From Planctomicrobium piriforme (GTDB taxonomy: Bacteria > Planctomycetota > Planctomycetia > Planctomycetales > Planctomycetaceae), in assembly GCA_945860955.1 (NCBI GenBank), contig CAMATH010000011.1, positions 1 to 64,000 on the forward strand: DNA of 64,000 nt. The letters are read 5' to 3'. The notes beneath the pieces were generated by a model, which was given only the letters and a program-made list of their open reading frames with translations, was not told the origin of the DNA and searched no databases. Both the position numbers and the translations under genes were made by a program. Shown here in pieces: positions 1 to 64,000 of the stretch. Every line of letters starts with the position of its first letter. The stretch's first letter is position 1.

Positions 1-404
1 AGCACAACCGACAGCTCGATGGTTCGTCTGCGGATCGCTTTGTGCGTCGGATCCTTGACAAGATAATCCTCCATCAGTTGCAGGAGCTGAAACAACGTCC
101 GGCTATCCGCGGACGATTCTTTCACCCAATCCGTTACCTTGAGGATCGCGTCCGCATCGAGAGGCCGGAGCCGCAAATAGCGGCCCCCCATCATAATCGC
201 ATCAGTGAATTTGCCATCGGCGAAAGACTGGTCGGCTCGGCGCATCAGCCCTTCCGCGTTTCGATCAATCCAATATTCGCGCAGGAAATGGGCTGCGGCG
301 ACGGTGGTGACCGCGACCACGAGTAAACCAAATACCATTTTGAGGTTCAGGCGAACGCCGACCAGTGCATCTTTGTGAGACGCCATCCGTTTACCGCGAC
401 TCAT
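1..404 (-). CDS. membrane-anchored protein, probably TPR-like (3' part outside window)
   Basis: An open minus-strand frame starts with ATG at 404 and runs off the left edge of the window, giving about 134 residues. After a short basic N-terminus (SRGKRM) there is one hydrophobic segment at about residues 25-45 (MVFGLLVVAVTTVAAAHFL). The part that follows reads like a tetratricopeptide helix pair: a stretch ending in FADGKFTDAIMMG, then YLRLRPLDADA. This suggests a single-pass membrane protein with a soluble TPR region outside the cytoplasm. The function cannot be given from this fragment. It lies downstream of the polysaccharide cluster on the same strand, about 215 bp away, so it need not belong to it. 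The plus-strand frame at 42-326 is its shadow. Confidence 0.6.
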   Translation of the reverse strand, partial: MSRGKRMASHKDALVGVRLNLKMVFGLLVVAVTTVAAAHFLREYWIDRNAEGLMRRADQSFADGKFTDAIMMGGRYLRLRPLDADAILKVTDWVKESSADSRTLFQLLQLMEDYLVKDPTHKAIRRRTIELSVV

Positions 405-590
405 TCGAAGAAGCTCTCCTTCCACAATCCCCACTGACGCCCGCATGCGAGTGCAAAACGCAATTTGAAGTGGCGGATACCAGGATTGTATCGAGATTAC
501 CGGAAAAATAAACAGAAGTCTTTTTCAAAATGTGGCCTGGCAGGCCGGGTGAACCCGACGTTTGTACCCCCGCCTTCGCGGCGCGCCAGA

Positions 591-607
591 TACTCGCGTA
601 TCGAGTA
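591..607 (-). terminator. small hairpin after the polysaccharide cluster, possible terminator
   Basis: TACTCG and CGAGTA pair around a 5-nt loop just beyond the stop of the last cluster gene. There is no T tract on the minus strand, so it could equally be a chance hairpin. Confidence 0.25.
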
Positions 608-619
608 CGAAGTCCGAAT

Positions 620-1597
620 TCAGTTCGCCCCCACCGATTCGGCGTAGCCTGTCACGGTTGGGGCGTGCAGCTTGAGCTTCGCACAGTGGGAGAAAACAGC
701 TCTCAACCTGTCATAAAACTCAACCAGACCCCGCTCATCCCGAACGTAGGGCGTGTTGCCAGGAACGAGCGATGAGCTGTGAAACATCAGCATCAGACAT
801 TCGTTTCCCTGGGAAACACTGGCATCCATCAGTTTGCACATCGTCGGGGCGTCGGATTGTTCGGGCGACAATTTGACGCGCCGCAGCAGGCCGATTCGAT
901 CCAAAATTCCGACAAGTCGCAACCAACTCCAAGGTGGCTGACTCAGACGGCATCGCCAGCGGGATGCCGCGACAAAATCGCCACTCAAAAAACCGACCCC
1001 GACAGGCAACTCGAGGAGCGGACCCTGGGGATCCGGACGGAGGATGTCGTCGGTTGACATCCGGTAGGGTTTCCACGGAGCATTGGAAAAGTCCGGGCCA
1101 CCATCGCGCGACAGATCATTGAACGGGATCACGCTCGAATCAACGACGTACCCGAGATCGACCAAACAACTCGCCGCGAAAGTGCCCAGACCATAGCGAC
1201 CGGCCCGAAAGGACGTGGGACGCCTTCCCATGCGAGTTGTGATCTGCTCTGTCAGAAATCTCAATTTTGCGAGTTGCAACGGCTCGGGCAGGTTACACAA
1301 GTACGAATTACTGCGATTCAACTCCTCGTCAAACGGAGGGGTACACCAAGGGTGGAGGTGGCCGCCCACCTCGGCGCGACCGGATCGCTGCAATTCCGCG
1401 AGCAAATTCGCGCCGTAGTCGTCTTCAACGACCGGGCTATCGACGAAGTAGGTGGGGCGAATGGAGAACTCGTCACACAACTCCTGAAATCTGGGGATCC
1501 CCTTGAGGTTCTCGACGGTATTTCCACGTGATCGATACGTGCCGCCCCAAAGCCCCTCTTCTTCGGTGTCAATTGTGACGAGAAGTGAACCGGTCAT
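620..1597 (-). CDS. polysaccharide deacetylase-like protein (NodB/WalW type)
   Basis: A 325-residue protein that looks like a carbohydrate esterase 4 relative. A metal-binding acidic motif lies near the N-terminus (TIDTEEEGLW, residues 8-17), followed by an HLHPW motif near residue 81 and a conserved RAGRYG element near residue 151. Such enzymes remove N- or O-acetyl groups from polysaccharides, and the WalW-like subgroup occurs in surface polysaccharide clusters. There is no signal peptide, so it probably acts on a cytoplasmic intermediate or is inactive. It is the last gene of the cluster. Its ATG overlaps the stop of the GDP-mannose dehydrogenase gene (ATGA), indicating translational coupling. 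A second deacetylase of another subgroup lies at 16088-17002. Confidence 0.75.
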   Translation of the reverse strand: MTGSLLVTIDTEEEGLWGGTYRSRGNTVENLKGIPRFQELCDEFSIRPTYFVDSPVVEDDYGANLLAELQRSGRAEVGGHLHPWCTPPFDEELNRSNSYLCNLPEPLQLAKLRFLTEQITTRMGRRPTSFRAGRYGLGTFAASCLVDLGYVVDSSVIPFNDLSRDGGPDFSNAPWKPYRMSTDDILRPDPQGPLLELPVGVGFLSGDFVAASRWRCRLSQPPWSWLRLVGILDRIGLLRRVKLSPEQSDAPTMCKLMDASVSQGNECLMLMFHSSSLVPGNTPYVRDERGLVEFYDRLRAVFSHCAKLKLHAPTVTGYAESVGAN

Positions 1598-2895
1598 CGT
1601 TTTTCACTCACGCCCGACGCGGGGCGTCCCAGATCTTTTCGAAGGTCGAAGACTCGGGACGCCTCAACCCGCTGCGGGTCAAGACCGTCCGCCACGTCCG
1701 TCCCCAGTACCAGAAGTTCGCCGTGACGGAAAAGCTCGTCGGGTGAATCGGTGAGCAATCGCGCCAAGTGCGGAAGGTGCTGATCCACATAAGCCAGGTT
1801 GCGTCCCACAAGTCGAGTCACCTGAATGTTTGGATCATAGATCTTCAGGTCAAAGCCCTTTCCCAGAAGGATTTCGGACAGCATCACGAGTGGACTTTCC
1901 CGCAGATCGTCAGTATTCGCCTTGAAGCTCAATCCGACCAGCCCGATCTTGCGCGTTCCCGACCGTTCAATCAGGCGCACCGCGCGACGCAGTTGATTTT
2001 CATTTGATTCCAGAATCGCCGGCAACAAGGGCAACTGCAATGAATGCTCTTCTGAATGACGCGTCAAAGCTCGCAGGTCTTTGGGAAGGCATGATCCGCC
2101 GAACGCGAAACCGGGGCGCATGTACGCGGGGGAGATGTTCAACTTTGTATCACGACAGACCAACCGCATCACGTCGTGCCCATCGGCACCCATCGATTTC
2201 GCGATCACTCCAATCTCGTTCGCGAACGCCACTTTGAGCGCGTGAAACGCGTTGCAGACGTATTTGACCATCGCGGCGGCGCGGGTTCCCGTGACGATCC
2301 GCTCGGCTTCGATTCCCGCGTACAGATCGAATACGGGTTCGGCATCCCGCTCGCTGTCGGCACCAACGACGATGAATGGGGGCTGATCGTAGTCGCGAAT
2401 GGCGGTACTCTCGCGCAGAAATTCGGGGTTGTTGCAGACCCGCAATTCGTCTCCGAGTTTTCGCCCCGAAGCCTCGAGCAGAATCGGAATCAGCCGGTCC
2501 TCGAGGATTCCCGGCAGCAATGTCGATCGCAACACAACCGTGTAGGATCGTGAGGAACCCCGCAGCCGTTCGCCAATCGACCGGACGACTCGTTCCACCG
2601 CGGTGGTATTGACCGCGCCGCTGTCCGCCGATGGCGTTCCGACGGCGACCAGTGCGAGATCCGATCCATCCACTGCCGCTTCCAGGTTGGCTGTGGCCTT
2701 GAGACGTCCCTGGGCGATGGCGCTCCGCAGGATCTCGGGCAGTCCTGGTTCGGAAACGGGTGGGTCACCCGCGTTCACACGATCGATTTTCTGTGAATCG
2801 ACGTCGACGCCGATCACCTGATGGCCGTCTCGGGCCAGACATGCCGCCGTGACGCACCCAACGTACCCCATTCCAAACACCGCGACGCGCTGCAT
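1594..2895 (-). CDS. algD: GDP-mannose 6-dehydrogenase-like sugar nucleotide dehydrogenase
   Basis: A 433-residue member of the UDP-glucose/GDP-mannose dehydrogenase family, which oxidises C6 of a sugar nucleotide with two NAD+. The N-terminal Rossmann motif is GMGYVGCVTA. The central motif GFAFGGSCLPKDLRAL has the catalytic Cys at residue 269, and the NAD-binding C-terminal part begins near IGLVGLSFK. The FAFGGSCLPKD form resembles AlgD (GDP-mannose) more than UDP-glucose dehydrogenases, which commonly have YGGSCFPKD as in the second dehydrogenase of this cluster. The likely product is GDP-mannuronate for an acidic exopolysaccharide. The gene overlaps the downstream deacetylase by 4 nt and follows the FemAB-like gene by 15 nt. 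Substrate assignment is an inference. Confidence 0.82.
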   Translation of the reverse strand: MQRVAVFGMGYVGCVTAACLARDGHQVIGVDVDSQKIDRVNAGDPPVSEPGLPEILRSAIAQGRLKATANLEAAVDGSDLALVAVGTPSADSGAVNTTAVERVVRSIGERLRGSSRSYTVVLRSTLLPGILEDRLIPILLEASGRKLGDELRVCNNPEFLRESTAIRDYDQPPFIVVGADSERDAEPVFDLYAGIEAERIVTGTRAAAMVKYVCNAFHALKVAFANEIGVIAKSMGADGHDVMRLVCRDTKLNISPAYMRPGFAFGGSCLPKDLRALTRHSEEHSLQLPLLPAILESNENQLRRAVRLIERSGTRKIGLVGLSFKANTDDLRESPLVMLSEILLGKGFDLKIYDPNIQVTRLVGRNLAYVDQHLPHLARLLTDSPDELFRHGELLVLGTDVADGLDPQRVEASRVFDLRKDLGRPASGVSEKR

Positions 2896-2910
2896 GTCAT
2901 CTTCCTGCTA

Positions 2911-3978
2911 TCAATCGAGTTGTGAGATCAACCATGGCCCGAGCCGACGCGCGATTCCAACCGGAAGCTTCTTCCACAGGCGAATCGCCAGTCCAAACGA
3001 CTCTTGGGGAGGGCGATTGTCGACTTGGGGGCTTCCGTGAACGTCGAGCCGGTACCAATACAATGGCACCTCAGTCGCTCCCCATTGCTTCTTAAAGTGG
3101 TGGGGACCACTGCCGCGCGTACTGCGCCCGAAGTAAAAGCTCTGGCATCCCGCGACACATGCGCCGCGAATCATATGCCAATACAACGCGTGGTTCACGC
3201 ACAGTCGATTGTACTCGTGCAGGCTCGACGCCCACGGGATATCCAATCGTCCGCCGTTGCGAATCGTCATCCCGCCGCCGACGACCCGCCCCTCGAATCG
3301 CGCCAGGTGAATTTGGGCTTCGTCGACGAATGAATCCTTGACCGACTGGAAGAACTCGCGGCTGTGTGGAGGACTCCCCAGATCACGCATGTTCTGGGAA
3401 TAGACGTCGTAAAACTCCGCGACGTCGTTTCCTGCCACGGTTACCACCGTCAACCCGGATTTTTCCCCTTTTCGGACCTGATTCCGAACTTTGGGATCAA
3501 ATCCTTTCCACACACGATCCGGGTCAGTGTTCAGTGTCAACTCCATCGCGAGCTTATCATCGCGTTCGACCTGCCAGTCGGCGACCGGCCGCGAACTCCT
3601 CAATATCAGACTTGAGAGCCGATTGGTGCGAATCAAATCCACCGCGGCCTCAATCAGACGAGTCTCCGCATCGGTGTCTGTCGACAACAGTCCGCTCGCG
3701 TCGACCCAGGGAAGCGACACCGCCCGCCGGCCAAACAGCATGCTCTGTTGAAAAACGACAGCCAAAACGCCACGAATTCCGTTCGCGTCGACTACAACGA
3801 CCCGCCGCAGTTTCAGGCCATAGACAGCGAGCGGCCGTTCCCATTGTGAGAGGTGCCACAAGGGGTATGGGGTCGACTGGCGAACGAACGCGTCGTAATC
3901 CGCCGGGGATACTTCCTGGACTCGCAATCGTCGCGACTCCGGAGCGTCATCGCGGCAGCCTGGATTCGTGACGGTCAA
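2911..3978 (-). CDS. FemAB-like acyl/aminoacyltransferase, exosortase-cluster type
   Basis: A 355-residue GNAT-fold protein of the FemAB type often found in exosortase/PEP-CTERM polysaccharide clusters. Recognisable elements are the N-terminal WHLSQWERPL, a central basic stretch PKVRNQVRKGEKSG, the segment RFEGRVVGGGMTI, and the C-terminal FYFGRSTRGSGPHHFKKQWG. Classical FemAB proteins transfer amino acids from tRNA to peptidoglycan peptides. In these clusters the acceptor is unknown and may be a sugar precursor. The ATG overlaps the stop of the upstream glycosyltransferase gene by 4 nt, so the two are probably translated together. No signal peptide or membrane segment is visible, so it should act in the cytoplasm. 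Confidence 0.75.
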   Translation of the reverse strand: MTVTNPGCRDDAPESRRLRVQEVSPADYDAFVRQSTPYPLWHLSQWERPLAVYGLKLRRVVVVDANGIRGVLAVVFQQSMLFGRRAVSLPWVDASGLLSTDTDAETRLIEAAVDLIRTNRLSSLILRSSRPVADWQVERDDKLAMELTLNTDPDRVWKGFDPKVRNQVRKGEKSGLTVVTVAGNDVAEFYDVYSQNMRDLGSPPHSREFFQSVKDSFVDEAQIHLARFEGRVVGGGMTIRNGGRLDIPWASSLHEYNRLCVNHALYWHMIRGACVAGCQSFYFGRSTRGSGPHHFKKQWGATEVPLYWYRLDVHGSPQVDNRPPQESFGLAIRLWKKLPVGIARRLGPWLISQLD

Positions 3979-5213
3979 GGCCGGCCTCCCGTCCCGGACG
4001 CGCGCTCGGCGCGATACGACGTGACGGTTTCTTCACAAATTCGTTCAAACTGTCGCGCGACCGCTTCCGCCGAGAATTTTTCTTCGACGAGACTTCGTGC
4101 CGCCTTGCCGATCTCCTCGCGGCGGACAGGGGACTTCAGTAACTCGACAATGCGCTCGGACAGGCGCTCCGCATCGTCGGCCAAAACGATATCCCTTTCA
4201 GGTTGAACGTCCAAGCCCTCGGCTCCCAGGGTTGTACTCACCACCGGCTTGCCCATCGCCATCGCCTCAAAGATCTTCAGCCGGGTGCCCCCACCGATTC
4301 GCAACGGCACAACGACGATCTCTGACTCGGCGAGCCAGGGACGAGTGTCTGGAACGGAACCGACGACTTCGACGCCGGGGTGACCCCCCAAGGCGAGCAT
4401 CGCGGGACTTGGGTTTCGGCCGACGATCCGGAACATTGCGGTCGGAACCCGTTCGCGCACGAGCCCCCAGACCTGTTTGACAAACCAATCCAATCCATCC
4501 TGATTCGGCAGCCAATCGAGCGAGCCGACGAACACCAGCGAATCGGGGGTGCGCGCGACATTTTGTGGAACGTAGTACTCAATGTCGACCGCGGTATCGA
4601 TCGTGCTGACGTGGGTCCAGCCATATCGCTGCCGATATTGTTCGCGATCCCGCTCACTGACAGCGATCACCCGTTGAAACTGTTTGCCCGCCCGGCCTTC
4701 GAACGCGCGCATTTTTGCGGCCTGGTAACCCATGAACTTCCGGCGCAGCCAGCCTGAGTCGGTTTTCGCATGGCGCTCGAAGATTTCGGCTTCCACATTG
4801 TGTTCGAACAGAACCCCGGCGGTCGCGGGCAGCCCGATGACATTTTTCGCCATTTGAACGAAATCGCAGACGACAAGATCGAAACTCCCATCCTGCAGCA
4901 GTCGCTCGGCTCGTGACCGCAACGCCGGATCAAAGTCCTTAGCAACGTTGAAAGGGTCGGGGGAAGCGAGGTTGCGGGCGAGATCACGGTAAAATCGCCA
5001 TTCGGAGCGACTGATTTCAGTCCAGGGGATTGTCTCCAGGGTCAGTCCGAGTTCACGCATTCTCTCCGCGCCCGGCTCCTCGCCCTTCTGCTGATTGCAC
5101 AGGTACGTGAGATCGTGCCATCGCGCGAGGTAGCGAACGACGTTGAGGGTTCGGATCAGTCCACCCGTGTTGGTGGGAAACAGAATCCGTTTGTTGACGA
5201 AGAGAATTTTCAT
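3975..5213 (-). CDS. glycosyltransferase, GT-B fold, exosortase-cluster type
   Basis: A 412-residue glycosyltransferase resembling the PEP-CTERM/EpsH1-associated sugar transferases. It opens with KILFVNKRILFPTNTGG, the donor-domain start seen in this group, and the C-terminal half has the family 1/4 signature LRIGGGTRLKIFEAMAMGKPVV, in which a glutamate holds the nucleotide sugar. The start is placed at the ATG at 5213, directly before KILFVN and 14 nt after the upstream stop. A longer reading from 5258 would overlap the upstream gene and add residues unlike the family. It probably adds one sugar of the repeat unit on the cytoplasmic face. Donor and acceptor are unknown. Confidence 0.8.
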   Translation of the reverse strand: MKILFVNKRILFPTNTGGLIRTLNVVRYLARWHDLTYLCNQQKGEEPGAERMRELGLTLETIPWTEISRSEWRFYRDLARNLASPDPFNVAKDFDPALRSRAERLLQDGSFDLVVCDFVQMAKNVIGLPATAGVLFEHNVEAEIFERHAKTDSGWLRRKFMGYQAAKMRAFEGRAGKQFQRVIAVSERDREQYRQRYGWTHVSTIDTAVDIEYYVPQNVARTPDSLVFVGSLDWLPNQDGLDWFVKQVWGLVRERVPTAMFRIVGRNPSPAMLALGGHPGVEVVGSVPDTRPWLAESEIVVVPLRIGGGTRLKIFEAMAMGKPVVSTTLGAEGLDVQPERDIVLADDAERLSERIVELLKSPVRREEIGKAARSLVEEKFSAEAVARQFERICEETVTSYRAERASGTGGRP

Positions 5214-5227
5214 GGAACCCGAATTGG

Positions 5228-6100
5228 TCAGTCCGCGAATCCGTAACGCAAAATGCACCAGATCGCGTTGAATCCGTCACGCCAGCCGATTTTCTTGCCT
5301 TCATCGTAGGTCCGGCCGGCGTAACTGATCGAGATTTCGTACACCCGGAACCGTCGCCTGGCGATTTTCGCGGTCACTTCAGGTTCGAATCCAAAACGAT
5401 TCTGGCGCAAGGTCGGGAGAATCTCGCGGATCGCCTTCCGGGTGAAGACCTTGTAGCAGGTCTCCATATCGGTGAGATTGAGGTTCGACATGCAGTTCGA
5501 CGCTGTCGTGAGGAATTTGTTGGCGACGTAATGCCAGAAATACAAAACCCGATGGGGGCCATCACCTAGAAACCGGCTGCCAAAGACGACGTCAGCGTTT
5601 CCCTCAACGATCGGTTGCAGCAGACGGGGGTATTCGCCCGGATCGTATTCCAGATCGGCGTCCTGAACGATGACGACATCGCCGGTGGCTGTTGCGAAAC
5701 CGGTTCGTAGCGCCGCTCCCTTTCCCTGGTTTCGATCGTGGTACGCCGCGACGATGCGATTCCCTTCCGTCGACTCTTTTTCGAGTGTGGCGATCACATC
5801 GCGGCTTCCATCCCGGCTGCAGTCATCAACAAGAATGATCTCTTTCGGAATGGGCACCGCGCGAACCCGGTCGACCAGCGCGGTCAGGGTCGCGGCTTCG
5901 TTGTAAACGGGAATCACTACACTCAGACGGAATCCACCGGGGAGCGCATACACCCCGAGTTGCCGGCACGCGCTTTCCCCGATCAGTGACCGAATCTGCG
6001 CATGCCAATCCGGCGAATAAGGAATGTAATCCATCCCAATCCGACCTTCGGATTTTGGCTCGGTGTCGCCAACTCGGGAACGGGGGGCGTCATTCTCCAT
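5228..6100 (-). CDS. family 2 glycosyltransferase (dolichol-phosphate mannosyltransferase-like)
   Basis: A 290-residue GT-A protein. Its catalytic core begins with [14 protein letters not shown] near residue 60, continues with [13 protein letters not shown] and has the metal-binding [11 protein letters not shown]. The motif [12 protein letters not shown] and the later [13 protein letters not shown] are typical of the DPM1/undecaprenyl-phosphate sugar transferase branch. No C-terminal membrane segments follow, so it is the short soluble form. It may charge a lipid carrier or extend the repeat unit. The first 55 residues, before the catalytic core, are not typical, so the exact start is uncertain (another Met lies at residue 23). 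Confidence 0.8.
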
Positions 6101-6129
6101 TGGAATCGATTCTTGGCTGCGTCTGCGAC

Positions 6130-7443
<1,314 letters not shown>

Positions 7444-7491
7444 GATTCAACGACCGATCCAACCGGAGTGCGGGAAAGTGACAAATTCAGT

Positions 7492-9681
7492 TCAGCGGGC
7501 CGCTTCGGGCGACTCTCCGCACAACTCAGGCAGCGAGACCGGCTCTCCACCGGTGCGAGCGCTTTCCCAAATCGCAAGGCAGACCAGAGTCGCACGAATT
7601 CCGTCGACGTGGGTGAGCTCCGGGGTCGCGTCTCCACGCACGCACCGCAGGAAATGGTCCAGCTCCGCCGCATGTCCCTTGTCGCCGGCGCGATTCACAG
7701 CCTTCGTGGGGCGTGGCCCATCGACAGTCAACTGCTTGAAGTCATCCGGAATCAGGCTCGACTTTCGGCAATACACCTCGACTCGCTCCTTCCCGCTCGC
7801 GGACGCGCCTCCACACGCGTAGATGACCGTTCCCACGGAACCATCGGCAAAACTGATGTTCGCCGACACATCCTCCATTTCGCAGATCGACGACGCCAAA
7901 CCGATCGAGCGCGCCGACACCGAAACAGGTTCGGAACCTGTGAGGAAGTACAACAGGTCAACGAAATGGCAAACCTCCCCAACGATCCGGCCCGCCGCGG
8001 ACTGCGGGTCGTAGATCCAATTGTCCCGGGGCATCGCGCCCGCGTTCACGCGGTACACCATCATCTTCGGGCCGGGAATGCTCCGCAGTTGCCGGTGAAG
8101 ATCTTTTACCAGTGGGGCGAACCGGCGATTGAAGCCAACCATGCAGACCCGGCTTCCATCGGCGGCGGCCGCGAGTTCTTCGCACTCTTCCGCAGTGATC
8201 GCGAGCGGCTTCTCGCAAAACACGTGCTTGCCCGCCCGCAATGCCGCGATTGTGGTCCGGGCGTGGGACGCGTCCCGCATGAAGACGAAGACCGCGTCGA
8301 GTTCCGGGTCCGCGACAACTTCGTCGAGTTTTGTCGATCCGGTTTTCGCCCCATACCGCGACGCCATCTCGGTCGCCGACTGTCCGGTCGACGCGACCAG
8401 GGCCCGCAACTCGACCAACGGATTGGATTTCAGGTTCGGCATGTGAAACTGCCGCGCGAACGCTCCACAACCGACGACCGCCGCCTGGACCTTGTCACCC
8501 CGTGGCTTCGCGGTCGCCCTCGGCTTGGAAATCGTGATTGTGCGAGTTGACTCCGCCGGGACATCGTCATATCTCAGGACGATCCCCAGGCAATCGCCGG
8601 GAGTGTCCACGAGCGTGCGGTAGGCGTCCGTCGAACGCGACAGTTCAAATTCGTGGGTGATCAACGGACCCACTTTGACACGACCATCGCCGAGCAACCC
8701 GAGGAATTCCCCCATGTTGCGTTGCTCCGTCCAGCGCACGTAAGAGAACGGATAATCGCGTCCGTGCTGCTCGTACGCGGCGTCGTATCGGCCCGGGCCG
8801 TATGACCGCGAGACAACCAGTTCCAGTTCTTTGCGATAGAACGGAATCTGTGGGACATCCATCCCCACAAAGCCAACCATCACGATCCGTCCACGGTCCC
8901 GCACCATGTCGATCGACTGCTCGATGACCTGATTGCTCGAGGTCGATGCGCACATCAACACCCGGTCGGCACCCCGCCCCGCCGTCACTCCCCGGACCAG
9001 ATCGGGAATCCCGGGACCGGCTGCCAGTGTCAAATCCGCGCCGAGGGACCGCGCCAGATCCATACGTCCTGGATGGACATCAATCGCGATCACCCGCCCA
9101 CCCGAGACCCGAACAAGTTGCGCGACCAATTGCCCCACCAGCCCCAGTCCCACCACGACGACCCGGTCACCAAGCTGAATCTCCGCGCGGCGCACCGCCT
9201 GTAACGCGATGCTTCCCAGCGCCACGAAAGACGCCTCGCGGTGGGGAACCCCCGCAGGAACATGGGCGCAGAGGTTCTGCGAAGCATGGATGATCTCGGC
9301 GTGACCCTCCCCACCATAGGCGACCGTGTCCCCCACCCGAATTCCCGAGACATCCCGTCCCACTTCGAGCGCGATTCCCGCGCCGCTGTATCCCAGCGGA
9401 GTCCACTTTGTCGTTTCGTAATTCACCCGGTCCGCTGTCTTCGCGATGCCATCTTTCGTGATCATGTCGATCACGCTTTGCCGCAACGCGGGATCGCTCA
9501 ACGCCTTGACAACCATGTCTTTGACATTGCTCTTGACCGTCGTTGACTCGGTTCCGGCGCTGATCAACGAACTGCGATTCGCGATCAGTACCCCGGTCGC
9601 GGCGCAACGTGGCACGGGAACCTGCTCGGGGCCGCCAGTCGCCGGGCGGAGGAGCTTTTTTCGCATGAAAACCTGCTGCAT
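7492..9681 (-). CDS. bi-domain oxidoreductase: zinc-type dehydrogenase fused to Gfo/Idh/MocA
   Basis: About 729 residues with two oxidoreductase domains. The N-terminal half is a medium-chain dehydrogenase with the Rossmann motif VVVGLGLVGQLVAQLV. At the usual catalytic zinc position it has SLISAGTES where classical enzymes have a Cys, so it probably does not act as an ordinary zinc alcohol dehydrogenase. The C-terminal half starts with VQAAVVGCGAFARQFHMPNL, has the Gfo/Idh/MocA motif GKHVFCEKPLA and continues as a full sugar-nucleotide oxidoreductase domain. Such fusions are common beside heparinase-like genes in exopolysaccharide clusters, as here. The ATG at 9681 (QQVFMRKK) is chosen because it lies 4 nt after the upstream stop; the longer frame to 9798 overlaps that gene. 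The substrate is unknown. Confidence 0.82.
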   Translation of the reverse strand: MQQVFMRKKLLRPATGGPEQVPVPRCAATGVLIANRSSLISAGTESTTVKSNVKDMVVKALSDPALRQSVIDMITKDGIAKTADRVNYETTKWTPLGYSGAGIALEVGRDVSGIRVGDTVAYGGEGHAEIIHASQNLCAHVPAGVPHREASFVALGSIALQAVRRAEIQLGDRVVVVGLGLVGQLVAQLVRVSGGRVIAIDVHPGRMDLARSLGADLTLAAGPGIPDLVRGVTAGRGADRVLMCASTSSNQVIEQSIDMVRDRGRIVMVGFVGMDVPQIPFYRKELELVVSRSYGPGRYDAAYEQHGRDYPFSYVRWTEQRNMGEFLGLLGDGRVKVGPLITHEFELSRSTDAYRTLVDTPGDCLGIVLRYDDVPAESTRTITISKPRATAKPRGDKVQAAVVGCGAFARQFHMPNLKSNPLVELRALVASTGQSATEMASRYGAKTGSTKLDEVVADPELDAVFVFMRDASHARTTIAALRAGKHVFCEKPLAITAEECEELAAAADGSRVCMVGFNRRFAPLVKDLHRQLRSIPGPKMMVYRVNAGAMPRDNWIYDPQSAAGRIVGEVCHFVDLLYFLTGSEPVSVSARSIGLASSICEMEDVSANISFADGSVGTVIYACGGASASGKERVEVYCRKSSLIPDDFKQLTVDGPRPTKAVNRAGDKGHAAELDHFLRCVRGDATPELTHVDGIRATLVCLAIWESARTGGEPVSLPELCGESPEAAR

Positions 9682-9685
9682 GACG

Positions 9686-11077
9686 TCACTCTCTCGCATT
9701 CTGCTGTGTTGCCGAACCTGTCTGGGCGTCCCGTTCGCCGAGCGCTTCGAAAAACACTTTCGAAACTGACTGCGCGACCGACGCCCACGATTGCCCAACC
9801 GCCCATTCGCGTATCGCGCGGCGATCCCACTCTTTCGTCAAGGCGCTCGACAAGCCGTTGGCTGCTGCCGTAACGGAACGCTCAGGGAGCATGACACCGA
9901 GACCTGGTGTTGTCAGCAATTGGGGAATCGATCCGATGGGCGTCGCGACGATCGGCACTCCGCACGCGAGCGCCTCCATCGGGGCGTTCGGTGATCCTTC
10001 CCGAGACGAAAGAATGGTGAAAACGTCTGCGCTGCTGTACCAGCGAAAAAGTTCTTCAGGGGGGCGTGGTCCCGCCAGGAAAACATGGTCCGCCATTCCT
10101 GACTTGCGGATCGACTCCTGGATCTCGGCGGAATAATCCTGCCCCCATCGGGCGACTCCGCCCACAATGACCAGCATCGTGTCGGGGTGTTTCTCCCGAA
10201 TCGCGGGCAAAGCCTCGATCGCGAGGTGAAATCCCTTGCGCTCGAGCAGGTAACCGACCCCGATGATGATGCGGCGATTCAGCGGCAGTCCGAGCGTGCG
10301 CCGAGCTTCGTCCATTGGAATGGGGTGGAATTTCTGCGTATCGACTCCATTGGAAATCACGCTGACCCGATCGGCCGGCGCGCCATTTTGTCGCATCTTC
10401 TCGGCGAGTTCCTCGCTCAGGCCCACGAATCGCGTCCCTCTTCGCAGGCCCCAACGAATCGAATCCCCGATAACGGGCAAATCGGGAAAACGGATCATGT
10501 CCTCGCCGCGCGCCGTCATCACCACGGGGACGTTGTAGTCGCGCCCCAGCATCGCCGCCACGACGCCGTCAGCATAGACGAAATGGGCATCGATCAGCTC
10601 AAACGGGAATTCGGCGTACAGCCGCTTCACGGCGTTCCGGATGCTCCAGTACATCAACTCAGCGTGCCAGTAGCCACCGATTTTGGGGATGAGCGCATAG
10701 CGGGGCCGCGACACCGCCAGTCCGTCGATCATTTCCTGTCGTGGTGTTTGGGAGAGAGGGTACCAGCGGGGAAAAAACTTCAGTGGGGGAAAATAGGGAA
10801 TGGTAGACATCACGCGCAGGTCGAACTCGTCACGAGCGGCGACCGCCTTGACACGCTCCTTGACAAAGACACCGTGAATCGGTTGAACCGAGGACGGAAA
10901 TGTCGACGCGAGCACAAGCACTTTTCGTCGACCATCGCGCCGGGCGGTCTGATCGCGAGCTGGAGAATCCATAAAGGGGGCGAAGTCGTGAATGTGGCGT
11001 TGTCGCGCCGGCAAAGAACTGCCTGACACGGAGGGGGATCGTCCCGAACTGATGCCACCTGGGCAATCACTGGGCAT
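9686..11077 (-). CDS. family 4 glycosyltransferase
   Basis: A GT-B glycosyltransferase of up to 463 residues. The donor domain opens with KVLVLASTFPSSVQPIHGVFV, and the nucleotide-sugar domain contains RIIIGVGYLLERKGFHLAIEAL and the retaining GT4 signature SSREGSPNAPMEALACGVPIV. It should add a sugar to the lipid-linked repeat unit. The start is uncertain: the first ATG is at 11077, but an ATG at 10972 (DSPARDQTARR) lies nearer the conserved fold and would remove an atypical 35-residue leader. The gene ends 4 nt before the bi-domain oxidoreductase start. Confidence 0.8.
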   Translation of the reverse strand: MPSDCPGGISSGRSPSVSGSSLPARQRHIHDFAPFMDSPARDQTARRDGRRKVLVLASTFPSSVQPIHGVFVKERVKAVAARDEFDLRVMSTIPYFPPLKFFPRWYPLSQTPRQEMIDGLAVSRPRYALIPKIGGYWHAELMYWSIRNAVKRLYAEFPFELIDAHFVYADGVVAAMLGRDYNVPVVMTARGEDMIRFPDLPVIGDSIRWGLRRGTRFVGLSEELAEKMRQNGAPADRVSVISNGVDTQKFHPIPMDEARRTLGLPLNRRIIIGVGYLLERKGFHLAIEALPAIREKHPDTMLVIVGGVARWGQDYSAEIQESIRKSGMADHVFLAGPRPPEELFRWYSSADVFTILSSREGSPNAPMEALACGVPIVATPIGSIPQLLTTPGLGVMLPERSVTAAANGLSSALTKEWDRRAIREWAVGQSWASVAQSVSKVFFEALGERDAQTGSATQQNARE

Positions 11078-11158
11078 CGCGATCCAAAGCGGCGCTGGCG
11101 GATCTTACTTGCGCCGGAGTCGACTTACAACCAATGTGTTCGACCCCCGAAATCGGAC

Positions 11159-13450
11159 TTACTCTTGAGCCATTTCCTTGGCGAACGGCGACGGAATGGC
11201 AGCTCGCCATACGGTCGCATCGCCAGTTCCTTCACACCGAAACCACTCCGCCTGTGGCGTCGGGTGGTCCTTCGATCCCAGGACGAGACGAAACGCTCCG
11301 GCCGGCGACTCGAACAGCCATTCAACGAAATGGTCCCCGGCAGGCGGCTTGATTTCGGCGGGCCACCCTGCCGTCTCTCCGCCTTCGCGAAAGCGGACTT
11401 CCACCCGGCATTCCGAGTAGACAAATCCAGTCATGACAGTCGTCCCCGGCGCGCGACAGAGTTGCTCCACTCGGATCAGGAACCCGGGATGCGTCTGTCC
11501 ATAGTCGAGGCATTTCCAGCCGGCTGGATGTCCCGGGAGCGAGCGGACCGACTCGCTGTTGAGGAACTCCTGGCTCCCACGCATTTCGAACGTCATCCCA
11601 CTCCACTCAGCGCCCACGCCAGTCTCTGTTTTCCTCAATTCGCCTGTCGCAATGGCCGCGTTGGGATGCCATGTCCAGACGCACCGCCGATCGATCGACG
11701 TTCGCACCCGGTCCGCGATCCAGACTCCGAGTCCCGGCAGCCCCAGAATCGCACGATCGACTTCGACTCCCTCAGGTCGCGAGTAGCTACCCAACAACAC
11801 CCAAAAGTCATCATTGAGAAACGCTTTTAGCGACTGTGAAGTTGTGGTATGAGACCAACTGAGACGGCCGGCAGGCCGCACCATCGGCGCTCCGTCGACC
11901 TCAAGCGTGTTGTGGGCCGCGGGACTCCGGAACCAGTCAACGCGATGAATGTCGCCAGCGTAGGCGTCTATTCCCGAATCGAGCAGTACTGGCTTCCCGT
12001 CGTGAAACAACAACACTTGCAGCAGATCCGCGTGTCCATGCGCGGTTGATGGCGTCGAGTCAGCGAACAGCCCCCCCGAAATGGGGCCCGAATCGAACAG
12101 CAACCACTCCCCGGCCAATTTTCTGGACCGTCCAATCGCGTATCCCGCGTCCGGAAGCACGGCGCACTCTGGTGGCTTGCCGCGCTCCCGCTGAGCGTTG
12201 AACTGTCGGACCCCGTCGATCCCCGTCAGCCAGAAAAGCTCTTCACCCGGCTCCTCGGCGGCCGCCAACACCGTCTCGTCACCGTAGCGCGCCGCGCCGA
12301 TTGACAACACGGAGCGAAAGTCCCAGTAGTCCGCGGGAAGGACGGGCAAAGACCTCGCGGAATCGAGGTCGCCAAACGGGCTCCAGCGTCCATCCGGTTG
12401 GCGCAACACCGCCGCGGCCTTCCATGCGGTTTGAAGGATGCGGTCGAGTCCCGACAGTTCATTCCCGAAATGTCGAGAGGCTTCCCGCGCGAGTGTCAAG
12501 AATCCCAATATGTAAAAGTGGTATCCACAGGCTTGTTCCACTGTGAATCCATCCGCGCTGAATTGCCGTTGTGAATACCCCAACAGCACTTCACGGGCGA
12601 CCTTTCGCCATTCGTCCGCCTCGTTTCCGGTCAGCCAGCACCCCGCGAGGTACAGGCCGGCGGCTTCGCCGATGAGGTGATTGAACGGACTGGAGTAATA
12701 GGACAAGTGCCTCAGCAGATATCTGGCGTGTTCCCCGACCGAACCGGCCACCTGAGACAGTTGCGCGCGGGACCAGCCATCCCATTCGGAAAGCGCCGCG
12801 AGCGTCCATGCCCACGATATCAATCGCATGGCGCACTCCAGGGCGCTTGTCCAATTGACGCCAACGCAATTGGGATTGTTCTCGATCCAATCCAGCAGGA
12901 GTCGTGACGCGTGCTGCGCCGCCTGTTTGTCTCCTGAGACACTCCAGTGTGCCGAAAGCTCAAATAGAAACTGATGTCGGCTCAATTCCCAGACGTGCTT
13001 GACATCGACCCCACCGCCAATTTCGTAAATCCGAACATCGGCGTAAAATTCGCGCGGCCAACGGTGTCCAAACCGCGGATCGCGATGCCAGTCACACTCG
13101 CCTGAAAGATCAAACACGTGGCCCAGCGATTCCCATCGACCCGCGCGCAACGCGTCCACGCGACCGGCCAGCCGCTCGCAAATCTCCGTGTACAGCCTGG
13201 GAGACTCGTCGCGAAGCGCTTGAAATTGGGATGACGCCGCTCCCGGGACGAATTGGGTCGCCCGGGTCAACAATGATTCCGCAGGTTCCGAGTTGGCGAC
13301 AACCGTTGATCCACGACGCTTCGCGGTCCGCACCGACATCCGCTCGCGAAACCGCCAGGCCGATTCAAGAAGTCGGACGCGAATCTCGTCCGCGGACATT
13401 TTGCGAAGTTTCAGTAATCGTTCGAATGACAGCATGTCTGTTTGCGGCAT
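11159..13450 (-). CDS. heparinase II/III-type polysaccharide lyase
   Basis: About 763 residues from the ATG at 13450. The N-terminal toroid part begins SFERLLKLRKMSADEIRVRL and continues through RHPRFGHRWPREFY-like segments (seen as HRDPRFGHRWPREFY). The C-terminal beta-sandwich half has GHADLLQVLLFHDGKPVLLDSG, the heparinase II/III-like signature with a catalytic His, then YAGDIHRVDWFRSPAAHNTLEVDG. Lyases of this type cleave uronic-acid polymers by beta-elimination and are found inside synthesis clusters for such polymers, where they trim or edit chains. The start overlaps the polymerase stop (TGATG); a longer frame to 13639 lies inside the polymerase gene and is rejected. No clear signal peptide is seen, so its location is unclear. 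Confidence 0.82.
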   Translation of the reverse strand: MPQTDMLSFERLLKLRKMSADEIRVRLLESAWRFRERMSVRTAKRRGSTVVANSEPAESLLTRATQFVPGAASSQFQALRDESPRLYTEICERLAGRVDALRAGRWESLGHVFDLSGECDWHRDPRFGHRWPREFYADVRIYEIGGGVDVKHVWELSRHQFLFELSAHWSVSGDKQAAQHASRLLLDWIENNPNCVGVNWTSALECAMRLISWAWTLAALSEWDGWSRAQLSQVAGSVGEHARYLLRHLSYYSSPFNHLIGEAAGLYLAGCWLTGNEADEWRKVAREVLLGYSQRQFSADGFTVEQACGYHFYILGFLTLAREASRHFGNELSGLDRILQTAWKAAAVLRQPDGRWSPFGDLDSARSLPVLPADYWDFRSVLSIGAARYGDETVLAAAEEPGEELFWLTGIDGVRQFNAQRERGKPPECAVLPDAGYAIGRSRKLAGEWLLFDSGPISGGLFADSTPSTAHGHADLLQVLLFHDGKPVLLDSGIDAYAGDIHRVDWFRSPAAHNTLEVDGAPMVRPAGRLSWSHTTTSQSLKAFLNDDFWVLLGSYSRPEGVEVDRAILGLPGLGVWIADRVRTSIDRRCVWTWHPNAAIATGELRKTETGVGAEWSGMTFEMRGSQEFLNSESVRSLPGHPAGWKCLDYGQTHPGFLIRVEQLCRAPGTTVMTGFVYSECRVEVRFREGGETAGWPAEIKPPAGDHFVEWLFESPAGAFRLVLGSKDHPTPQAEWFRCEGTGDATVWRAAIPSPFAKEMAQE

Positions 13451-14853
13451 CAATCCATGCGCGGGGCCGGGAGTGAACGCCGCGCCATTTCCGCTGGAAT
13501 GTAAACGGGAGCGACCGGGAAAACGAACGGTTGCGTGAATTCCCCATAGTCGAAATCTGCCGACTCGGCGACCCTGGACTGCGCGACCAGCGCCGTGCGT
13601 AAATAGGCGCTCGCTATGGCGCACATCCAGACACCCCATTCGGAGTCCAGAAAGTCACCAAAAAACGCCGACACAAAAAACCCGACAATTCCCGCGAGCA
13701 TCGTATTCCCCTGGAACGCGCGCTTGGGATCTCCCAACCGGTGCCACAGAGACGATCCGGCCCTCAGATTAAAAACCGCAACGCTCAGAATTATCAGGCG
13801 GAGCAACAAGCCCTGGCAACCCCATGCGAGCGCTTCATCCAGCGGCCCGTTGTGAACAGCTCGGCACCGTGTCGAGATATCCGCGATGTATTTGATCGAC
13901 AGTTGCAGTTTGTAGCAACCGCCGCCAACCCCCAAGGGGTGATCCTCGAGGCACTTGATGCCGGCATTCCAAAATCCAAGCCGACTTGACGCGGATGCGT
14001 CCCGGTTCTCACCGCTGGCGAAAGTGGTAGCGAACCGATCGATGATCGCCACGTCTTTCAACAGAAACAACAGTCCCACGCCTCCCAGGAGCATTCCGAT
14101 GATCACATAGCGCCGCTCCTTACCACGTGTCACCAACAGCAACGACGCGGCCGACGCCCCCACAGCGAGAAACCCGCCTCGACTGCTGCAGAGTAGACTG
14201 ATGTTGAGTATGAATGGAGCGCAGCACATCGCGGCCCATTTCCTCCAACCTGTGCCAACCATGGCGAATCCCCCGACGATTGGCAGTAGCGTCACCGTGA
14301 GGCATGACAATTGATTGGAAGAATTAGCGCCCGGGATGCCGAGATGCTCCAGGCGACCGTGAATCATATCGCCGCCCTTGAAAACAGTCGCCTCGAATCC
14401 CAGAAATCCCAATCCCAAAGTCATCGCAATCAGCACGAAATCAACATCGACTTCGGTGGTGATCGTCTTTTCAAGCAAAAATGCGAACAAGGCGATTTTG
14501 AGATTGAGGAACAGCGATGCGCTACTGATGGTGAAGTTGATCGACCACAGAAATGTCACAATGGTCGCGTTGATTGCCAACGCCAACAGCAGCAGGCCGA
14601 ACAATCTTGTACTGGTCGTCCGCCCGCAGGCTGGACGAGGCTTGGCGTGCATTAACACCGAAAGCAGCAGTATCAGGCCCGCATACAGGCTCCATCTCTG
14701 CCCGGCGAGCACACCCCCCTTACCCCACCAGAAAAATGCCGGAAACGCGAATGCCGACTGCAAGTAGGGCACAGCCCCCCAGCGCGGCCGCGCCAAGCCC
14801 AGGACCACAAACGTGGCGAACAGCAACAACCAGAGAATTGCGGTCACACTCAC
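13450..14853 (-). CDS. O-antigen polymerase/ligase-like membrane protein
   Basis: A 467-residue integral membrane protein with about ten or more hydrophobic segments, for example near residues 2-18, 58-68, 84-100 and 110-128. A long hydrophilic loop before the last segments holds SSRLGFWNAGIKCLEDHPLGVGGGCYKLQ and HNGPLDEALAWG. This loop (arginine in SSRLGFW, then HPL-G-G and H-N) is typical of the Wzy/WaaL superfamily, including the exosortase-associated O-glycosylation ligase group. It probably polymerises or transfers the lipid-linked polymer on the outer face of the inner membrane. It overlaps both neighbouring genes (ATGA upstream, TGATG downstream), so translation is coupled. Confidence 0.8.
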   Translation of the reverse strand: MSVTAILWLLLFATFVVLGLARPRWGAVPYLQSAFAFPAFFWWGKGGVLAGQRWSLYAGLILLLSVLMHAKPRPACGRTTSTRLFGLLLLALAINATIVTFLWSINFTISSASLFLNLKIALFAFLLEKTITTEVDVDFVLIAMTLGLGFLGFEATVFKGGDMIHGRLEHLGIPGANSSNQLSCLTVTLLPIVGGFAMVGTGWRKWAAMCCAPFILNISLLCSSRGGFLAVGASAASLLLVTRGKERRYVIIGMLLGGVGLLFLLKDVAIIDRFATTFASGENRDASASSRLGFWNAGIKCLEDHPLGVGGGCYKLQLSIKYIADISTRCRAVHNGPLDEALAWGCQGLLLRLIILSVAVFNLRAGSSLWHRLGDPKRAFQGNTMLAGIVGFFVSAFFGDFLDSEWGVWMCAIASAYLRTALVAQSRVAESADFDYGEFTQPFVFPVAPVYIPAEMARRSLPAPRMD

Positions 14854-16091
14854 GGGGTTTTCACCTCAATGCGGCCGCCCGGAGCGCGGATCGCCAATGT
14901 CTCATTCATGGCGGCGGCATGGCTCGTCGGCACCTTCGACCCCGGCGGCTCAACCAGTCGCTCGTAAATGGACTCATACTTTCTGATCATCGTGGAGAGG
15001 GCGAAACTCTGGGCGTGGCGCAACGGACCTTTTTGCGCGAGATCATTGCGCAACCCAGGGTCGCTCGCGACAATGCTCAGAGCCTGTGTCAGTTGGTTGA
15101 CATCATTCGGTGGAACAATGACCCCACAACCGTCGTCGCCTCCAACGAGACGGCGACTGTCTCCCACATCGGTGACAACTTCCGGAAGTCCGAATCCCAT
15201 CGCTTCCAATATCGACTGACTCATTCCTTCCGATCTGCTGCAGTTGATGTAGACATCCATTGCCGCCATCCATGGTCCAATCCCGGATTGCCGCCCCGCG
15301 AAATGCACCCGGCGATCGAGTCCCAGTTCACGCGCGAGCGCCTGCAATCGGTCTTGCTCCGGTCCTTCGCCAACCAGCAGCAGATGCGCGTCAACCGGTA
15401 GGTTCTGCACCGCGCGAATCGCGAGATCGTAACACTTCACCTCGACTAACCGACCAACCGAGCCGAAGACGATCGCCTGTTCCTCGATTCCCAGCTCCGC
15501 GCGGATCGACCGCCGCGCCTGAGCCCGATCGGGACAGGGGGGGACCGCGACGCCATTGGGAATCACCTGAATCCGGCTCGCCGCGAAGCCAGACGCGCTG
15601 ACGACACGCTGTGCGACATCCTCCGCGACCGCCAGAACCGCATCACAACTCGATAGCGCCCAGCGAAACACATGCCTGTTGACCCACCCCTTGATCACTC
15701 CGGGTTGGGATCCCCCGAACACAGTGCCCCGTTCCGCGTGGACGTGCCGAATTCCTTTGGCCTTCCGCCGCGCCAGTGCGGTTTCGAGCAGGGTGCCCCA
15801 ATTGTGCGAGTGAACAATATTCAAATCCAAGTCGCGAAAGACGCTCGCAAGTCGCCCCGGGAGCCGCCAATCATGACCGTCCGTTTTTTTCATCTCCACG
15901 ATGGGGAAATCGGACCGCGTCAACCATTGCGCGGCAGATCCATTACGGTTCAGGCAGATAAGTGACGGCGAGATTTTGTCACGGTCGAGGCCGTTGAGAA
16001 GATGCGCGACGCAACGTTCCAGACCACCCATATGAAAGGTGTGAACAAGGAACGCGACTCGGATTCCTGAATGGATCCCGGTGGAAGTCAT
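14850..16091 (-). CDS. family 4 glycosyltransferase, PEP-CTERM/exosortase-cluster type
   Basis: About 413 residues from the ATG at 16091, which overlaps the upstream deacetylase stop by 4 nt (ATGA). The start of the fold reads RVAFLVHTFHMGGLERC, the pattern of exosortase-associated GT4 enzymes, and the C-terminal domain has FGSVGRLVEVKCYDLAI and the signature SRSEGMSQSILEAMGFGLPEV. The reading frame is open to 16466, but that 125-residue addition lies wholly inside the deacetylase gene and is not family-like. It is likely to add a sugar to the repeat unit. In the signature GLPEVVTDVG, an E stands where Val or Ile (as in PVV) is usual, a small deviation near the donor site. Confidence 0.82.
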   Translation of the reverse strand: MTSTGIHSGIRVAFLVHTFHMGGLERCVAHLLNGLDRDKISPSLICLNRNGSAAQWLTRSDFPIVEMKKTDGHDWRLPGRLASVFRDLDLNIVHSHNWGTLLETALARRKAKGIRHVHAERGTVFGGSQPGVIKGWVNRHVFRWALSSCDAVLAVAEDVAQRVVSASGFAASRIQVIPNGVAVPPCPDRAQARRSIRAELGIEEQAIVFGSVGRLVEVKCYDLAIRAVQNLPVDAHLLLVGEGPEQDRLQALARELGLDRRVHFAGRQSGIGPWMAAMDVYINCSRSEGMSQSILEAMGFGLPEVVTDVGDSRRLVGGDDGCGVIVPPNDVNQLTQALSIVASDPGLRNDLAQKGPLRHAQSFALSTMIRKYESIYERLVEPPGSKVPTSHAAAMNETLAIRAPGGRIEVKTP

Positions 16092-17002
16092 GTTGCGGAA
16101 TTCGGTTGAGGGTGTCGTTCGCCGGACAGTCGGACAGGGGGATCCCCCCGTGTCACGATGGAATCCGAATGAAGCACCTGACTCAGAGTCGAAAACTGAA
16201 ATCCCTCCAAAAGCGATCGGAGTTTGGATTCCGTCGTCCCCAGGTTGACGTAATGACGCGCCCGGGACCGCATCGTCCCGGTCAGTTTTGGCTGGTTTGG
16301 GTCGACCTCCCAAGGATGGACATAGATCTGGAATGGACGTCCAGTCGCGTTCACCCGGCGGAGAGCCCTTTGCGTTATCGCATAGGGATATAGTCGCAAA
16401 TAGCCTCCGCCGCCGACGGGAAAATTGAAACCAAACAATGGCAAAACAGTCGGTGGATATTCCCAAATTGTGCCTGAATCCGTCTGTGCCTGAAATGGAA
16501 CGATGCGTGCCTCAGGAATTCCGTAGCGGTCGTGGCGCACCGGAAAAATGCTGGAGTCCATCGTGAAGCCTTCCTGGACGAGGACGTCCAGTGCCCATAA
16601 CGAACGACGCACGATGGAGAAACTCGGTGCTCGGTAAGCCGTCACCGGGACTCCCGCAGCCTGCTGAATCACGTCTCGCGACTGCCTGAGATCATCGCGA
16701 AACTCTGTGGGCGACATGTCGTAGACAAGTCGATGCCAAAAACTATGGCAGCCAACTTCATGGCCATCACTGGCGATCCGACTAACGAGCCCCGGGAACT
16801 TATTTGCGACCCAGCCCAAGACGAAAAAGGTGGCCGTGACGCCAAATTCCCTCAGCAAATCAAGAATCCGTTCCGTGTTTCCAACGACCCGGCTTTCGTA
16901 ATCATCCCAACTGTTGGGATGCACTTCTCGGGCGAAAGCCGAAACTTGAAAATAGTCCTCCACGTCAACCGTGAATGCGTTAACTGTCAATCGAGAGTCC
17001 AT
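16088..17002 (-). CDS. polysaccharide deacetylase, exosortase (XrtA) cluster type
   Basis: A 304-residue NodB-domain protein. It has the early metal motif TVDVEDYFQVSAF, seen in exosortase-associated deacetylases, then DGHEVGCHSFWHRLVYDM with the metal-binding His pair, AYRAPSFSIVRRSLWAL, and near the C-terminus QIYVHPWEVDPNQP with the catalytic-base type HPWE. It should remove acetyl groups from sugars of the exported polymer or its precursor. The ATG at 17002 (DSRLTVNAFTVDVEDYF) is used; the frame to 17164 overlaps the sugar-transferase gene by 118 nt. No export signal is visible. Confidence 0.85.
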   Translation of the reverse strand: MDSRLTVNAFTVDVEDYFQVSAFAREVHPNSWDDYESRVVGNTERILDLLREFGVTATFFVLGWVANKFPGLVSRIASDGHEVGCHSFWHRLVYDMSPTEFRDDLRQSRDVIQQAAGVPVTAYRAPSFSIVRRSLWALDVLVQEGFTMDSSIFPVRHDRYGIPEARIVPFQAQTDSGTIWEYPPTVLPLFGFNFPVGGGGYLRLYPYAITQRALRRVNATGRPFQIYVHPWEVDPNQPKLTGTMRSRARHYVNLGTTESKLRSLLEGFQFSTLSQVLHSDSIVTRGDPPVRLSGERHPQPNSAT

Positions 17003-17046
17003 GACCGTTTTGTAATGCTGAGTCGACGTGGTGGACTTTCGCGAAT

Positions 17047-17970
17047 TCACGCCGAGTGACGTCCGGAACTCAGGGCTTCTGAATACCCGTGCGCGATTCT
17101 GTCTGCTTTGGGAAGGGAAAACATCCGCAACGCGTGCCGTGCCAATTGCGAGATGACTTTCCACCCGGTCGCCGCGATCAGTTTCGCGTCCAACCAGAAA
17201 CTTGAGTTGCGCACGTAGTACACGTCGTAAATGACTTTCTGTACCACGCTGTCAATTCCCGAGTCCGGTGGGAGTAATATCTGCGCCAATCCAGTGACTC
17301 CAGGCTTAACGTTCAAACGTTGCCGATAGTTCGGGACTTTCCATTCCAATTGATCCACAAACTCCGGGCGCTCTGGTCGGGGTCCAACAAGACTCATGTC
17401 CCCCGCGAGAACATTGAACAACTGGGGCAATTCATCAACATGCGAGTCACGCAAGAGCCGACCCAACGGGGTGATTCGCGAGTCCCCTCCGCCACTGGAC
17501 CACACAGGTCCGGTTTTAGCCTCCGCGTCCTGGACCATGGTACGGATCTTCACCAGTGTAAATGGACGACCGTTTCTGCCGACCCGTACTTGTCGGTAAA
17601 ACGCCGGTCCTGACGACGTCGCCTTGATCAGAATCGCCGCGACCGTGATCACTGGAATCGCGACAACCAGAAGCGCCAATGAGAGGACAAAGTCAATAAC
17701 CGCCTTGGCCGGGAGATAAGACGGCCTGAGGGGAGCCACGTGGATCGGATCCTCCATATGGCCGCGATGCGTTACCAAAATCCCACTCCTGCTCGAATCC
17801 GGTGCGACCGTGCGAGGCCGCGCGTCATCTCGTTCACCCACCACGCTGACGGGGGCCTGCGAGGTGAGATCGGAAACACTGACGGGGCAAGACGACTTCA
17901 GCACTGTGCAGTCGATGTTGTTTGAGATAATATCCACGGTAGTCATGATCAGTCTGGAAGTCGGGTTCAA
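17047..17970 (-). CDS. priming sugar transferase (polyprenyl-phosphate glycosyl-1-phosphate transferase)
   Basis: A 307-residue protein of the bacterial sugar transferase family. After a variable 85-residue N-terminus there is a single hydrophobic re-entrant or membrane helix (AKAVIDFVLSLALLVVAIPV). The cytoplasmic catalytic domain follows, with FYRQVRVGRNGRPFTLVKIRTM, LLRDSHVDELPQLFNVLAGDMSLVGPRPE and the C-terminal RLNVKPGVTGLAQ. The Asp-Glu pair in SHVDELPQ is the catalytic motif. It transfers a sugar-1-phosphate from a nucleotide sugar to undecaprenyl phosphate, the first step of repeat-unit assembly. It sits 13 nt after the epsI-like gene. An internal ATG at 17946 is an alternative start. 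Confidence 0.88.
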   Translation of the reverse strand: MNPTSRLIMTTVDIISNNIDCTVLKSSCPVSVSDLTSQAPVSVVGERDDARPRTVAPDSSRSGILVTHRGHMEDPIHVAPLRPSYLPAKAVIDFVLSLALLVVAIPVITVAAILIKATSSGPAFYRQVRVGRNGRPFTLVKIRTMVQDAEAKTGPVWSSGGGDSRITPLGRLLRDSHVDELPQLFNVLAGDMSLVGPRPERPEFVDQLEWKVPNYRQRLNVKPGVTGLAQILLPPDSGIDSVVQKVIYDVYYVRNSSFWLDAKLIAATGWKVISQLARHALRMFSLPKADRIAHGYSEALSSGRHSA

Positions 17971-17983
17971 CGGGAAGCGGGCG

Positions 17984-18703
17984 CTACAGCGACGGATTCT
18001 GTGCGATCACCTTGTGCAGCTCTGGTAGAAATTCTCGCAAAACTGTTTCACACAGTTCTGAGTCGTTCGCATCCTGGCTGCCTGCGGTGCGCGTGCCGAC
18101 TCGTGGATCTCGGTTCGGTTCGTCCGTTGCAGCAATTTGTCTTGTGACGTAGATCTTGTAGAGGTAGGGGGCACCGCTGAAGCTGAATCTCGGCAAATCG
18201 GGGGACTCCCATGTCTCCCCATCCCTGGACCACGCCCAATAAGTGCGGAGTGCCTGGATCCTCGTCTCACCTGTTGGCTTAAAATCCACCCACTTGAAAC
18301 TCCCCCACGACTTATTTCCATCGGGACTCCGCATGTTCACACGGGATTCTTTTCCAACGATCTCCAACCCCATCCCCAGAAAACAGACCGTTGGAGGGTG
18401 GACCGACAACGGACGAGTCTGCCCACAAAGCAACATGACGTTCGCCTTGATTCCCGTCTTGTCGTTCACAAGTTGTACGTTGTACCATCCAACAGTTCCG
18501 GTCTGTTTGCGTGCGGATTCCTCCAGTTCAAGAGCCGTGGCTGTCCAGTCGCCGAATTGCATCGGCAGGTTCTTTAACCCATCGGCTGCAATTTGCATGC
18601 CATTGGAAGTGGTCCATCGCGAAACGAACAACCCGTGCGCGACCCCTGTCGCCAAAACAACGGCTAAGCATGTTGCCGGGAGCATCCAGCGATTCGCAGT
18701 CAT
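17984..18703 (-). CDS. epsI: exosortase-associated EpsI-like protein
   Basis: A 239-residue protein with one N-terminal membrane segment (residues 7-25) and a periplasmic domain. The domain has the EpsI features LKNLPMQFGDWTA and the central VMLLCGQTRPLSVHPPTVCFLGMGLEI, which includes a conserved HxPxxCF element. EpsI proteins accompany exosortases as separate proteins or C-terminal fusions. They are thought to take part in polymer assembly or sorting, though their reaction is not established. The gene lies between the priming transferase and the Wzc-like gene, two genes away from the exosortase. Confidence 0.8.
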   Translation of the reverse strand: MTANRWMLPATCLAVVLATGVAHGLFVSRWTTSNGMQIAADGLKNLPMQFGDWTATALELEESARKQTGTVGWYNVQLVNDKTGIKANVMLLCGQTRPLSVHPPTVCFLGMGLEIVGKESRVNMRSPDGNKSWGSFKWVDFKPTGETRIQALRTYWAWSRDGETWESPDLPRFSFSGAPYLYKIYVTRQIAATDEPNRDPRVGTRTAGSQDANDSELCETVLREFLPELHKVIAQNPSL

Positions 18704-18768
18704 TATTATCAGATCTCCTTCAGTTTCACGTGTCCGCGCAAACGCGTTCTTGACCGCCTCGCCATCAA

Positions 18769-21063
18769 TCAGGCACCACCACCTTCGGCCGGATCAGGTT
18801 CCACTGGCGAAACGTCCGCCGCACGGCTGGCTTTGGCCCCGTAGCCATAACCATAGCCATAGGAGTACCGGTAGCCACTGAGCGATTGGTCTACGCCGAT
18901 CACCACTGCCCCCCAAATCGGCGCGCCCATCATCTGAAGCTTTTGGCAGGCCGAAGCGACTTTGGAAAACTGGCTCACGTCCCGACGAACCGAGAGTATC
19001 ACTCCGTCCACGTACTGTGCGATCAACAAACCATCAGTCACCGGCATCAATGGAGACGTGTCCACAACGACGAAGTCGAATTCCGCCCGTAGGCGATCCA
19101 TCAGGTGTGTCATTCCGTCTTGAGCCAACTGCCGTAACGCGTCTCCCGTCAGAACTCCCGACGCGATCACAAACAAACCTTCTTGAGAGGTCGGCTGGAT
19201 GACCGTGGAGGGATCGATAGGTTGAGTGATCGCTTCGCAGAGTCCTGGTTCGCTCGCGACGTTGAATACACGGTGAACCGTCGGCCGCCTGAGATCGGCG
19301 TCGATGACAACTGTGCGATAACCGGCACGGGCCAGACTGGTCGCCATGTGGCAGGACATCGTGGTTTTCCCCTCACTGGTGATGGCGCTCGAGATCATGA
19401 CCACCTTGGCATTTTCCAAACTGGCTCTTCGCAACAGCATCACTCGTGCCGAATCCACTGATTCGATCAAAGCACCCTGCCAAGGCTGAGTCCCTCCCGA
19501 CAACTCGGCACCCGCCGACTGGGACCGGGCCGCCGGTATCAATGGCAGCGAACCGAGAATTGGAAGCCGTAGTCCGCTGACGATGTCGTCCAGGCTGTTG
19601 ATTCGGCGAGTTCTCAAGTCGAGAAGTAGAATCCCGACTACGATCAGTCCGAACAATCCACCGCCACTTCCCAACGTGGCGACGACCTTCTTCCCAATAT
19701 CGGGCGCGGCCGGTATTGGGGCATCGCGAAATCTCTCAACGCGTGGCTGGGAGTCGATCGAGAACCTCGCATGTTCCCCCTCATCTTGCAGTCGATTGAA
19801 CATCAATTCGAACTGTTCGATGGACTTGTTCAGTCCGGACAATTCAAACGTCCAGGTTAGGTTGTTTGTACGGGATTCATCTTCGTGGACGAGCTGTTTT
19901 TCGTAGAGTTCAATTTCCACATCGAGAAGCTGTACCTGTCTTCGCAATTGCGCAGATCCCTGGGTTGTCAACTGATCGATGTTGCGCTTCAGGTCGGCTA
20001 TCACAGGTTCACGCAGAGAATCACGTAGCTCATTCAGTTTTCCCTCGGCCACTTTGACCGCTTGGACCGCAGTCTCCAAACGACTTTGCGAGTTACTGGC
20101 CCTTTCCAATCTTGCGAGATTCTGTCGCTCCAGTTCCACATGGGCCAGTGCGGCTTGGACTTCCGGACGCCGGTCGAGCGCTAGATTCACGATTTGCTCA
20201 CTGAGATCCTGCGGATCACTTTTGTTCTCGGATTCACGCAGCGACAGTTCCGCGAGAATCTTGCTCTTTTCGATTTTCGCGGTGGTCAAACTCTTCCTGA
20301 TCGCTGCGTAAAACTGCTCTTTTGCCTCCATTTGTACCTGACGGCCTGCTTCGTTCTCCGAGCCGATTTTCTTGACCAACCGTTCCTTCGCCCGCTGCCA
20401 ATCCGTCAGCTTCGTTCTCACTTCCTGTTTTGCTTTGTCAATTGACTCCACTACTTTCGCGCGTTCGGTTTTGTCCCGCTGATCAACTTCTTTTGTAAAA
20501 ACGTCGACCACAGCGTTGACGATTCGTTCCAGTTCTTGCGGATTTGAGCCGGACATTGAAACGCTGATAAACTCCTGCCCCGGTGCCGAAATCTTGAGAG
20601 ACTTTTCCAGAAACGCCAGTTGTTCCACCTGCTCTCCCTGTTCGCGGATTGTCTGCAGTTCCTGGATCTCACTGCGGCGAAGCACTCCCCTCAAAACCAT
20701 TTGACTTTGCACGACGCGCGTCAGTGTCTGGCGGAATACGTCCCCCTTTTCACTCACCCCAACGGACGATTTTCCACCAGGTACGTAAGTTGCCGCCCTG
20801 ATGCGCAACTCGGCATGGGTTGAATAGGAGACCGGAATCAGGAGCCAAGCGCAAGCTGCCCCCAACAACCCCCCCAGCATTCCGAGGATTCCCGCGACAA
20901 GCCAGCGACGGCGAACCGCCGCCAGCACGCTGTTTTGGTCGACGACCATCCCGGTCTGCGGCGCTAGCTGATTTGGCGGGGCCGCAGTCGTGGCCGGAGC
21001 CATATACTCCGGCCGGCGAAGCGCTACCAGGGCACCCTGTCCGTTTTGTGGCTGTCCGTTCAT
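18769..21063 (-). CDS. Wzc-like polysaccharide co-polymerase with tyrosine-kinase domain
   Basis: About 764 residues. A first membrane segment (about residues 54-75, WLVAGILGMLGGLLGAACAW) and a second near residue 475 frame a long periplasmic region rich in coiled coil, as in Wzz/Wzc proteins. The cytoplasmic C-terminal part is a BY-kinase: Walker A in SSAITSEGKTT near residue 560, Walker A' in VVIDADLRRP, Walker B in FDFVVVDTSPLMP. It ends with a tyrosine-rich tail (YRYSYGYGYGYG), the expected autophosphorylation cluster. It would control chain length and export of the polymer. The ATG at 21063 is preferred; the frame to 21126 nearly reaches the exosortase stop. No separate outer-membrane Wza partner is seen in the window. 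Confidence 0.88.
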   Translation of the reverse strand: MNGQPQNGQGALVALRRPEYMAPATTAAPPNQLAPQTGMVVDQNSVLAAVRRRWLVAGILGMLGGLLGAACAWLLIPVSYSTHAELRIRAATYVPGGKSSVGVSEKGDVFRQTLTRVVQSQMVLRGVLRRSEIQELQTIREQGEQVEQLAFLEKSLKISAPGQEFISVSMSGSNPQELERIVNAVVDVFTKEVDQRDKTERAKVVESIDKAKQEVRTKLTDWQRAKERLVKKIGSENEAGRQVQMEAKEQFYAAIRKSLTTAKIEKSKILAELSLRESENKSDPQDLSEQIVNLALDRRPEVQAALAHVELERQNLARLERASNSQSRLETAVQAVKVAEGKLNELRDSLREPVIADLKRNIDQLTTQGSAQLRRQVQLLDVEIELYEKQLVHEDESRTNNLTWTFELSGLNKSIEQFELMFNRLQDEGEHARFSIDSQPRVERFRDAPIPAAPDIGKKVVATLGSGGGLFGLIVVGILLLDLRTRRINSLDDIVSGLRLPILGSLPLIPAARSQSAGAELSGGTQPWQGALIESVDSARVMLLRRASLENAKVVMISSAITSEGKTTMSCHMATSLARAGYRTVVIDADLRRPTVHRVFNVASEPGLCEAITQPIDPSTVIQPTSQEGLFVIASGVLTGDALRQLAQDGMTHLMDRLRAEFDFVVVDTSPLMPVTDGLLIAQYVDGVILSVRRDVSQFSKVASACQKLQMMGAPIWGAVVIGVDQSLSGYRYSYGYGYGYGAKASRAADVSPVEPDPAEGGGA

Positions 21064-21132
21064 TTCGAATCCTGATGTTGCATGTGAACTCGAACAACAG
21101 GCCCCGGTCGGGGGACCTGACTGCACATGTTA

Positions 21133-22107
21133 CTAACGTCGCGGCGGCTGAGTGCCGGTTGGTCGGGAACCTGAAACTCTGCTGCCGCCGACAGGCACCA
21201 ACGGTCGATCTTGTTCAATGATCAAAAGTCGTGCCAAAATCCACGCTTCGATTCCCAACATCAACAAGCCTAAAGGCATCATCGCGAAGCCGGCTAGATC
21301 GTGCAAAAATCCCTCTGCCAAAGCCTTGTCGAACGTCTCGTAAAAAATGGCAGTCAACACAATTCGCAGAATATTGGCCACCAAGGCAATGGGAACCGAA
21401 CTCAGAACGATGACAATTCGCTCCCACAGAGGACGTTGCGAGAGCAACGCGACAGCAAACGCCAACGCCACAAAAATCATCAACATTCTCAGGCCGCTGC
21501 ACGCCTCGGCAACTCCGACCACGGAATTACTCAGTTCAATGACGTTCCCCCGAGGAAATGCGTTAAATCCAAGCACCTGTAGGAAGTACGTTCCGACGAT
21601 TGTGCCCATTCGACGGAGTGGGCGCCGCGCGAACGTGGATACGGAATACGGCAGTGGGACCATTAAAAGCAGGAATCCCACAGGAGCCAACGACCAGCGA
21701 AAAATCCCCCAGCCAAAACTGAGAAGCACCGCACCGCCAACGGCCAGCACAAGAGACACGGACTCGAGATATTCCAGGAAAAAATATGCCGAGGCAAATC
21801 TCAAAAGATTCGCAACGACAAACATCCCGGCTCCTAGGGCCCGTAGTTTTGAACTGACGGCCGGACGCGAATCGCGCCACGCCCAGATCAGATAGAGACT
21901 GAACACCGGAACCAGATATCCATGAGAGTACTGGGGGTCACTCCCCCACCTCTCGAACATCGTCTCAAACGTGGGCCAATAGGCCCACGCGGTTGCAAGC
22001 ATCAGAACCGCAAAAATAGCCCATTCGGTAGTACCGATCTGCCGATCTCCTGCCGACGACTTCGGACCGGCCGTCTGCACAGGACTTGTCGCTTCGCTTT
22101 TCGCCAT
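21133..22107 (-). CDS. exosortase/archaeosortase family transpeptidase
   Basis: A 324-residue integral membrane protein with about eight hydrophobic segments and the complete exosortase active site: Cys203 in VAEACSGLRML, Arg248 in ANILRIV and His269 in GFLHDLAGF. Exosortases recognise short C-terminal sorting tails such as PEP-CTERM, cleave them and are thought to attach the protein to a surface carbohydrate. Here it is the first gene of the polysaccharide cluster, preceded by a plausible ribosome site (AGGTAGGA, a few bases before ATG) and a candidate promoter. The cluster has no obvious PEP-CTERM substrate; targets must lie elsewhere in the genome. Which exosortase subfamily this is cannot be settled here. 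Confidence 0.88.
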   Translation of the reverse strand: MAKSEATSPVQTAGPKSSAGDRQIGTTEWAIFAVLMLATAWAYWPTFETMFERWGSDPQYSHGYLVPVFSLYLIWAWRDSRPAVSSKLRALGAGMFVVANLLRFASAYFFLEYLESVSLVLAVGGAVLLSFGWGIFRWSLAPVGFLLLMVPLPYSVSTFARRPLRRMGTIVGTYFLQVLGFNAFPRGNVIELSNSVVGVAEACSGLRMLMIFVALAFAVALLSQRPLWERIVIVLSSVPIALVANILRIVLTAIFYETFDKALAEGFLHDLAGFAMMPLGLLMLGIEAWILARLLIIEQDRPLVPVGGSRVSGSRPTGTQPPRR

Positions 22108-22264
22108 CGTTCCTACCTAGTTGTCCTGATTGCGACCAACCTCGAGGTCGCGTGCGCGGACTCCGTCCCTCTGGGTTGCCAAATTGAGCAACCTGCCAAG
22201 TACATTCACCGCGATCTCGTGTTCGCTCAACATGCTGACGCCTTGTTGACGTTTCTTCGCTCGC

Positions 22265-22293
22265 ACTATTCACACCCACCCTGGCAAAGTCAA
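22265..22293 (-). promoter_or_regulatory. candidate sigma-70 promoter of the polysaccharide cluster
   Basis: Read on the minus strand, TTGACT (22293-22288) and AATAGT (22270-22265) are separated by 17 nt, about 160 nt before the exosortase start. Matches to consensus are 5/6 and 4/6. The rest of the gap 22108-22364 holds nothing else I can support. Confidence 0.35.
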
Positions 22294-22364
22294 TCTTCAA
22301 CAACCCTTCCACACCGGAATTTCATCGGAACATGCACGTCCCCACGCTTTCCGGGCACTGGACT

Positions 22365-23036
22365 TCAGCGGGAAAAGGTCGCTAAAAACGCACTCCGCCG
22401 ATTGATCGTTGTCCAGCGCCTTCCCAATTCCTCCCCCTGGAACGACAGCGCCAGAGTATAGGCCGGGTGCGAGTTCTGTACGGTCGTCAAGGGGGGGTAG
22501 AAGACAGTCTCGTTCGAGCAAACGCAGTCCCGCTTGGAAAGCTTCCGCGTTTCGATCTTCGCGAAATCCCCGGCCCGGAATACGCCCTTCCCAGAGATGT
22601 GGTCATTTGTTAGTGAGAGAGGGACGGACTTTACCGCGACGATCGACTTCGTGAGGTGCTTCGCCGAATCCTCCGCAAATGCTTGCAGAGCTTTCTGTTG
22701 CGACTCGCTTGCGCGGTCGTCCAACAGAACCACGGCGTCGATCTTGTCAGGATTTGTCAGAAAACTCCCGCCAAATCCCAAGGTGTCGTTGGCCGTGATC
22801 ACCAGCGCGACCCCCAGGCCACTGAGATCCTCGCCACGCCAGCTTCCCTCGTCAATCATCCACGCCAGAACGGCCTCTTTTCCGGAATTCCCCACTTCGC
22901 CGTTGGCAAAGCACGGGCCGGTGTACACATCGCAGGTTCTCGCCTCAATGTACTCACCCGAAATCTCCTTCGCGGTACAGATTCCGGAAAGTCCGAGCGC
23001 AATCCAACTCACCGTGATGAGCAATATCGATTTCAT
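22365..23036 (-). CDS. DUF1326 domain protein with signal peptide
   Basis: A 223-residue protein with an N-terminal signal peptide (ILLITVSWIALGLSGICTA) and then the DUF1326 pattern, EYIEARTCDVYTGPCFANGE, with two Cys, followed by GVALVITANDTLG. The domain is widespread in planctomycetes and proteobacteria; its function is unknown. Further cysteines occur late in the protein (CVCSNETVFYP), so metal or disulfide roles are possible. It is on the same strand as the polysaccharide cluster but separated by 257 bp containing a candidate promoter, so it is probably a separate unit, divergent from the giant gene. Confidence 0.75.
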   Translation of the reverse strand: MKSILLITVSWIALGLSGICTAKEISGEYIEARTCDVYTGPCFANGEVGNSGKEAVLAWMIDEGSWRGEDLSGLGVALVITANDTLGFGGSFLTNPDKIDAVVLLDDRASESQQKALQAFAEDSAKHLTKSIVAVKSVPLSLTNDHISGKGVFRAGDFAKIETRKLSKRDCVCSNETVFYPPLTTVQNSHPAYTLALSFQGEELGRRWTTINRRSAFLATFSR

Positions 23037-23629
23037 GAATCCAGCTCTGCGAATCTGTGAGGGTGGGGCGGGAAAAGATCTTCACGTAGTTGATTCTTGT
23101 CTCGTTGATTCCCAGAGTCAAGTCCGTCACTGGAACAAAAGATCAGTTGTCTGGCCAGTTCGAGCGACAGTCTGCGATGCAGCAGTCGCGGTCGGCCTTA
23201 CTGGTCGGCACGGATTGGAATTTGACGTCGGATTGGTTTCCCTGCAGAGTTGACATGACCTAAAGCACCCGGAGTCTATTCATGTGAATAGGTGTTCGCA
23301 ATTTGATTGCCGCAGTTTGCTGCGATTGGTTCATTTTGAGTCAGGAGCCGCCAGTGTTTGACGGCGTTAGGACATCCCCTCAAATCACGACCGAAGCCGC
23401 TCAGTACCAGTTGACGCAACAACGTGTGCTTATCAGTGTCTCGGTTCCGGAAGCCTACTGCCCCGCCGAACCATCGCTTGAAGTCCATTTGGTGCGAAAT
23501 TACCATTCTTCGGAATCCTACCAAACTCCCCGGGCGGCGTTTTCGCCCGATCTCTCACTTGACTGGTTTGTGGCCCGGCGCACTCTGCTCGCCGCGCGTC
23601 CCTCAAGGTCGAACAACTGGAACCTGAGA
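23037..23629. other. 593-bp divergent intergenic region
   Basis: This is the gap between the DUF1326 gene and the start chosen for the giant gene. The plus frame is open from 23303, but residues before the chosen start are not family-like. A perfect palindrome CTATTCATGTGAATAG lies at 23276-23291 and a small hairpin (CGCAG, loop TTTG, CTGCG) at 23311-23324. I found no convincing promoter for the giant gene. Confidence 0.4.
23276..23291. promoter_or_regulatory. 16-bp perfect palindrome, possible operator
   Basis: CTATTCATGTGAATAG reads the same on both strands. It lies in the divergent region, about 240 bp before the DUF1326 start and about 340 bp before the giant gene. Size and symmetry suit a dimeric repressor site, but no regulator can be named. 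Confidence 0.35.
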
Positions 23630-26600
23630 ATGTCTGATCGTTCGCGCGCTGTGCGGTGGTTGTCTCGCGTCTACGGGTCGTTGCTTCAGAGAATGCGCGT
23701 ACGTGAGGCCCAAAGCCGAATTCAGCGCCGGCGGCCGGCGACGCGAGGGAGTGAGCTTCAGGAACTCGAACCCCGGCTCCTCCTGGCAACGACCGCGGCC
23801 AATACAACCATCGGGACGTTCACCGGTGGGGATGCGAATGAAGGACTCGATCTGGAAGGGAAGTTTGTTTATGCGGTGAATGTGAATGGTCCCGCGGTCG
23901 GGCCGATTCGGGATGCGAGTTTCACCAGTTCCGCCTCGACGGCCGGATTGAGTCTGTTCGCAACCGATTCTATTTCCAGTTTCTACACACCCGATTTCGG
24001 AAACTCGCCGAACGACAACGCTCTTGAAACGGTGATGAAGTCGATTTCGTTCACTGTCAGCCCCAATCCGGTGCGGTTCACGCTGGCCAATCTGACGGTG
24101 GGAATGGACTACAAGCTGCAGCTCCTCCTCGGGGGACCGAGCAATAATCGCGGGTTTGACATTTACGCGAACGCTGGCGTCGACGTGAAGATTGTTGACG
24201 ATTTCAGTGTGACCGATACCCAGGGAGGGGTGAACGCCACCACAAAGGGAGGGGTTGTCACCTACCAGTTCACCGCGACTCAGTCGACGCTACAAGTGCG
24301 CCTGGATGGATCGACCACGACGTTTAGCGACAAAAATCCGATTCTCAACGGCCTGACTCTGGAAAGTCTGACTCCGTTGGTGACATTGGGGCCGGTCGTG
24401 AACGCGACGGAGGGATTCGGATTTGGCAGTACCATCGACGGGTTCTCGAAGGCGCTCGACGTCAGCACGGCGAATGCGACGGCCAATGTGGGAGACAAGC
24501 TGCAACTGGCGAAGAACAAGACCTACACACAGGAATTCCTGGTGTATCCCCAGGCGAACGCTGCGGGCGAACTGTATTCCTGGAAGAACACGTCGAACCC
24601 GGTCGCATCGACGACCGTGGGAGCGTTCAGTGGGGGCGACCTGGGAGAAGGTCTGGATCTCGACGGAAAATTTACCTACGCGGTGAATGTCCGTGGACCA
24701 GCGGTTGGCACCATTCGCGATGCGACGTTCACCAACGATTCCGCGACGGGCGTCAGCGTGACAGCTCCCTTTGAAATCCTCAATTTTGTCGCTTCGGATT
24801 TCGGATCCTCTGCCAATGACAATGCGCTCGAATCCGTGATGCAGTCAATCCGGTGGAATGCCAACCCCGGCAAATTGGCGGCCACGCTGGGCAAACTGGT
24901 AGTCGGAACCGAGTACAAACTCCAACTGCTGTTCGAAGACGTGATCACCGATCGCGGATTTGACGTTTTTATGGGTGGCACAAAAATTGTGAGTTCCTTC
25001 TTCCCGGGGGCGGTTCAGGGAAGTGGCCAGCTCACGAAGAAGGGGGCGGTGATCACCCACCAGTTCGTCGCGACCGCCACATCGCTCTCGATCACACTCG
25101 ACGGGTCGGCGACCACAGCGCGCGACAAAAACCCGATCCTCAACGGCTTGACTCTCGAAGATCTCGGCGCGCGCAGTCCGATCCTAGGAACGGTCAAGAC
25201 CTATAACTCGGGGAGGGGCCTACAGATTGGCGGACCGGCGGGCCAGCAAACATTCGATGTCGCGCTCAACCCCGACGCCTGGAACCACGTCGCCCAGACC
25301 TTCGATGGTTCCCAGTCGCAGCTCTACGTCAACGGTGTACTGGTCCAATCGACCCCAGCGGCGGCGGACCTGAATTTCATTGAGCCGACACAGATCGCTC
25401 TGGGAAGTCAACCGGGAGCACTCGATGAACTGCGGGTTTGGAACGTCGCCCGCACTCAGGCAGAAATCCAGAAGTCGATGTACACGGCACTGGAAGGGAC
25501 CGAAAAGGGATTGCAGGGGTACTGGCCGTTTGACAGTGACCTGAAAGACAAGTCCACCAGGTCAGCGGACTTTGTGAAGTCGTCCGGGACCGCGTCGTTC
25601 TTCAACAACCCACAGCCTCAGGTCGGATCGGTGGACGTCGTTGTCGACCAGCCCGTCACCTCGGCGGTCGGACTGTTTGTCGGCTACACGATCACGGGCG
25701 GGACGGCGATCGAAAACGATGATTTCTACAGTTCGCGATTTCGAACCGTCTCGTTCCAACCATCAACCGAGCGGTTGGGGGTCATCATTCCGCAGGGGGA
25801 AACGCGCGGGAAGATCTATTTTCTGGTAAGGCCAGACGCGATTTCCGAGACCACCGAAAGCGTCTCGATTCAACTCGAGGATTTTACCTTCGCGACGAGC
25901 AAGTACGTCATCGGCACGAACAAGACGGCGACCGTCTCGATCACCGACAACGGAGCGTATCGGCCGGGTGTGGCGCTATTTGACGCCGACGGCCGCGCGC
26001 TGCTTCCCGATGCGACCGGGGTTGTTCCGTATTACGTTCCAGGAAACTCCACCCTGGCCAGCCTGGATGTCGCGCTGACCAGTCAGCCTGCCAGCGATGT
26101 CACCCTGACGCTCTCACCCGGAAACGGTTTCTTTAACGTCAACGGAACCCGCCCCGCCACAATCTCGCTGGTCTTTACGAAAGACAATTGGGACCAGCGG
26201 CGCCGTGTTCAATTGGGAATCGCGATTCCGGGGGTGACAAAAACGTTCGTGGTCATTTCACAAAGTGGCTCGACCTCGTATCTCGCGACCCCCGTGAATT
26301 TTCCCTACACATCGGTTCCCCCGAACACCGGGAAAGTGGGGGAGGGGAACGCGGGGGATTCCGCGACGCTGATTCCGACCGTGCAGATCGCCAAGGTGCG
26401 CGATGCCAAAGAAGGAGACGACCAGGGTGGCGCGTTCCATATCACCCTGGACACCCCGGCACCGGCCGGAGGTCTGGACATTGGATATCGCTCAACGCTG
26501 AATGAACTGACGACGATTGGTGCCTTCAGTGGGGGAGATGTCGGCGAAGGACTGGATCTCGACGGGGAATTTCCGTATGCCGTCAATCTGCGCGGGGGTG

Positions 26601-29600
26601 CGGTCGGCCTGATTCGCGACGCGAACTTCACCACCGACTCAGTCGCCGGGGTGGTGGTCACGTCGTTGTTCAACATCTTGAATTTCGCCACTCCGGACTA
26701 CGGTCCCACCACGAATGACGATCGCCTGGAGACCGTCATGCAGTCAATTCGCTGGACGTCCAATCCGAATCAGATTCTGACCCAGCTTAGTGGTTTGGTT
26801 CCCGGCGTCGAATACAAACTGCAGTTACTCTTCCAGGAAAATGGCGCGGATCGTGGGTTTGACGTGACTGTCGGTGGCACAAAGATCGCCGACGATTTCA
26901 ATCCCGGCAGAATCCAGGGAGGGAAGTCCGCGACAAGTCGCGGCGCGGTGATCACGTACCAGTTCGTGGCGCAGTCCTCGACTCTGAACTTCCAATTGGA
27001 TGGTTTGAGCACACCGTTCGCCGACAAGAATCCCATTTTCAACGCATTCACACTCGAGAAGTTACCACAGGCAGCGGAAGTTCCGCTGAATGGCGTCGTG
27101 CATGTGCCGGAAGGGGCACTGTCGGCGGATCTTCGCATTGTGATTCCGGACAATTCGATCGCGGCAGGCGCGTCACGCACGCTGACGACATCCCTCGTCA
27201 ATGACTTTGTCCGATACACCGTGCTGAATGGAGATTCTCGCGCCAGTCTGCAGATCATCGACAACGACCAGGCGCGGATTGTTGTTGGGAATTTCTCTGA
27301 GAATCCTGCGTCATCTCCCTCGACTGAACCCAACGAGACAGTGGCTGAGGCCAACGACCTGGGAACACTTATTCCTGGGACTTCGTTTACCTCAAATCTC
27401 TTCTCGTCTGACGATACCGATATTTTCCGATTCACCATCGATCCCGCGGTCGGGCCTGTCGATTTCATCCAGGTCACTGGCCCCAACATCGGCGGGATGA
27501 CGGTTGAGTTGTTGAATGCCTCGGGGAATTCCATTGCCCTGATGAATGGTTCCCAGGCGATTCCCAAGCAGTACTTCTTCGGTTCCGGCGTGACTGTCGC
27601 CACGACTTACCAGGTGAAGATCAACGGTTATCGGTCCGGTGCGACGGACTACCAGGTTTCGTTCCTCCGCAGAGACACGAGTACCGAACCCAACAACAGC
27701 ACACAGACCGCGACGAACCTGGGAACCGTGGGGGTGGGTGTGGTCTCGGATTCTTTCCTCCGTGGTGCATCCAGCGAATCTCCAACCGATCCCGACTTCT
27801 ACAAGTTTCAGTTGGATGACCAAGTTGCGGAGATGTCGAGCGTCAATCTGCGTTTCGCCGCGAACCAGCCAATGACGTTGACCCTGTATGATTCGACGGG
27901 AAGATTGCTGGATACGAGGTCAACGGCTGCCACGACGGGGACGCAATCGACGATTAGCCTCCCGCTCGGAGCGGCGGTGCAGCGCGGGAATGGTGTGTAC
28001 TTCGTTCGCGTGACTCCCCAGTCGCCTGCCAACTCCTGGAACTACAAGCTGGACTTCGCCGGTCAGGCGTTCAACCGCGCCGGCGGGATCTTCCTCCCCA
28101 GCTACTCCCCCGTTGTCGTCGAAGAGTCCGCGAGTACGGTGGTGTCAAAGCGCCTGGGGTTGCGGCTTGACTCGCAACCGTCGGCTCCTGTCACCCTGCA
28201 GTTGACGACAACCAGCACGGGGACAACCCGCGCGGGTACCGTCACACCCGAGACATTGACGTTCACCCCGACCAACTGGAATCTGTACCAGGGGGTCACG
28301 GTCACACCGATCGATGACCTGCTGCCGGATGGCGATCAATCACTGTCCATTGTCGCATCCGCCACGAGCAGTGACCTGGGTTACAACAACAAGGTACTTA
28401 AATTCGACGCGTTGGTACTCGACAACGAGGATCCACCTGCCCCCGCTGTCGTGGATCGTACGCAAAGTGCCGATCTGCCACTGGTCTTTCTCACAGGGAT
28501 GGGACAAGCGGTCGCCGAGTCGACTTCAACACTGTCGTACAACGTCGCGCTCAGCAAGCCGGTTTCGAGTGACACGTACGTCGGGTTCGCATTTGACGAA
28601 GGGACGGCGACGTTAGGGCAGGACTTCACCGTCTCGACCGGGTTCGTGCGTGATTTCCGCAGCATGGATTTTGGTGTCGGGGGGATTAAGATCGCGGCGG
28701 GGGCGACGGTGCCGGCGTTTGCCGACATTGATCGAGATGGCGATGTCGACCTGTTGGTGGGGTCGGCGAGCGGGCCGATGCAGTTCTACAGGAACGTGGG
28801 ATCGAAGACGACGCCCCGATTCGCATTCCAGTCGGGAACCAGTGATCCATTCAGTTCCCTGGGGGGGCCTGCGCTGGGTGGCTATACCCATCCGGCATTC
28901 GCCGACGTCGACGGAGATGGCAGGATCGACCTGGTCGTGGGTTCACAGACCGGTTTGAATTTCTACCGCAACGACGGAACGACAACTTCGCCTGGGGTCC
29001 GCTTTGTGGCGATGTCAATCAGCCCGTTTCCGGCGCTCGCGACACTGAATGGAAGCTTTTTCGCACCAACGTTCGCGGATCTCGACGGCGACGGGGACCA
29101 GGATCTGTTTGTTCCGCGGCGGGGGGATACCAACGTCGCGTATTTTGAACGCACAGGAACGGCTACGTTCACGCGGAACGACGCCAAATTGACGACGGCG
29201 GGCATTGGCGGGCTGGGAACAACCGATACGCCGACCATCGGATTCGCCGATCTGGATGGAGATCGCGACCTCGACGCGTTTATCGGATTGAGTACGGCGA
29301 CATTCGCCAGACTGAACGGAGGGACGCGGACGTCACCGAGTTTTCCGACTGCCGGTTTCGCGAGATTTCGCGAAGTCACGTCGGCAGTGAAAGACGCGGC
29401 GTGGACAACAGCCGACCTGAACGGCGACGGAATTCCCGAGGAGATCGGCGGTGACGTGGGTGGCCGGTTGCGCGCGTTCACCAGCTATCAGGCGCTGTTG
29501 ATTCCCAAGGGAAGCACCCGTGCCACGGTCACGCTCGCGATCAACAACGATTTGATCGGGGAAGGTACGGTGGATCCGGCCAAGCCCCAAGTGGGGAAGA

Positions 29601-32600
29601 AGGAGGACATTGGAGTTCGGGTGCTGGAGTCGCCGTTTTATTCCTTCGGCAAATACACGGTCAAAAAGGTCGTCGAGAATGGAGTCGAGAAAGATGTGGA
29701 TGTTCCGTTCAATGTGACCGACACCTACGACGCCGACCAGGATGGGAACAAGACCGAGATTCTGCCCGCAGTCTATGCGGGCACACTGGGGATTCAAGAC
29801 AACGATACCGCGGGTTTTGTCACCCAGAACAGTGATGCCACGGTGACGGAAGGGGGAAAACGTGTCGCGTTTGGGGTGAAACTGGCGACCCAGCCAATCG
29901 CCGACGTCAGCGTCTATGTCGGAAGTTCTGACGTGACCGAAGGAGTGATCGTCAACGGGACGAATGCCGGAGCCGAGACGACGACTCTGACCTTTACACC
30001 GGCGAACTGGAATGTCTTTCAGACGGTCAATATCGCGGGGGTCAACGATCGGTACGACGACGGCGATCGGCCGTTCACGGTTCTGGTCAGTTCCACGAGC
30101 GACGACGTTCCCTACCGACAGCTCACCGGCCCCAAAGTGAATTTCGTCAACACTGACGATGAGACCGCGGGCATCGTGGTGACAAGTCCGCAGGCGACCG
30201 CGAACGGATCGCCAAATGTGTTCAGCGTTCAGTTGCAGACCGAACCGATCGGCCAGGTTTTTGTGACAATGACTCCGGAAAACGACCAGATCCGGATCAA
30301 CGGCGCGCCGGCCGGCACACCGGTCACGATCACGTTCGATTCTTTGAACTGGACGTTGCGCCAACTGGTCCAGGTGACCTCCGTCGACGATGGCTTCGTG
30401 GAGTACATCCACAAAAGCAGCGTCCGATTCACGGTGGAAACCGGGCGTAAGCTCAATGGGCCGACGGTGGCCGATCTCTCCACCAAGGAGAAAGCGGTCG
30501 ACCTGGGTGACATCGGCGGCGGGCTGATCTGGACCAATCTTCCGTTCAGCACGACGATTGGCGGCGGTGCCTGGTTCAAGTTTACGCTGCCGGAAATGGG
30601 TGGCCCCCTCGATTTCATCCGCACGACCGCGGCGGGTCTTTCGGTGTCGTCGGCTCCGCGACTGAGCCTGTACAACCTCCAGGGGGCGCCGGTCAGTGTC
30701 TCGGGAACACCCCAGTCGCTGTCGCTCAATGGGCTGCGCGACGGGGAGTATCTGCTGAATGTCGTGGGAGACATCAATCTTCCGCGCGGCTTCACGCTCT
30801 CGTTTGATGGCGCGGATCGGCAGTTTGAGAAACTGACGCTCGCGACGGTGCCGTTTTCGATCGCCGACAATGACGTTCCCACCGCCAATCTTGTCTCCGG
30901 TCCTTCGGCTTCGGAAGTGTTCAGCACCCCCAGTTATTTCGCGGTGAAGTTGAACGCCCCCGCGCCGGCCGGTGTGGGGGACGCGGGAATTCGGGTGAAT
31001 TTCGAACTGCTCAATTCGGGACGGGCGACGTTCGGAACGTCGACCTCGACCCTGCACGATTTCAGCCTCTCCGCCGACTTTTTCGATCCAGTCACCCGGA
31101 AGGGTTACGTCCGGGTTGCCCCGGGGGATGTGCAGGCGAATATCGGAATCATTCCCGTCGATGACAAACTGGTCGAAGACCTGCCGTTGCGGCTGCGGGA
31201 ATTGAGTTTCAACAGTGGCATTGGCGATTTCATCATTCGAATCGCTGTCGACAATTCCATCGGAGATCCGAGTGACCGCTCGCCGTTGGTGCTGGCGGCG
31301 GGGACGATCGTCAAAGGACGGCTCCCCAGCGGTCGGGAAATCACCGTTGTCGTGAAAGAGAAGACGGATCTGATTTATGGAACCTATGGGACACCTCAGG
31401 GGGGGCTCATCGCGGAGTACGCCGCTGCCGTCAAAGTGACTGGTTTCACGGCGGATGATTTCGCCGCCGGCGTCGCTGTCGGAGCGAATACCGAATACCG
31501 CGGCAGCGTGCAGTCCGAAGATGTTCAGGTCCGCATTCTCCCGGGCGACGGTTACATCCTGCCCCTGGCGACCGATAAGCAGACGCTCAATCCCCGCGAT
31601 CCGGCGGTGCAGTCCAACATCGCTAATTTCGACCCCGCGCACATCGCGGCAAGCGTGACGATCAAGGACGACGATGTCGCCGGCATCCAGTTGGTGCGGA
31701 TTGGCGATGACGGAAATCTGGCCGAGGGGGAAACAGCCCGGTATGGCGTGGCGCTGACGGCTGAACCCAAAGCGGATGTCACGGTCACGTTAAGTTCCGA
31801 CGGCCAGATGACGTTCGGCGACCCGACAACCGTGGACGGGGCCAAAGTGAAGCCCGCGACCTATACGTTGCGACAGACACTTGTGGCGACCGGCCCGAAT
31901 ACAACCGATCCAAAAGTCGAGTTGCACCTGGGTTCGTTGGTGAAAACGGACCTCGGTTGGGCAGCCGCGATTGACGCCCGACTTCAGAACATCACCGTCA
32001 ACGAACAGACTGTCGAGCGGAATCTGGCGCTCAAGATGTTTGACACCACAACCAAAGCGAATGGTGACCTCGCTGCGTTCCAGATTCCCAGCGGAACCGC
32101 GGTGGACGCGGCGGGAGTTCCGGTCGCGGGGAATTGGGACCAGTTCCAGCGTCTGATCGTTACGAACCTGACGCCGCAGTCGAGTGCTGGCGTCGACTAT
32201 TTCGAGGTGAGTCTGACGCTCGCGGGTGGAGCGGAAAAGGTCGTGCGAATCGATGTGGGGGTTGGGAAAGAAATCACAGCCAATACGAAAACGTTCACTT
32301 TCCGGCCGGCTGACTGGTTTAAGTTCCAGGAATTCAACGTCACCGGAAAACCCAACGCGGTTGCGGAGCCTGGCAATTGGCACCAGGGAATGATCACTGC
32401 CACCCTTGCCAGTCCCTTGGATGCGGCGTGGGATGGAGCCCCGGTTCCAGGGCAGCTAATTCGCCTGGCGGACCAGCAGTTGCAGGGTGGGCAGACCGCG
32501 CAGGCGCTGGCTGCCGGCTTTGCCGTCTTGCGCGACAGTCTCGACAGCTTGAAGTTGCCGTTGGTGGGGAACCTGCTGACGGCGGCCCCGGAAGTCGGCG

Positions 32601-35600
32601 GATTCTTCGATTCGTCGCTGGCTCCGCTAACAACGACGCTCAAGTCGCAGAATCAACTTTCCGCGACAGAATTGGCCGAGTTGTCGCAGAGCGCACAAGA
32701 CGATCCGACCACCGCCGACCCGACCGATGAAGGCTTCCTCGACGAGTTCTCGATTGTACCCGAGGCGACCGAAGACCAGATCACCCTCCATATCACCATG
32801 GAGAAGACCTGGCACATCGGCAGCCTTGATCTGTCAACCGACATTGGTCTCGATGCGCTCGGACTCTCGTTGCAAACGTCGGGTGGCCTCATCGCCGAGG
32901 TGAAATTCAAGCTGGAGTTTGTGTTCGGTTTGAGCCGGACGTTCGGCTTCTTTATCGATACCGCCCAGACCGGACTCGATGTCGACGCGACTGTCACGCT
33001 CGACAATTTCTCGGGAACGGGCGCTCTGGGATTCCTGCAGGTCGACTTCGAGGACGATTCCGAGAACCCCAGCGAATTGGGGATTCACTTCCACGCTGGC
33101 CTCAACGATCTCGACAACTACCAGACATTGCAGTTCTTCGACATCAACGGCGACGGCATGCTGGCGAGCGGCGACTTCCAGGCGGCGATCGGCGTCGATG
33201 TGAACCCCGCGAACAACCTCATCGATGATGCCAATAACGACGGCAATCCCGACACCGTGGTCAAGACCGTCGCCGAGCCGTTTCTCAATGTCAATCCCCG
33301 CGGCGTCCCGGTCGACCTGGCCGGCGCGCCCGCCGATTTCCCCACGGTCAGTTCGCTTGGCGGAACCGCGCTCGCCAATGCGAAGAACGCCGACTGGAAT
33401 GGCAGCGGAACATTCGACGAGGCGGTTTCGATCACCAATGAAGGGGTCTACCGGACTCGGACTCTCAATGGCAAGACGATTGTCTACTTTGACTCGAACA
33501 ACAACGGTCGACTCGAAATCGGCAAGCGGAACGTCGATCCGTTCAATTCCAGTTGGTCGGCCCTGACCACCGCGCAGAAAAACAAGAGTGAAATCTGGAT
33601 TGCTGGCGGAACCAGGCGCTGGACGACCGCTCAGAATACCGTCAACGAATTCCAGATCCAAACGACGGGAGTCGGTACGGCGGCGAAGTTCTACTTCGAC
33701 TCAAATGGCGATGGAATTCTGAGTACGACGGAGGAAATCAGCGCCAAACTGCGCAAACAGCTCGACAAGAACAAGGATGGTGTCCTCAAGGCGAATATTC
33801 AAAAGGACGGTGAAGGAACCTTGCTGCAAGGGAAGGGAATTGCTTTTGCCGATGCCAATGGAAACGGACTGCTGGACTACAACGAAAAGTTCGTCAATTC
33901 GGGATTTGGAGACACTACATTCCCTGAGACCGAAGATGGGCAATTCGCAGGAGCGACCAGTCCTTTCACGGTCCAGGGGGCGGGAACTGGAACTGTCTAC
34001 ATCGACCTCAACGGGAACGGCTTCGATTCGCTCGATCCGCAGGCGGTCGAAGGGGAAGAGATTGTTGTTCCCGAAACGTCTCTGGATGGCAAATCGATGT
34101 TTGTCACCATTCCTGTCGTCAAGGATTCCACAGGGAAACGGTTCCTCGATTTCAACAAAAACGGGGTCCGCGATCTCCCCACAAAACCGGGTGATCCCAT
34201 TGTCGAACGGTATATCGGCGATCCAAACGCGGTCGGCAACCAATCGATCGCTGATCGGTTCCATATTGGCGATTTGCAGACTTCGTTTACATTCTTCGAT
34301 TCCGAGGCGGACGGAAAACTCGGCATTCGGGATTTCGCCGCCATCACCGTGGCGGGGCAGCGGTTCATCGATCTCGATTTCAACGGTGTGCTGACCGAAT
34401 CGGAAGAGGGGGAGACGCTTGAACCCTCCGCCGAGCAGAACAACACCTTCGACACGACCGGGTTTCCCGCGAATGTCCCGGTGGTGCAAATGCTCAACGA
34501 CGGTGATCGACTGACGCTCAAGGAATTGCTCAACTTCACGCGCCAGGTCCGCTCGCAAAATACCCGCCGGACCGACCAGTTGAAGGCCGGTCTCGATTTG
34601 TTCGAATACAGCTTCCGCGGCGGGGCGAATCTGGGACTGCACGCGGTGACAAGCATTGGCGGCAACGAGGCGTTCCCGTCGTTCTCGTTTGATTTGGCGG
34701 TGAATTTCCCGTTGTTCAATTTCGGCAATGAAGCCGAGGCGGGCAAGACAGGGTTCACGGTCGACTTCAACCATGTGACAATGCAGTTGGGGACGTTCCT
34801 GCAGGACTTCGCCGCTCCGATCATTCAGACCGTGGATGATCTGTTGGCCCCCATCAAGCCGATCGTTCAGGTGTTGAACGCCGACACCAAGGTGTTCGGC
34901 GCGCTGGGTTTGGAGGGAGCCTTTGAAAGCGATGGCCGTCCCGGGGTTTCACTGCTCGAGGTCGCCAAGGTTCTGGCACCGGCCGATAAGAAGCCGGCGA
35001 TCGAGACCGCAATCAAATTCGCCACGATCCTGTCCAACATCATTGATGTGTCGGAGACGCTCAACGAGACCCTTTCGAGCGGGGACAACGCCACGATTGA
35101 GTTCGGCGACTTTTCGTTGTCCGATTTGCGGGCGGCCAGCGATGATCCCGCCAACAACGCGTCGCATGCCCGGCAGACCGCGCTCACCAATGGTCAGCAG
35201 CCTGCCCAGGCGCGAACCCGCGCCGCCAACGGTGCCACCTCGACGCTGAATCAGGCCACCGGAGTCGCGGCGCAGACCGCCATGGTCGACGCGACCGCGA
35301 AGAAGTCCAACGTCTTCAAGAAGCTGGGCCAACTCGAAGGCTTCAAATTCAATCTCTTCAATCCCGACACGGTCATGTCGCTGCTGATGGGTGAAGAGGC
35401 GGTCGATATCGTCACGTACGATGTTCCAGACTTCAAATTCGACTTCAGCATTTTGCAGAAGTTCCGCATCTGGGGACCGCTCGCCGGTCTGATCCAGGGG
35501 GGATTCAGCGTTTCGACCGATCTTGCGGTTGGTTTTGACACCGCCGGCCTGGATGAGTGGAAGGAGGACGATTTCGCTCCCTCGACAGCGTACAAAGTCT

Positions 35601-38600
35601 TCGACGGCTTCTACTTCAACGACTTGAGTCCCAGCGGGTTTGACAAAAACGAACTCCAGGTCAACGCCTTCATCGCCGTCGGCGCGGGGCTGGATCTGGG
35701 GATCGTGAGTGGGTTCGTCCGGGGTGGAATTCGCGGCGAAATCGGCCTCGATCTGGTGGATCAGGGAGAGCGGAGCGGTGAATCCGACGGCAAGGTGCGC
35801 GGCAGCGACATTATCGCCGCGTTCCAGAATAATCCTCTCGATCTGTTCGAACTCAACGGCAAGATCGAAGCGTTTCTCGGAGTGCTGGTCGAAGTCGATT
35901 TCTTCTTCTTTTCGGAAGTGGTCTACGAAAAGGATTTCGCCACGTTCAAGTTGGCCGAATTCAAACTCGACACCAGCGGTTTCAGCGGATCGAGCGATTT
36001 CGGCAGGGCGCAAGCCGGTCCCATCAGCGGCGGATTCGTGTGGCTCGATGCCAACAACAACTTGGACTTCGATGTGGGGGAACCTTCGACGACAACCGAC
36101 GTGGACGGCAACTACCAATTGTTTATTCCTGATGGATACAACACCGGCAGCGGCATTGTCCGCATTCGGGGTGGTGTGGATACCACCACGGGGTTGACGC
36201 ATAAATCAACCCTCAGTCAGCAACTGGGAGATTTGGTAGCGACACCATTCACCACTCTGGCGAATGAAGTCGCGGTTACGCCCATTGACGAGCAGTTGAT
36301 CGACTTCGACGCCAATTCCATTATCGATGGGGCCGATTCGGACCTCTTCCAACAGTACTTCACCAGCGGCGATTTGAGAGCCGATCTCAATCGCGACGGT
36401 GTGGTCGATGACACGGATACCGACGAGTTCCTGCTGTTCTATGAAGTCGCGCGCCAAGGCGGGACGCCGAGTTATCCGCAGGCTCAAAAACTGATTCTGC
36501 TTGCAGTCGGTTTGGATCCCAACTTGGATCTTTCGACGCTTGCGCATCTCGACGCGAGCCTCGCGGATGACCCCAGAGCCAAAGAGGTTCTGGTGCAGGT
36601 GGATGCATATGGTGGGCTGGTGACTGGTGCCAAGGCTTGGTTGGCTGGAGCGGCCGGGATCCCCAGCGACTCCCCCCTGACCGACACCATTCTCAGCAAC
36701 GCGGTCAATCGTGCGATCGCCCGGCGAATTGTCACGGGGCATACCGACTTGACGGATTTCGACACAGTGCATGCGATCGTGGCGGACGCACTGGAATTCG
36801 CGAATCAAGCGTTCATTGCGAATGGGCTTCCGAACCGAATTGATCCGCTGGTCGCGGCTCCCCGGACGGCCGCGGTCGCAAATGTGCTTGTCGCCGGGGC
36901 AGTCGAGATGCAGATCCTCGCCAACGAGGCGCGCGACGCGGTCGAACTGGCGGCACTTGTCACAAAGGTCAAGCTGAATAATGCGTCGGGTCGATCGGAC
37001 GACCTCTACGCGTTTGGACTGGGAGGACTCACAGAATCTGAACTGCTGGCGCTGGCCGGGCGGGTCGACGACGAATCGCTGGCGCGAATTCGTGGGCTAT
37101 CGTTGCCACCCTACATCGCCCATATCAATGACTTCCACCTCTTAGAGGGCTCTTCGACGGACGACACGCACTTTGTGGCGATTGATCTCGATACGCCACG
37201 TGATGTACTCCAGCTCTCGATCGCTTCCGACAATCCGGGGCTTTTGCCTGCGGAAAATGTCACCGTGACACCTCAGCCCGACTTCTACGACTGGACGCTG
37301 GCGATTCATCCCGTTGCCAACGCCTCGGGCGTGGCGCACATCACACTCACGGTGACCGATGAGGCCGGCAACCATAACTCCCGAACATTCGCGGTCACCG
37401 TCAAGCCGGTGAATGACGCCCCGTTGGCGCGGCCCGACGCGCTGAGCGTGGTGGGAGAATTCCCTTTGAAGTTCGATCCCCGGGCCAATGACTTCGACGC
37501 CGACGGCGACCTTTTGAACGCCACCGTGCTGGATCAACCGCAACATGGTCGCCTCATCGCGAATGACGACGGCACATTCACTTACATCGCCGATTCTGGT
37601 TTTTCTGGCCGCGATACGGCGACTTACGCGCTCGGTGACGGATACAACGGTGTCGACACCGGCACGCTGACGTTCGATGTCTCGGCCGCTTTGACGGCGG
37701 TCTTCACTCCCGTCACCCCGGATCCCCGCAATGCGGGCGTTCCGAGTGTCGACGTGACGTTCTCGCGGGCTGTCGATCCCAGGACTTTGTCGATTTCCGA
37801 CTTCCGCATGACCCGCAACGGTAGCCCCAATCTGTTAGGGCCGGCCCAGCAGGTGACATACGTTTCCGGAACCACCTGGCGGATCTCGGGATTGACCGCG
37901 CCGACGATTCCGCTGGGGGTCTACGAGATTTCTGTCGACGCACGGGGCGTTAAAGATCTGAGTGGGAACTCGGGAACCAATACCGCCTTTGATCGCTGGT
38001 TGATGGACTATGTCCCCCCCACCAGTCGGGTGAACCCGCTCCCCGCAGTCGCCACCAGTGCGTCGTTCACATTAAACGTCACGGGTTCTGATCTGGATAT
38101 TGCCGGCATTGCCCCCAGTTCCGGTTTGGATCTGTACCAGATCTACGTCTCAACCGATGGCAAGCCGTTCGTCCTGTACACGACCGGAAAGTTCAGCGAG
38201 GGAACGTCGGTCAACTTCACGGCCGATGGGGCACATCTCTACCTGTTCCGCTCGGTGTCACGCGATCTGGCGGGGAACACGGAACCGAAGTCGGCGTTCG
38301 CCGCCGACGCCGCGATCGTCGTCCCGGACCTGTTCGCTCCCGATACCCAGGTGGCGGGAGTCAACACCGCGACCTCGAAATTCACCGTTTCGATGCAAGG
38401 GGTCGACAATGGCGGGGGAACTCTCGCCGCGTTCGACCTTTATGTCTCGGTCGATGGATCGACCGATTCCCTGGTGACCCGTGTTCCTGCGGGGGTGGCA
38501 GATGCTCAGGGAGTGTATCGCGCCTCGGTCCAATACCAGGCGATCTCCGATGGACTACCGCACAACTACCGCTTCTACACCCGCGGCATCGACGTCCGTG

Positions 38601-39196
38601 GCAACGCCGAGGAAGCTCCCGCGACTCCCGCCGACGTGGTGGTCTCGGCGACATTCGCGCCCGCCCCGCTGACTGTCGCCGGTTTCGACATCAACAACGG
38701 CGAAGCGCAACGGTCGCTGGTGCGAGTCATGCAAGTCGCGTTCGCCGGCGGTGGGAATCTGGCAGGGATGGTCGCGAGTGTCAACGATTCCAACGGCGGC
38801 AACGACCAGATCCGACTGAAGCGGTTCAATATTGACGGAACCGGTGCTGGATTACCTGTCGTGCTGACCGGTAAGGTGACCGCGGTCGGAAACACCCTGG
38901 TGATCGACCTGGGAGGGCGGGGACTGGACGACGGCTACTACGCTCTGGAACTCGACTTCACCGGCGACGGAACCATCGATCGCACGCTCCGCTTCCACCG
39001 ACTATTTGGAGACGTGAATGGCGATGGAGTCGTCGACGGTGTTGACTATGTGGCGATCGCGGGTCAATTGAACCGGGCCAACGCGGCCCCCTACTTCGAC
39101 CTGAACTTCGACGGGCGGGTGGACGTGAACGACCTCGTCACGATCTCCCGTCTGCTCGGCCGCCGGATCGGACGGGGGCTGGCGCTGGACGATTGA
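23630..39196 (+). CDS. giant multidomain extracellular protein (LEPR-XLL, Calx-beta, LamG, malectin-like, FG-GAP, dockerin)
   Basis: About 5188 residues. The chosen ATG at 23630 (SDRSRAVRWL) is followed by a basic stretch and LEPRLLLATT, an LEPR-XLL-type N-terminal export or sorting region. In order come: a malectin-like module; a Calx-beta region split by a LamG domain; Calx-beta repeats ending in IxDND; two PPC-like domains that each begin STEPN; an FG-GAP block; many more Calx-beta repeats; a long section rich in DxDxDG-type calcium loops (33137-34440); an SdrD-B-like segment (36020-36170); a dockerin-like EF-hand pair (36290-36450); a cadherin-like domain (37380-37690); and a C-terminal dockerin-like pair with GDVNGDGVVDGVDYV. 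This describes a calcium-stabilised surface adhesin or matrix protein. No catalytic domain is evident. It is expressed away from the exosortase cluster and has no PEP-CTERM tail. Confidence 0.85.
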   Translation: MSDRSRAVRWLSRVYGSLLQRMRVREAQSRIQRRRPATRGSELQELEPRLLLATTAANTTIGTFTGGDANEGLDLEGKFVYAVNVNGPAVGPIRDASFTSSASTAGLSLFATDSISSFYTPDFGNSPNDNALETVMKSISFTVSPNPVRFTLANLTVGMDYKLQLLLGGPSNNRGFDIYANAGVDVKIVDDFSVTDTQGGVNATTKGGVVTYQFTATQSTLQVRLDGSTTTFSDKNPILNGLTLESLTPLVTLGPVVNATEGFGFGSTIDGFSKALDVSTANATANVGDKLQLAKNKTYTQEFLVYPQANAAGELYSWKNTSNPVASTTVGAFSGGDLGEGLDLDGKFTYAVNVRGPAVGTIRDATFTNDSATGVSVTAPFEILNFVASDFGSSANDNALESVMQSIRWNANPGKLAATLGKLVVGTEYKLQLLFEDVITDRGFDVFMGGTKIVSSFFPGAVQGSGQLTKKGAVITHQFVATATSLSITLDGSATTARDKNPILNGLTLEDLGARSPILGTVKTYNSGRGLQIGGPAGQQTFDVALNPDAWNHVAQTFDGSQSQLYVNGVLVQSTPAAADLNFIEPTQIALGSQPGALDELRVWNVARTQAEIQKSMYTALEGTEKGLQGYWPFDSDLKDKSTRSADFVKSSGTASFFNNPQPQVGSVDVVVDQPVTSAVGLFVGYTITGGTAIENDDFYSSRFRTVSFQPSTERLGVIIPQGETRGKIYFLVRPDAISETTESVSIQLEDFTFATSKYVIGTNKTATVSITDNGAYRPGVALFDADGRALLPDATGVVPYYVPGNSTLASLDVALTSQPASDVTLTLSPGNGFFNVNGTRPATISLVFTKDNWDQRRRVQLGIAIPGVTKTFVVISQSGSTSYLATPVNFPYTSVPPNTGKVGEGNAGDSATLIPTVQIAKVRDAKEGDDQGGAFHITLDTPAPAGGLDIGYRSTLNELTTIGAFSGGDVGEGLDLDGEFPYAVNLRGGAVGLIRDANFTTDSVAGVVVTSLFNILNFATPDYGPTTNDDRLETVMQSIRWTSNPNQILTQLSGLVPGVEYKLQLLFQENGADRGFDVTVGGTKIADDFNPGRIQGGKSATSRGAVITYQFVAQSSTLNFQLDGLSTPFADKNPIFNAFTLEKLPQAAEVPLNGVVHVPEGALSADLRIVIPDNSIAAGASRTLTTSLVNDFVRYTVLNGDSRASLQIIDNDQARIVVGNFSENPASSPSTEPNETVAEANDLGTLIPGTSFTSNLFSSDDTDIFRFTIDPAVGPVDFIQVTGPNIGGMTVELLNASGNSIALMNGSQAIPKQYFFGSGVTVATTYQVKINGYRSGATDYQVSFLRRDTSTEPNNSTQTATNLGTVGVGVVSDSFLRGASSESPTDPDFYKFQLDDQVAEMSSVNLRFAANQPMTLTLYDSTGRLLDTRSTAATTGTQSTISLPLGAAVQRGNGVYFVRVTPQSPANSWNYKLDFAGQAFNRAGGIFLPSYSPVVVEESASTVVSKRLGLRLDSQPSAPVTLQLTTTSTGTTRAGTVTPETLTFTPTNWNLYQGVTVTPIDDLLPDGDQSLSIVASATSSDLGYNNKVLKFDALVLDNEDPPAPAVVDRTQSADLPLVFLTGMGQAVAESTSTLSYNVALSKPVSSDTYVGFAFDEGTATLGQDFTVSTGFVRDFRSMDFGVGGIKIAAGATVPAFADIDRDGDVDLLVGSASGPMQFYRNVGSKTTPRFAFQSGTSDPFSSLGGPALGGYTHPAFADVDGDGRIDLVVGSQTGLNFYRNDGTTTSPGVRFVAMSISPFPALATLNGSFFAPTFADLDGDGDQDLFVPRRGDTNVAYFERTGTATFTRNDAKLTTAGIGGLGTTDTPTIGFADLDGDRDLDAFIGLSTATFARLNGGTRTSPSFPTAGFARFREVTSAVKDAAWTTADLNGDGIPEEIGGDVGGRLRAFTSYQALLIPKGSTRATVTLAINNDLIGEGTVDPAKPQVGKKEDIGVRVLESPFYSFGKYTVKKVVENGVEKDVDVPFNVTDTYDADQDGNKTEILPAVYAGTLGIQDNDTAGFVTQNSDATVTEGGKRVAFGVKLATQPIADVSVYVGSSDVTEGVIVNGTNAGAETTTLTFTPANWNVFQTVNIAGVNDRYDDGDRPFTVLVSSTSDDVPYRQLTGPKVNFVNTDDETAGIVVTSPQATANGSPNVFSVQLQTEPIGQVFVTMTPENDQIRINGAPAGTPVTITFDSLNWTLRQLVQVTSVDDGFVEYIHKSSVRFTVETGRKLNGPTVADLSTKEKAVDLGDIGGGLIWTNLPFSTTIGGGAWFKFTLPEMGGPLDFIRTTAAGLSVSSAPRLSLYNLQGAPVSVSGTPQSLSLNGLRDGEYLLNVVGDINLPRGFTLSFDGADRQFEKLTLATVPFSIADNDVPTANLVSGPSASEVFSTPSYFAVKLNAPAPAGVGDAGIRVNFELLNSGRATFGTSTSTLHDFSLSADFFDPVTRKGYVRVAPGDVQANIGIIPVDDKLVEDLPLRLRELSFNSGIGDFIIRIAVDNSIGDPSDRSPLVLAAGTIVKGRLPSGREITVVVKEKTDLIYGTYGTPQGGLIAEYAAAVKVTGFTADDFAAGVAVGANTEYRGSVQSEDVQVRILPGDGYILPLATDKQTLNPRDPAVQSNIANFDPAHIAASVTIKDDDVAGIQLVRIGDDGNLAEGETARYGVALTAEPKADVTVTLSSDGQMTFGDPTTVDGAKVKPATYTLRQTLVATGPNTTDPKVELHLGSLVKTDLGWAAAIDARLQNITVNEQTVERNLALKMFDTTTKANGDLAAFQIPSGTAVDAAGVPVAGNWDQFQRLIVTNLTPQSSAGVDYFEVSLTLAGGAEKVVRIDVGVGKEITANTKTFTFRPADWFKFQEFNVTGKPNAVAEPGNWHQGMITATLASPLDAAWDGAPVPGQLIRLADQQLQGGQTAQALAAGFAVLRDSLDSLKLPLVGNLLTAAPEVGGFFDSSLAPLTTTLKSQNQLSATELAELSQSAQDDPTTADPTDEGFLDEFSIVPEATEDQITLHITMEKTWHIGSLDLSTDIGLDALGLSLQTSGGLIAEVKFKLEFVFGLSRTFGFFIDTAQTGLDVDATVTLDNFSGTGALGFLQVDFEDDSENPSELGIHFHAGLNDLDNYQTLQFFDINGDGMLASGDFQAAIGVDVNPANNLIDDANNDGNPDTVVKTVAEPFLNVNPRGVPVDLAGAPADFPTVSSLGGTALANAKNADWNGSGTFDEAVSITNEGVYRTRTLNGKTIVYFDSNNNGRLEIGKRNVDPFNSSWSALTTAQKNKSEIWIAGGTRRWTTAQNTVNEFQIQTTGVGTAAKFYFDSNGDGILSTTEEISAKLRKQLDKNKDGVLKANIQKDGEGTLLQGKGIAFADANGNGLLDYNEKFVNSGFGDTTFPETEDGQFAGATSPFTVQGAGTGTVYIDLNGNGFDSLDPQAVEGEEIVVPETSLDGKSMFVTIPVVKDSTGKRFLDFNKNGVRDLPTKPGDPIVERYIGDPNAVGNQSIADRFHIGDLQTSFTFFDSEADGKLGIRDFAAITVAGQRFIDLDFNGVLTESEEGETLEPSAEQNNTFDTTGFPANVPVVQMLNDGDRLTLKELLNFTRQVRSQNTRRTDQLKAGLDLFEYSFRGGANLGLHAVTSIGGNEAFPSFSFDLAVNFPLFNFGNEAEAGKTGFTVDFNHVTMQLGTFLQDFAAPIIQTVDDLLAPIKPIVQVLNADTKVFGALGLEGAFESDGRPGVSLLEVAKVLAPADKKPAIETAIKFATILSNIIDVSETLNETLSSGDNATIEFGDFSLSDLRAASDDPANNASHARQTALTNGQQPAQARTRAANGATSTLNQATGVAAQTAMVDATAKKSNVFKKLGQLEGFKFNLFNPDTVMSLLMGEEAVDIVTYDVPDFKFDFSILQKFRIWGPLAGLIQGGFSVSTDLAVGFDTAGLDEWKEDDFAPSTAYKVFDGFYFNDLSPSGFDKNELQVNAFIAVGAGLDLGIVSGFVRGGIRGEIGLDLVDQGERSGESDGKVRGSDIIAAFQNNPLDLFELNGKIEAFLGVLVEVDFFFFSEVVYEKDFATFKLAEFKLDTSGFSGSSDFGRAQAGPISGGFVWLDANNNLDFDVGEPSTTTDVDGNYQLFIPDGYNTGSGIVRIRGGVDTTTGLTHKSTLSQQLGDLVATPFTTLANEVAVTPIDEQLIDFDANSIIDGADSDLFQQYFTSGDLRADLNRDGVVDDTDTDEFLLFYEVARQGGTPSYPQAQKLILLAVGLDPNLDLSTLAHLDASLADDPRAKEVLVQVDAYGGLVTGAKAWLAGAAGIPSDSPLTDTILSNAVNRAIARRIVTGHTDLTDFDTVHAIVADALEFANQAFIANGLPNRIDPLVAAPRTAAVANVLVAGAVEMQILANEARDAVELAALVTKVKLNNASGRSDDLYAFGLGGLTESELLALAGRVDDESLARIRGLSLPPYIAHINDFHLLEGSSTDDTHFVAIDLDTPRDVLQLSIASDNPGLLPAENVTVTPQPDFYDWTLAIHPVANASGVAHITLTVTDEAGNHNSRTFAVTVKPVNDAPLARPDALSVVGEFPLKFDPRANDFDADGDLLNATVLDQPQHGRLIANDDGTFTYIADSGFSGRDTATYALGDGYNGVDTGTLTFDVSAALTAVFTPVTPDPRNAGVPSVDVTFSRAVDPRTLSISDFRMTRNGSPNLLGPAQQVTYVSGTTWRISGLTAPTIPLGVYEISVDARGVKDLSGNSGTNTAFDRWLMDYVPPTSRVNPLPAVATSASFTLNVTGSDLDIAGIAPSSGLDLYQIYVSTDGKPFVLYTTGKFSEGTSVNFTADGAHLYLFRSVSRDLAGNTEPKSAFAADAAIVVPDLFAPDTQVAGVNTATSKFTVSMQGVDNGGGTLAAFDLYVSVDGSTDSLVTRVPAGVADAQGVYRASVQYQAISDGLPHNYRFYTRGIDVRGNAEEAPATPADVVVSATFAPAPLTVAGFDINNGEAQRSLVRVMQVAFAGGGNLAGMVASVNDSNGGNDQIRLKRFNIDGTGAGLPVVLTGKVTAVGNTLVIDLGGRGLDDGYYALELDFTGDGTIDRTLRFHRLFGDVNGDGVVDGVDYVAIAGQLNRANAAPYFDLNFDGRVDVNDLVTISRLLGRRIGRGLALDD
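23804..24370 (+). repeat. malectin-like module, copy 1 of 3 in the giant protein
   Basis: About 189 residues starting TTIGTFTGGD and ending NPILNGLTLESL. The core DYKLQLLLGGPSNNRGFDIY and the closing NPIL are malectin-like (carbohydrate-binding jelly roll). It directly follows the LEPR-XLL region. Confidence 0.6.
24611..25168 (+). repeat. malectin-like module, copy 2 of 3, lying inside a LamG domain
   Basis: About 186 residues starting TTVGAFSGGD and ending NPILNGLTLEDL. The LamG-like fold stops at ELYSWKN just before it and resumes after it (GRGLQIGG, then NHVAQTFDGSQSQLYVNG), so the module interrupts another domain. Confidence 0.6.
26510..27064 (+). repeat. malectin-like module, copy 3 of 3, lying inside a Calx-beta domain
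   Basis: About 185 residues starting TTIGAFSGGD and ending NPIFNAFTLEKL. The preceding Calx-beta half ends LDIGYRST and its missing second half follows (VPLNGVVHVPEGALSADLRIV, then QIIDND). Confidence 0.6.
28640..29480 (+). other. FG-GAP/VCBS block inside a Calx-beta domain of the giant protein
   Basis: Four repeats carry the FG-GAP pattern, such as FADIDRDGDVDLLVG, FADVDGDGRIDLVVG, FADLDGDGDQDLFVP and FADLDGDRDLDAFIG. They are calcium-binding beta-propeller blades. Before them a Calx-beta half ends GQDFTVSTG; after them it resumes ALLIPKGSTRATVTLAI. Confidence 0.7.
33137..34440 (+). repeat. run of EF-hand-like calcium loops in the giant protein
   Basis: At least nine calcium-loop-like segments occur in about 430 residues, for example FDINGDGML, FDSNNNGRLE, FDSNGDGIL, DKNKDGVL, ADANGNGLLD, IDLNGNGFD, DFNKNGVRD, DSEADGKLG and DLDFNGVLTE. 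Most have aspartates at loop positions 1 and 3. Confidence 0.65.
39006..39190 (+). other. C-terminal dockerin-like calcium repeat pair
   Basis: Two duplicated calcium segments close the giant protein: GDVNGDGVVDGVDYVAIAGQ and DLNFDGRVDVNDLVTISRLL. The spacing matches type I dockerin domains, which bind cohesins in other bacteria. No cohesin is visible in the window. Confidence 0.7.
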
Positions 39197-39210
39197 TCAA
39201 CCGGAATCTC

Positions 39211-39246
39211 GAAGAGTCGTGTGGGTTTTAACCCATTCGACTCTTC
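39211..39246 (+). terminator. strong hairpin 12 nt after the giant gene, likely terminator
   Basis: GAAGAGTCG (39211-39219) pairs with CGACTCTTC (39238-39246), and inside it GGGTT pairs with AACCC. There is no T run after it, so it may block degradation rather than end transcription by itself. Confidence 0.6.
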
Positions 39247-39353
39247 GTATCTGGACCGGCTCGGGTTCAAAAATCCGTCGTCTGCCGCGCTGAGTGTCGG
39301 GCTTCACACGCGCGGATCGCCATCCGAGTCAATCTGCCTCGCGTACCCGGGGG

Positions 39354-40322
39354 CTACTTCGAGTTCCACATAAAGAGCTGGAGTTTTCCCACCGGAATCG
39401 TATTGGGAATCGACGTGGCTCCCGTCTTTCCGTAGACGACCGGGGGCGAGTCCACCAAACGGTATGCGTCGTTCGCGACGACAACGAACAGTTTCCCGAC
39501 ACCGTTGTTGTCTCCGGCGGGAATTCCACCGACGATGAATCGTCCTTCCTCGGCGTGCGATTGGATTGTCTTGCCCGCGTCGGGATTCTCAAGACGTGTC
39601 CAATCAGCCGACGAGGAGGCCAGTTGTTTCAGGATTGCGTCACCCGTCTGACCCGGCGTCAGGCCTTTGATTCCCAGTCCGGTCGCGACCGAGATAAAAA
39701 ACGGACCACCGTCTCCCTGGTCACAAAGAGCGATGTGCTTTTGGCACTCGCCAATGATTTTCGCTTTGCGTTCCAGCGAGGAAACGGCGGAGTCGTTTGC
39801 ATTATTCAGGGAATCGGGCAGTTTCTGGGGTGGGCCAAACAGAGCGTACATGACATCCTGGAGTTTCTTCATCGTCAATTCGGCGAACAGTCCCGCGAGA
39901 AATGCCACCGCCCCGAATACGTACGCTTCCTTGAGCGAGTGTGTCGACTGTTCGGGAACGGTGTTCGGCAGGAAGCCCCCCTTCAGGACAAAGGTCGTCC
40001 CCAAACCCAGAGCCCCACCTTGAAAAGGCGACAGCACATACCAAGGCAACCAGCGGCTGGTCATTTTTCCAGAGCCCGCGTAGATCGCGATCGACCCCAG
40101 CACGCGGGTCAGACTTCCGAGAGTACCCGCCAATGTAGCGACGATCAGAAGTTGTTGGGTGGTTGGCCCGTGCGCAGTGATCTCGCTGAAGCACCAGATC
40201 ATTGCCACAAGGCACGCCAAGCTGGCGAACATAGCCAGTCCGGAAAAGGACCAGATGGCCCCATCACCAGCAGGTGGGTTTGACTTATGGCTGTTCATGG
40301 ATGATTCCGAATCGTATGTCAA
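39354..40322 (-). CDS. membrane protein of unknown function
   Basis: A 322-residue protein I do not recognise. The N-terminal half has about four hydrophobic segments: residues 26-46 (FSGLAMFASLACLVAMIWCF), 58-78, 92-112, and a last one in EAYVFGAVAFLAGLFAELTM. A motif PWYVLSPFQGGALGLGTTFVLKGG lies between them. The C-terminal half (after residue 190) is soluble and ends in a mixed alpha/beta region without known motifs. An alternative ATG lies at 40298 (MNSHKSN). It is convergent with the giant gene, and its function is unknown. The hairpin at 39211-39246 separates the two. Confidence 0.7.
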   Translation of the reverse strand: MTYDSESSMNSHKSNPPAGDGAIWSFSGLAMFASLACLVAMIWCFSEITAHGPTTQQLLIVATLAGTLGSLTRVLGSIAIYAGSGKMTSRWLPWYVLSPFQGGALGLGTTFVLKGGFLPNTVPEQSTHSLKEAYVFGAVAFLAGLFAELTMKKLQDVMYALFGPPQKLPDSLNNANDSAVSSLERKAKIIGECQKHIALCDQGDGGPFFISVATGLGIKGLTPGQTGDAILKQLASSSADWTRLENPDAGKTIQSHAEEGRFIVGGIPAGDNNGVGKLFVVVANDAYRLVDSPPVVYGKTGATSIPNTIPVGKLQLFMWNSK

Positions 40323-40401
40323 ACGAGTAAGGGAGTGTCCGAATACTGTCTCCCTCTGACATCGACTCGATTCTCGTAACCACCCGGGACCGCTGACAAG
40401 T

Positions 40402-40430
40402 AAAAAAACCGCTGCCGGAGCGAGTTTTTT
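40402..40430 (-). terminator. bidirectional intrinsic terminator
   Basis: AAAAAA-C-CGCT, loop GCCGG, then AGCG-(A)-G-TTTTTT. It has T runs on both strands and lies downstream of the minus-strand gene at 40487-41050, whose transcript it probably ends. Confidence 0.7.
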
Positions 40431-40486
40431 CTGGCCGCCACGCCGCTCTGCGGTACGACACCAACGCGAACTTCCGTCTTCAAGAA

Positions 40487-41050
40487 CTACGGTGCCGGTT
40501 TTTCGACGACGGGTTTTTCAATACGGCCCCACAAATGTCCACCAACCGCTCCGTGCTTCCACGTCCCGGCGTACCAGTCGTCGTGAATCAAGACTCGCGA
40601 CGAGAACGTCCCCAGACCGGGAATCGTCAACTCGTCCAGCGTGATCACCGGAGTGTCCCCCGCCCATTTCACAAGCAGTGGAATCACGATCGGAAACTCA
40701 TTTTTCCCAATTTGCCATTTCGCCGAGAAGAGCCACGCGTCCTCTTTCACTTTGGTGACCTTCGCGATCGCGTATTTCTCCATCACGGCGGACTTCTCTT
40801 CGGCCCCCTTCGTGACACTGTAGCTCCCCGCGAAGACACAACCAGACATTTTCTCAGCAAAACGCCGTTCCAGTTCCGCCTGATCGGGCTTGTCGGATTC
40901 CGCGGGCTTCGCACCGGGCTGCCCCCCCGGATCCTTCTTGCCAGCCGACTCGGCGGGTTTGTCTTCGGAGTGCGCCGTCGACGAAAGCCCTGCGAATGCG
41001 GGAATTGCGAGGGAAAGCGTTGCAAGGAACGATCGGCGATCAGCGGGCAT
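40487..41050 (-). CDS. exported protein of unknown function
   Basis: About 187 residues from the ATG at 41050. The N-terminus (PADRRSFLATLSLAIPAFAG) has an RR pair followed by a hydrophobic stretch and then STAHSE, a possible Tat-type or Sec signal peptide. A 35-residue charged linker rich in Pro, Lys and Asp follows. The mature domain has no family I can name; features include SGCVFAGSYSV, TKVKEDAWLFSAKWQIGKNEF and the C-terminal GTWKHGAVGGHLWGRIEK, a pattern seen in small planctomycete periplasmic proteins with possible beta structure. The frame is open to 41302 but runs through the 61-bp tandem repeat, so the longer form is rejected. It may be monocistronic. Confidence 0.65.
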   Translation of the reverse strand: MPADRRSFLATLSLAIPAFAGLSSTAHSEDKPAESAGKKDPGGQPGAKPAESDKPDQAELERRFAEKMSGCVFAGSYSVTKGAEEKSAVMEKYAIAKVTKVKEDAWLFSAKWQIGKNEFPIVIPLLVKWAGDTPVITLDELTIPGLGTFSSRVLIHDDWYAGTWKHGAVGGHLWGRIEKPVVEKPAP

Positions 41051-41108
41051 GAATCTCTCTCTGCGAAGCGGCACGGTCACCAACAGCGAACCCGAGTCGA
41101 ACTGCGTC

Positions 41109-41237
41109 GCGACGGATGCAGTTCCCCGACAAACATCAGCCGTCCGACAGGCGATGTGGGCCTGACGACGCGACGGATGCAATTCCCCGACAAACATCAG
41201 CCGTCCGACAGGCGATGTGGGCCTGACGACGCGACGG
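41109..41237. repeat. 61-bp tandem repeat, two copies plus the first bases of a third
   Basis: Units at 41109-41169 and 41170-41230 differ at one base, and 41231-41237 begins a third unit. Each unit can form a hairpin, because CATCAGCC pairs with GGCGATG across 8 nt. It lies upstream of the exported-protein gene, between it and csrA. No spacer or cas gene is present. The rest of 41051-41404 holds only the csrA leader. Confidence 0.75.
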
Positions 41238-41342
41238 TTCTCTAGATTCTTCCGGATTGAGGCGGCCGACGCAAGCCGCCCGGGAATTTGCGTCATCTTC
41301 ACTTTCTATTCTCGTTGAACGAGTAAACTTTTTGAGAACACC

Positions 41343-41400
41343 GACGGCGAGCTGCCGTCCAGAGTCTTCCCGGGACGGATCCCACACCCGAAACGGAGGG
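41343..41400 (+). promoter_or_regulatory. csrA leader with hairpins and GGA motifs
   Basis: GACGGC and GCCGTC form a 6-bp hairpin (41343-41359). GGGA-CGGA-TCCC (41372-41383) puts a GGA in a 4-nt loop, and a second GGA lies in the ribosome site GGAGGG (41395-41400). CsrA binds GGA in hairpin loops and near ribosome sites, so this leader could let CsrA repress its own translation. Confidence 0.5.
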
Positions 41401-41404
41401 CGTG

Positions 41405-41647
41405 ATGCTCGTTTTATCGCGAAAGTCGAATGAATCCGTCCAGATTGGCGAAGACATCGTCATCAAGATCCTCAACATCCGTCCGGGCAGGGTCCGAATC
41501 GGGATCGAGGCCCCGTTGGATGTTCGCATCCGACGCGAGGAAACGCTGTTCGATGTGGTCTTTCCTCCCGAACTTGAATTGACGTTGGAGGAATTTCCCA
41601 CTGCGAACGAAATGGAACAGACGTCCGTCCCCGCAACCGCCTGCTGA
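41405..41647 (+). CDS. csrA: carbon storage regulator CsrA
   Basis: An 80-residue RNA-binding regulator. It starts LVLSRKSNESVQIGEDIVIKI, followed by RVRIGIEAP and VRIRREE, the standard CsrA beta-barrel pattern with the RNA-binding Arg in VRIRREE, and then an extended acidic tail of about 35 residues. CsrA dimers bind GGA-containing RNA and block or stabilise translation. The ATG at 41405 is 4 nt after GGAGGG; the GTG at 41402 is too close. It stands alone, with no flagellar genes beside it. A strong hairpin with a GAAA loop lies 82 nt downstream. Confidence 0.92.
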   Translation: MLVLSRKSNESVQIGEDIVIKILNIRPGRVRIGIEAPLDVRIRREETLFDVVFPPELELTLEEFPTANEMEQTSVPATAC

Positions 41648-41729
41648 GAATGTGAAGAGTTCTTGAAGAGATTGGCCCGTCGATCCGCCGATAAGTGGTG
41701 TGTTGCTTTTCGGCTCAGACCCAGCGGCC

Positions 41730-41774
41730 GCGGCGACGTCGGAAACGACGTTCGCCGCTGCCGATAATTTTTGA
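41730..41774 (+). terminator. GAAA-loop hairpin, probable csrA terminator
   Basis: GCGGCGA-CGTCG pairs with CGACG-(T)-TCGCCGC around a GAAA tetraloop (41730-41758), followed by TGCCGATAATTTTT. There is a 12-bp stem with one bulge. A second perfect palindrome, AGCCCGC-TT-GCGGGCT, lies at 41777-41792. Both separate csrA from the convergent desulfurase gene. Confidence 0.6.
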
Positions 41775-41901
41775 ACAGCCCGCTTGCGGGCTAAATCGGG
41801 TGCAAACGCCGGCGAGCAGGGCAAGTCGGTGGTGCGTGCGTCAACGGGCCTGGCGGTTGAAATTGGGGGGATCCTAACCCCGAAGCGGGCCGTTGTGAAT
41901 T

Positions 41902-43515
41902 TTACCGCCGAATCGCCCGCAGCGCCGCCGCCATTCGGTCAACTTCTTCGCGGGTATTGTAGATCGACAGCGAGGGGCGGACTGTTGCATCGAGCCCGAA
42001 CCGACGCAATGAGGGCTGCGCACAGTGGTGACCGGCTCGCACCGCAATCCCCTCCAGATCGAGCAGTCTCCCCACCTCTTCGGGGCGCATTCCTGCCAGC
42101 ACGAATGACAAGACACCGACTTTTTCGCGCGCGGTTCCGATCAACCGCAACCCGTTCACACTCAGGAGTCGTTCCGTCGCGTAGCCGAGCAATTCGTGTT
42201 CATAAAGGGCGATGTTCGGCAGTCCCAGTCGATTCACATAATCCAGGGCGGCACCGAGTCCGACGGCATCGGCGATGTTGGGGGTTCCCGCTTCAAATCG
42301 CGCGGGCGGGTCGGCATAGGTTGTCTCTTCGAACGTGACGTGCCGAATCATGTTGCCGCCTCCCTGCCAGGGGGGCATGATCTCCTGCAATTCCGACTTG
42401 GCGAAAACGGCACCAATCCCCGTCGGGCCAAAAATCTTGTGTCCGGAAAAGACGAAGAAGTCAAAGTCATGTTCCCGCACATTCACCGGAACATGAGCGA
42501 CGGACTGGGCACCGTCGATCAGAACCCGCGCGCCGTAGCGCTTGGCCATCTGCGTCATCTCAACGACGGGGAGCAGTGTTCCCAGGCTGTTTGAGGCCTG
42601 AGTGAGTGCCACCAGTCGTGTTCGGGGACCAAGCAGCCGCTGGTATTCTTCCAGCAGTATCTCACCACGGTCATTCACTGGAATCACGCGCAGTACCGCC
42701 CCTTTTTCGCGGGCCACCATTTGCCAGGGAACGATGTTGGCGTGGTGTTCGAGTTGCGACAGTACGATTTCATCTCCCGGCTGCAAGAATTTGCGACCGT
42801 ACGTCTGAGCGATCAGGTTGATCCCTTCGGTTGTGCCACGCACGAAGATGATCTCCTCGACGGAGCCCGCCCCCACAAACTTCTGGACTTTCTGTCGGGC
42901 CTGTTCGTAGGCATCGGTGGCGCGGGCGGCGAGGGTGTGGGCTCCCCGGTGGATATTGGAATTGTCGGTGGTGTAGAACCGCGACAGCGCGTCAATCACG
43001 CTTTGCGGTTTTTGCGTGGTCGCCGCATTGTCAAACCAGGCGAGTGGCTTGCCATGGATCGACTGTTTCAGGATCGGAAAATCGCGGCGAATCGCCTGCA
43101 CATCAAACGGTCGCGCCGTTTCCGGAACTGAACCGCTGTTGGAAAGACGGGTCTGCAGAGGCGAGGTTGCGGGACGGTCGAGGCACGGCCCGCTATCGGA
43201 ATCCAGTTTCATCCCCTGGACCCGGCGGACGAACGCGCGCAGTCCGTCCTCCCCGGCACCCGGCGGCGTCGGCTCGGTGGGAAACGCAAACGGCGACGCG
43301 TTTCCGAATGGGGGAACGGAGTTCAAGGTTGGTGGGGGAAGATCGACCGATCCTTCCGCGGGTAAGAAATCGGCTGTGGAAGCCGGGACCGCCGCCGGCG
43401 GCACCAGGGATTGCACCGCCTCCCCCGGGACGGGGCCGGCCGCCGACGCGGCCAGCGCGTCTTCAAACAATCGGGCGGCCATCGCGGAGATTTGTTCCGC
43501 TGTGACATCTTGCAT
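41902..43515 (-). CDS. cysteine desulfurase with long N-terminal extension, encapsulin cargo
   Basis: A 537-residue PLP enzyme of the SufS type that takes sulfur from cysteine. The catalytic domain starts near residue 136 (FDVQAIRRDFPILK). It has NAATTQKP, SHR-type NIHRGAH, the PLP lysine Lys360 in FSGHKIFGPTG and the catalytic Cys498 in RAGHHCAQPSL. The first 135 residues are not enzyme: an N-terminal helix (TAEQISAMAARLFEDAL), a long Pro/Ala-rich linker and a second conserved-looking patch GLRAFVRRVQGMKL. In family 2 encapsulin systems such an extension loads the desulfurase into the shell, and here two shell genes precede it in the operon. It is the last gene, 48 nt after the second shell gene. 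Loading is inferred, the enzyme class is clear. Confidence 0.9.
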   Translation of the reverse strand: MQDVTAEQISAMAARLFEDALAASAAGPVPGEAVQSLVPPAAVPASTADFLPAEGSVDLPPPTLNSVPPFGNASPFAFPTEPTPPGAGEDGLRAFVRRVQGMKLDSDSGPCLDRPATSPLQTRLSNSGSVPETARPFDVQAIRRDFPILKQSIHGKPLAWFDNAATTQKPQSVIDALSRFYTTDNSNIHRGAHTLAARATDAYEQARQKVQKFVGAGSVEEIIFVRGTTEGINLIAQTYGRKFLQPGDEIVLSQLEHHANIVPWQMVAREKGAVLRVIPVNDRGEILLEEYQRLLGPRTRLVALTQASNSLGTLLPVVEMTQMAKRYGARVLIDGAQSVAHVPVNVREHDFDFFVFSGHKIFGPTGIGAVFAKSELQEIMPPWQGGGNMIRHVTFEETTYADPPARFEAGTPNIADAVGLGAALDYVNRLGLPNIALYEHELLGYATERLLSVNGLRLIGTAREKVGVLSFVLAGMRPEEVGRLLDLEGIAVRAGHHCAQPSLRRFGLDATVRPSLSIYNTREEVDRMAAALRAIRR

Positions 43516-43563
43516 GGGAGTACCTCGTCTGGGAGATCGCGAGTGAGCGAAACGGGCGGAGAA

Positions 43564-45003
43564 CTACTTGAGTTTCGCGCGGCGGTTTTCGTAATCGTGG
43601 TAGTAACCCACCTCGACGTTTTCCAGAACGCCCAATGCGTCGTCGGTGAGGACGGCGGCACTGAAGTACAGCGTCAACAGATACGATGCCACTCCCAGAC
43701 TGTCCAGTCCCATCAGCCGCGCCGACAGACTCGGCATGATCTCGCCGGGGATGCCCGTCTGGTGCAGTCCCACGACCCCTTGGTCGGCTTCGCCCACGCG
43801 AAACAGCAGGATGTTCGTGGTTCCCAGCCACTGGTTGGAATGGTACCGGCTCTTGATTTCAAGTTTGTCACAGGGAATGAGTGGCACTCCACGCCACAGG
43901 ATTACCGGTGTTCCAAACAACGTTGTGGTGACCGGCGGAACTCCGCGCCACGTGCATTCCCGTTCAAACGCGGCGATCGCCTTCGGATGCGCGAGGAAAA
44001 ACGCCGGTTTTTTCCAGACCAGTGCCAGCAATTCATCCAGGTCATCGGGGGTCGGTGCACCGTATCGCGTGCTGATTCGCATCGCCGGGTCGACCGAATG
44101 CAGCAGGCCGAACCGGTTGCTGTTGATCAGCTCCCATTCCTGCCGCTCCTTGATTCCCTCGACGGTCAGCCGCATCTGCTCTTCGAGCTGATTGTACGGA
44201 CCGTTGTAAAGGTCGGAGACACGCGTATGAACGCGGACAACCGTTTGCACCGCCGACAGTGAGTACTCTCGCGGTGTGGCGGAATAGTCAACAAACGTCT
44301 CGGGGATTTCGACATTTTCCGCGAAGCCCGAGACGAGGTCGATATTCCGTTCGCCGTAGCGATTGACCGTCGAACGCAACTCGAGATGTTCGTCGATCGC
44401 CTTTTGAAATTCGCTCGCGATCGTCGGGAGTTCTTTCAGGATGAGATCGAGATCCTTGCGAGACAACGTCACCAGAATGCAAGGTTTGATCGTGCGAATC
44501 GTCACATCAGATGGTTTGGCGCTGATCAAGTCGGTTTCGCCAAAAAACTCACCTTCGGTCAGCAGCGCGATTCTCAGATCGCTGCCGTGGACCCCTTTGC
44601 TGAGCACCTCAATCTGACCCTGCGCGATGATGAAGAACTTGCTGCGGTCCTCCCCTTCGACGAGCAGATTGTTTCCCAACGAGACTTCTTCGGTCTTGAA
44701 CCGACTGGCCATCCGCTGCACGATGGCGTCCGGCAGCTTTGAGAACAACGGCACACTGCGGAGGGATTCTGGCGGGAAGGCCGCCGAGCCTCCGGTCAAG
44801 TCGATCGAAATCCGTTCCGCCTTTGACAATTCGACTTTCGTCCGGTTGACGCGGTAGGTTCCGCCATCGACCTGCACCCACGGCAGCAGGCTGAGCAGCC
44901 ACCGGGGAGTGATCGACATCATCTTGGGAGATGTCTTGGTGGTGTTCGCCAGGTTTCTGGCGACCGCGGTGGTCACGCTGCGTTGCAACAAGCTGTCCGA
45001 CAT
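43564..45003 (-). CDS. family 2 encapsulin shell protein with cNMP-binding-like insert, copy A
   Basis: A 479-residue HK97-fold shell protein of the SrpI type. The N-arm and first part ([20 protein letters not shown], then [15 protein letters not shown]) and the second part ([63 protein letters not shown]) match that family. Between them, about residues 81-205, sits a cyclic-nucleotide-binding-type domain with [14 protein letters not shown] and FFGETDL. Many proteins build a closed capsule in the cytoplasm around cargo. In the phosphate cassette, where an Arg normally follows Pro, this copy has PSDV, so ordinary cAMP binding is doubtful. It lies 102 nt after copy B and 48 nt before the desulfurase gene. 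Confidence 0.9.
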
Positions 45004-45105
45004 GGTTTACCTTTCAGGGTCTCTTGGATTCCGTTCCTGAGTGATCGCTCGGAATGGACTGGATTGGTGGGAGGCAATAGTCAAGCCGCGTGGTCGTTTG
45101 GGAGA

Positions 45106-46563
45106 TTAAATTCCCAAACCCTGCTCAAATCCCTTGTGTCCCCGGCTTTCGTAGTTGTGGTAGAAACCCACTTCCACGTTTTCGAGAACGCCCAGCGCGT
45201 CGTCGGTGAGGACGGCGCAACTGAAATACAGCGTCAGCAGGTACGACGCGACACCCAGGCTGTCGACTCCCATCAGGCGGGCCGACAGACTGGGCATGAT
45301 TTCGCCGGGAATTCCCGATTGGTGCAGCCCGACGACCCCTTGATCCGCCTCCCCCACCCGCAGCAGCAGGATACTGGTCGTTCCCAGCCATCGGTTCGAG
45401 TCAAAGCGGCTGGCAATTTCGAGCTTGTCGCACGGAATCAACGGGACACCGCGCCAAGTGATCACCGGGGTACCAAACAGCACGGTGGTGACTGGCGGAA
45501 CGCCGCGCCACGTGCATTCCCGCTCAATAGCGGCAATCGCCTTCGGATGGGCCAGAAAGAACGCGGGCTTTTTCCACACCATCGCCAGCAGTTCATCCAA
45601 GTCATCGGGAGTGGGGGCACCGTACCGCGTGCTGATCCGCATCGCCGGGTCGACCGAATGCAACAGCCCGAATTTGCTGCTGTTGATCAGTTCCCATTCC
45701 TGCCGTTCCTTGATCCCTTCGACAGTCAACCGCATCTGCTCTTCAAGCTGATTGAACGGGCCGTTATACAGGTCGGAAACGCGCGTGTGGACACGGACGA
45801 CTGTCTGCACCGACGACAACGAGTATTCGCGTGGAGTCGGGCTGTAATCGACAAACGTCTCCGGGATCTCGACGTTCTCGGCGAAGCCCGATACCAGGTC
45901 GATATTCCTTTCGCCGTAGCGGTTGACGGTGGATCGCAGCTCCAGATGGTCATCGATGGCGTTCTGAAATTCACTGGCGAAATTCGGCAACTCCTGCAGA
46001 ACCAAGTCGAGATCTTTGCGGGAGACCGTCAGGAACACGCAGGGGGTGATCGTGCGGACCTTGACATCAGAGGGCTTGCCCGAGACCAGATCCCGCTCGC
46101 CAAAGAATTCGCCCTCGGTGAGCAGCGCGATTCGCAAATCGCTGCCGTGGGCGCCCTTACTGAGAACCTCAACCTGGCCCTGCGCGATGATGAAGAACTT
46201 GGTGCGATCCTCCCCCTCGACCAGCAGGTTGTTACCCAAACTGATTTCTTCGATTTTGAACCGGTTCGCCATCCGCTTCACGATCGCGTCGGGAAGCTTG
46301 GAGAACAGGGGAACGCTGCGGAGCGCTTCGGGAGGGAACGCCGGCGCACCCGCTGTGAGGTCCACGTCGATCCGTTCCGCCTTGGACAATTCGACCTTGG
46401 TGCGATTGACGCGGTAGGTTCCCCCTTCCACCTGGACCCACGGCAACATGCCCAGGAGCCATCGCGGAGTGATCGACATCATCTTGGGTGATGTCTTGGT
46501 GGTGTTCGCCAGATTTCTGGCGACCGCGGTGGTCACGCTGCGTTGCAACAGGTAGTCGGACAT
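45106..46563 (-). CDS. family 2 encapsulin shell protein with cNMP-binding-like insert, copy B
   Basis: A 485-residue paralogue of copy A, about 87% identical by eye over the whole length, with the same domain order: N-arm, cNMP-like insert (about residues 81-205), HK97 shell. Differences cluster in the insert and the extreme C-terminus, which here ends EQGLGI and is longer. The cassette again reads KPSDV with no Arg. Two near-identical shell genes in tandem suggest a mixed two-protein capsule, or two alternative shells for one cargo. It follows the sulfate-binding lipoprotein gene by 81 nt. The long plus-strand frame across it is a shadow. Confidence 0.9.
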
Positions 46564-46644
46564 GATTTCGCTGACTTCTGAGACGATGTTCTCTGGACAG
46601 GCAACAGGAAATGTGGCTTGGTCGCGTCGGTGTCGACGGGACGG

Positions 46645-47682
46645 TTATGACGCCGGTTTCTGGTCGAAGATTCGGTCGAACACCGCACCATCGCCAAAGA
46701 ACTTTTCGAATGCATCGCCCCAATCCTTGGCGATCGCGGTGACCGGAAACAGCTCGATCTCGGGGAAATCGGCGATGTGCTTTCGCCTCACCTCGGGATC
46801 GGTCGGGCGGTAGTGGCGCTGGGCGATGATTTCCTGCGCTTCCGGCCCATAGAGAAACCGCAAGTACGCTTCGGCCACCATGTCGGTCTGTTTGCGTTGA
46901 ACCACCGCGTCGACCACCGCGACTGTCGGCTCCGCCTGAATGCTGATCGGAGGGTAGACTATTTCCAAATCGCCTTTGGACTCGGCGACCTCCAGGTGGG
47001 CCTCGTTCTCCCAGGTGAGGTGTACATCGCCGATGTTCTTTTGGGAGAATGTGATTGTCGCGGCCCGCGCGCCGGAATCGAGAACCGGCACTTGCTTGTA
47101 GAGCTGGGTGACAAACGCTTCGGCTTCGTTCAAACTGCCGCCGCGAAGTGTCACCGACCCCCAGGCGGCGAGAAAATTCAGCTTCGCGCCACCGCCGGTT
47201 TTCGGATTGGGGGTGATAATCTCGACTCCGTGACGAATGAGGTCGGGCCAGTCGCGAATCGCTTTCGGGTTTCCGTTGCGAACGACGAAAACCACGGTGG
47301 ACGTGTAGGGGAGTGAATGATTGGGCAGGCGATCTTCCCAACCGTCGGCGATCAGCCCCTTTTTTCGCAGCAGGTCGACATCCGACCAAAGCGCGAGTGT
47401 GACGACATCTGCTTCCAAACCGTCGACCACGGCCCGCGCCTGGCTCGAAGAACCACCGTGTGACTGTCGAATGGTGACTTTGACACCGGTGGCCCGTTCG
47501 TGGCTGGCGGATAACGCGGCGTTCAGGTCGTGGTAAAGTTCGCGGGTCGGGTCATACGAGACATTGAGGATCTCGACCGACTTTGACGAGTCGGGAGTCG
47601 ACTTCTGGCATCCAGGCGTAAGGCAGAAACACGCCAGAAGGGCCAGGACTCCATTGGAAAACCGGGAGCGCGCTATAGACAT
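46645..47682 (-). CDS. sbp: sulfate/thiosulfate-binding lipoprotein
   Basis: A 345-residue periplasmic solute-binding protein of the Sbp/CysP family. A lipoprotein signal peptide ends in LTPGC (lipid-modified Cys25). The family pattern follows: LNVSYDPTRELY, then VTIRQSHGGSSSQARAVVDGL, DVVTLALWSDVD, and LTWENEAHLE. These residues bind the sulfate ion. Its usual partners (CysT, CysW, CysA) are not in the window, so either a distant transporter is used or it serves as a sensor or buffer. It sits 8 nt after cysK and upstream of the shell genes, tying sulfate capture to the encapsulin operon. Confidence 0.88.
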   Translation of the reverse strand: MSIARSRFSNGVLALLACFCLTPGCQKSTPDSSKSVEILNVSYDPTRELYHDLNAALSASHERATGVKVTIRQSHGGSSSQARAVVDGLEADVVTLALWSDVDLLRKKGLIADGWEDRLPNHSLPYTSTVVFVVRNGNPKAIRDWPDLIRHGVEIITPNPKTGGGAKLNFLAAWGSVTLRGGSLNEAEAFVTQLYKQVPVLDSGARAATITFSQKNIGDVHLTWENEAHLEVAESKGDLEIVYPPISIQAEPTVAVVDAVVQRKQTDMVAEAYLRFLYGPEAQEIIAQRHYRPTDPEVRRKHIADFPEIELFPVTAIAKDWGDAFEKFFGDGAVFDRIFDQKPAS

Positions 47683-47690
47683 TCTGGACG

Positions 47691-48614
47691 TCAGCCCTGG
47701 AAAAGAACTGTGGACAGATAGCGTTCGCCGCTGTCGGGAAGCACCGTCACGATGGTCTTACCGGCGGCTTCGGGGCGCGCCGCGACGCGGAGCGCGGCGG
47801 CCATCGCCGCTCCGCAACTGATGCCACAAGTGATTCCCTCCAGTTTCGCGAGTTGCCTGGCGGTCTCAATCGATTCGTCGTCCGTCACTTGCAACACTTC
47901 ATCAATGATGCTGCGATCGAGAATCTCGGGAATGAAGCCGGCACCGATCCCCTGGATCTTGTGTCGGCCCGCTGTCCCGCCAGACAGAACCGGGCTCGCC
48001 GCCGGCTCAACGGCAATCGACACGATCGGCAGTTTCCGTTCGTGCTTGAGATAGCGCGAGACCCCGGTGATTGTTCCCCCCGTGCCCACACCGGAAACAA
48101 AGTAGTCGACCTTTTCGTCGGTGTCGGCAAAGATCTCGGGACCGGTTGTTTTGAAATGAATCGCAGGATTGGCGGGGTTCTTAAATTGCTGCGGCATGAA
48201 CCAGCCATGTTCTTTGGACAGTTCTTCAGCGCGTGCGACAGCGCCCCGCATGCCGTCAGCGGCGGGGGTCAGAACCAGGCTGGCTCCGAACGCGCTCAAC
48301 ATGGCGCGACGTTCGAGCGACATGGTTTCAGGCATCGTGAGAGTCAATGGGTAGCCCCTGGCGGCGCACACAAACGCCAGTGCGATTCCCGTGTTGCCAC
48401 TGGTCGGTTCGACAATGTGCGTTCCGGGACCGATTTTGCCCTTCTCTTCCGCGTCCCAGATCATGGCGGCACCAATCCGGCACTTGACGCTGTACGCGGG
48501 ATTCCGTCCCTCAATCTTGGCGAGCACCCGACCGGGAAGGCCCTGCGCCAAGCGATTGATCTGGACCAGCGGGGTCCGGCCAATGGACTCGGAGTTGTCT
48601 TTGAAGATTGGCAT
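47691..48614 (-). CDS. cysK: cysteine synthase (O-acetylserine sulfhydrylase)
   Basis: A 307-residue PLP enzyme that makes cysteine from O-acetylserine and sulfide. PLP lysine Lys44 lies in [11 protein letters not shown] (most relatives have SVKDRI), then the Ser/Thr-rich substrate loop [13 protein letters not shown], the PLP-phosphate loop [15 protein letters not shown] and [12 protein letters not shown]. The ATG at 48614 is chosen; a frame to 48719 adds a leader unlike the family. It is the first gene of the encapsulin operon and could supply the cysteine consumed by the desulfurase, or form a sulfur cycle with it. A candidate promoter lies about 75 nt upstream. Confidence 0.9.
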
Positions 48615-48688
48615 GAATGTGGTTGACCGGACGAGGAGAGGACGCCAGAAAGGGATTTGGGCTCGGAAATAACGCCTACTGGATGGGT

Positions 48689-48719
48689 GATATATGCGAG
48701 CCGAGTATCGTCCTGTCAA
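48689..48719 (-). promoter_or_regulatory. candidate promoter of the encapsulin operon
   Basis: On the minus strand a perfect TTGACA (48719-48714) is followed after 19 nt by TATATC (48694-48689), about 75 nt before the cysK ATG. The spacing is one or two bases long for a standard promoter, so this is tentative. Confidence 0.4.
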
Positions 48720-48767
48720 CCATCACGTGTTCCAAGTCGACAACAGGATCAAACGCACCACGCCGGG

Positions 48768-50471
48768 CTACGCCTCCGTCCGACGTTCCAATCCCCCTTG
48801 TTCGTCGCCAATCAGCGGCCATTCCAGCACAAACCGCGCCCCGTGACCGGGCTGGCTTTCGACGTAGATCTCCCCACCATGTTCCCGGATAATCTTCTGA
48901 CTGACCGCCAGCCCAATTCCGGTTCCCCGGGCCCCTTTGCTTGACTCGAAAATATTGAATAGTCCCGGAAGTACCTCGGGGGAGATCCCCACGCCGTTGT
49001 CGTCGACGGAAATCGCCACGACTCCCGAATGCGGATCGAAACTGGTCGCGACCCGCACCTGGGGGTGTTCGTTCCCTTCGACCGCGTCCAGTGCGTTCCC
49101 CACGATGTTCAACGTCGCGCGGTGCAACCCTTCGGCGTCGAAAACCATCTCGGGGAAGCCGGCGCACGGCGCCCAGGTCAGTTCGACCCCCAGTTCCGTC
49201 GCTCGCGCCTGCATCAACTCGCAAACTTCTCCCACGGTCTCATTCAGATCCCCGCGGCTCAAGGCGGGCTGTCGCTCCTTAGAGAGCGTCAGCATGTCGG
49301 TCACCAACTGGTAAATCCGGTCCTGGTTTCGTTCGACGATCGTCCACCCTTTCCGGACGAGCGACTCGTCGTGGTCCTTAAGCCCCATGTCGATCAGGTA
49401 ACTGCCGCCACGAACCCCTTGCAAAATGTTCTTGATGTGGTGACTGAGAATGGTGATTGTCTGCCCGACCGCCGCCAGCCGTTCCGACTTGACCAGGGCC
49501 TGTTGATACTGATTGTCCTCCACTGCGAGTGCCGCCTGACGACCAATCGCCACCATCAGTCGCAGCAGGTCTTCGGTGAACCGCGTCGCGGTTCGACCTT
49601 CAATCACCAGCCGGTCGGCGGGAGTGGTGATGTCAAGATAAATCACCCCCTGCAATTCGTACCGCCCCTGCATCGGAACGCAAATCGCTTCGCGAATCCC
49701 GGCTTGAAAAATGCTCTGCCCGGGGACGAATCGTGCGTCGGTCCGGGCGTCGCTGGTTCGCACCCCCTGCCGCGATTTCAGGACATAATCGACGATGCTG
49801 CGCGACACGGGCATTGACCCCGGCGCTTCCTCGCCACGGCGATCGCGATAGGCGACCGGTTTCAGTCCTGCGGAACTCAGATTTCGCAACAGGATACAGC
49901 CGCGGTCGGCACCGGCGGTCTCCAGCGCCAGATTCAGGATTCGACTCAACAGGCTGGTGATCGATGTCGAAGGGCGAACCGCCTCTTCGGCGATGCGGTA
50001 CAGCACCTGTAAATTGGCGAGTGACTGTGCCGCCGCTGCGCTGGTCGCGAGTTGCGACAGCGATTCAATTCCGCCGGCGTCGGCGGAACTAACGATCTGA
50101 TCGGCGGACTGAACTTCGCGCCCCTCCCGCAGATCGATCTGGCGGGCGATTTCTCCCGATTCGTGAAGAGATTCATCGGTTTGGATGAATCGCAATACGG
50201 TCCGCCCCGACTGAATCTCGTCTCCGTGGGCCAGTTCGTGAACGCGAACCAGCTCGCCGTTGACGTACGTACCGTTCGAACTGTTGAGGTCGGTGACGAC
50301 ATGACGACCTGCAGAATACGAGATCCGCGCGTGAGTCCGTGACGCCTCGGTGTCGTGGATGCGAATGCGGTTTTGAACGCCGCGTCCCAACCCCGAGTCC
50401 CGATCATCGAGTTCGAACCGCTGGCCCTGATCGACCCCTTGAATGACCAGCAGGTGAGCTTGAATCGCCAT
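48768..50471 (-). CDS. FHA-GAF sensor histidine kinase
   Basis: A 567-residue soluble kinase. An N-terminal FHA domain (phosphothreonine binding) shows GLGRGVQNRIRIHD, SRTHARI and NSSNGTYVNG. A GAF domain follows from about residue 135 (LYRIAEEAVRPS, then DRGCILLRN and GVIYLDI). The kinase core has the H-box SHHIKNILQGV near residue 343, N-box NIVGNALDAV, and G-boxes SVDDNGVGIS and ARGTGIGLAVS. There is no membrane segment, so it senses a cytoplasmic signal. No response regulator adjoins it. It is upstream of the encapsulin operon on the same strand, 153 nt from cysK. The ATG at 50471 gives a standard FHA N-terminus. Confidence 0.88.
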   Translation of the reverse strand: MAIQAHLLVIQGVDQGQRFELDDRDSGLGRGVQNRIRIHDTEASRTHARISYSAGRHVVTDLNSSNGTYVNGELVRVHELAHGDEIQSGRTVLRFIQTDESLHESGEIARQIDLREGREVQSADQIVSSADAGGIESLSQLATSAAAAQSLANLQVLYRIAEEAVRPSTSITSLLSRILNLALETAGADRGCILLRNLSSAGLKPVAYRDRRGEEAPGSMPVSRSIVDYVLKSRQGVRTSDARTDARFVPGQSIFQAGIREAICVPMQGRYELQGVIYLDITTPADRLVIEGRTATRFTEDLLRLMVAIGRQAALAVEDNQYQQALVKSERLAAVGQTITILSHHIKNILQGVRGGSYLIDMGLKDHDESLVRKGWTIVERNQDRIYQLVTDMLTLSKERQPALSRGDLNETVGEVCELMQARATELGVELTWAPCAGFPEMVFDAEGLHRATLNIVGNALDAVEGNEHPQVRVATSFDPHSGVVAISVDDNGVGISPEVLPGLFNIFESSKGARGTGIGLAVSQKIIREHGGEIYVESQPGHGARFVLEWPLIGDEQGGLERRTEA

Positions 50472-50577
50472 GGCAACCAACCGCGAAAACGCCGGCCGAC
50501 AAACCGTTTCGTCGAGTGAGCGCAGTCGCACGCGCGAAAAAGGCATTATACTCGCCATGGCGGAAAATGCGAATTCG

Positions 50578-50597
50578 AACCACAATCGTTCGTGGTT
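50578..50597. promoter_or_regulatory. dyad in the divergent kinase/yhcH region
   Basis: AACCAC and GTGGTT form a 6-bp inverted repeat around 8 nt, between two divergent genes. It could be an operator or a leader hairpin; nothing in the sequence decides this. Confidence 0.2.
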
Positions 50598-50669
50598 GTG
50601 AACTCGCCAGCGTCTCGCATACGATTCGCCCGCACGTTCCTTCCCCAGTGTCCCACCGGATCTCCCTCA

Positions 50670-51131
50670 ATGCTCCTCGACAGTCTGCACAACGCGGAAC
50701 GCTCGTTGCCCCTCCACCCTGGATTCGCTCAGGCGTTTGACTATCTGCGCAAGACCGATTTTTCCCAGCTTGCCCCAGGCCGGCATCCGATCGATGGATC
50801 CAAGTTGTACCTGATGTTGAATCAAGGGCAGGGACGTGGCCACGACGCCGTCAAATTCGAATGCCACCGTCAATACATCGATATCCAATACACGATCCAC
50901 GGCCCCGATGAGATTGGCTGGAAGCCGCTCGAAGCATGCCACACGGTCGACACGCCGTACGACGGAGTCAAAGACTTCATGCTCTTCGCCGACCGACCGG
51001 AAATCTGGGTTCCGGTGCCGGCGGGGACGTTCGCAATTTTCTTTCCCGAGGATGTCCATGCTCCCATGGGGGCACCCTCCAGTGTCGGACTGTTGAAGGC
51101 GGTCTTGAAGGTCGCTGTCGATTGGCGGTGA
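50670..51131 (+). CDS. YhcH/YjgK/YiaL family protein
   Basis: A 153-residue cupin-like protein of the family formerly called DUF386. Family features are the start LLDSLHNAERSLPLHPGF, then GRHPIDGSKLYLML, FECHRQYIDIQYTIHGPDEIGW, and FPEDVHAPMG with metal-type His residues. Members act in sugar catabolism, with NanQ/YhcH implicated in sialic acid anomer handling; others are uncharacterised. The ATG at 50670 matches the family N-terminus. It is followed after 105 nt by the aminotransferase gene on the same strand, so both may serve one sugar or amino-sugar pathway. Confidence 0.85.
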   Translation: MLLDSLHNAERSLPLHPGFAQAFDYLRKTDFSQLAPGRHPIDGSKLYLMLNQGQGRGHDAVKFECHRQYIDIQYTIHGPDEIGWKPLEACHTVDTPYDGVKDFMLFADRPEIWVPVPAGTFAIFFPEDVHAPMGAPSSVGLLKAVLKVAVDWR

Positions 51132-51236
51132 CGGAGTCATCGTTCTTAAAATCCACCGTCAATTGGTCAATTCGCTTGGATGTGTCCTGGATAAGCCCAT
51201 TGCCCTCTCTGTCAAACCTTCCCCCTGGGGCCAATG

Positions 51237-52562
51237 ATGTCACGCGTCACAGAACAGTTTGAAGTCGCCCGCCATTATCTTGCCGGCGGGGTCTCGGCGT
51301 CGACCCGCGTCAACCGCGCAGTTGGCCACCCGATGTATTTCGATCGGGCGAATGGGTGCCGGGTGTGGGATCTCGACGGTCGCGAGTACTTCGATTTGTG
51401 TTGCAGCCATGGAGCGACACTGTTGGGGCATGGGGACGAGCGGGTGCGAGCCGCGATCGATCGCGCGCTCGATCGCGGGGCGGCCTGTTCCTATGAGAAC
51501 GAGCAGCATGCCGAATTCGCCAAACTGCTCTGCGATACCATTCCGTGTTGTGAACGGGTCCGCTTCACCGGGTCGGGTACCGAAGCGACCATGCATTGCC
51601 TGCGACTGGCGCGGGCCTATACGGGAAAGAGCCTATTGCTCAAGATCGAGGGGCATTTTCACGGCTATCACGATCAGGTGATGTACTCGATCGGAACCCC
51701 GGCCGACCGTCTGGGCGAACCTGCCGACCCGACCCACTTTCCGGGTTCGGCGGGCATCGCTCCCGGTCTCGACCAGCAACTGGTTCTGGTACCGTTCAAT
51801 CGACTCGACCTGTTGGAGCAGGCATTCGCGAAGCATTCCCGGGAACTGGCGGCGGTCATTCTTGAGCCGGTGTACTACAACGCCGGCTGCATCCTCCCCG
51901 ATCCTGAGTTTCTCACCGCGCTGCGGGACTTGACCCGCCAGCACGGGGTGTTGTTGATTTTTGACGAAGTGCTGAGCGCGTTTCGCATGATGGCCGGCGG
52001 GGCTCAGGAGTATCTGGGGGTCACGCCCGACCTCTGCACGCTGGGGAAGGCGGTTGGAGGGGGTGTTCCCCTCAGTGTGTTTGGCGGTCGCCAGGACATA
52101 ATGAAACGCCTGATGCCGGAGGGGGATTGCCAGCACAGCGGCACCTACAACGGTCACCCGGTCGCTGTCGCCGCCGGTCTGGCCGCCGTATCTGCGTATC
52201 GACAACCTGGCTTCTACGATCACATTAACGCCGTCGGCGCGCGGCTGTTCGCGGGGCTGAACGAGATCTTCCGACGACACGACGTCTTCGCCCGGGTCCA
52301 GGGGCTGGGGGCGCGGTTCGGAGTCTATTTTGGTGTCCCGGCCGAATTGCGAGGCTATCGCGACGCCGTCCAGCATTCGCGGCCGGCGATGCTCAAGTTC
52401 ATCGCCAAAGCGATCGAACACGGGGTCTACTTCCACGACTACGGCGGGGCGGCATGCCACCACGGCTTTTGCGCCGCGACAACGCTTGACGACGTTCAAA
52501 CCAATCTGCAACGTCTCGACATCGCAGTGGCTGAACTCGCTGCTGGCGAGCGGCCTGCGTAA
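51237..52562 (+). CDS. class III aminotransferase, glutamate-1-semialdehyde aminomutase-like
   Basis: A 441-residue PLP enzyme with fold type I features: GSGTEATMHCLRLARAYTG, the cofactor-stacking GHFHGYHDQ, Asp in LLIFDEVLSAFR and the PLP lysine Lys271 in TLGKAVGGGVPLS. It resembles HemL-like proteins, but the neighbourhood is not tetrapyrrole-related, and such HemL homologues often act on other amino or keto sugars and acids. A start at the second ATG (51237) or the first (51234) is possible; no clear ribosome site helps. It lies 105 nt after the YhcH gene. Its substrate is not known. Confidence 0.8.
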   Translation: MSRVTEQFEVARHYLAGGVSASTRVNRAVGHPMYFDRANGCRVWDLDGREYFDLCCSHGATLLGHGDERVRAAIDRALDRGAACSYENEQHAEFAKLLCDTIPCCERVRFTGSGTEATMHCLRLARAYTGKSLLLKIEGHFHGYHDQVMYSIGTPADRLGEPADPTHFPGSAGIAPGLDQQLVLVPFNRLDLLEQAFAKHSRELAAVILEPVYYNAGCILPDPEFLTALRDLTRQHGVLLIFDEVLSAFRMMAGGAQEYLGVTPDLCTLGKAVGGGVPLSVFGGRQDIMKRLMPEGDCQHSGTYNGHPVAVAAGLAAVSAYRQPGFYDHINAVGARLFAGLNEIFRRHDVFARVQGLGARFGVYFGVPAELRGYRDAVQHSRPAMLKFIAKAIEHGVYFHDYGGAACHHGFCAATTLDDVQTNLQRLDIAVAELAAGERPA

Positions 52563-52836
52563 GCCGGCTGTCGGTCACGCTTGTCGATAACAACAAGGTC
52601 ACGCCAGAGGATTTGATGGAGCCCCACGGCGAAGCCACTCTGCTGCGGAAACTCTCGTTAGAACACTTCTCCCGGTGAATGGCACGCCGAGGGTTCGCGA
52701 GCAACTGGCGGTAGGGGAGGGGCAGGGGGAGTAAAATCCCGGTGACTCTTCCCCCACTCCGGAATCGCCGACGTGGCCCGCATTTTTCCCCTCGCGCGGT
52801 GCCGCGTAGCGAGTCGGGGACGAAATATCCCACAAT
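52563..52836. other. intergenic region without gene before the bla promoter
   Basis: No gene is seen here. A weak hairpin could form near 52722-52757 (GGGGGAGT against ACTCTTCCCCC, imperfect), a possible end for the aminotransferase transcript. Confidence 0.3.
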
Positions 52837-52911
52837 CTTCTAAATCAATAGAAGGTCTCTTGACGTCCTTCTCTGTCTTCAGTATCTTCTAGTTTACCCG
52901 ATGTTTCGGGT
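52837..52911 (+). promoter_or_regulatory. blaI promoter with overlapping inverted repeats
   Basis: TTGACG (52860-52865) and TATCTT (52883-52888) are 17 nt apart. Around them lie CTTCTA-N6-TAGAAG (52837-52854), AGAAGG-N11-CCTTCT (52850-52872), a further CTTCTA at 52886-52891, and ACCCGA-TGTT-TCGGGT (52896-52911). The repeated CTTCTA half-sites flank and overlap the promoter, as expected for binding of the BlaI-type repressor to its own promoter. Half-sites differ from the staphylococcal consensus. Confidence 0.55.
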
Positions 52912-52937
52912 GTCGATACGGAACTGGAGACTGGCTG

Positions 52938-53339
52938 ATGGCGCGACCCGCGGCGGAACATCCGACCGAACTCGAACTGCAGATTCTCAAGATTTTGTGG
53001 GAGAGGTCGCCGCTCCCTGTGCGCGACGTGCGGCAGTCTCTCGCCGACCAGGGACGTGATTTGGCGCATACTTCGGTGATCACCACGCTCAATACCATGG
53101 TCGGCAAGCAGTACCTCAGCCGATCGATGGTCGGCAACGCTTGCCTCTTCGCCCCCACCCTGTCGCGCGAGCAGGTGTCGCGCGGCATGCTCGACGATGT
53201 GGTCGAGCGGGTGTTTGACGGGTCAGCGAAAGCGGTCATGCTCAGTCTGTTTGAGTCGGCGGATCTTCATTCCGACGATCTCAAGGAGTTGCGGCGATTG
53301 ATCAACCAGAAGGCCCGCCAGGCCGAATCGAGTGGTTGA
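52938..53339 (+). CDS. blaI: BlaI/MecI/CopY family transcriptional repressor
   Basis: A 133-residue winged-helix repressor. It starts ARPAAEHPTELELQILKILWE, then LPVRDVRQSLADQG, and the recognition helix region HTSVITTLNTMVGKQYLSR, all typical of BlaI. The C-terminal third would form the dimer domain. The scissile Asn-Phe pair of staphylococcal BlaI is not present (VMLSLFESAD), so cleavage by its partner may occur elsewhere or not at all. It is the first gene of a two-gene unit with the blaR1-like gene starting 95 nt later, and its promoter region has several inverted repeats that may be its own operators. Confidence 0.9.
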   Translation: MARPAAEHPTELELQILKILWERSPLPVRDVRQSLADQGRDLAHTSVITTLNTMVGKQYLSRSMVGNACLFAPTLSREQVSRGMLDDVVERVFDGSAKAVMLSLFESADLHSDDLKELRRLINQKARQAESSG

Positions 53340-53434
53340 TCGCGTTGGAAATCTGACAGTAGGCGAAAGCGACAACGACGTTTGACCGAACTCCTCTCCC
53401 GCTTAACCGCGTGTTTCCCGACAGGTTGTGCAAC

Positions 53435-56400
53435 ATGGTCATTGACTCGGACTTTTCCGCTGGTGTGCGACTGACAATCGCCTTGTTTCATTTTCTGTGG
53501 GTGGGAACGCTGATCGGTGGTGCCTCTGCCGTCGCGGGGCGATTGCTCAAGCGTCGCCCCGCGAATCTCCGCTACATCGTCCATCTGGCCGCTCTGTCGC
53601 TGACGGTGATCGCCGTCCCTGCGCTGTACGTCGCGGCCCCCTGGATCACACCCCGCGCGCTCTTCACCCCAGGTGGATCAAATTCCCGAATCGGTGACAA
53701 TCGACCGCCACCACAGTTTAGCCAATTCCCTCCTCGGGATTTCGTCCCCGAGTCGGTGCGGATTCAGGAGAGTTCCAACTCGCAGATTTCGCCGACGGCT
53801 CACGATTTGGGAAATACAACAGATGCCGCGACAACGGTGGGAACTTCGCTAGGATCGACTTCGACTGCGCCTCCAATTCTGAATTCCTCCGTTCCCTATG
53901 TTGTCGGACTCTACGCGGTCGGCGTCTGGTGCATGCTCGCGCGGCTGGCGGTTGGGCTGTGGGGCGGACATCGGTTGCGACTGTTGTCTTCTCCGGTGCT
54001 GGACTCATCACTCTTGGAGATGGTGAGGCGACAGGCGGCGCGCCTGCGGCTCGCAACGGTTCCCGCGTTGGTCTGGTGTGATCGGACGGTTGTTCCGGTG
54101 GTGGTGGGGATCGCCCGGCCGGTCATTCTGCTCCCCGTGGCGATCGCGACGAATTTGCGCCCCGAGCTGATTGAGTCGTTGTTGTCGCACGAGTTGGCCC
54201 ACATTCGTCGTTGGGATCTCGCCGTCAATCTGATGCAGCGGCTGATTGAGGCACTGCTGTTCTTTCACCCGGCGGTTTGGTACCTCAGCTCGCGTGTCAG
54301 TGCCGAACGGGAGAATGCGTGCGACGATCTGGTACTTTGCGCGGGTTGGCCGAGACTGCACTATGCCGAGGCGCTGTTGCAGATGGCGGAATGCGTGACA
54401 AGCCGGCCGGGAGCGGCAGCATTCACTGCCGCCGGACTGGTCGCCGCGACGGGGGAATCGAATTCGCAGTTCAAACGCCGGGTGTTGCGGCTGTTGGGGC
54501 ATGAAGAGTCGGCTCGGCTGGGCTGGTCGAGGGGAGGAGTGAGCGTGCTGTTGGTCGTCGCGGCGATTGTGGTTGGAATCCCGCTCGCGGTTTCGGCATG
54601 GAATGGACCGAATTTGCAGGAAAAGGCTCCAACGTCACCGCAGCCGAACGGGAATCAAGCCCAAGCCCTCGGGGATCCGGTCGGCCCTCGGGAGGAATCT
54701 CCCGAAGATGCCGGGCAATCACCGCCAAAGGCAGCCGAGCGTGATCCGATTGACGAACAGCTCGATCGGATTGGCAATGCCAAGTGGGAGAATGACGAGC
54801 GCTTGAATCGGGAACTGTTCGCTCTCGACCAGATGCGGAATCAGGCGACGGTCGCCGAGATTGAAGAACGGGGCGCTGCGCTACTCGATCAATTCCCCGA
54901 GCCTGAGGCGGCAGCCCGAATCAACCATCAACTGGCCCATGTCTTCGCGCAGCGCAATATCCGCGACCATGCCGTTCTGGTCGCGAAGTACGTGGCACGC
55001 TCGCTGGAAATTGATCGCCACCCCGATCGACGCGCACTCGCGATGGGGTATCTTGCCTCTGCCGTGAGTCTCGATCCGGCGGTCACGAGCGCGGACGAAC
55101 GCCGTCGCAACGCGACACGGATCTGGCTGAAGAACTATCGGGAGTTGCTGGCGTTCAAACTGCCCAAGAACGCCCCCGATCTTCCTGGCGTCGGCGGCAA
55201 TCGCCCGGATCCCGGTGCCGATGCGGCGGAGATCGACCGGCTGAAACGTCGCGCGGCCGCGCAGTTACGTGCCCGCCGCAAGGCCGAGTTGATTCGGAGT
55301 CTCGTCTATCACAAGGAAGTGTGCGCCCGACTCGTGGTCGAAGCCTACCGTTTCCGTGACAAGTCGGAAGACGAGATGCGCGGGCTGGCGATCGAAGTCC
55401 TGAAAGATCCGGAGGTCGCGCACGATCTGATTCGACAGGGGATCGCGCTCAAGGTCGGTGAGGATCGTCCTGAAATCCATTGGATCGAAGATCCACCGAA
55501 TTCGCCGAGCGGACTTGCAATTGAAGTCTTCCCCGCAGGAAAGGTTGAACGGACCGCGACAGGATTGAAGCTATCGCTCCGAATCGCGAACCGGTCGGCT
55601 CATGACTTGACGACGATTGTTCCCCACGAATGGCATGGGGGGGAATGGGCCAGGACGAATCTCTACGCGTCGGTCACGCCGCAACTGCGCATTCGGCAGG
55701 CGGCGTTCGAACCGGCCTATCTGTTTGGAGAAAATGAAGGGAAAGCGGCGGAACCGCTCACCGTCGAAGCGGGCAAGAGCGTCGATATCGAAGTGCGGAT
55801 GGACTGGCCGGGAACCGGCTCCGTGATTGGCTCACCATTCCTGACGGGTGACCAGCCGGGAGTGTACCGGGTGCGATTCGCACTGGCGTTTGAATCGCAC
55901 AATGGGTTTCAATATGTCGTGAGTCCCACGGGGCTCGTGACCCTGTCCCCTGAAGGCGGAAAGAACGCTGGAGAACAACCCCCGGCGAATCCCCGTGGAG
56001 AACCCGCCCCCGAGCGGTCGGCGAAGACGCCAGAAGTCGAGTTGAAAGCGGCGGTTGAACCGATTCCCGACGGCGTCTTGATCGCGGCGAAGGTGGTCGA
56101 CGCCGAGACGAATGAACCGATCGCGTCGTTCCGCGCCTTGCCCGGGACGCCCTTCACCCTGGTGAAATCGCCGGAGGATCCTTGCCCGGCAGTCTGGCAA
56201 CCGCATTTGATCAGCGACTATTCGGCGGGAAAATTCGCTTGGCCGAAAGAGCGGTCGTATGCGCAGTTTCGCTTGCGATTCGAAGCGGAGGGTTACGTTC
56301 CCGGTCTAACGCTCTGGCTGAAAAAGGAGGATGGTCCGCAGTCGATCGTCGTGAAACTGAAAAAGGATCCGGGAATTGCGGGACAGATTCTGGCACCGGA

Positions 56401-57622
56401 TGGTCGCCCGGCCTCGGGCGCAGTCCTGGCGATCGCGCTACCGAATCGGGGAATTCGGCTGAATAACGGACAGGTTGAGGGCGTGGGAGCGACGAGTCCA
56501 AAGCGAACGGATCCGGTACGTCTCTCGGATCGATGGAGACAGCCGGTGGCGATTACCGCCGACGCCGAGGGAAAATACCGGCTGCCGACGGAAACGGGAA
56601 CGGCAGTTGTGTACGCCGTGCATGACGCCGGAATCGCGGAGGTGACGTACCTGGAATTGGCGAAGTCGATCGAAATTCGACTGCGGGGGTGGGGATCGAT
56701 CTCCGGCCGGGTGGAGTGGTTGGGGAAACCGGCGGGAAAAGAGACTCTGGCGGTTCTTGTGAACCGCGATATGGATGGATATCCGGAAGGATGTTCGGCG
56801 TCATGGAACGTTGTCAGCGATGAAGAAGGACGATTCCAGGTCGAACGCGTTCCACCGTGGCAAGTTCAAATTTCCCGCGTGACACCACTTCCGGGCGAAA
56901 ACGCTGGATCGTATTGGTTTCCCAACTTGCACGCGCACATCGCCGAGGGGAGACCAACCGTTGTGGTGTTCGGCAAAGGGCGAACTGTCCAAGGCAAGCT
57001 CACTGGGCGGGATTCGTACAAGGGGGTCACCTTGAGCCTCTCGCCGAGACCGCCGCGGATTGGCGGCGACTCCAGTGGGTTCAACAGCATCGGAGAGGGG
57101 CCTCTCCGTCCAGTGTTTAACCGGAGTCAGATTCCCGTCCAGGAGGATGGTTCGTTTGAAATCGCAGGGGTCGTTCCGGAGAGGTACCTGTTGAGTGTGC
57201 AGGTGAAGGAAAAGTCGCTGCAAGTGACGAGAGTGACGGTTCCGTCGCCAAAACCCGAAGATGAGGGTCAGCCGTTCCAGATCGAAGAGATCAAACTCAA
57301 AACCGACGTCGAACCAAAGACTGACGCGTCGCTAAAGACGGAATCGGTCCGCGAGAAACTTGCCCGGAAACAGTCGTTCGCCATTTCCGGCAAACTGCTG
57401 TTCGTTTTAGATGAACTCGAAAAGCTGTACGGTGTACCGGTCACGGTCTCGCTCAAGGAAATTCTGGAACGGGAAATAGACCCGCAGGCCGATGTCTCGG
57501 TGAAGGTCACTGATGTGCCGTTGTCGGAGTTGTTCGAGAAAGTCGCACAGGCGGCGGGTCTGGACGTGGAGTTCAACGAGAAAGGGGTTCGGATCCCGAA
57601 GGTGAAGTCTAAGAATGACTGA
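53435..57622 (+). CDS. BlaR1-like M56 metalloprotease with very long periplasmic extension
   Basis: About 1395 residues. The N-terminal part is a BlaR1/MecR1-type M56 protease: three membrane segments near residues 9-37, 47-70 and 153-178, zinc site HELAH at residues 252-256, and a fourth membrane segment near residue 370. The usual penicillin-binding sensor is absent. Instead there is a charged helical region (about 400-680), a beta-rich middle section (about 690-850), and carboxypeptidase-regulatory-like Ig repeats, such as GIAGQILAPDGRPASGAVLA and GSISGRVEWLGKPAGKETL. The last 90 residues resemble an STN/secretin-type domain (FAISGKLLFVLDELEKLYGVPVTV split over two strands). It would sense something outside the membrane and inactivate BlaI. 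Start ATG 53435 (VIDSDFSAG). Confidence 0.85.
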   Translation: MVIDSDFSAGVRLTIALFHFLWVGTLIGGASAVAGRLLKRRPANLRYIVHLAALSLTVIAVPALYVAAPWITPRALFTPGGSNSRIGDNRPPPQFSQFPPRDFVPESVRIQESSNSQISPTAHDLGNTTDAATTVGTSLGSTSTAPPILNSSVPYVVGLYAVGVWCMLARLAVGLWGGHRLRLLSSPVLDSSLLEMVRRQAARLRLATVPALVWCDRTVVPVVVGIARPVILLPVAIATNLRPELIESLLSHELAHIRRWDLAVNLMQRLIEALLFFHPAVWYLSSRVSAERENACDDLVLCAGWPRLHYAEALLQMAECVTSRPGAAAFTAAGLVAATGESNSQFKRRVLRLLGHEESARLGWSRGGVSVLLVVAAIVVGIPLAVSAWNGPNLQEKAPTSPQPNGNQAQALGDPVGPREESPEDAGQSPPKAAERDPIDEQLDRIGNAKWENDERLNRELFALDQMRNQATVAEIEERGAALLDQFPEPEAAARINHQLAHVFAQRNIRDHAVLVAKYVARSLEIDRHPDRRALAMGYLASAVSLDPAVTSADERRRNATRIWLKNYRELLAFKLPKNAPDLPGVGGNRPDPGADAAEIDRLKRRAAAQLRARRKAELIRSLVYHKEVCARLVVEAYRFRDKSEDEMRGLAIEVLKDPEVAHDLIRQGIALKVGEDRPEIHWIEDPPNSPSGLAIEVFPAGKVERTATGLKLSLRIANRSAHDLTTIVPHEWHGGEWARTNLYASVTPQLRIRQAAFEPAYLFGENEGKAAEPLTVEAGKSVDIEVRMDWPGTGSVIGSPFLTGDQPGVYRVRFALAFESHNGFQYVVSPTGLVTLSPEGGKNAGEQPPANPRGEPAPERSAKTPEVELKAAVEPIPDGVLIAAKVVDAETNEPIASFRALPGTPFTLVKSPEDPCPAVWQPHLISDYSAGKFAWPKERSYAQFRLRFEAEGYVPGLTLWLKKEDGPQSIVVKLKKDPGIAGQILAPDGRPASGAVLAIALPNRGIRLNNGQVEGVGATSPKRTDPVRLSDRWRQPVAITADAEGKYRLPTETGTAVVYAVHDAGIAEVTYLELAKSIEIRLRGWGSISGRVEWLGKPAGKETLAVLVNRDMDGYPEGCSASWNVVSDEEGRFQVERVPPWQVQISRVTPLPGENAGSYWFPNLHAHIAEGRPTVVVFGKGRTVQGKLTGRDSYKGVTLSLSPRPPRIGGDSSGFNSIGEGPLRPVFNRSQIPVQEDGSFEIAGVVPERYLLSVQVKEKSLQVTRVTVPSPKPEDEGQPFQIEEIKLKTDVEPKTDASLKTESVREKLARKQSFAISGKLLFVLDELEKLYGVPVTVSLKEILEREIDPQADVSVKVTDVPLSELFEKVAQAAGLDVEFNEKGVRIPKVKSKND

Positions 57623-60047
57623 TTATGGTCGGCAGTGTATTGCCGACTGGCGAGTGCGGATGCACGCAGCCTACCCGCAGAACCGGGGTATCGTCTCGCT
57701 CTGTCACGTCGCCCACAATTGTCGCCGCGATCTCGCCACGGACCCGCAAGCGTTCGATCAAGGCCGACACACGGTCCATGGGCACTGCCAGCAACAATCC
57801 TCCCGAAGTCTGGGGATCGAACAGCGCGGGCCAGCGTGGCGATCCGGTCAGCATCCGGTCGTCGGCCAGCAGTCCCTGGCAACGCGCACGATTGCCCGGT
57901 GCCAGGCTGCTTTCAAAACCAGCCGCCGCGAGTTCCTCAAATCCTGAGAGAACCGGAATCGCATTGAGGTTCAATCGCGCCGAGCAACCGCTCGCTTCGA
58001 GCATTTCCAGTAAGTGACCGGCGAGACCGAATCCTGTGACATCGGTCGCGGCGGTAAGATCGAATTCCCGCGCGATCGCGGCGGCCTTCCCATTACCGCG
58101 CAACATGGATAACAAAGCGGACTCCACCGCGTGAGCAGGAGCCGTGCCCCGCCTCTGTGCCGCCAGAATCACACCGGTTCCGAGCGGTTTCGTCAGAATC
58201 AGTTGGTCGCCCGGGCGGAGATTTCCTTTACGGAACGGGGGATGACCGTCGAGTCGTCCCGCGACACTGTAGCCGGCGACAAGCCGCGGGCCTTCGGTGG
58301 TGTGCCCCCCCCACAGCGTGGCCCCCGCGGCGGTGAGTTCGCGGAGCCCTCCCGCCAGGATCTGGTACAACAGTTCCGACTGCTGTTCACTGTCGGTCAC
58401 GGGCAGGGTGATGAGCGCCAGACCGCCGCTGGGATTGGCCCCCATCGCCCAAATGTCCGAGAGTGCGTGCAAGGCGGCGATTCGACCGAAAAGATACGGA
58501 TCGTCGAGGAATGCGGGAAAAAAGTCGACGGAGAAGACGTCAACAGACGGCGATTGCGTCGGCAGAACATACGCGTCGTCCAGGATCCGATCCCCACCGA
58601 CGACACCGCTGTGGCCCTCTCGTCGAAGCCGCTCAAAAACAGCATTCAGCACATCCGAAGGCACCTTTGCGCCGCAGCCGGCACACCGCATGGCGTTTGG
58701 CATCCCGCTGCTGGTGTCACCCGGCATGGTCGCCGATCGCGGTCCCGAACTGTCCGGGAGCGGTAAAGCGTTGTGATACATTTGAATGAATCGACGGTCG
58801 ATCCAGTCCTTCCAGCGCCAGGCCCAGCGACCGGTCGCCGACCACCCGCGATAGTCAGCGATCGCCCTCCCGTCACCCAGCGCGAGCAGCGACAGAGAAC
58901 CGCGCTGCGGCTTATAGTTCACCAGCTCGCGACCCGCGAAGTACCGGTTGAAATTTTCCCACAACACCGGCCCCTGTCGCACCGCGTACACTCCCGCCTT
59001 CGGCAGGGGGTGGTCCTGAAAGTCGGCTGTGTCCCCGACGGCGAACACAGGTGCGCCCCCCGTGGACTGGAGTGTCGGTCGCACCGCGAGAAAACCACTT
59101 GTGCCACGGGGGAGTCGAAACCGCTCCAGGACCGCGGGGGCCGCCGCCGCAGTCGCCCAGATCACCACATCGGCTTCAATCGATTCGCCCCCGTCGAGTG
59201 TGAGGACAACAGGCTCCAATTCGAGCTGCGGCGGCTCGGGGGCGCGACGGCCGATCGCTGTCACTCGACTGTTCAGCCGGAGTTCTATTCCACGATTTTC
59301 GAATTCGCGACGGACCGAGCGAATTGATTTTCGCGAATACCCGCGCAAAATGTCAGGATGCGAGTCAAGCAACGTGATCCGAGGTATCACGCGCTGAGTT
59401 CGCAGCCAGACCTCAGCCGCCAGGGCGATTTCAATTCCCCCCGCACCGCCCCCGACAACCGCCAGGCGGAGAGGCGATGAATGAGAATCGGTGTTTTGTG
59501 TCGCGGTTGTTACGGCAGTTGACCGGGACGATACGACCTCCCGAACGTCGGTGGCGAGCCGCTCTCGAAACGTCGCCATCGGTTTGATTCGGATCACCCG
59601 AGGGTAACGTGGATTAAAATCCACGTTACCCTCCTCGAACTGCGACTGACATAATCGCTCCATAGAAGACGGAACCGACCCGATTCCAACCGAGGCGACA
59701 TCAAAACGAATCGGCGGTCTGTCGGCCAATTCAATCTGGCGTTTCTCGGGATCCAGCCCCAGAGCCTCCGCGACAATCAACCGTCCACCACAGGCGGGGA
59801 CGAAGCGCCAGAGATCGATCTCCATTTCCTCGGGTCGATACAATCCCGCGAGTGTTCCCGGCAGCATGCCACTGTACGTCGCGCGGCTGAATGGTGAAAC
59901 CACCGTGAGCCGGACGTTGTCGATCGGCCGCATCCGCCACATCCGCGCTACATGCAAGTGAGTGTGACCGGCACCAATGAGGACGAGATCCCGCATCGGC
60001 GGTCGTTCCGGACGGTTAGCCCCCTGACGAGAATGACTGGCGTTCAT
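57609..60047 (-). CDS. selD: FAD-dependent oxidoreductase fused to selenide, water dikinase (SelD)
   Basis: About 812 residues. The N-terminal half is a pyridine-nucleotide-disulfide oxidoreductase-type flavoprotein: RDLVLIGAGHTHLHVARMW, LAVVGGGAGGIEIALAAEVWL and VFAVGDTADFQDHPLPKAGVYA. The C-terminal half is SelD, which makes selenophosphate from selenide and ATP: CAGCGAKVPSDVLNAVF (Cys where some enzymes have selenocysteine), SVDFFPAFLDDPYLFGRIAA, GGHTTEGPRLVAGYSV and DVTGFGLAGHLLEM. Such fusions are known. The start is either 60047, 1 nt after the selA stop, or 59996 (RDLVLIGAG). A perfect 34-nt palindrome lies in-frame at 59600-59633. The 3' end overlaps the convergent blaR1-like gene by 14 nt. 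Confidence 0.88.
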   Translation of the reverse strand: MNASHSRQGANRPERPPMRDLVLIGAGHTHLHVARMWRMRPIDNVRLTVVSPFSRATYSGMLPGTLAGLYRPEEMEIDLWRFVPACGGRLIVAEALGLDPEKRQIELADRPPIRFDVASVGIGSVPSSMERLCQSQFEEGNVDFNPRYPRVIRIKPMATFRERLATDVREVVSSRSTAVTTATQNTDSHSSPLRLAVVGGGAGGIEIALAAEVWLRTQRVIPRITLLDSHPDILRGYSRKSIRSVRREFENRGIELRLNSRVTAIGRRAPEPPQLELEPVVLTLDGGESIEADVVIWATAAAAPAVLERFRLPRGTSGFLAVRPTLQSTGGAPVFAVGDTADFQDHPLPKAGVYAVRQGPVLWENFNRYFAGRELVNYKPQRGSLSLLALGDGRAIADYRGWSATGRWAWRWKDWIDRRFIQMYHNALPLPDSSGPRSATMPGDTSSGMPNAMRCAGCGAKVPSDVLNAVFERLRREGHSGVVGGDRILDDAYVLPTQSPSVDVFSVDFFPAFLDDPYLFGRIAALHALSDIWAMGANPSGGLALITLPVTDSEQQSELLYQILAGGLRELTAAGATLWGGHTTEGPRLVAGYSVAGRLDGHPPFRKGNLRPGDQLILTKPLGTGVILAAQRRGTAPAHAVESALLSMLRGNGKAAAIAREFDLTAATDVTGFGLAGHLLEMLEASGCSARLNLNAIPVLSGFEELAAAGFESSLAPGNRARCQGLLADDRMLTGSPRWPALFDPQTSGGLLLAVPMDRVSALIERLRVRGEIAATIVGDVTERDDTPVLRVGCVHPHSPVGNTLPTIISHS
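57628..57647 (+). terminator. hairpin at the convergent blaR1/selD gene ends
   Basis: GTCGGCA and TGCCGAC pair around GTGTAT, 5 nt after the blaR1-like stop and inside the selD 3' end. It may end the bla transcript, though there is no T run. Confidence 0.4.
59600..59633. repeat. perfect 34-nt palindrome inserted in-frame in selD
   Basis: GAGGGTAACGTGGATT, then AA, then AATCCACGTTACCCTC: a 16-bp perfect stem with a 2-nt centre. On the gene strand it encodes the segment EGNVDFNPRYP in a loop between Rossmann-fold parts of the oxidoreductase half. It looks like an inserted mobile palindrome rather than a natural coding feature. Confidence 0.75.
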
Positions 60048-60048
60048 G

Positions 60049-61497
60049 CTACGGTGAATCCGCCAGACTCTGGCACAGCGCGGCGACCAGTTGAGAATCC
60101 TCGTCCGGCAGCACACTCCGCAAATCGAGCAACAGGTGGTCGCATTCAATGCGGGGAAACACCGCCGGCGAACCAAGCCGCAATTGACGCGCCAACTGGC
60201 TCGCGGACCGGCCATCACCGGCCACGCGAATGACCGCCGTTGGCAGTGTGGCGACCGGAAGCGCGCCCCCGCCGACCGGCGAGCGATCCTGGACGACATC
60301 GATCCGAAACCGGTTCCCGGCGTCGTGGCCCGCGAAATCCGCTGGTCGATTCCCGAGAGCCTCCCACGACGCGACAATCCGGCCGGCGCGTTCGACAAGT
60401 TCGCTGACCGGGGTCGAGAGCAGTCGTAACGTCGGGATCTCGGTGACTTCGGCCCCGCGCAGGTACGAGTCAAGCGTCGCCTGCAACGCGGCGATCGTCA
60501 GTTTGTCGACCCGAAACGCCCGGGCAAGCGGATGCCGCCGGAGCGTCTCGATCAAGTCCGGTCGGCCCAGCAGGATCCCACACTGGGGGCCACCCAACAA
60601 TTTGTCACCACTACCCAGAACCAGATCCGCCCCCGCCCGCAGACTGTCGGTGAACGTCGGCTCTTTTGGCAAGCCGAACCGGGTCGTGTCGACCAGGCAG
60701 CCACTGCCAATGTCGTCGATCGCCCAGACGCCATTCTGTCGCGCGAGGTCGACGAGTTCGCCAATCTCCGGGGAGTGCGCGAATCCTTCAATTCGATAAT
60801 TCGACGGATGCACCCGCAGGATCGCCGCGGTCGCGGGGGTGATCGCCCGCGCATAATCGGTGAGGTGCGTGCGATTCGTCGCTCCGACTTCCCGCAAGAC
60901 CGCCCCGCTGGCAGCGAAGATCTCGGGGAGTCGAAAGGATCCGCCGATCTCGATCAACTGTCCACGCGAAATAATCACTTCGCGACCTGCTGCCAGTGCC
61001 GACAGCGCGAGAACCGTGGCGGCGGCGTTGTTGTTCACCACCAGCGCCCCCTTGGCTCCTGTGAGATCCCGAAACGCCGGCAGTAACTGATCTCCCCGCT
61101 GGCTCCGTTCTCCCGAATCGAGTTCGACCTCGAGACTGCAGCCGCGGGAGTTCGCGACGAGCGCGGCGGTCGCGCGCTCCGAGAGGGGAGCCCGACCCAG
61201 CGAGGTATGTAGAATCACGCCGGTCGCGTTGATGACCGGCCCCAGTCGGCACGATTCGTATTTTTTCGCTCGTTCCTGGATGTCAGCAAGCACGGTTTCC
61301 AACAGGCCAGGCCGCGAGATCTTCGCGTCGAGATCCCCCGCCGAAAGTCGGATTCGCAGCGAATCCACCGCTTCCCGGGTGAATTGCGCGATCGGCTCCC
61401 GCCCCAATCGATCGATGAGTTCGACGCACGCGGCCTGCGACAGGATCCCTCCCACCGACGGAATCGCGCGCAGTCGGCGGGAGTCGGGCGTCGTCAT
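60049..61497 (-). CDS. selA: L-seryl-tRNA(Sec) selenium transferase
   Basis: A 482-residue PLP enzyme that converts seryl-tRNA(Sec) to selenocysteinyl-tRNA(Sec) using selenophosphate. Family features are SVGGILSQ near the N-terminus, VINATGVILHTSLGRAPLS (residues 88-106), ALVVNNNAAATVLAL, the region RTHLTDYARAI, and the PLP lysine Lys299 in VLGSGDKLLGGPQCGI. Together with selD directly downstream (gap 1 nt), this implies the organism makes selenoproteins; selB and tRNA-Sec are not in the window. It starts 6 nt after the small membrane protein gene and is likely part of a four-gene transcript. Confidence 0.92.
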   Translation of the reverse strand: MTTPDSRRLRAIPSVGGILSQAACVELIDRLGREPIAQFTREAVDSLRIRLSAGDLDAKISRPGLLETVLADIQERAKKYESCRLGPVINATGVILHTSLGRAPLSERATAALVANSRGCSLEVELDSGERSQRGDQLLPAFRDLTGAKGALVVNNNAAATVLALSALAAGREVIISRGQLIEIGGSFRLPEIFAASGAVLREVGATNRTHLTDYARAITPATAAILRVHPSNYRIEGFAHSPEIGELVDLARQNGVWAIDDIGSGCLVDTTRFGLPKEPTFTDSLRAGADLVLGSGDKLLGGPQCGILLGRPDLIETLRRHPLARAFRVDKLTIAALQATLDSYLRGAEVTEIPTLRLLSTPVSELVERAGRIVASWEALGNRPADFAGHDAGNRFRIDVVQDRSPVGGGALPVATLPTAVIRVAGDGRSASQLARQLRLGSPAVFPRIECDHLLLDLRSVLPDEDSQLVAALCQSLADSP

Positions 61498-61503
61498 TAC
61501 CCG

Positions 61504-61725
61504 CTACGTATTGCGCGACAGAAACAGCAGCACAAGCATCACCGCGAACATGAACGCGCCAATCGTGAACGCCAGCCGCAGCGCGCGGCGGACGATCAGC
61601 TCGGACGATTCGTGCCGGCTGGCGCTGTAGACCAGACTGATGACGACAATCAATGGAAGGGCGTACCAACTGCGCGTCAGGCCGATCCCTTCGAGGCCGG
61701 CCGCCAATGTCAACCAGTGATTCAT
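61504..61725 (-). CDS. small membrane protein of unknown function
   Basis: 73 residues starting NHWLTLAAGLEG at the ATG 61725. Two hydrophobic segments, about residues 20-37 (WYALPLIVVISLVYSAS) and 50-70 (FTIGAFMFAVMLVLLFL), are joined by a charged loop (RHESSELIVRRALRL). No family is known to me. It lies 28 nt after the DUF6677-type gene and 6 nt before selA, so it is part of that transcript; a link to selenium metabolism is not shown by anything in the sequence. Confidence 0.7.
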   Translation of the reverse strand: MNHWLTLAAGLEGIGLTRSWYALPLIVVISLVYSASRHESSELIVRRALRLAFTIGAFMFAVMLVLLFLSRNT

Positions 61726-61753
61726 CGGACGTCTCCTGTCAGAGGAAAGGGGG

Positions 61754-62632
61754 TCAGGCGGTTTTGCCTGGGGCCGGTTGCTTGGGATCGAGGGGACGGG
61801 TCTCTTCGTCACCATACGCCGGACCATGGACTGCGTCGAAAATCGCCAGCACGTTGAGCAGGCCGGCGATCATGGTATAGACCACACCCAATTCGAATCG
61901 GGAACCGAGTTCGCGGTGAGCCCGGTCGAGCTCTGAATTCCCGTGGGCGTCATTCAACGGAACTTCGTACCAGTCCCAGAGTGGTCGGGGGATGCTTCCT
62001 TTCAGACTTCCCGCGATGGGAGTGGGGGGGGCTCCCGATTTTCCGGGAAGTTCTCCCTGGAAAAAACCCTCAAATCCCCGGTCACGGTTCGGTGCCACCT
62101 GCGACTCGATCGAACACCGGGTGACAGTTCCTTCCAGTGGCGTTGTCCCTTCGTCGGTCGTCAGTGTTCCCGTGAACTTCGCCGCGTTGTTCACATCGCC
62201 ATTGATCGCCGCCTGGGGAATCGCGATTGATCCCTCGAGCCGACCGCTGCCGGTTTTGAAGTTCAGGTCACCCGAAAAGGTGCCATTGAGGTCGTTGGTC
62301 AGAAATCGGCTGTCAAACGCGAGTTTGTTGCGAAACTTGGTCTGAGCGATCGCCGGCAGCGCGGGCAGCCCCGCCCAGACCTGGCAGAGATACGCGTAGG
62401 TTCGATTCTCGGGATCTTCCCACTGAAAATAGACGACCTGACCATGCCCGATTCGCAAACCGGTGAAGAATGTTCCCAGAATGCAGACAAAATACAGCGC
62501 CGCCTTGAACAGCCGGCCCTGGTAATAATGTCCCAATCCCGGGATCAGAAACGCCAAAACCCCCGCCAGAATCGGGTTTTTCAGGTTGGCCTTCGGTGCC
62601 GCGGCGGTTGGTGTTGGTGCAGTGTCAGACAT
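61754..62632 (-). CDS. planctomycete membrane protein, DUF6677-like
   Basis: A 292-residue protein from the ATG at 62632. A low-complexity N-terminus (Thr, Pro, Ala) is followed by two hydrophobic segments in NPILAGVLAFLIPGLGHYYQG and FKAALYFVCILGTFFTGLRIG, a TM2-like arrangement with the GLGHYYQGR turn between them. A soluble middle region with repeated beta-type segments (LNGTFSGDLNF, AKFTGTLTTDEG) follows, then a C-terminal hydrophobic segment (VVYTMIAGLLNVLAIFDAVHG). I recall this family as DUF6677, mostly planctomycete; its function is unknown. It is the first gene of the unit leading to selA and selD, and divergent from the MBL-fold gene. Confidence 0.7.
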   Translation of the reverse strand: MSDTAPTPTAAAPKANLKNPILAGVLAFLIPGLGHYYQGRLFKAALYFVCILGTFFTGLRIGHGQVVYFQWEDPENRTYAYLCQVWAGLPALPAIAQTKFRNKLAFDSRFLTNDLNGTFSGDLNFKTGSGRLEGSIAIPQAAINGDVNNAAKFTGTLTTDEGTTPLEGTVTRCSIESQVAPNRDRGFEGFFQGELPGKSGAPPTPIAGSLKGSIPRPLWDWYEVPLNDAHGNSELDRAHRELGSRFELGVVYTMIAGLLNVLAIFDAVHGPAYGDEETRPLDPKQPAPGKTA

Positions 62633-62797
62633 GGATTCTGTCGTGATGATCGCGTTCGGGGGCAATCTCACCCCGAACCTGTGCGATTCCTGGGGAAGTG
62701 CCTATGCTGGGATTCTAATGGACAGTCTGATCTTGTGGTAGCCGCGTTCCCGGCGAACGACCCGCACCACTACTTCGTTCCAGCCCCCGGATTCTTG

Positions 62798-63454
62798 ATG
62801 TCTGGCCCGCCCCGAGTTGAAATTCTTGTCACACAGCCATTCCAGCAGAATACGCTGCTGGTCGCACTCGCCGACAGTGACCGCTGTATCGTGCTGGATC
62901 CCGGATTTGGACCGCAGAAGATCATCGCGGCAATCGAAAAACGGGGCTGGACACCCGAGGCGATTCTCTTGACGCACGGGCATATCGATCACATCGCCGG
63001 CAATGAGGGGCTCCGGCAGCGATGGCCGGAAATTCCGATTCTGATCGGGACGGGGGACGCCCCGATGCTCACGGACGCGAAACTGAACCTGAGCGCACCG
63101 TACGGAATGGAACTCGTCAGCCCTCCCGCCGACCGGCTGCTTTCCGAGGGCGAAAAACTCACCGTCGCCGGCCTGGAGTTCGAGGTCCGCCTCATCCCCG
63201 GACACAGCCCGGGACATATCGTCTATGTCTACCACGCCGCCGAACCAAAATTCGTACTCGGCGGTGACGTGCTGTTCCAGGGAAGCATCGGACGGACCGA
63301 TTTCCCGGGGGGCAGCCAGCAGTTGCTGGTCGATGGGATCCGCAAGAAGTTGTTCACTCTTCCCAACGACACGGTCGTGTTCCCCGGGCACGGCGATCCG
63401 ACGACGGTCGGGGAAGAACGGGAGACCAACCCGTTCTGCGGATCGCGAGCGTAG
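62798..63454 (+). CDS. MBL-fold hydrolase (glyoxalase II-like)
   Basis: A 218-residue metallo-beta-lactamase-fold protein. The metal motif is LTHGHIDHIAGNEGL, with further ligands in IPGHSPGHIVYV, LGGDVLFQGSIGRTDFPGG and FPGHGDPTTVGEE. The order and spacing match small glyoxalase II-like hydrolases, which act on thioesters such as S-lactoylglutathione or related substrates; in organisms without glutathione the substrate is open. The ATG at 62798 (SGPPRVEILVTQPFQQN) gives the usual N-terminus; the frame open from 62444 lies antisense to the DUF6677-like gene and is not used. Confidence 0.88.
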   Translation: MSGPPRVEILVTQPFQQNTLLVALADSDRCIVLDPGFGPQKIIAAIEKRGWTPEAILLTHGHIDHIAGNEGLRQRWPEIPILIGTGDAPMLTDAKLNLSAPYGMELVSPPADRLLSEGEKLTVAGLEFEVRLIPGHSPGHIVYVYHAAEPKFVLGGDVLFQGSIGRTDFPGGSQQLLVDGIRKKLFTLPNDTVVFPGHGDPTTVGEERETNPFCGSRA

Positions 63455-63610
63455 TCAATGACTCGCTGACGGAGCCTAAAAACTCGGTAATAAACGCGAC
63501 ATCAGCCCGACGGGACGGGTCAGGCCTCTGAATACAATCCAGGGGTATGGCTCAAGTCGATGCACTGTCCTACGGAGCGTGTGTCTCGTTTTGAACCTTG
63601 TTTGCCGTCA

Positions 63611-63991
63611 TTACGCCGCCCGGCGCAGTTCGAGCGACGACTGGGCGTCGAATTCGAGTTCCACGGTCAGTGGCTCGCTTGGCGATCCGGTCCGTTTCAA
63701 TTCGACCCGGGCACCGTAAGGATAGGCGACGCTGGCACGCAGTCGCACTCCAGGATTGGCGGGCACTTGGCAGTGAAACGCCGGTGTTCGCTGAAAGGGG
63801 GGACAGAACGCCACGTGGACGGTGACCGTGGATTGGCCGGCGGGAAAGTCGACTTGCATGACCCCTTCCAGCCGTTCAGCACCCCGGCCGTCCACCGTCC
63901 GCTGCATCCATTGAATCGGGTGCATGTCCCCGGCCGATTCCGCCGACCGTCGGCTGGCACGCATCGGAAGTTCAAATACGCTGTCCACCAT
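63611..63991 (-). CDS. protein of unknown function
   Basis: A 126-residue protein with no family I recognise. Segments LEGVMQVDFPAGQSTVTVHVAF and VELKRTGSPSEPLTVELEFDAQ suggest two beta-sheet-forming strands on either side of a Pro-rich middle part (PPFQRTPAFHCQVPANPG). There is no signal peptide or membrane segment. It lies just inside the right edge of the window with its start at 63991 and is convergent with the MBL-fold gene. The 156-bp gap between them shows nothing definite. Confidence 0.6.
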   Translation of the reverse strand: MVDSVFELPMRASRRSAESAGDMHPIQWMQRTVDGRGAERLEGVMQVDFPAGQSTVTVHVAFCPPFQRTPAFHCQVPANPGVRLRASVAYPYGARVELKRTGSPSEPLTVELEFDAQSSLELRRAA

Positions 63992-64000
63992 GAGTTCCTT

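Follow-up and report, generated by a model that had tools for sequence, protein, structure and literature searches.

In the RTX adhesins FrhA and MpIBP, split Ig-like domains project sugar-binding domains outward; a sugar- or peptide-binding domain splits the beta-sandwich scaffold, both of its ends leaving from one side, and the ligand site thereby points away from the axis of the protein (PMC10865825). An ECOD-wide catalogue describes nested insertions of the type A1-B1-C-B2-A2, with up to six levels, in which inserts are consistently smaller than their hosts (median 115 versus 199 aa; PMC13114784).

The giant gene analysed here lies in a 64,000-nucleotide stretch of DNA from Planctomicrobium piriforme (hereafter the window, to which all positions refer; features are on the forward strand unless marked otherwise). 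It shares with the RTX adhesins a scaffold beta-sandwich interrupted by a guest domain, and a role of that arrangement in display is suggested by the resemblance. It differs from them in that the scaffolds are Calx-beta-like, in that a single protein carries several guests, of three kinds, one of which itself hosts another, and in that insert-free relatives are at hand; binding would be assigned here by analogy. The architecture belongs to the same class as the nested insertions of the ECOD catalogue, but not to its size trend (PMC13114784), as the guests (LamG, ~210 aa; malectin-like, 185 aa; FG-GAP, ~279 aa) are larger than the Calx-beta hosts (~110-135 aa). That feature is unusual, as is the reuse of a single guest by two unrelated hosts within the same protein. 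Multi-level nesting is already known; the novelty lies in the record of successive steps and in the repetition of the guest. Domain insertion is common, yet is usually visible as an end product only. Here, one orthologous giant gene preserves states with zero, one and three malectin-like copies, so that the order of events becomes readable and the intermediates are accessible as proteins for experiment.

The gene occupies a single open reading frame (23303-39196) with TTG at its first position and 5,297 codons without an internal stop. Translation probably starts at ATG 23630 rather than at TTG 23303, because the protein of a neighbouring species (genome G002), in which this ATG is conserved, matches from about there (MSDRSRAVRWLSRVYGSLLQRM). 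Counted from that ATG, the putative surface-type protein (23630-39196) comprises 5,188 aa. An N-terminal motif, LEPRLLL (23765-23785), has the counterparts LEERALM, LEQRNLL and LETRDLL in relatives. Such LEPR-type motifs, like giant genes, would be in keeping with a planctomycete. The protein also contains FG-GAP repeats and cadherin/Ig-type domains, with a dockerin type I-like domain at the C-terminus (39008-39157), all identified by Pfam. Origin by tandem repeats was rejected, as a DNA-level search gave none.

The original prediction had proposed that a malectin-like module is nested in a LamG domain, which is in turn nested in a Calx-beta domain. The peptides quoted in support were all found in one frame and in the order given, at correct coordinates, the Calx-like start among them spanning aa 360-376 (24380-24430). 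The LamG domain (Laminin_G_3) is divided into an N part (aa 377-435, 24431-24607) and a C part (aa 623-772, 25169-25618), as delimited by Pfam and by the alignment of relatives. Between them lies copy 2 of the malectin-like module (24608-25168, with aa 436-621 at 24608-25165), as defined by excision, relatives and fold match; it is preceded by the peptide ELYSWKN (aa 423-429, 24569-24589), and its measured length of ~185 residues agrees with the ~186 that had been predicted. In the intact protein, Pfam Laminin_G_3 (PF13385) matches at profile positions 61-151 alone, with 52.1 bits. When copy 2 was excised, a single continuous match was obtained, as anticipated, covering positions 5-151 of 151 with 62.1 bits (cut-off, 27.6 bits).

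Using a module-free query, the LamG site was found to be uninterrupted in four other genomes (G068, G072, G248 and G152), with identities of 42% for G068 and 44% for G072. As relatives in these four genomes align across the junction without the module, the split in the LamG domain is not due to chance. Moreover, LamG domains across many bacteria align with the LamG of a relative and have no comparable insert, and no other LamG in this comparison is split in the manner of the window's, with its 185-residue interruption. When one uninterrupted relative (L054) was modelled, residues ~21-246 formed a complete LamG fold; its matches are 4dqa, a carbohydrate-binding protein from bacteria (Z 20.5), and pentraxins. 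In the window's own LamG, the N part was modelled poorly. It is apparent from these comparisons, at the level of sequence, that the module is inserted in the LamG domain; the copy in question is known from a single genome assembly, the contig of G002 stopping before that site.

The identity of the module was assessed by structure and profile comparisons. Residues 96-266 of the window model matched human malectin with Z 9.6 (rmsd 3.2, 129 aligned), Xenopus malectin with Z 8.9 and plant ANX/FER malectin domains with Z 8.5-9.6, part of the modelled module having pLDDT < 50. Malectin and CBM35-type beta-sandwiches are its best structural matches. A profile of 12 module rows searched against the PDB gave malectins as its four best matches, all weak (E 0.06-0.14). 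In Pfam searches (Malectin, PF11721; cut-off, 23 bits), the window copies differ from malectins proper in scoring below the cut-off, with at most 14.4 bits singly and 21.5 bits over the first 1500 aa, and weak matches were obtained for 5 of the 12 rows (best relative, E 0.00043). The module is therefore termed malectin-like only. A literature search for work linking malectin, planctomycetes and carbohydrate binding found none.

Class-wide, module matches occur in 12 of 397 genomes. Beyond the giant gene, the module mostly stands as an ordinary domain at one end of a protein or in tandem; among the examples are short PEP-CTERM-type proteins in which its neighbours are LamG-like domains or dockerins. 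In this survey it was inserted into other folds only in the window and in G152. Three of the short PEP-CTERM-type proteins, L141 (G346), L139 (G301) and L031 (G395), carry the module alone or in tandem; in L141, dockerin-type repeats come after it.

A whole-genome search of the window's genome located no module outside the giant gene, which holds all three copies: one at the N-terminus (copy 1, 23804-24370, adjoining the Calx-beta-like strand A described below), one in LamG and one in Calx-beta domain 2. The copies share 55-61% identity as proteins and 58-61% at the DNA level. Between copies, dN is 0.35-0.44 and dS is 1.5-2.9, which indicates that the protein has been conserved while silent sites became saturated; judged by this divergence, the copies are old. 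Duplication of the copies by misassembly might be suspected in a draft of 282 contigs. It is, in our estimation, scarcely credible, since the copies differ at ~40% of DNA positions and are in frame, and since independent genomes contain copy 3 (G152) and copy 1 (G002).

Evidence for the outer level comes from both sides of the LamG domain. The part that follows it (Calx-beta-like domain 1, C part; aa 773-884, 25619-25954), in which SVDVVVDQPV begins at aa 776 (25628) and SITDNG ends at aa 884 (25954), matches the CBD1 structures of NCX1 and CALX with Z 7.1-7.5 (rmsd ~3, 98-101 residues, 23-24% identity). It thus shares the fold of Calx-beta domains. The alignments start from the second strand onward, at NCX1/CALX residue 385 or 454/455 (385 in NCX1). 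CBD1 itself begins ~14 residues before those alignment starts. The C part accordingly appears to lack strand A, because its CBD1 match begins only at residue 385 or 454/455. A putative strand A precedes the LamG domain (N part, PLVTLGPVVNATEGFGFGS; aa 357-376, 24371-24430), as indicated by relatives and by a small Calx-beta strand A matrix. On that matrix, the pre-LamG piece PLVTLGPVVNATEGFG ranked third of all positions in the protein, and was the best non-training match, both higher-scoring positions being members of the training set. Conservation of the N part, including EGFG[FY]G, extends to G002, G152, G068, G072 and G248.

Taken together, these data make it probable that a Calx-beta-like shell encloses the LamG domain. 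The profile searches gave less than had been predicted for removal of the inserted module: while LamG became continuous, rejoined domain 1 matched Pfam Calx-beta (PF03160) weakly, at 18.8 bits over profile positions 17-118 against a cut-off of 27, and domain 1 of the relatives is likewise below the cut-off. In addition, none of the five relatives that cover the outer site has it without LamG, which is present in all of them. The three-level nesting that had been proposed is consequently supported at its inner level, and its outer level is probable though unproven.

The alternative for this region is that there are two levels only, the pre-LamG stretch being a linker strand and the post-LamG Calx-beta-like domain being complete and placed in tandem. 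Consistent with this, the Pfam Calx-beta match to the C part starts at profile position 35-39 and the N part raises its score little, while with a local Calx-beta profile the N part brings no gain to domain 1 (30.4 versus 30.8 bits). Strand A is also poorly predicted in both AlphaFold models. In that of the nested region (mean pLDDT 57), the first 77 residues are below 50 and strand A is unplaced, as it also is in the model of the relative, whose first 27 residues have pLDDT < 50. The poor quality of the former is attributable to an alignment that held few useful relatives over the first 77 residues; that alignment was a compromise, as MAFFT misplaced the gap between the uninterrupted relatives and the intact window protein, and Foldseek searches with the resulting model returned chiefly long, low-quality matches. 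Against a two-level arrangement stand the CBD1 match of the C part without strand A, the rank of the N part as the best non-training strand A match in the protein and the retention of EGFG[FY]G in five relatives. We regard it as unlikely, and the three-level arrangement is retained in what follows.

Two further scaffold domains were found to be interrupted by a guest, and for both there are insert-free relatives. Calx-beta domain 2 consists of an N part (26372-26509), copy 3 of the malectin-like module (26510-27064) and a C part that extends to IIDND (27065-27268), its N part being defined by relatives, Pfam in relatives and a local profile, and its C part by relatives and the local profile. 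It is uninterrupted, and above the Pfam cut-off of 27 bits, in G072 (45.4), G068 (41.3) and G248 (31.0), and is split at the identical place in the window and in G152, which demonstrates the insertion in aligned relatives. For the window domain, Pfam Calx-beta gave no match to the rejoined parts, and the local profile gave 33.7 bits for the rejoined domain, compared with 15.2 and 21.5 for the separate halves; none of 287 scored shuffles exceeded 5.0. Calx-beta-like domain 3 (N part, 28475-28654; C part, 29492-29806; both from relatives and the local profile) is the host of a block of FG-GAP repeats of ~279 aa (28655-29491) that is present in G152 and absent from G068, G072 and G248. Domains 1-3 of the window thus differ from typical Calx-beta domains in being split by guests and, as they stand, in falling below the Pfam cut-off.

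It might be argued that the hosts are broken, the window's LamG and Calx-beta 2 being decaying remnants and the modules alone being of consequence. The N part of LamG and the C part of Calx-beta 2 are indeed diverged (YTQEFLVYP versus FTIEGWYYP), and the window model is poor in the host region. This interpretation is distinctly improbable in view of the scores of the rejoined domains (62 bits for LamG and 33.7 bits for Calx-beta 2 with the local profile), the 43% identity to G152 across the host and the maintenance of a 5,297-codon frame without a stop.

The distribution of the inserts among relatives was used to order the events. The gene of G152 is orthologous along more than 4,000 residues, the 43% identity to the window being measured across the host. 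It contains copy 3 and the FG-GAP block and is devoid of copies 1 and 2; its Calx-beta-like start comes directly after LEERALM. G248, G072 and G068 form one clade (95/98), separate from the window and G152, and have neither copies 1-3 nor the FG-GAP block. In G002, copy 1 and the Calx-beta-like start are both present, after which its contig ends; among 170 genomes from the same family, it alone carries part of the giant gene. A search of 45 genomes of the family to which G152 belongs revealed no intermediate besides G152. The simplest order derived from these sequences has the LamG in domain 1 as oldest (present in all six), followed by the two inserts common to the window and G152 (copy 3 and the FG-GAP block), and then by copies 1 and 2. 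By the same comparison, G152 is an intermediate, one-copy state.

In the clade of G248, G068 and G072 (L134, L138 and L137 for G248, G072 and G068, in the order L134, L138, L137), ~460 residues of other beta domains lie between the N-terminal motif and domain 1. That position is empty in G152 and is occupied by module copy 1 in the window.

The opposite polarity, in which the inserts are ancestral and were precisely lost from the insert-free relatives, draws on the host tree, which comprises six rows and has an insecure root owing to the very long branch of G218. It would require several losses, each restoring a continuous LamG or Calx-beta fold. Copy 2, moreover, occurs in none of the relatives whose sequence spans the site, where bacterial LamG domains are ordinarily continuous, and in G218 as well, which is the most distant relative, the second Calx-beta-like domain is continuous. 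Ancestral inserts are thus very improbable, and stepwise gain is preferred.

In the module tree, the window copies group with that of G152 (89/89), the best supports being 87-89, and the order of copies 1-3 and their origin within the gene are not firmly resolved by it. Copying within the gene would be the simplest source of copies 1 and 2. All copies have the same ends, extending from TT[IV]G..F[ST]GGD to TLExL. A bolder proposal, which we put forward tentatively and hold to be rather less than an even prospect, is that the module has been mobile inside the gene that carries it, having entered a Calx-beta domain once and then been copied in frame, with the same ends, into the unrelated LamG fold and to the N-terminus without destroying its hosts. 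No DNA traces of insertion were recognisable at the module ends, where silent sites are near saturation. If the proposal is true, the gene offers a stepwise record of how multi-level nesting is built.

The overall interpretation that we consider likely is that of a surface-type protein with a backbone of successive Calx-beta-like domains, of which several have been split by whole domains of ligand-binding type. In domain 1, LamG would most likely sit in the loop between Calx-beta strands A and B, and a malectin-like beta-sandwich would be seated in a loop of that LamG, which gives three levels. The module would have entered Calx-beta domain 2 first, as the copy held in common with G152, and the N-terminal and LamG copies would have been gained later, in the lineage of the window. 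Every guest is predicted to be a compact domain, and the hosts have apparently kept their ability to fold. By analogy with the RTX adhesins, the split Calx-beta domains may present guests of carbohydrate-binding type away from the fibre axis, toward glycans or surfaces; on that basis, the protein would be located at the surface, bind glycans and display its guests side-on. Split scaffolds that present lectin-like guests may accordingly serve a separate bacterial lineage with a scaffold different from that of the RTX adhesins.

Additional features were observed within and around the gene. By eye, a PPC-like domain seems to split a further Calx-beta-like domain at aa ~2400-2560 (~30500-30980, ..SSVRFTVETG / KLTLATVPFSIADND), and a fourth possible case of splitting, also seen by eye, follows it near YTLRQTLVATGPN / NTKTFTFRPADW. 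The giant gene is adjoined by a putative exopolysaccharide/protein-sorting cluster (17984-22107, reverse strand), in which an exosortase EpsH gene, a DUF3485 gene and a gene for a ParA/tyrosine-kinase-type AAA_31 protein are found together; of these, the exosortase gene is located just upstream of the giant gene, on the opposite strand. Elsewhere in the window, a gene for a type 2A (SrpI-like) encapsulin shell protein that includes a cyclic-nucleotide-binding domain (43564-45003, reverse strand) has a class V aminotransferase gene adjacent to it (41902-43515, reverse strand), the product of which we take to be a cysteine desulfurase-type cargo enzyme.
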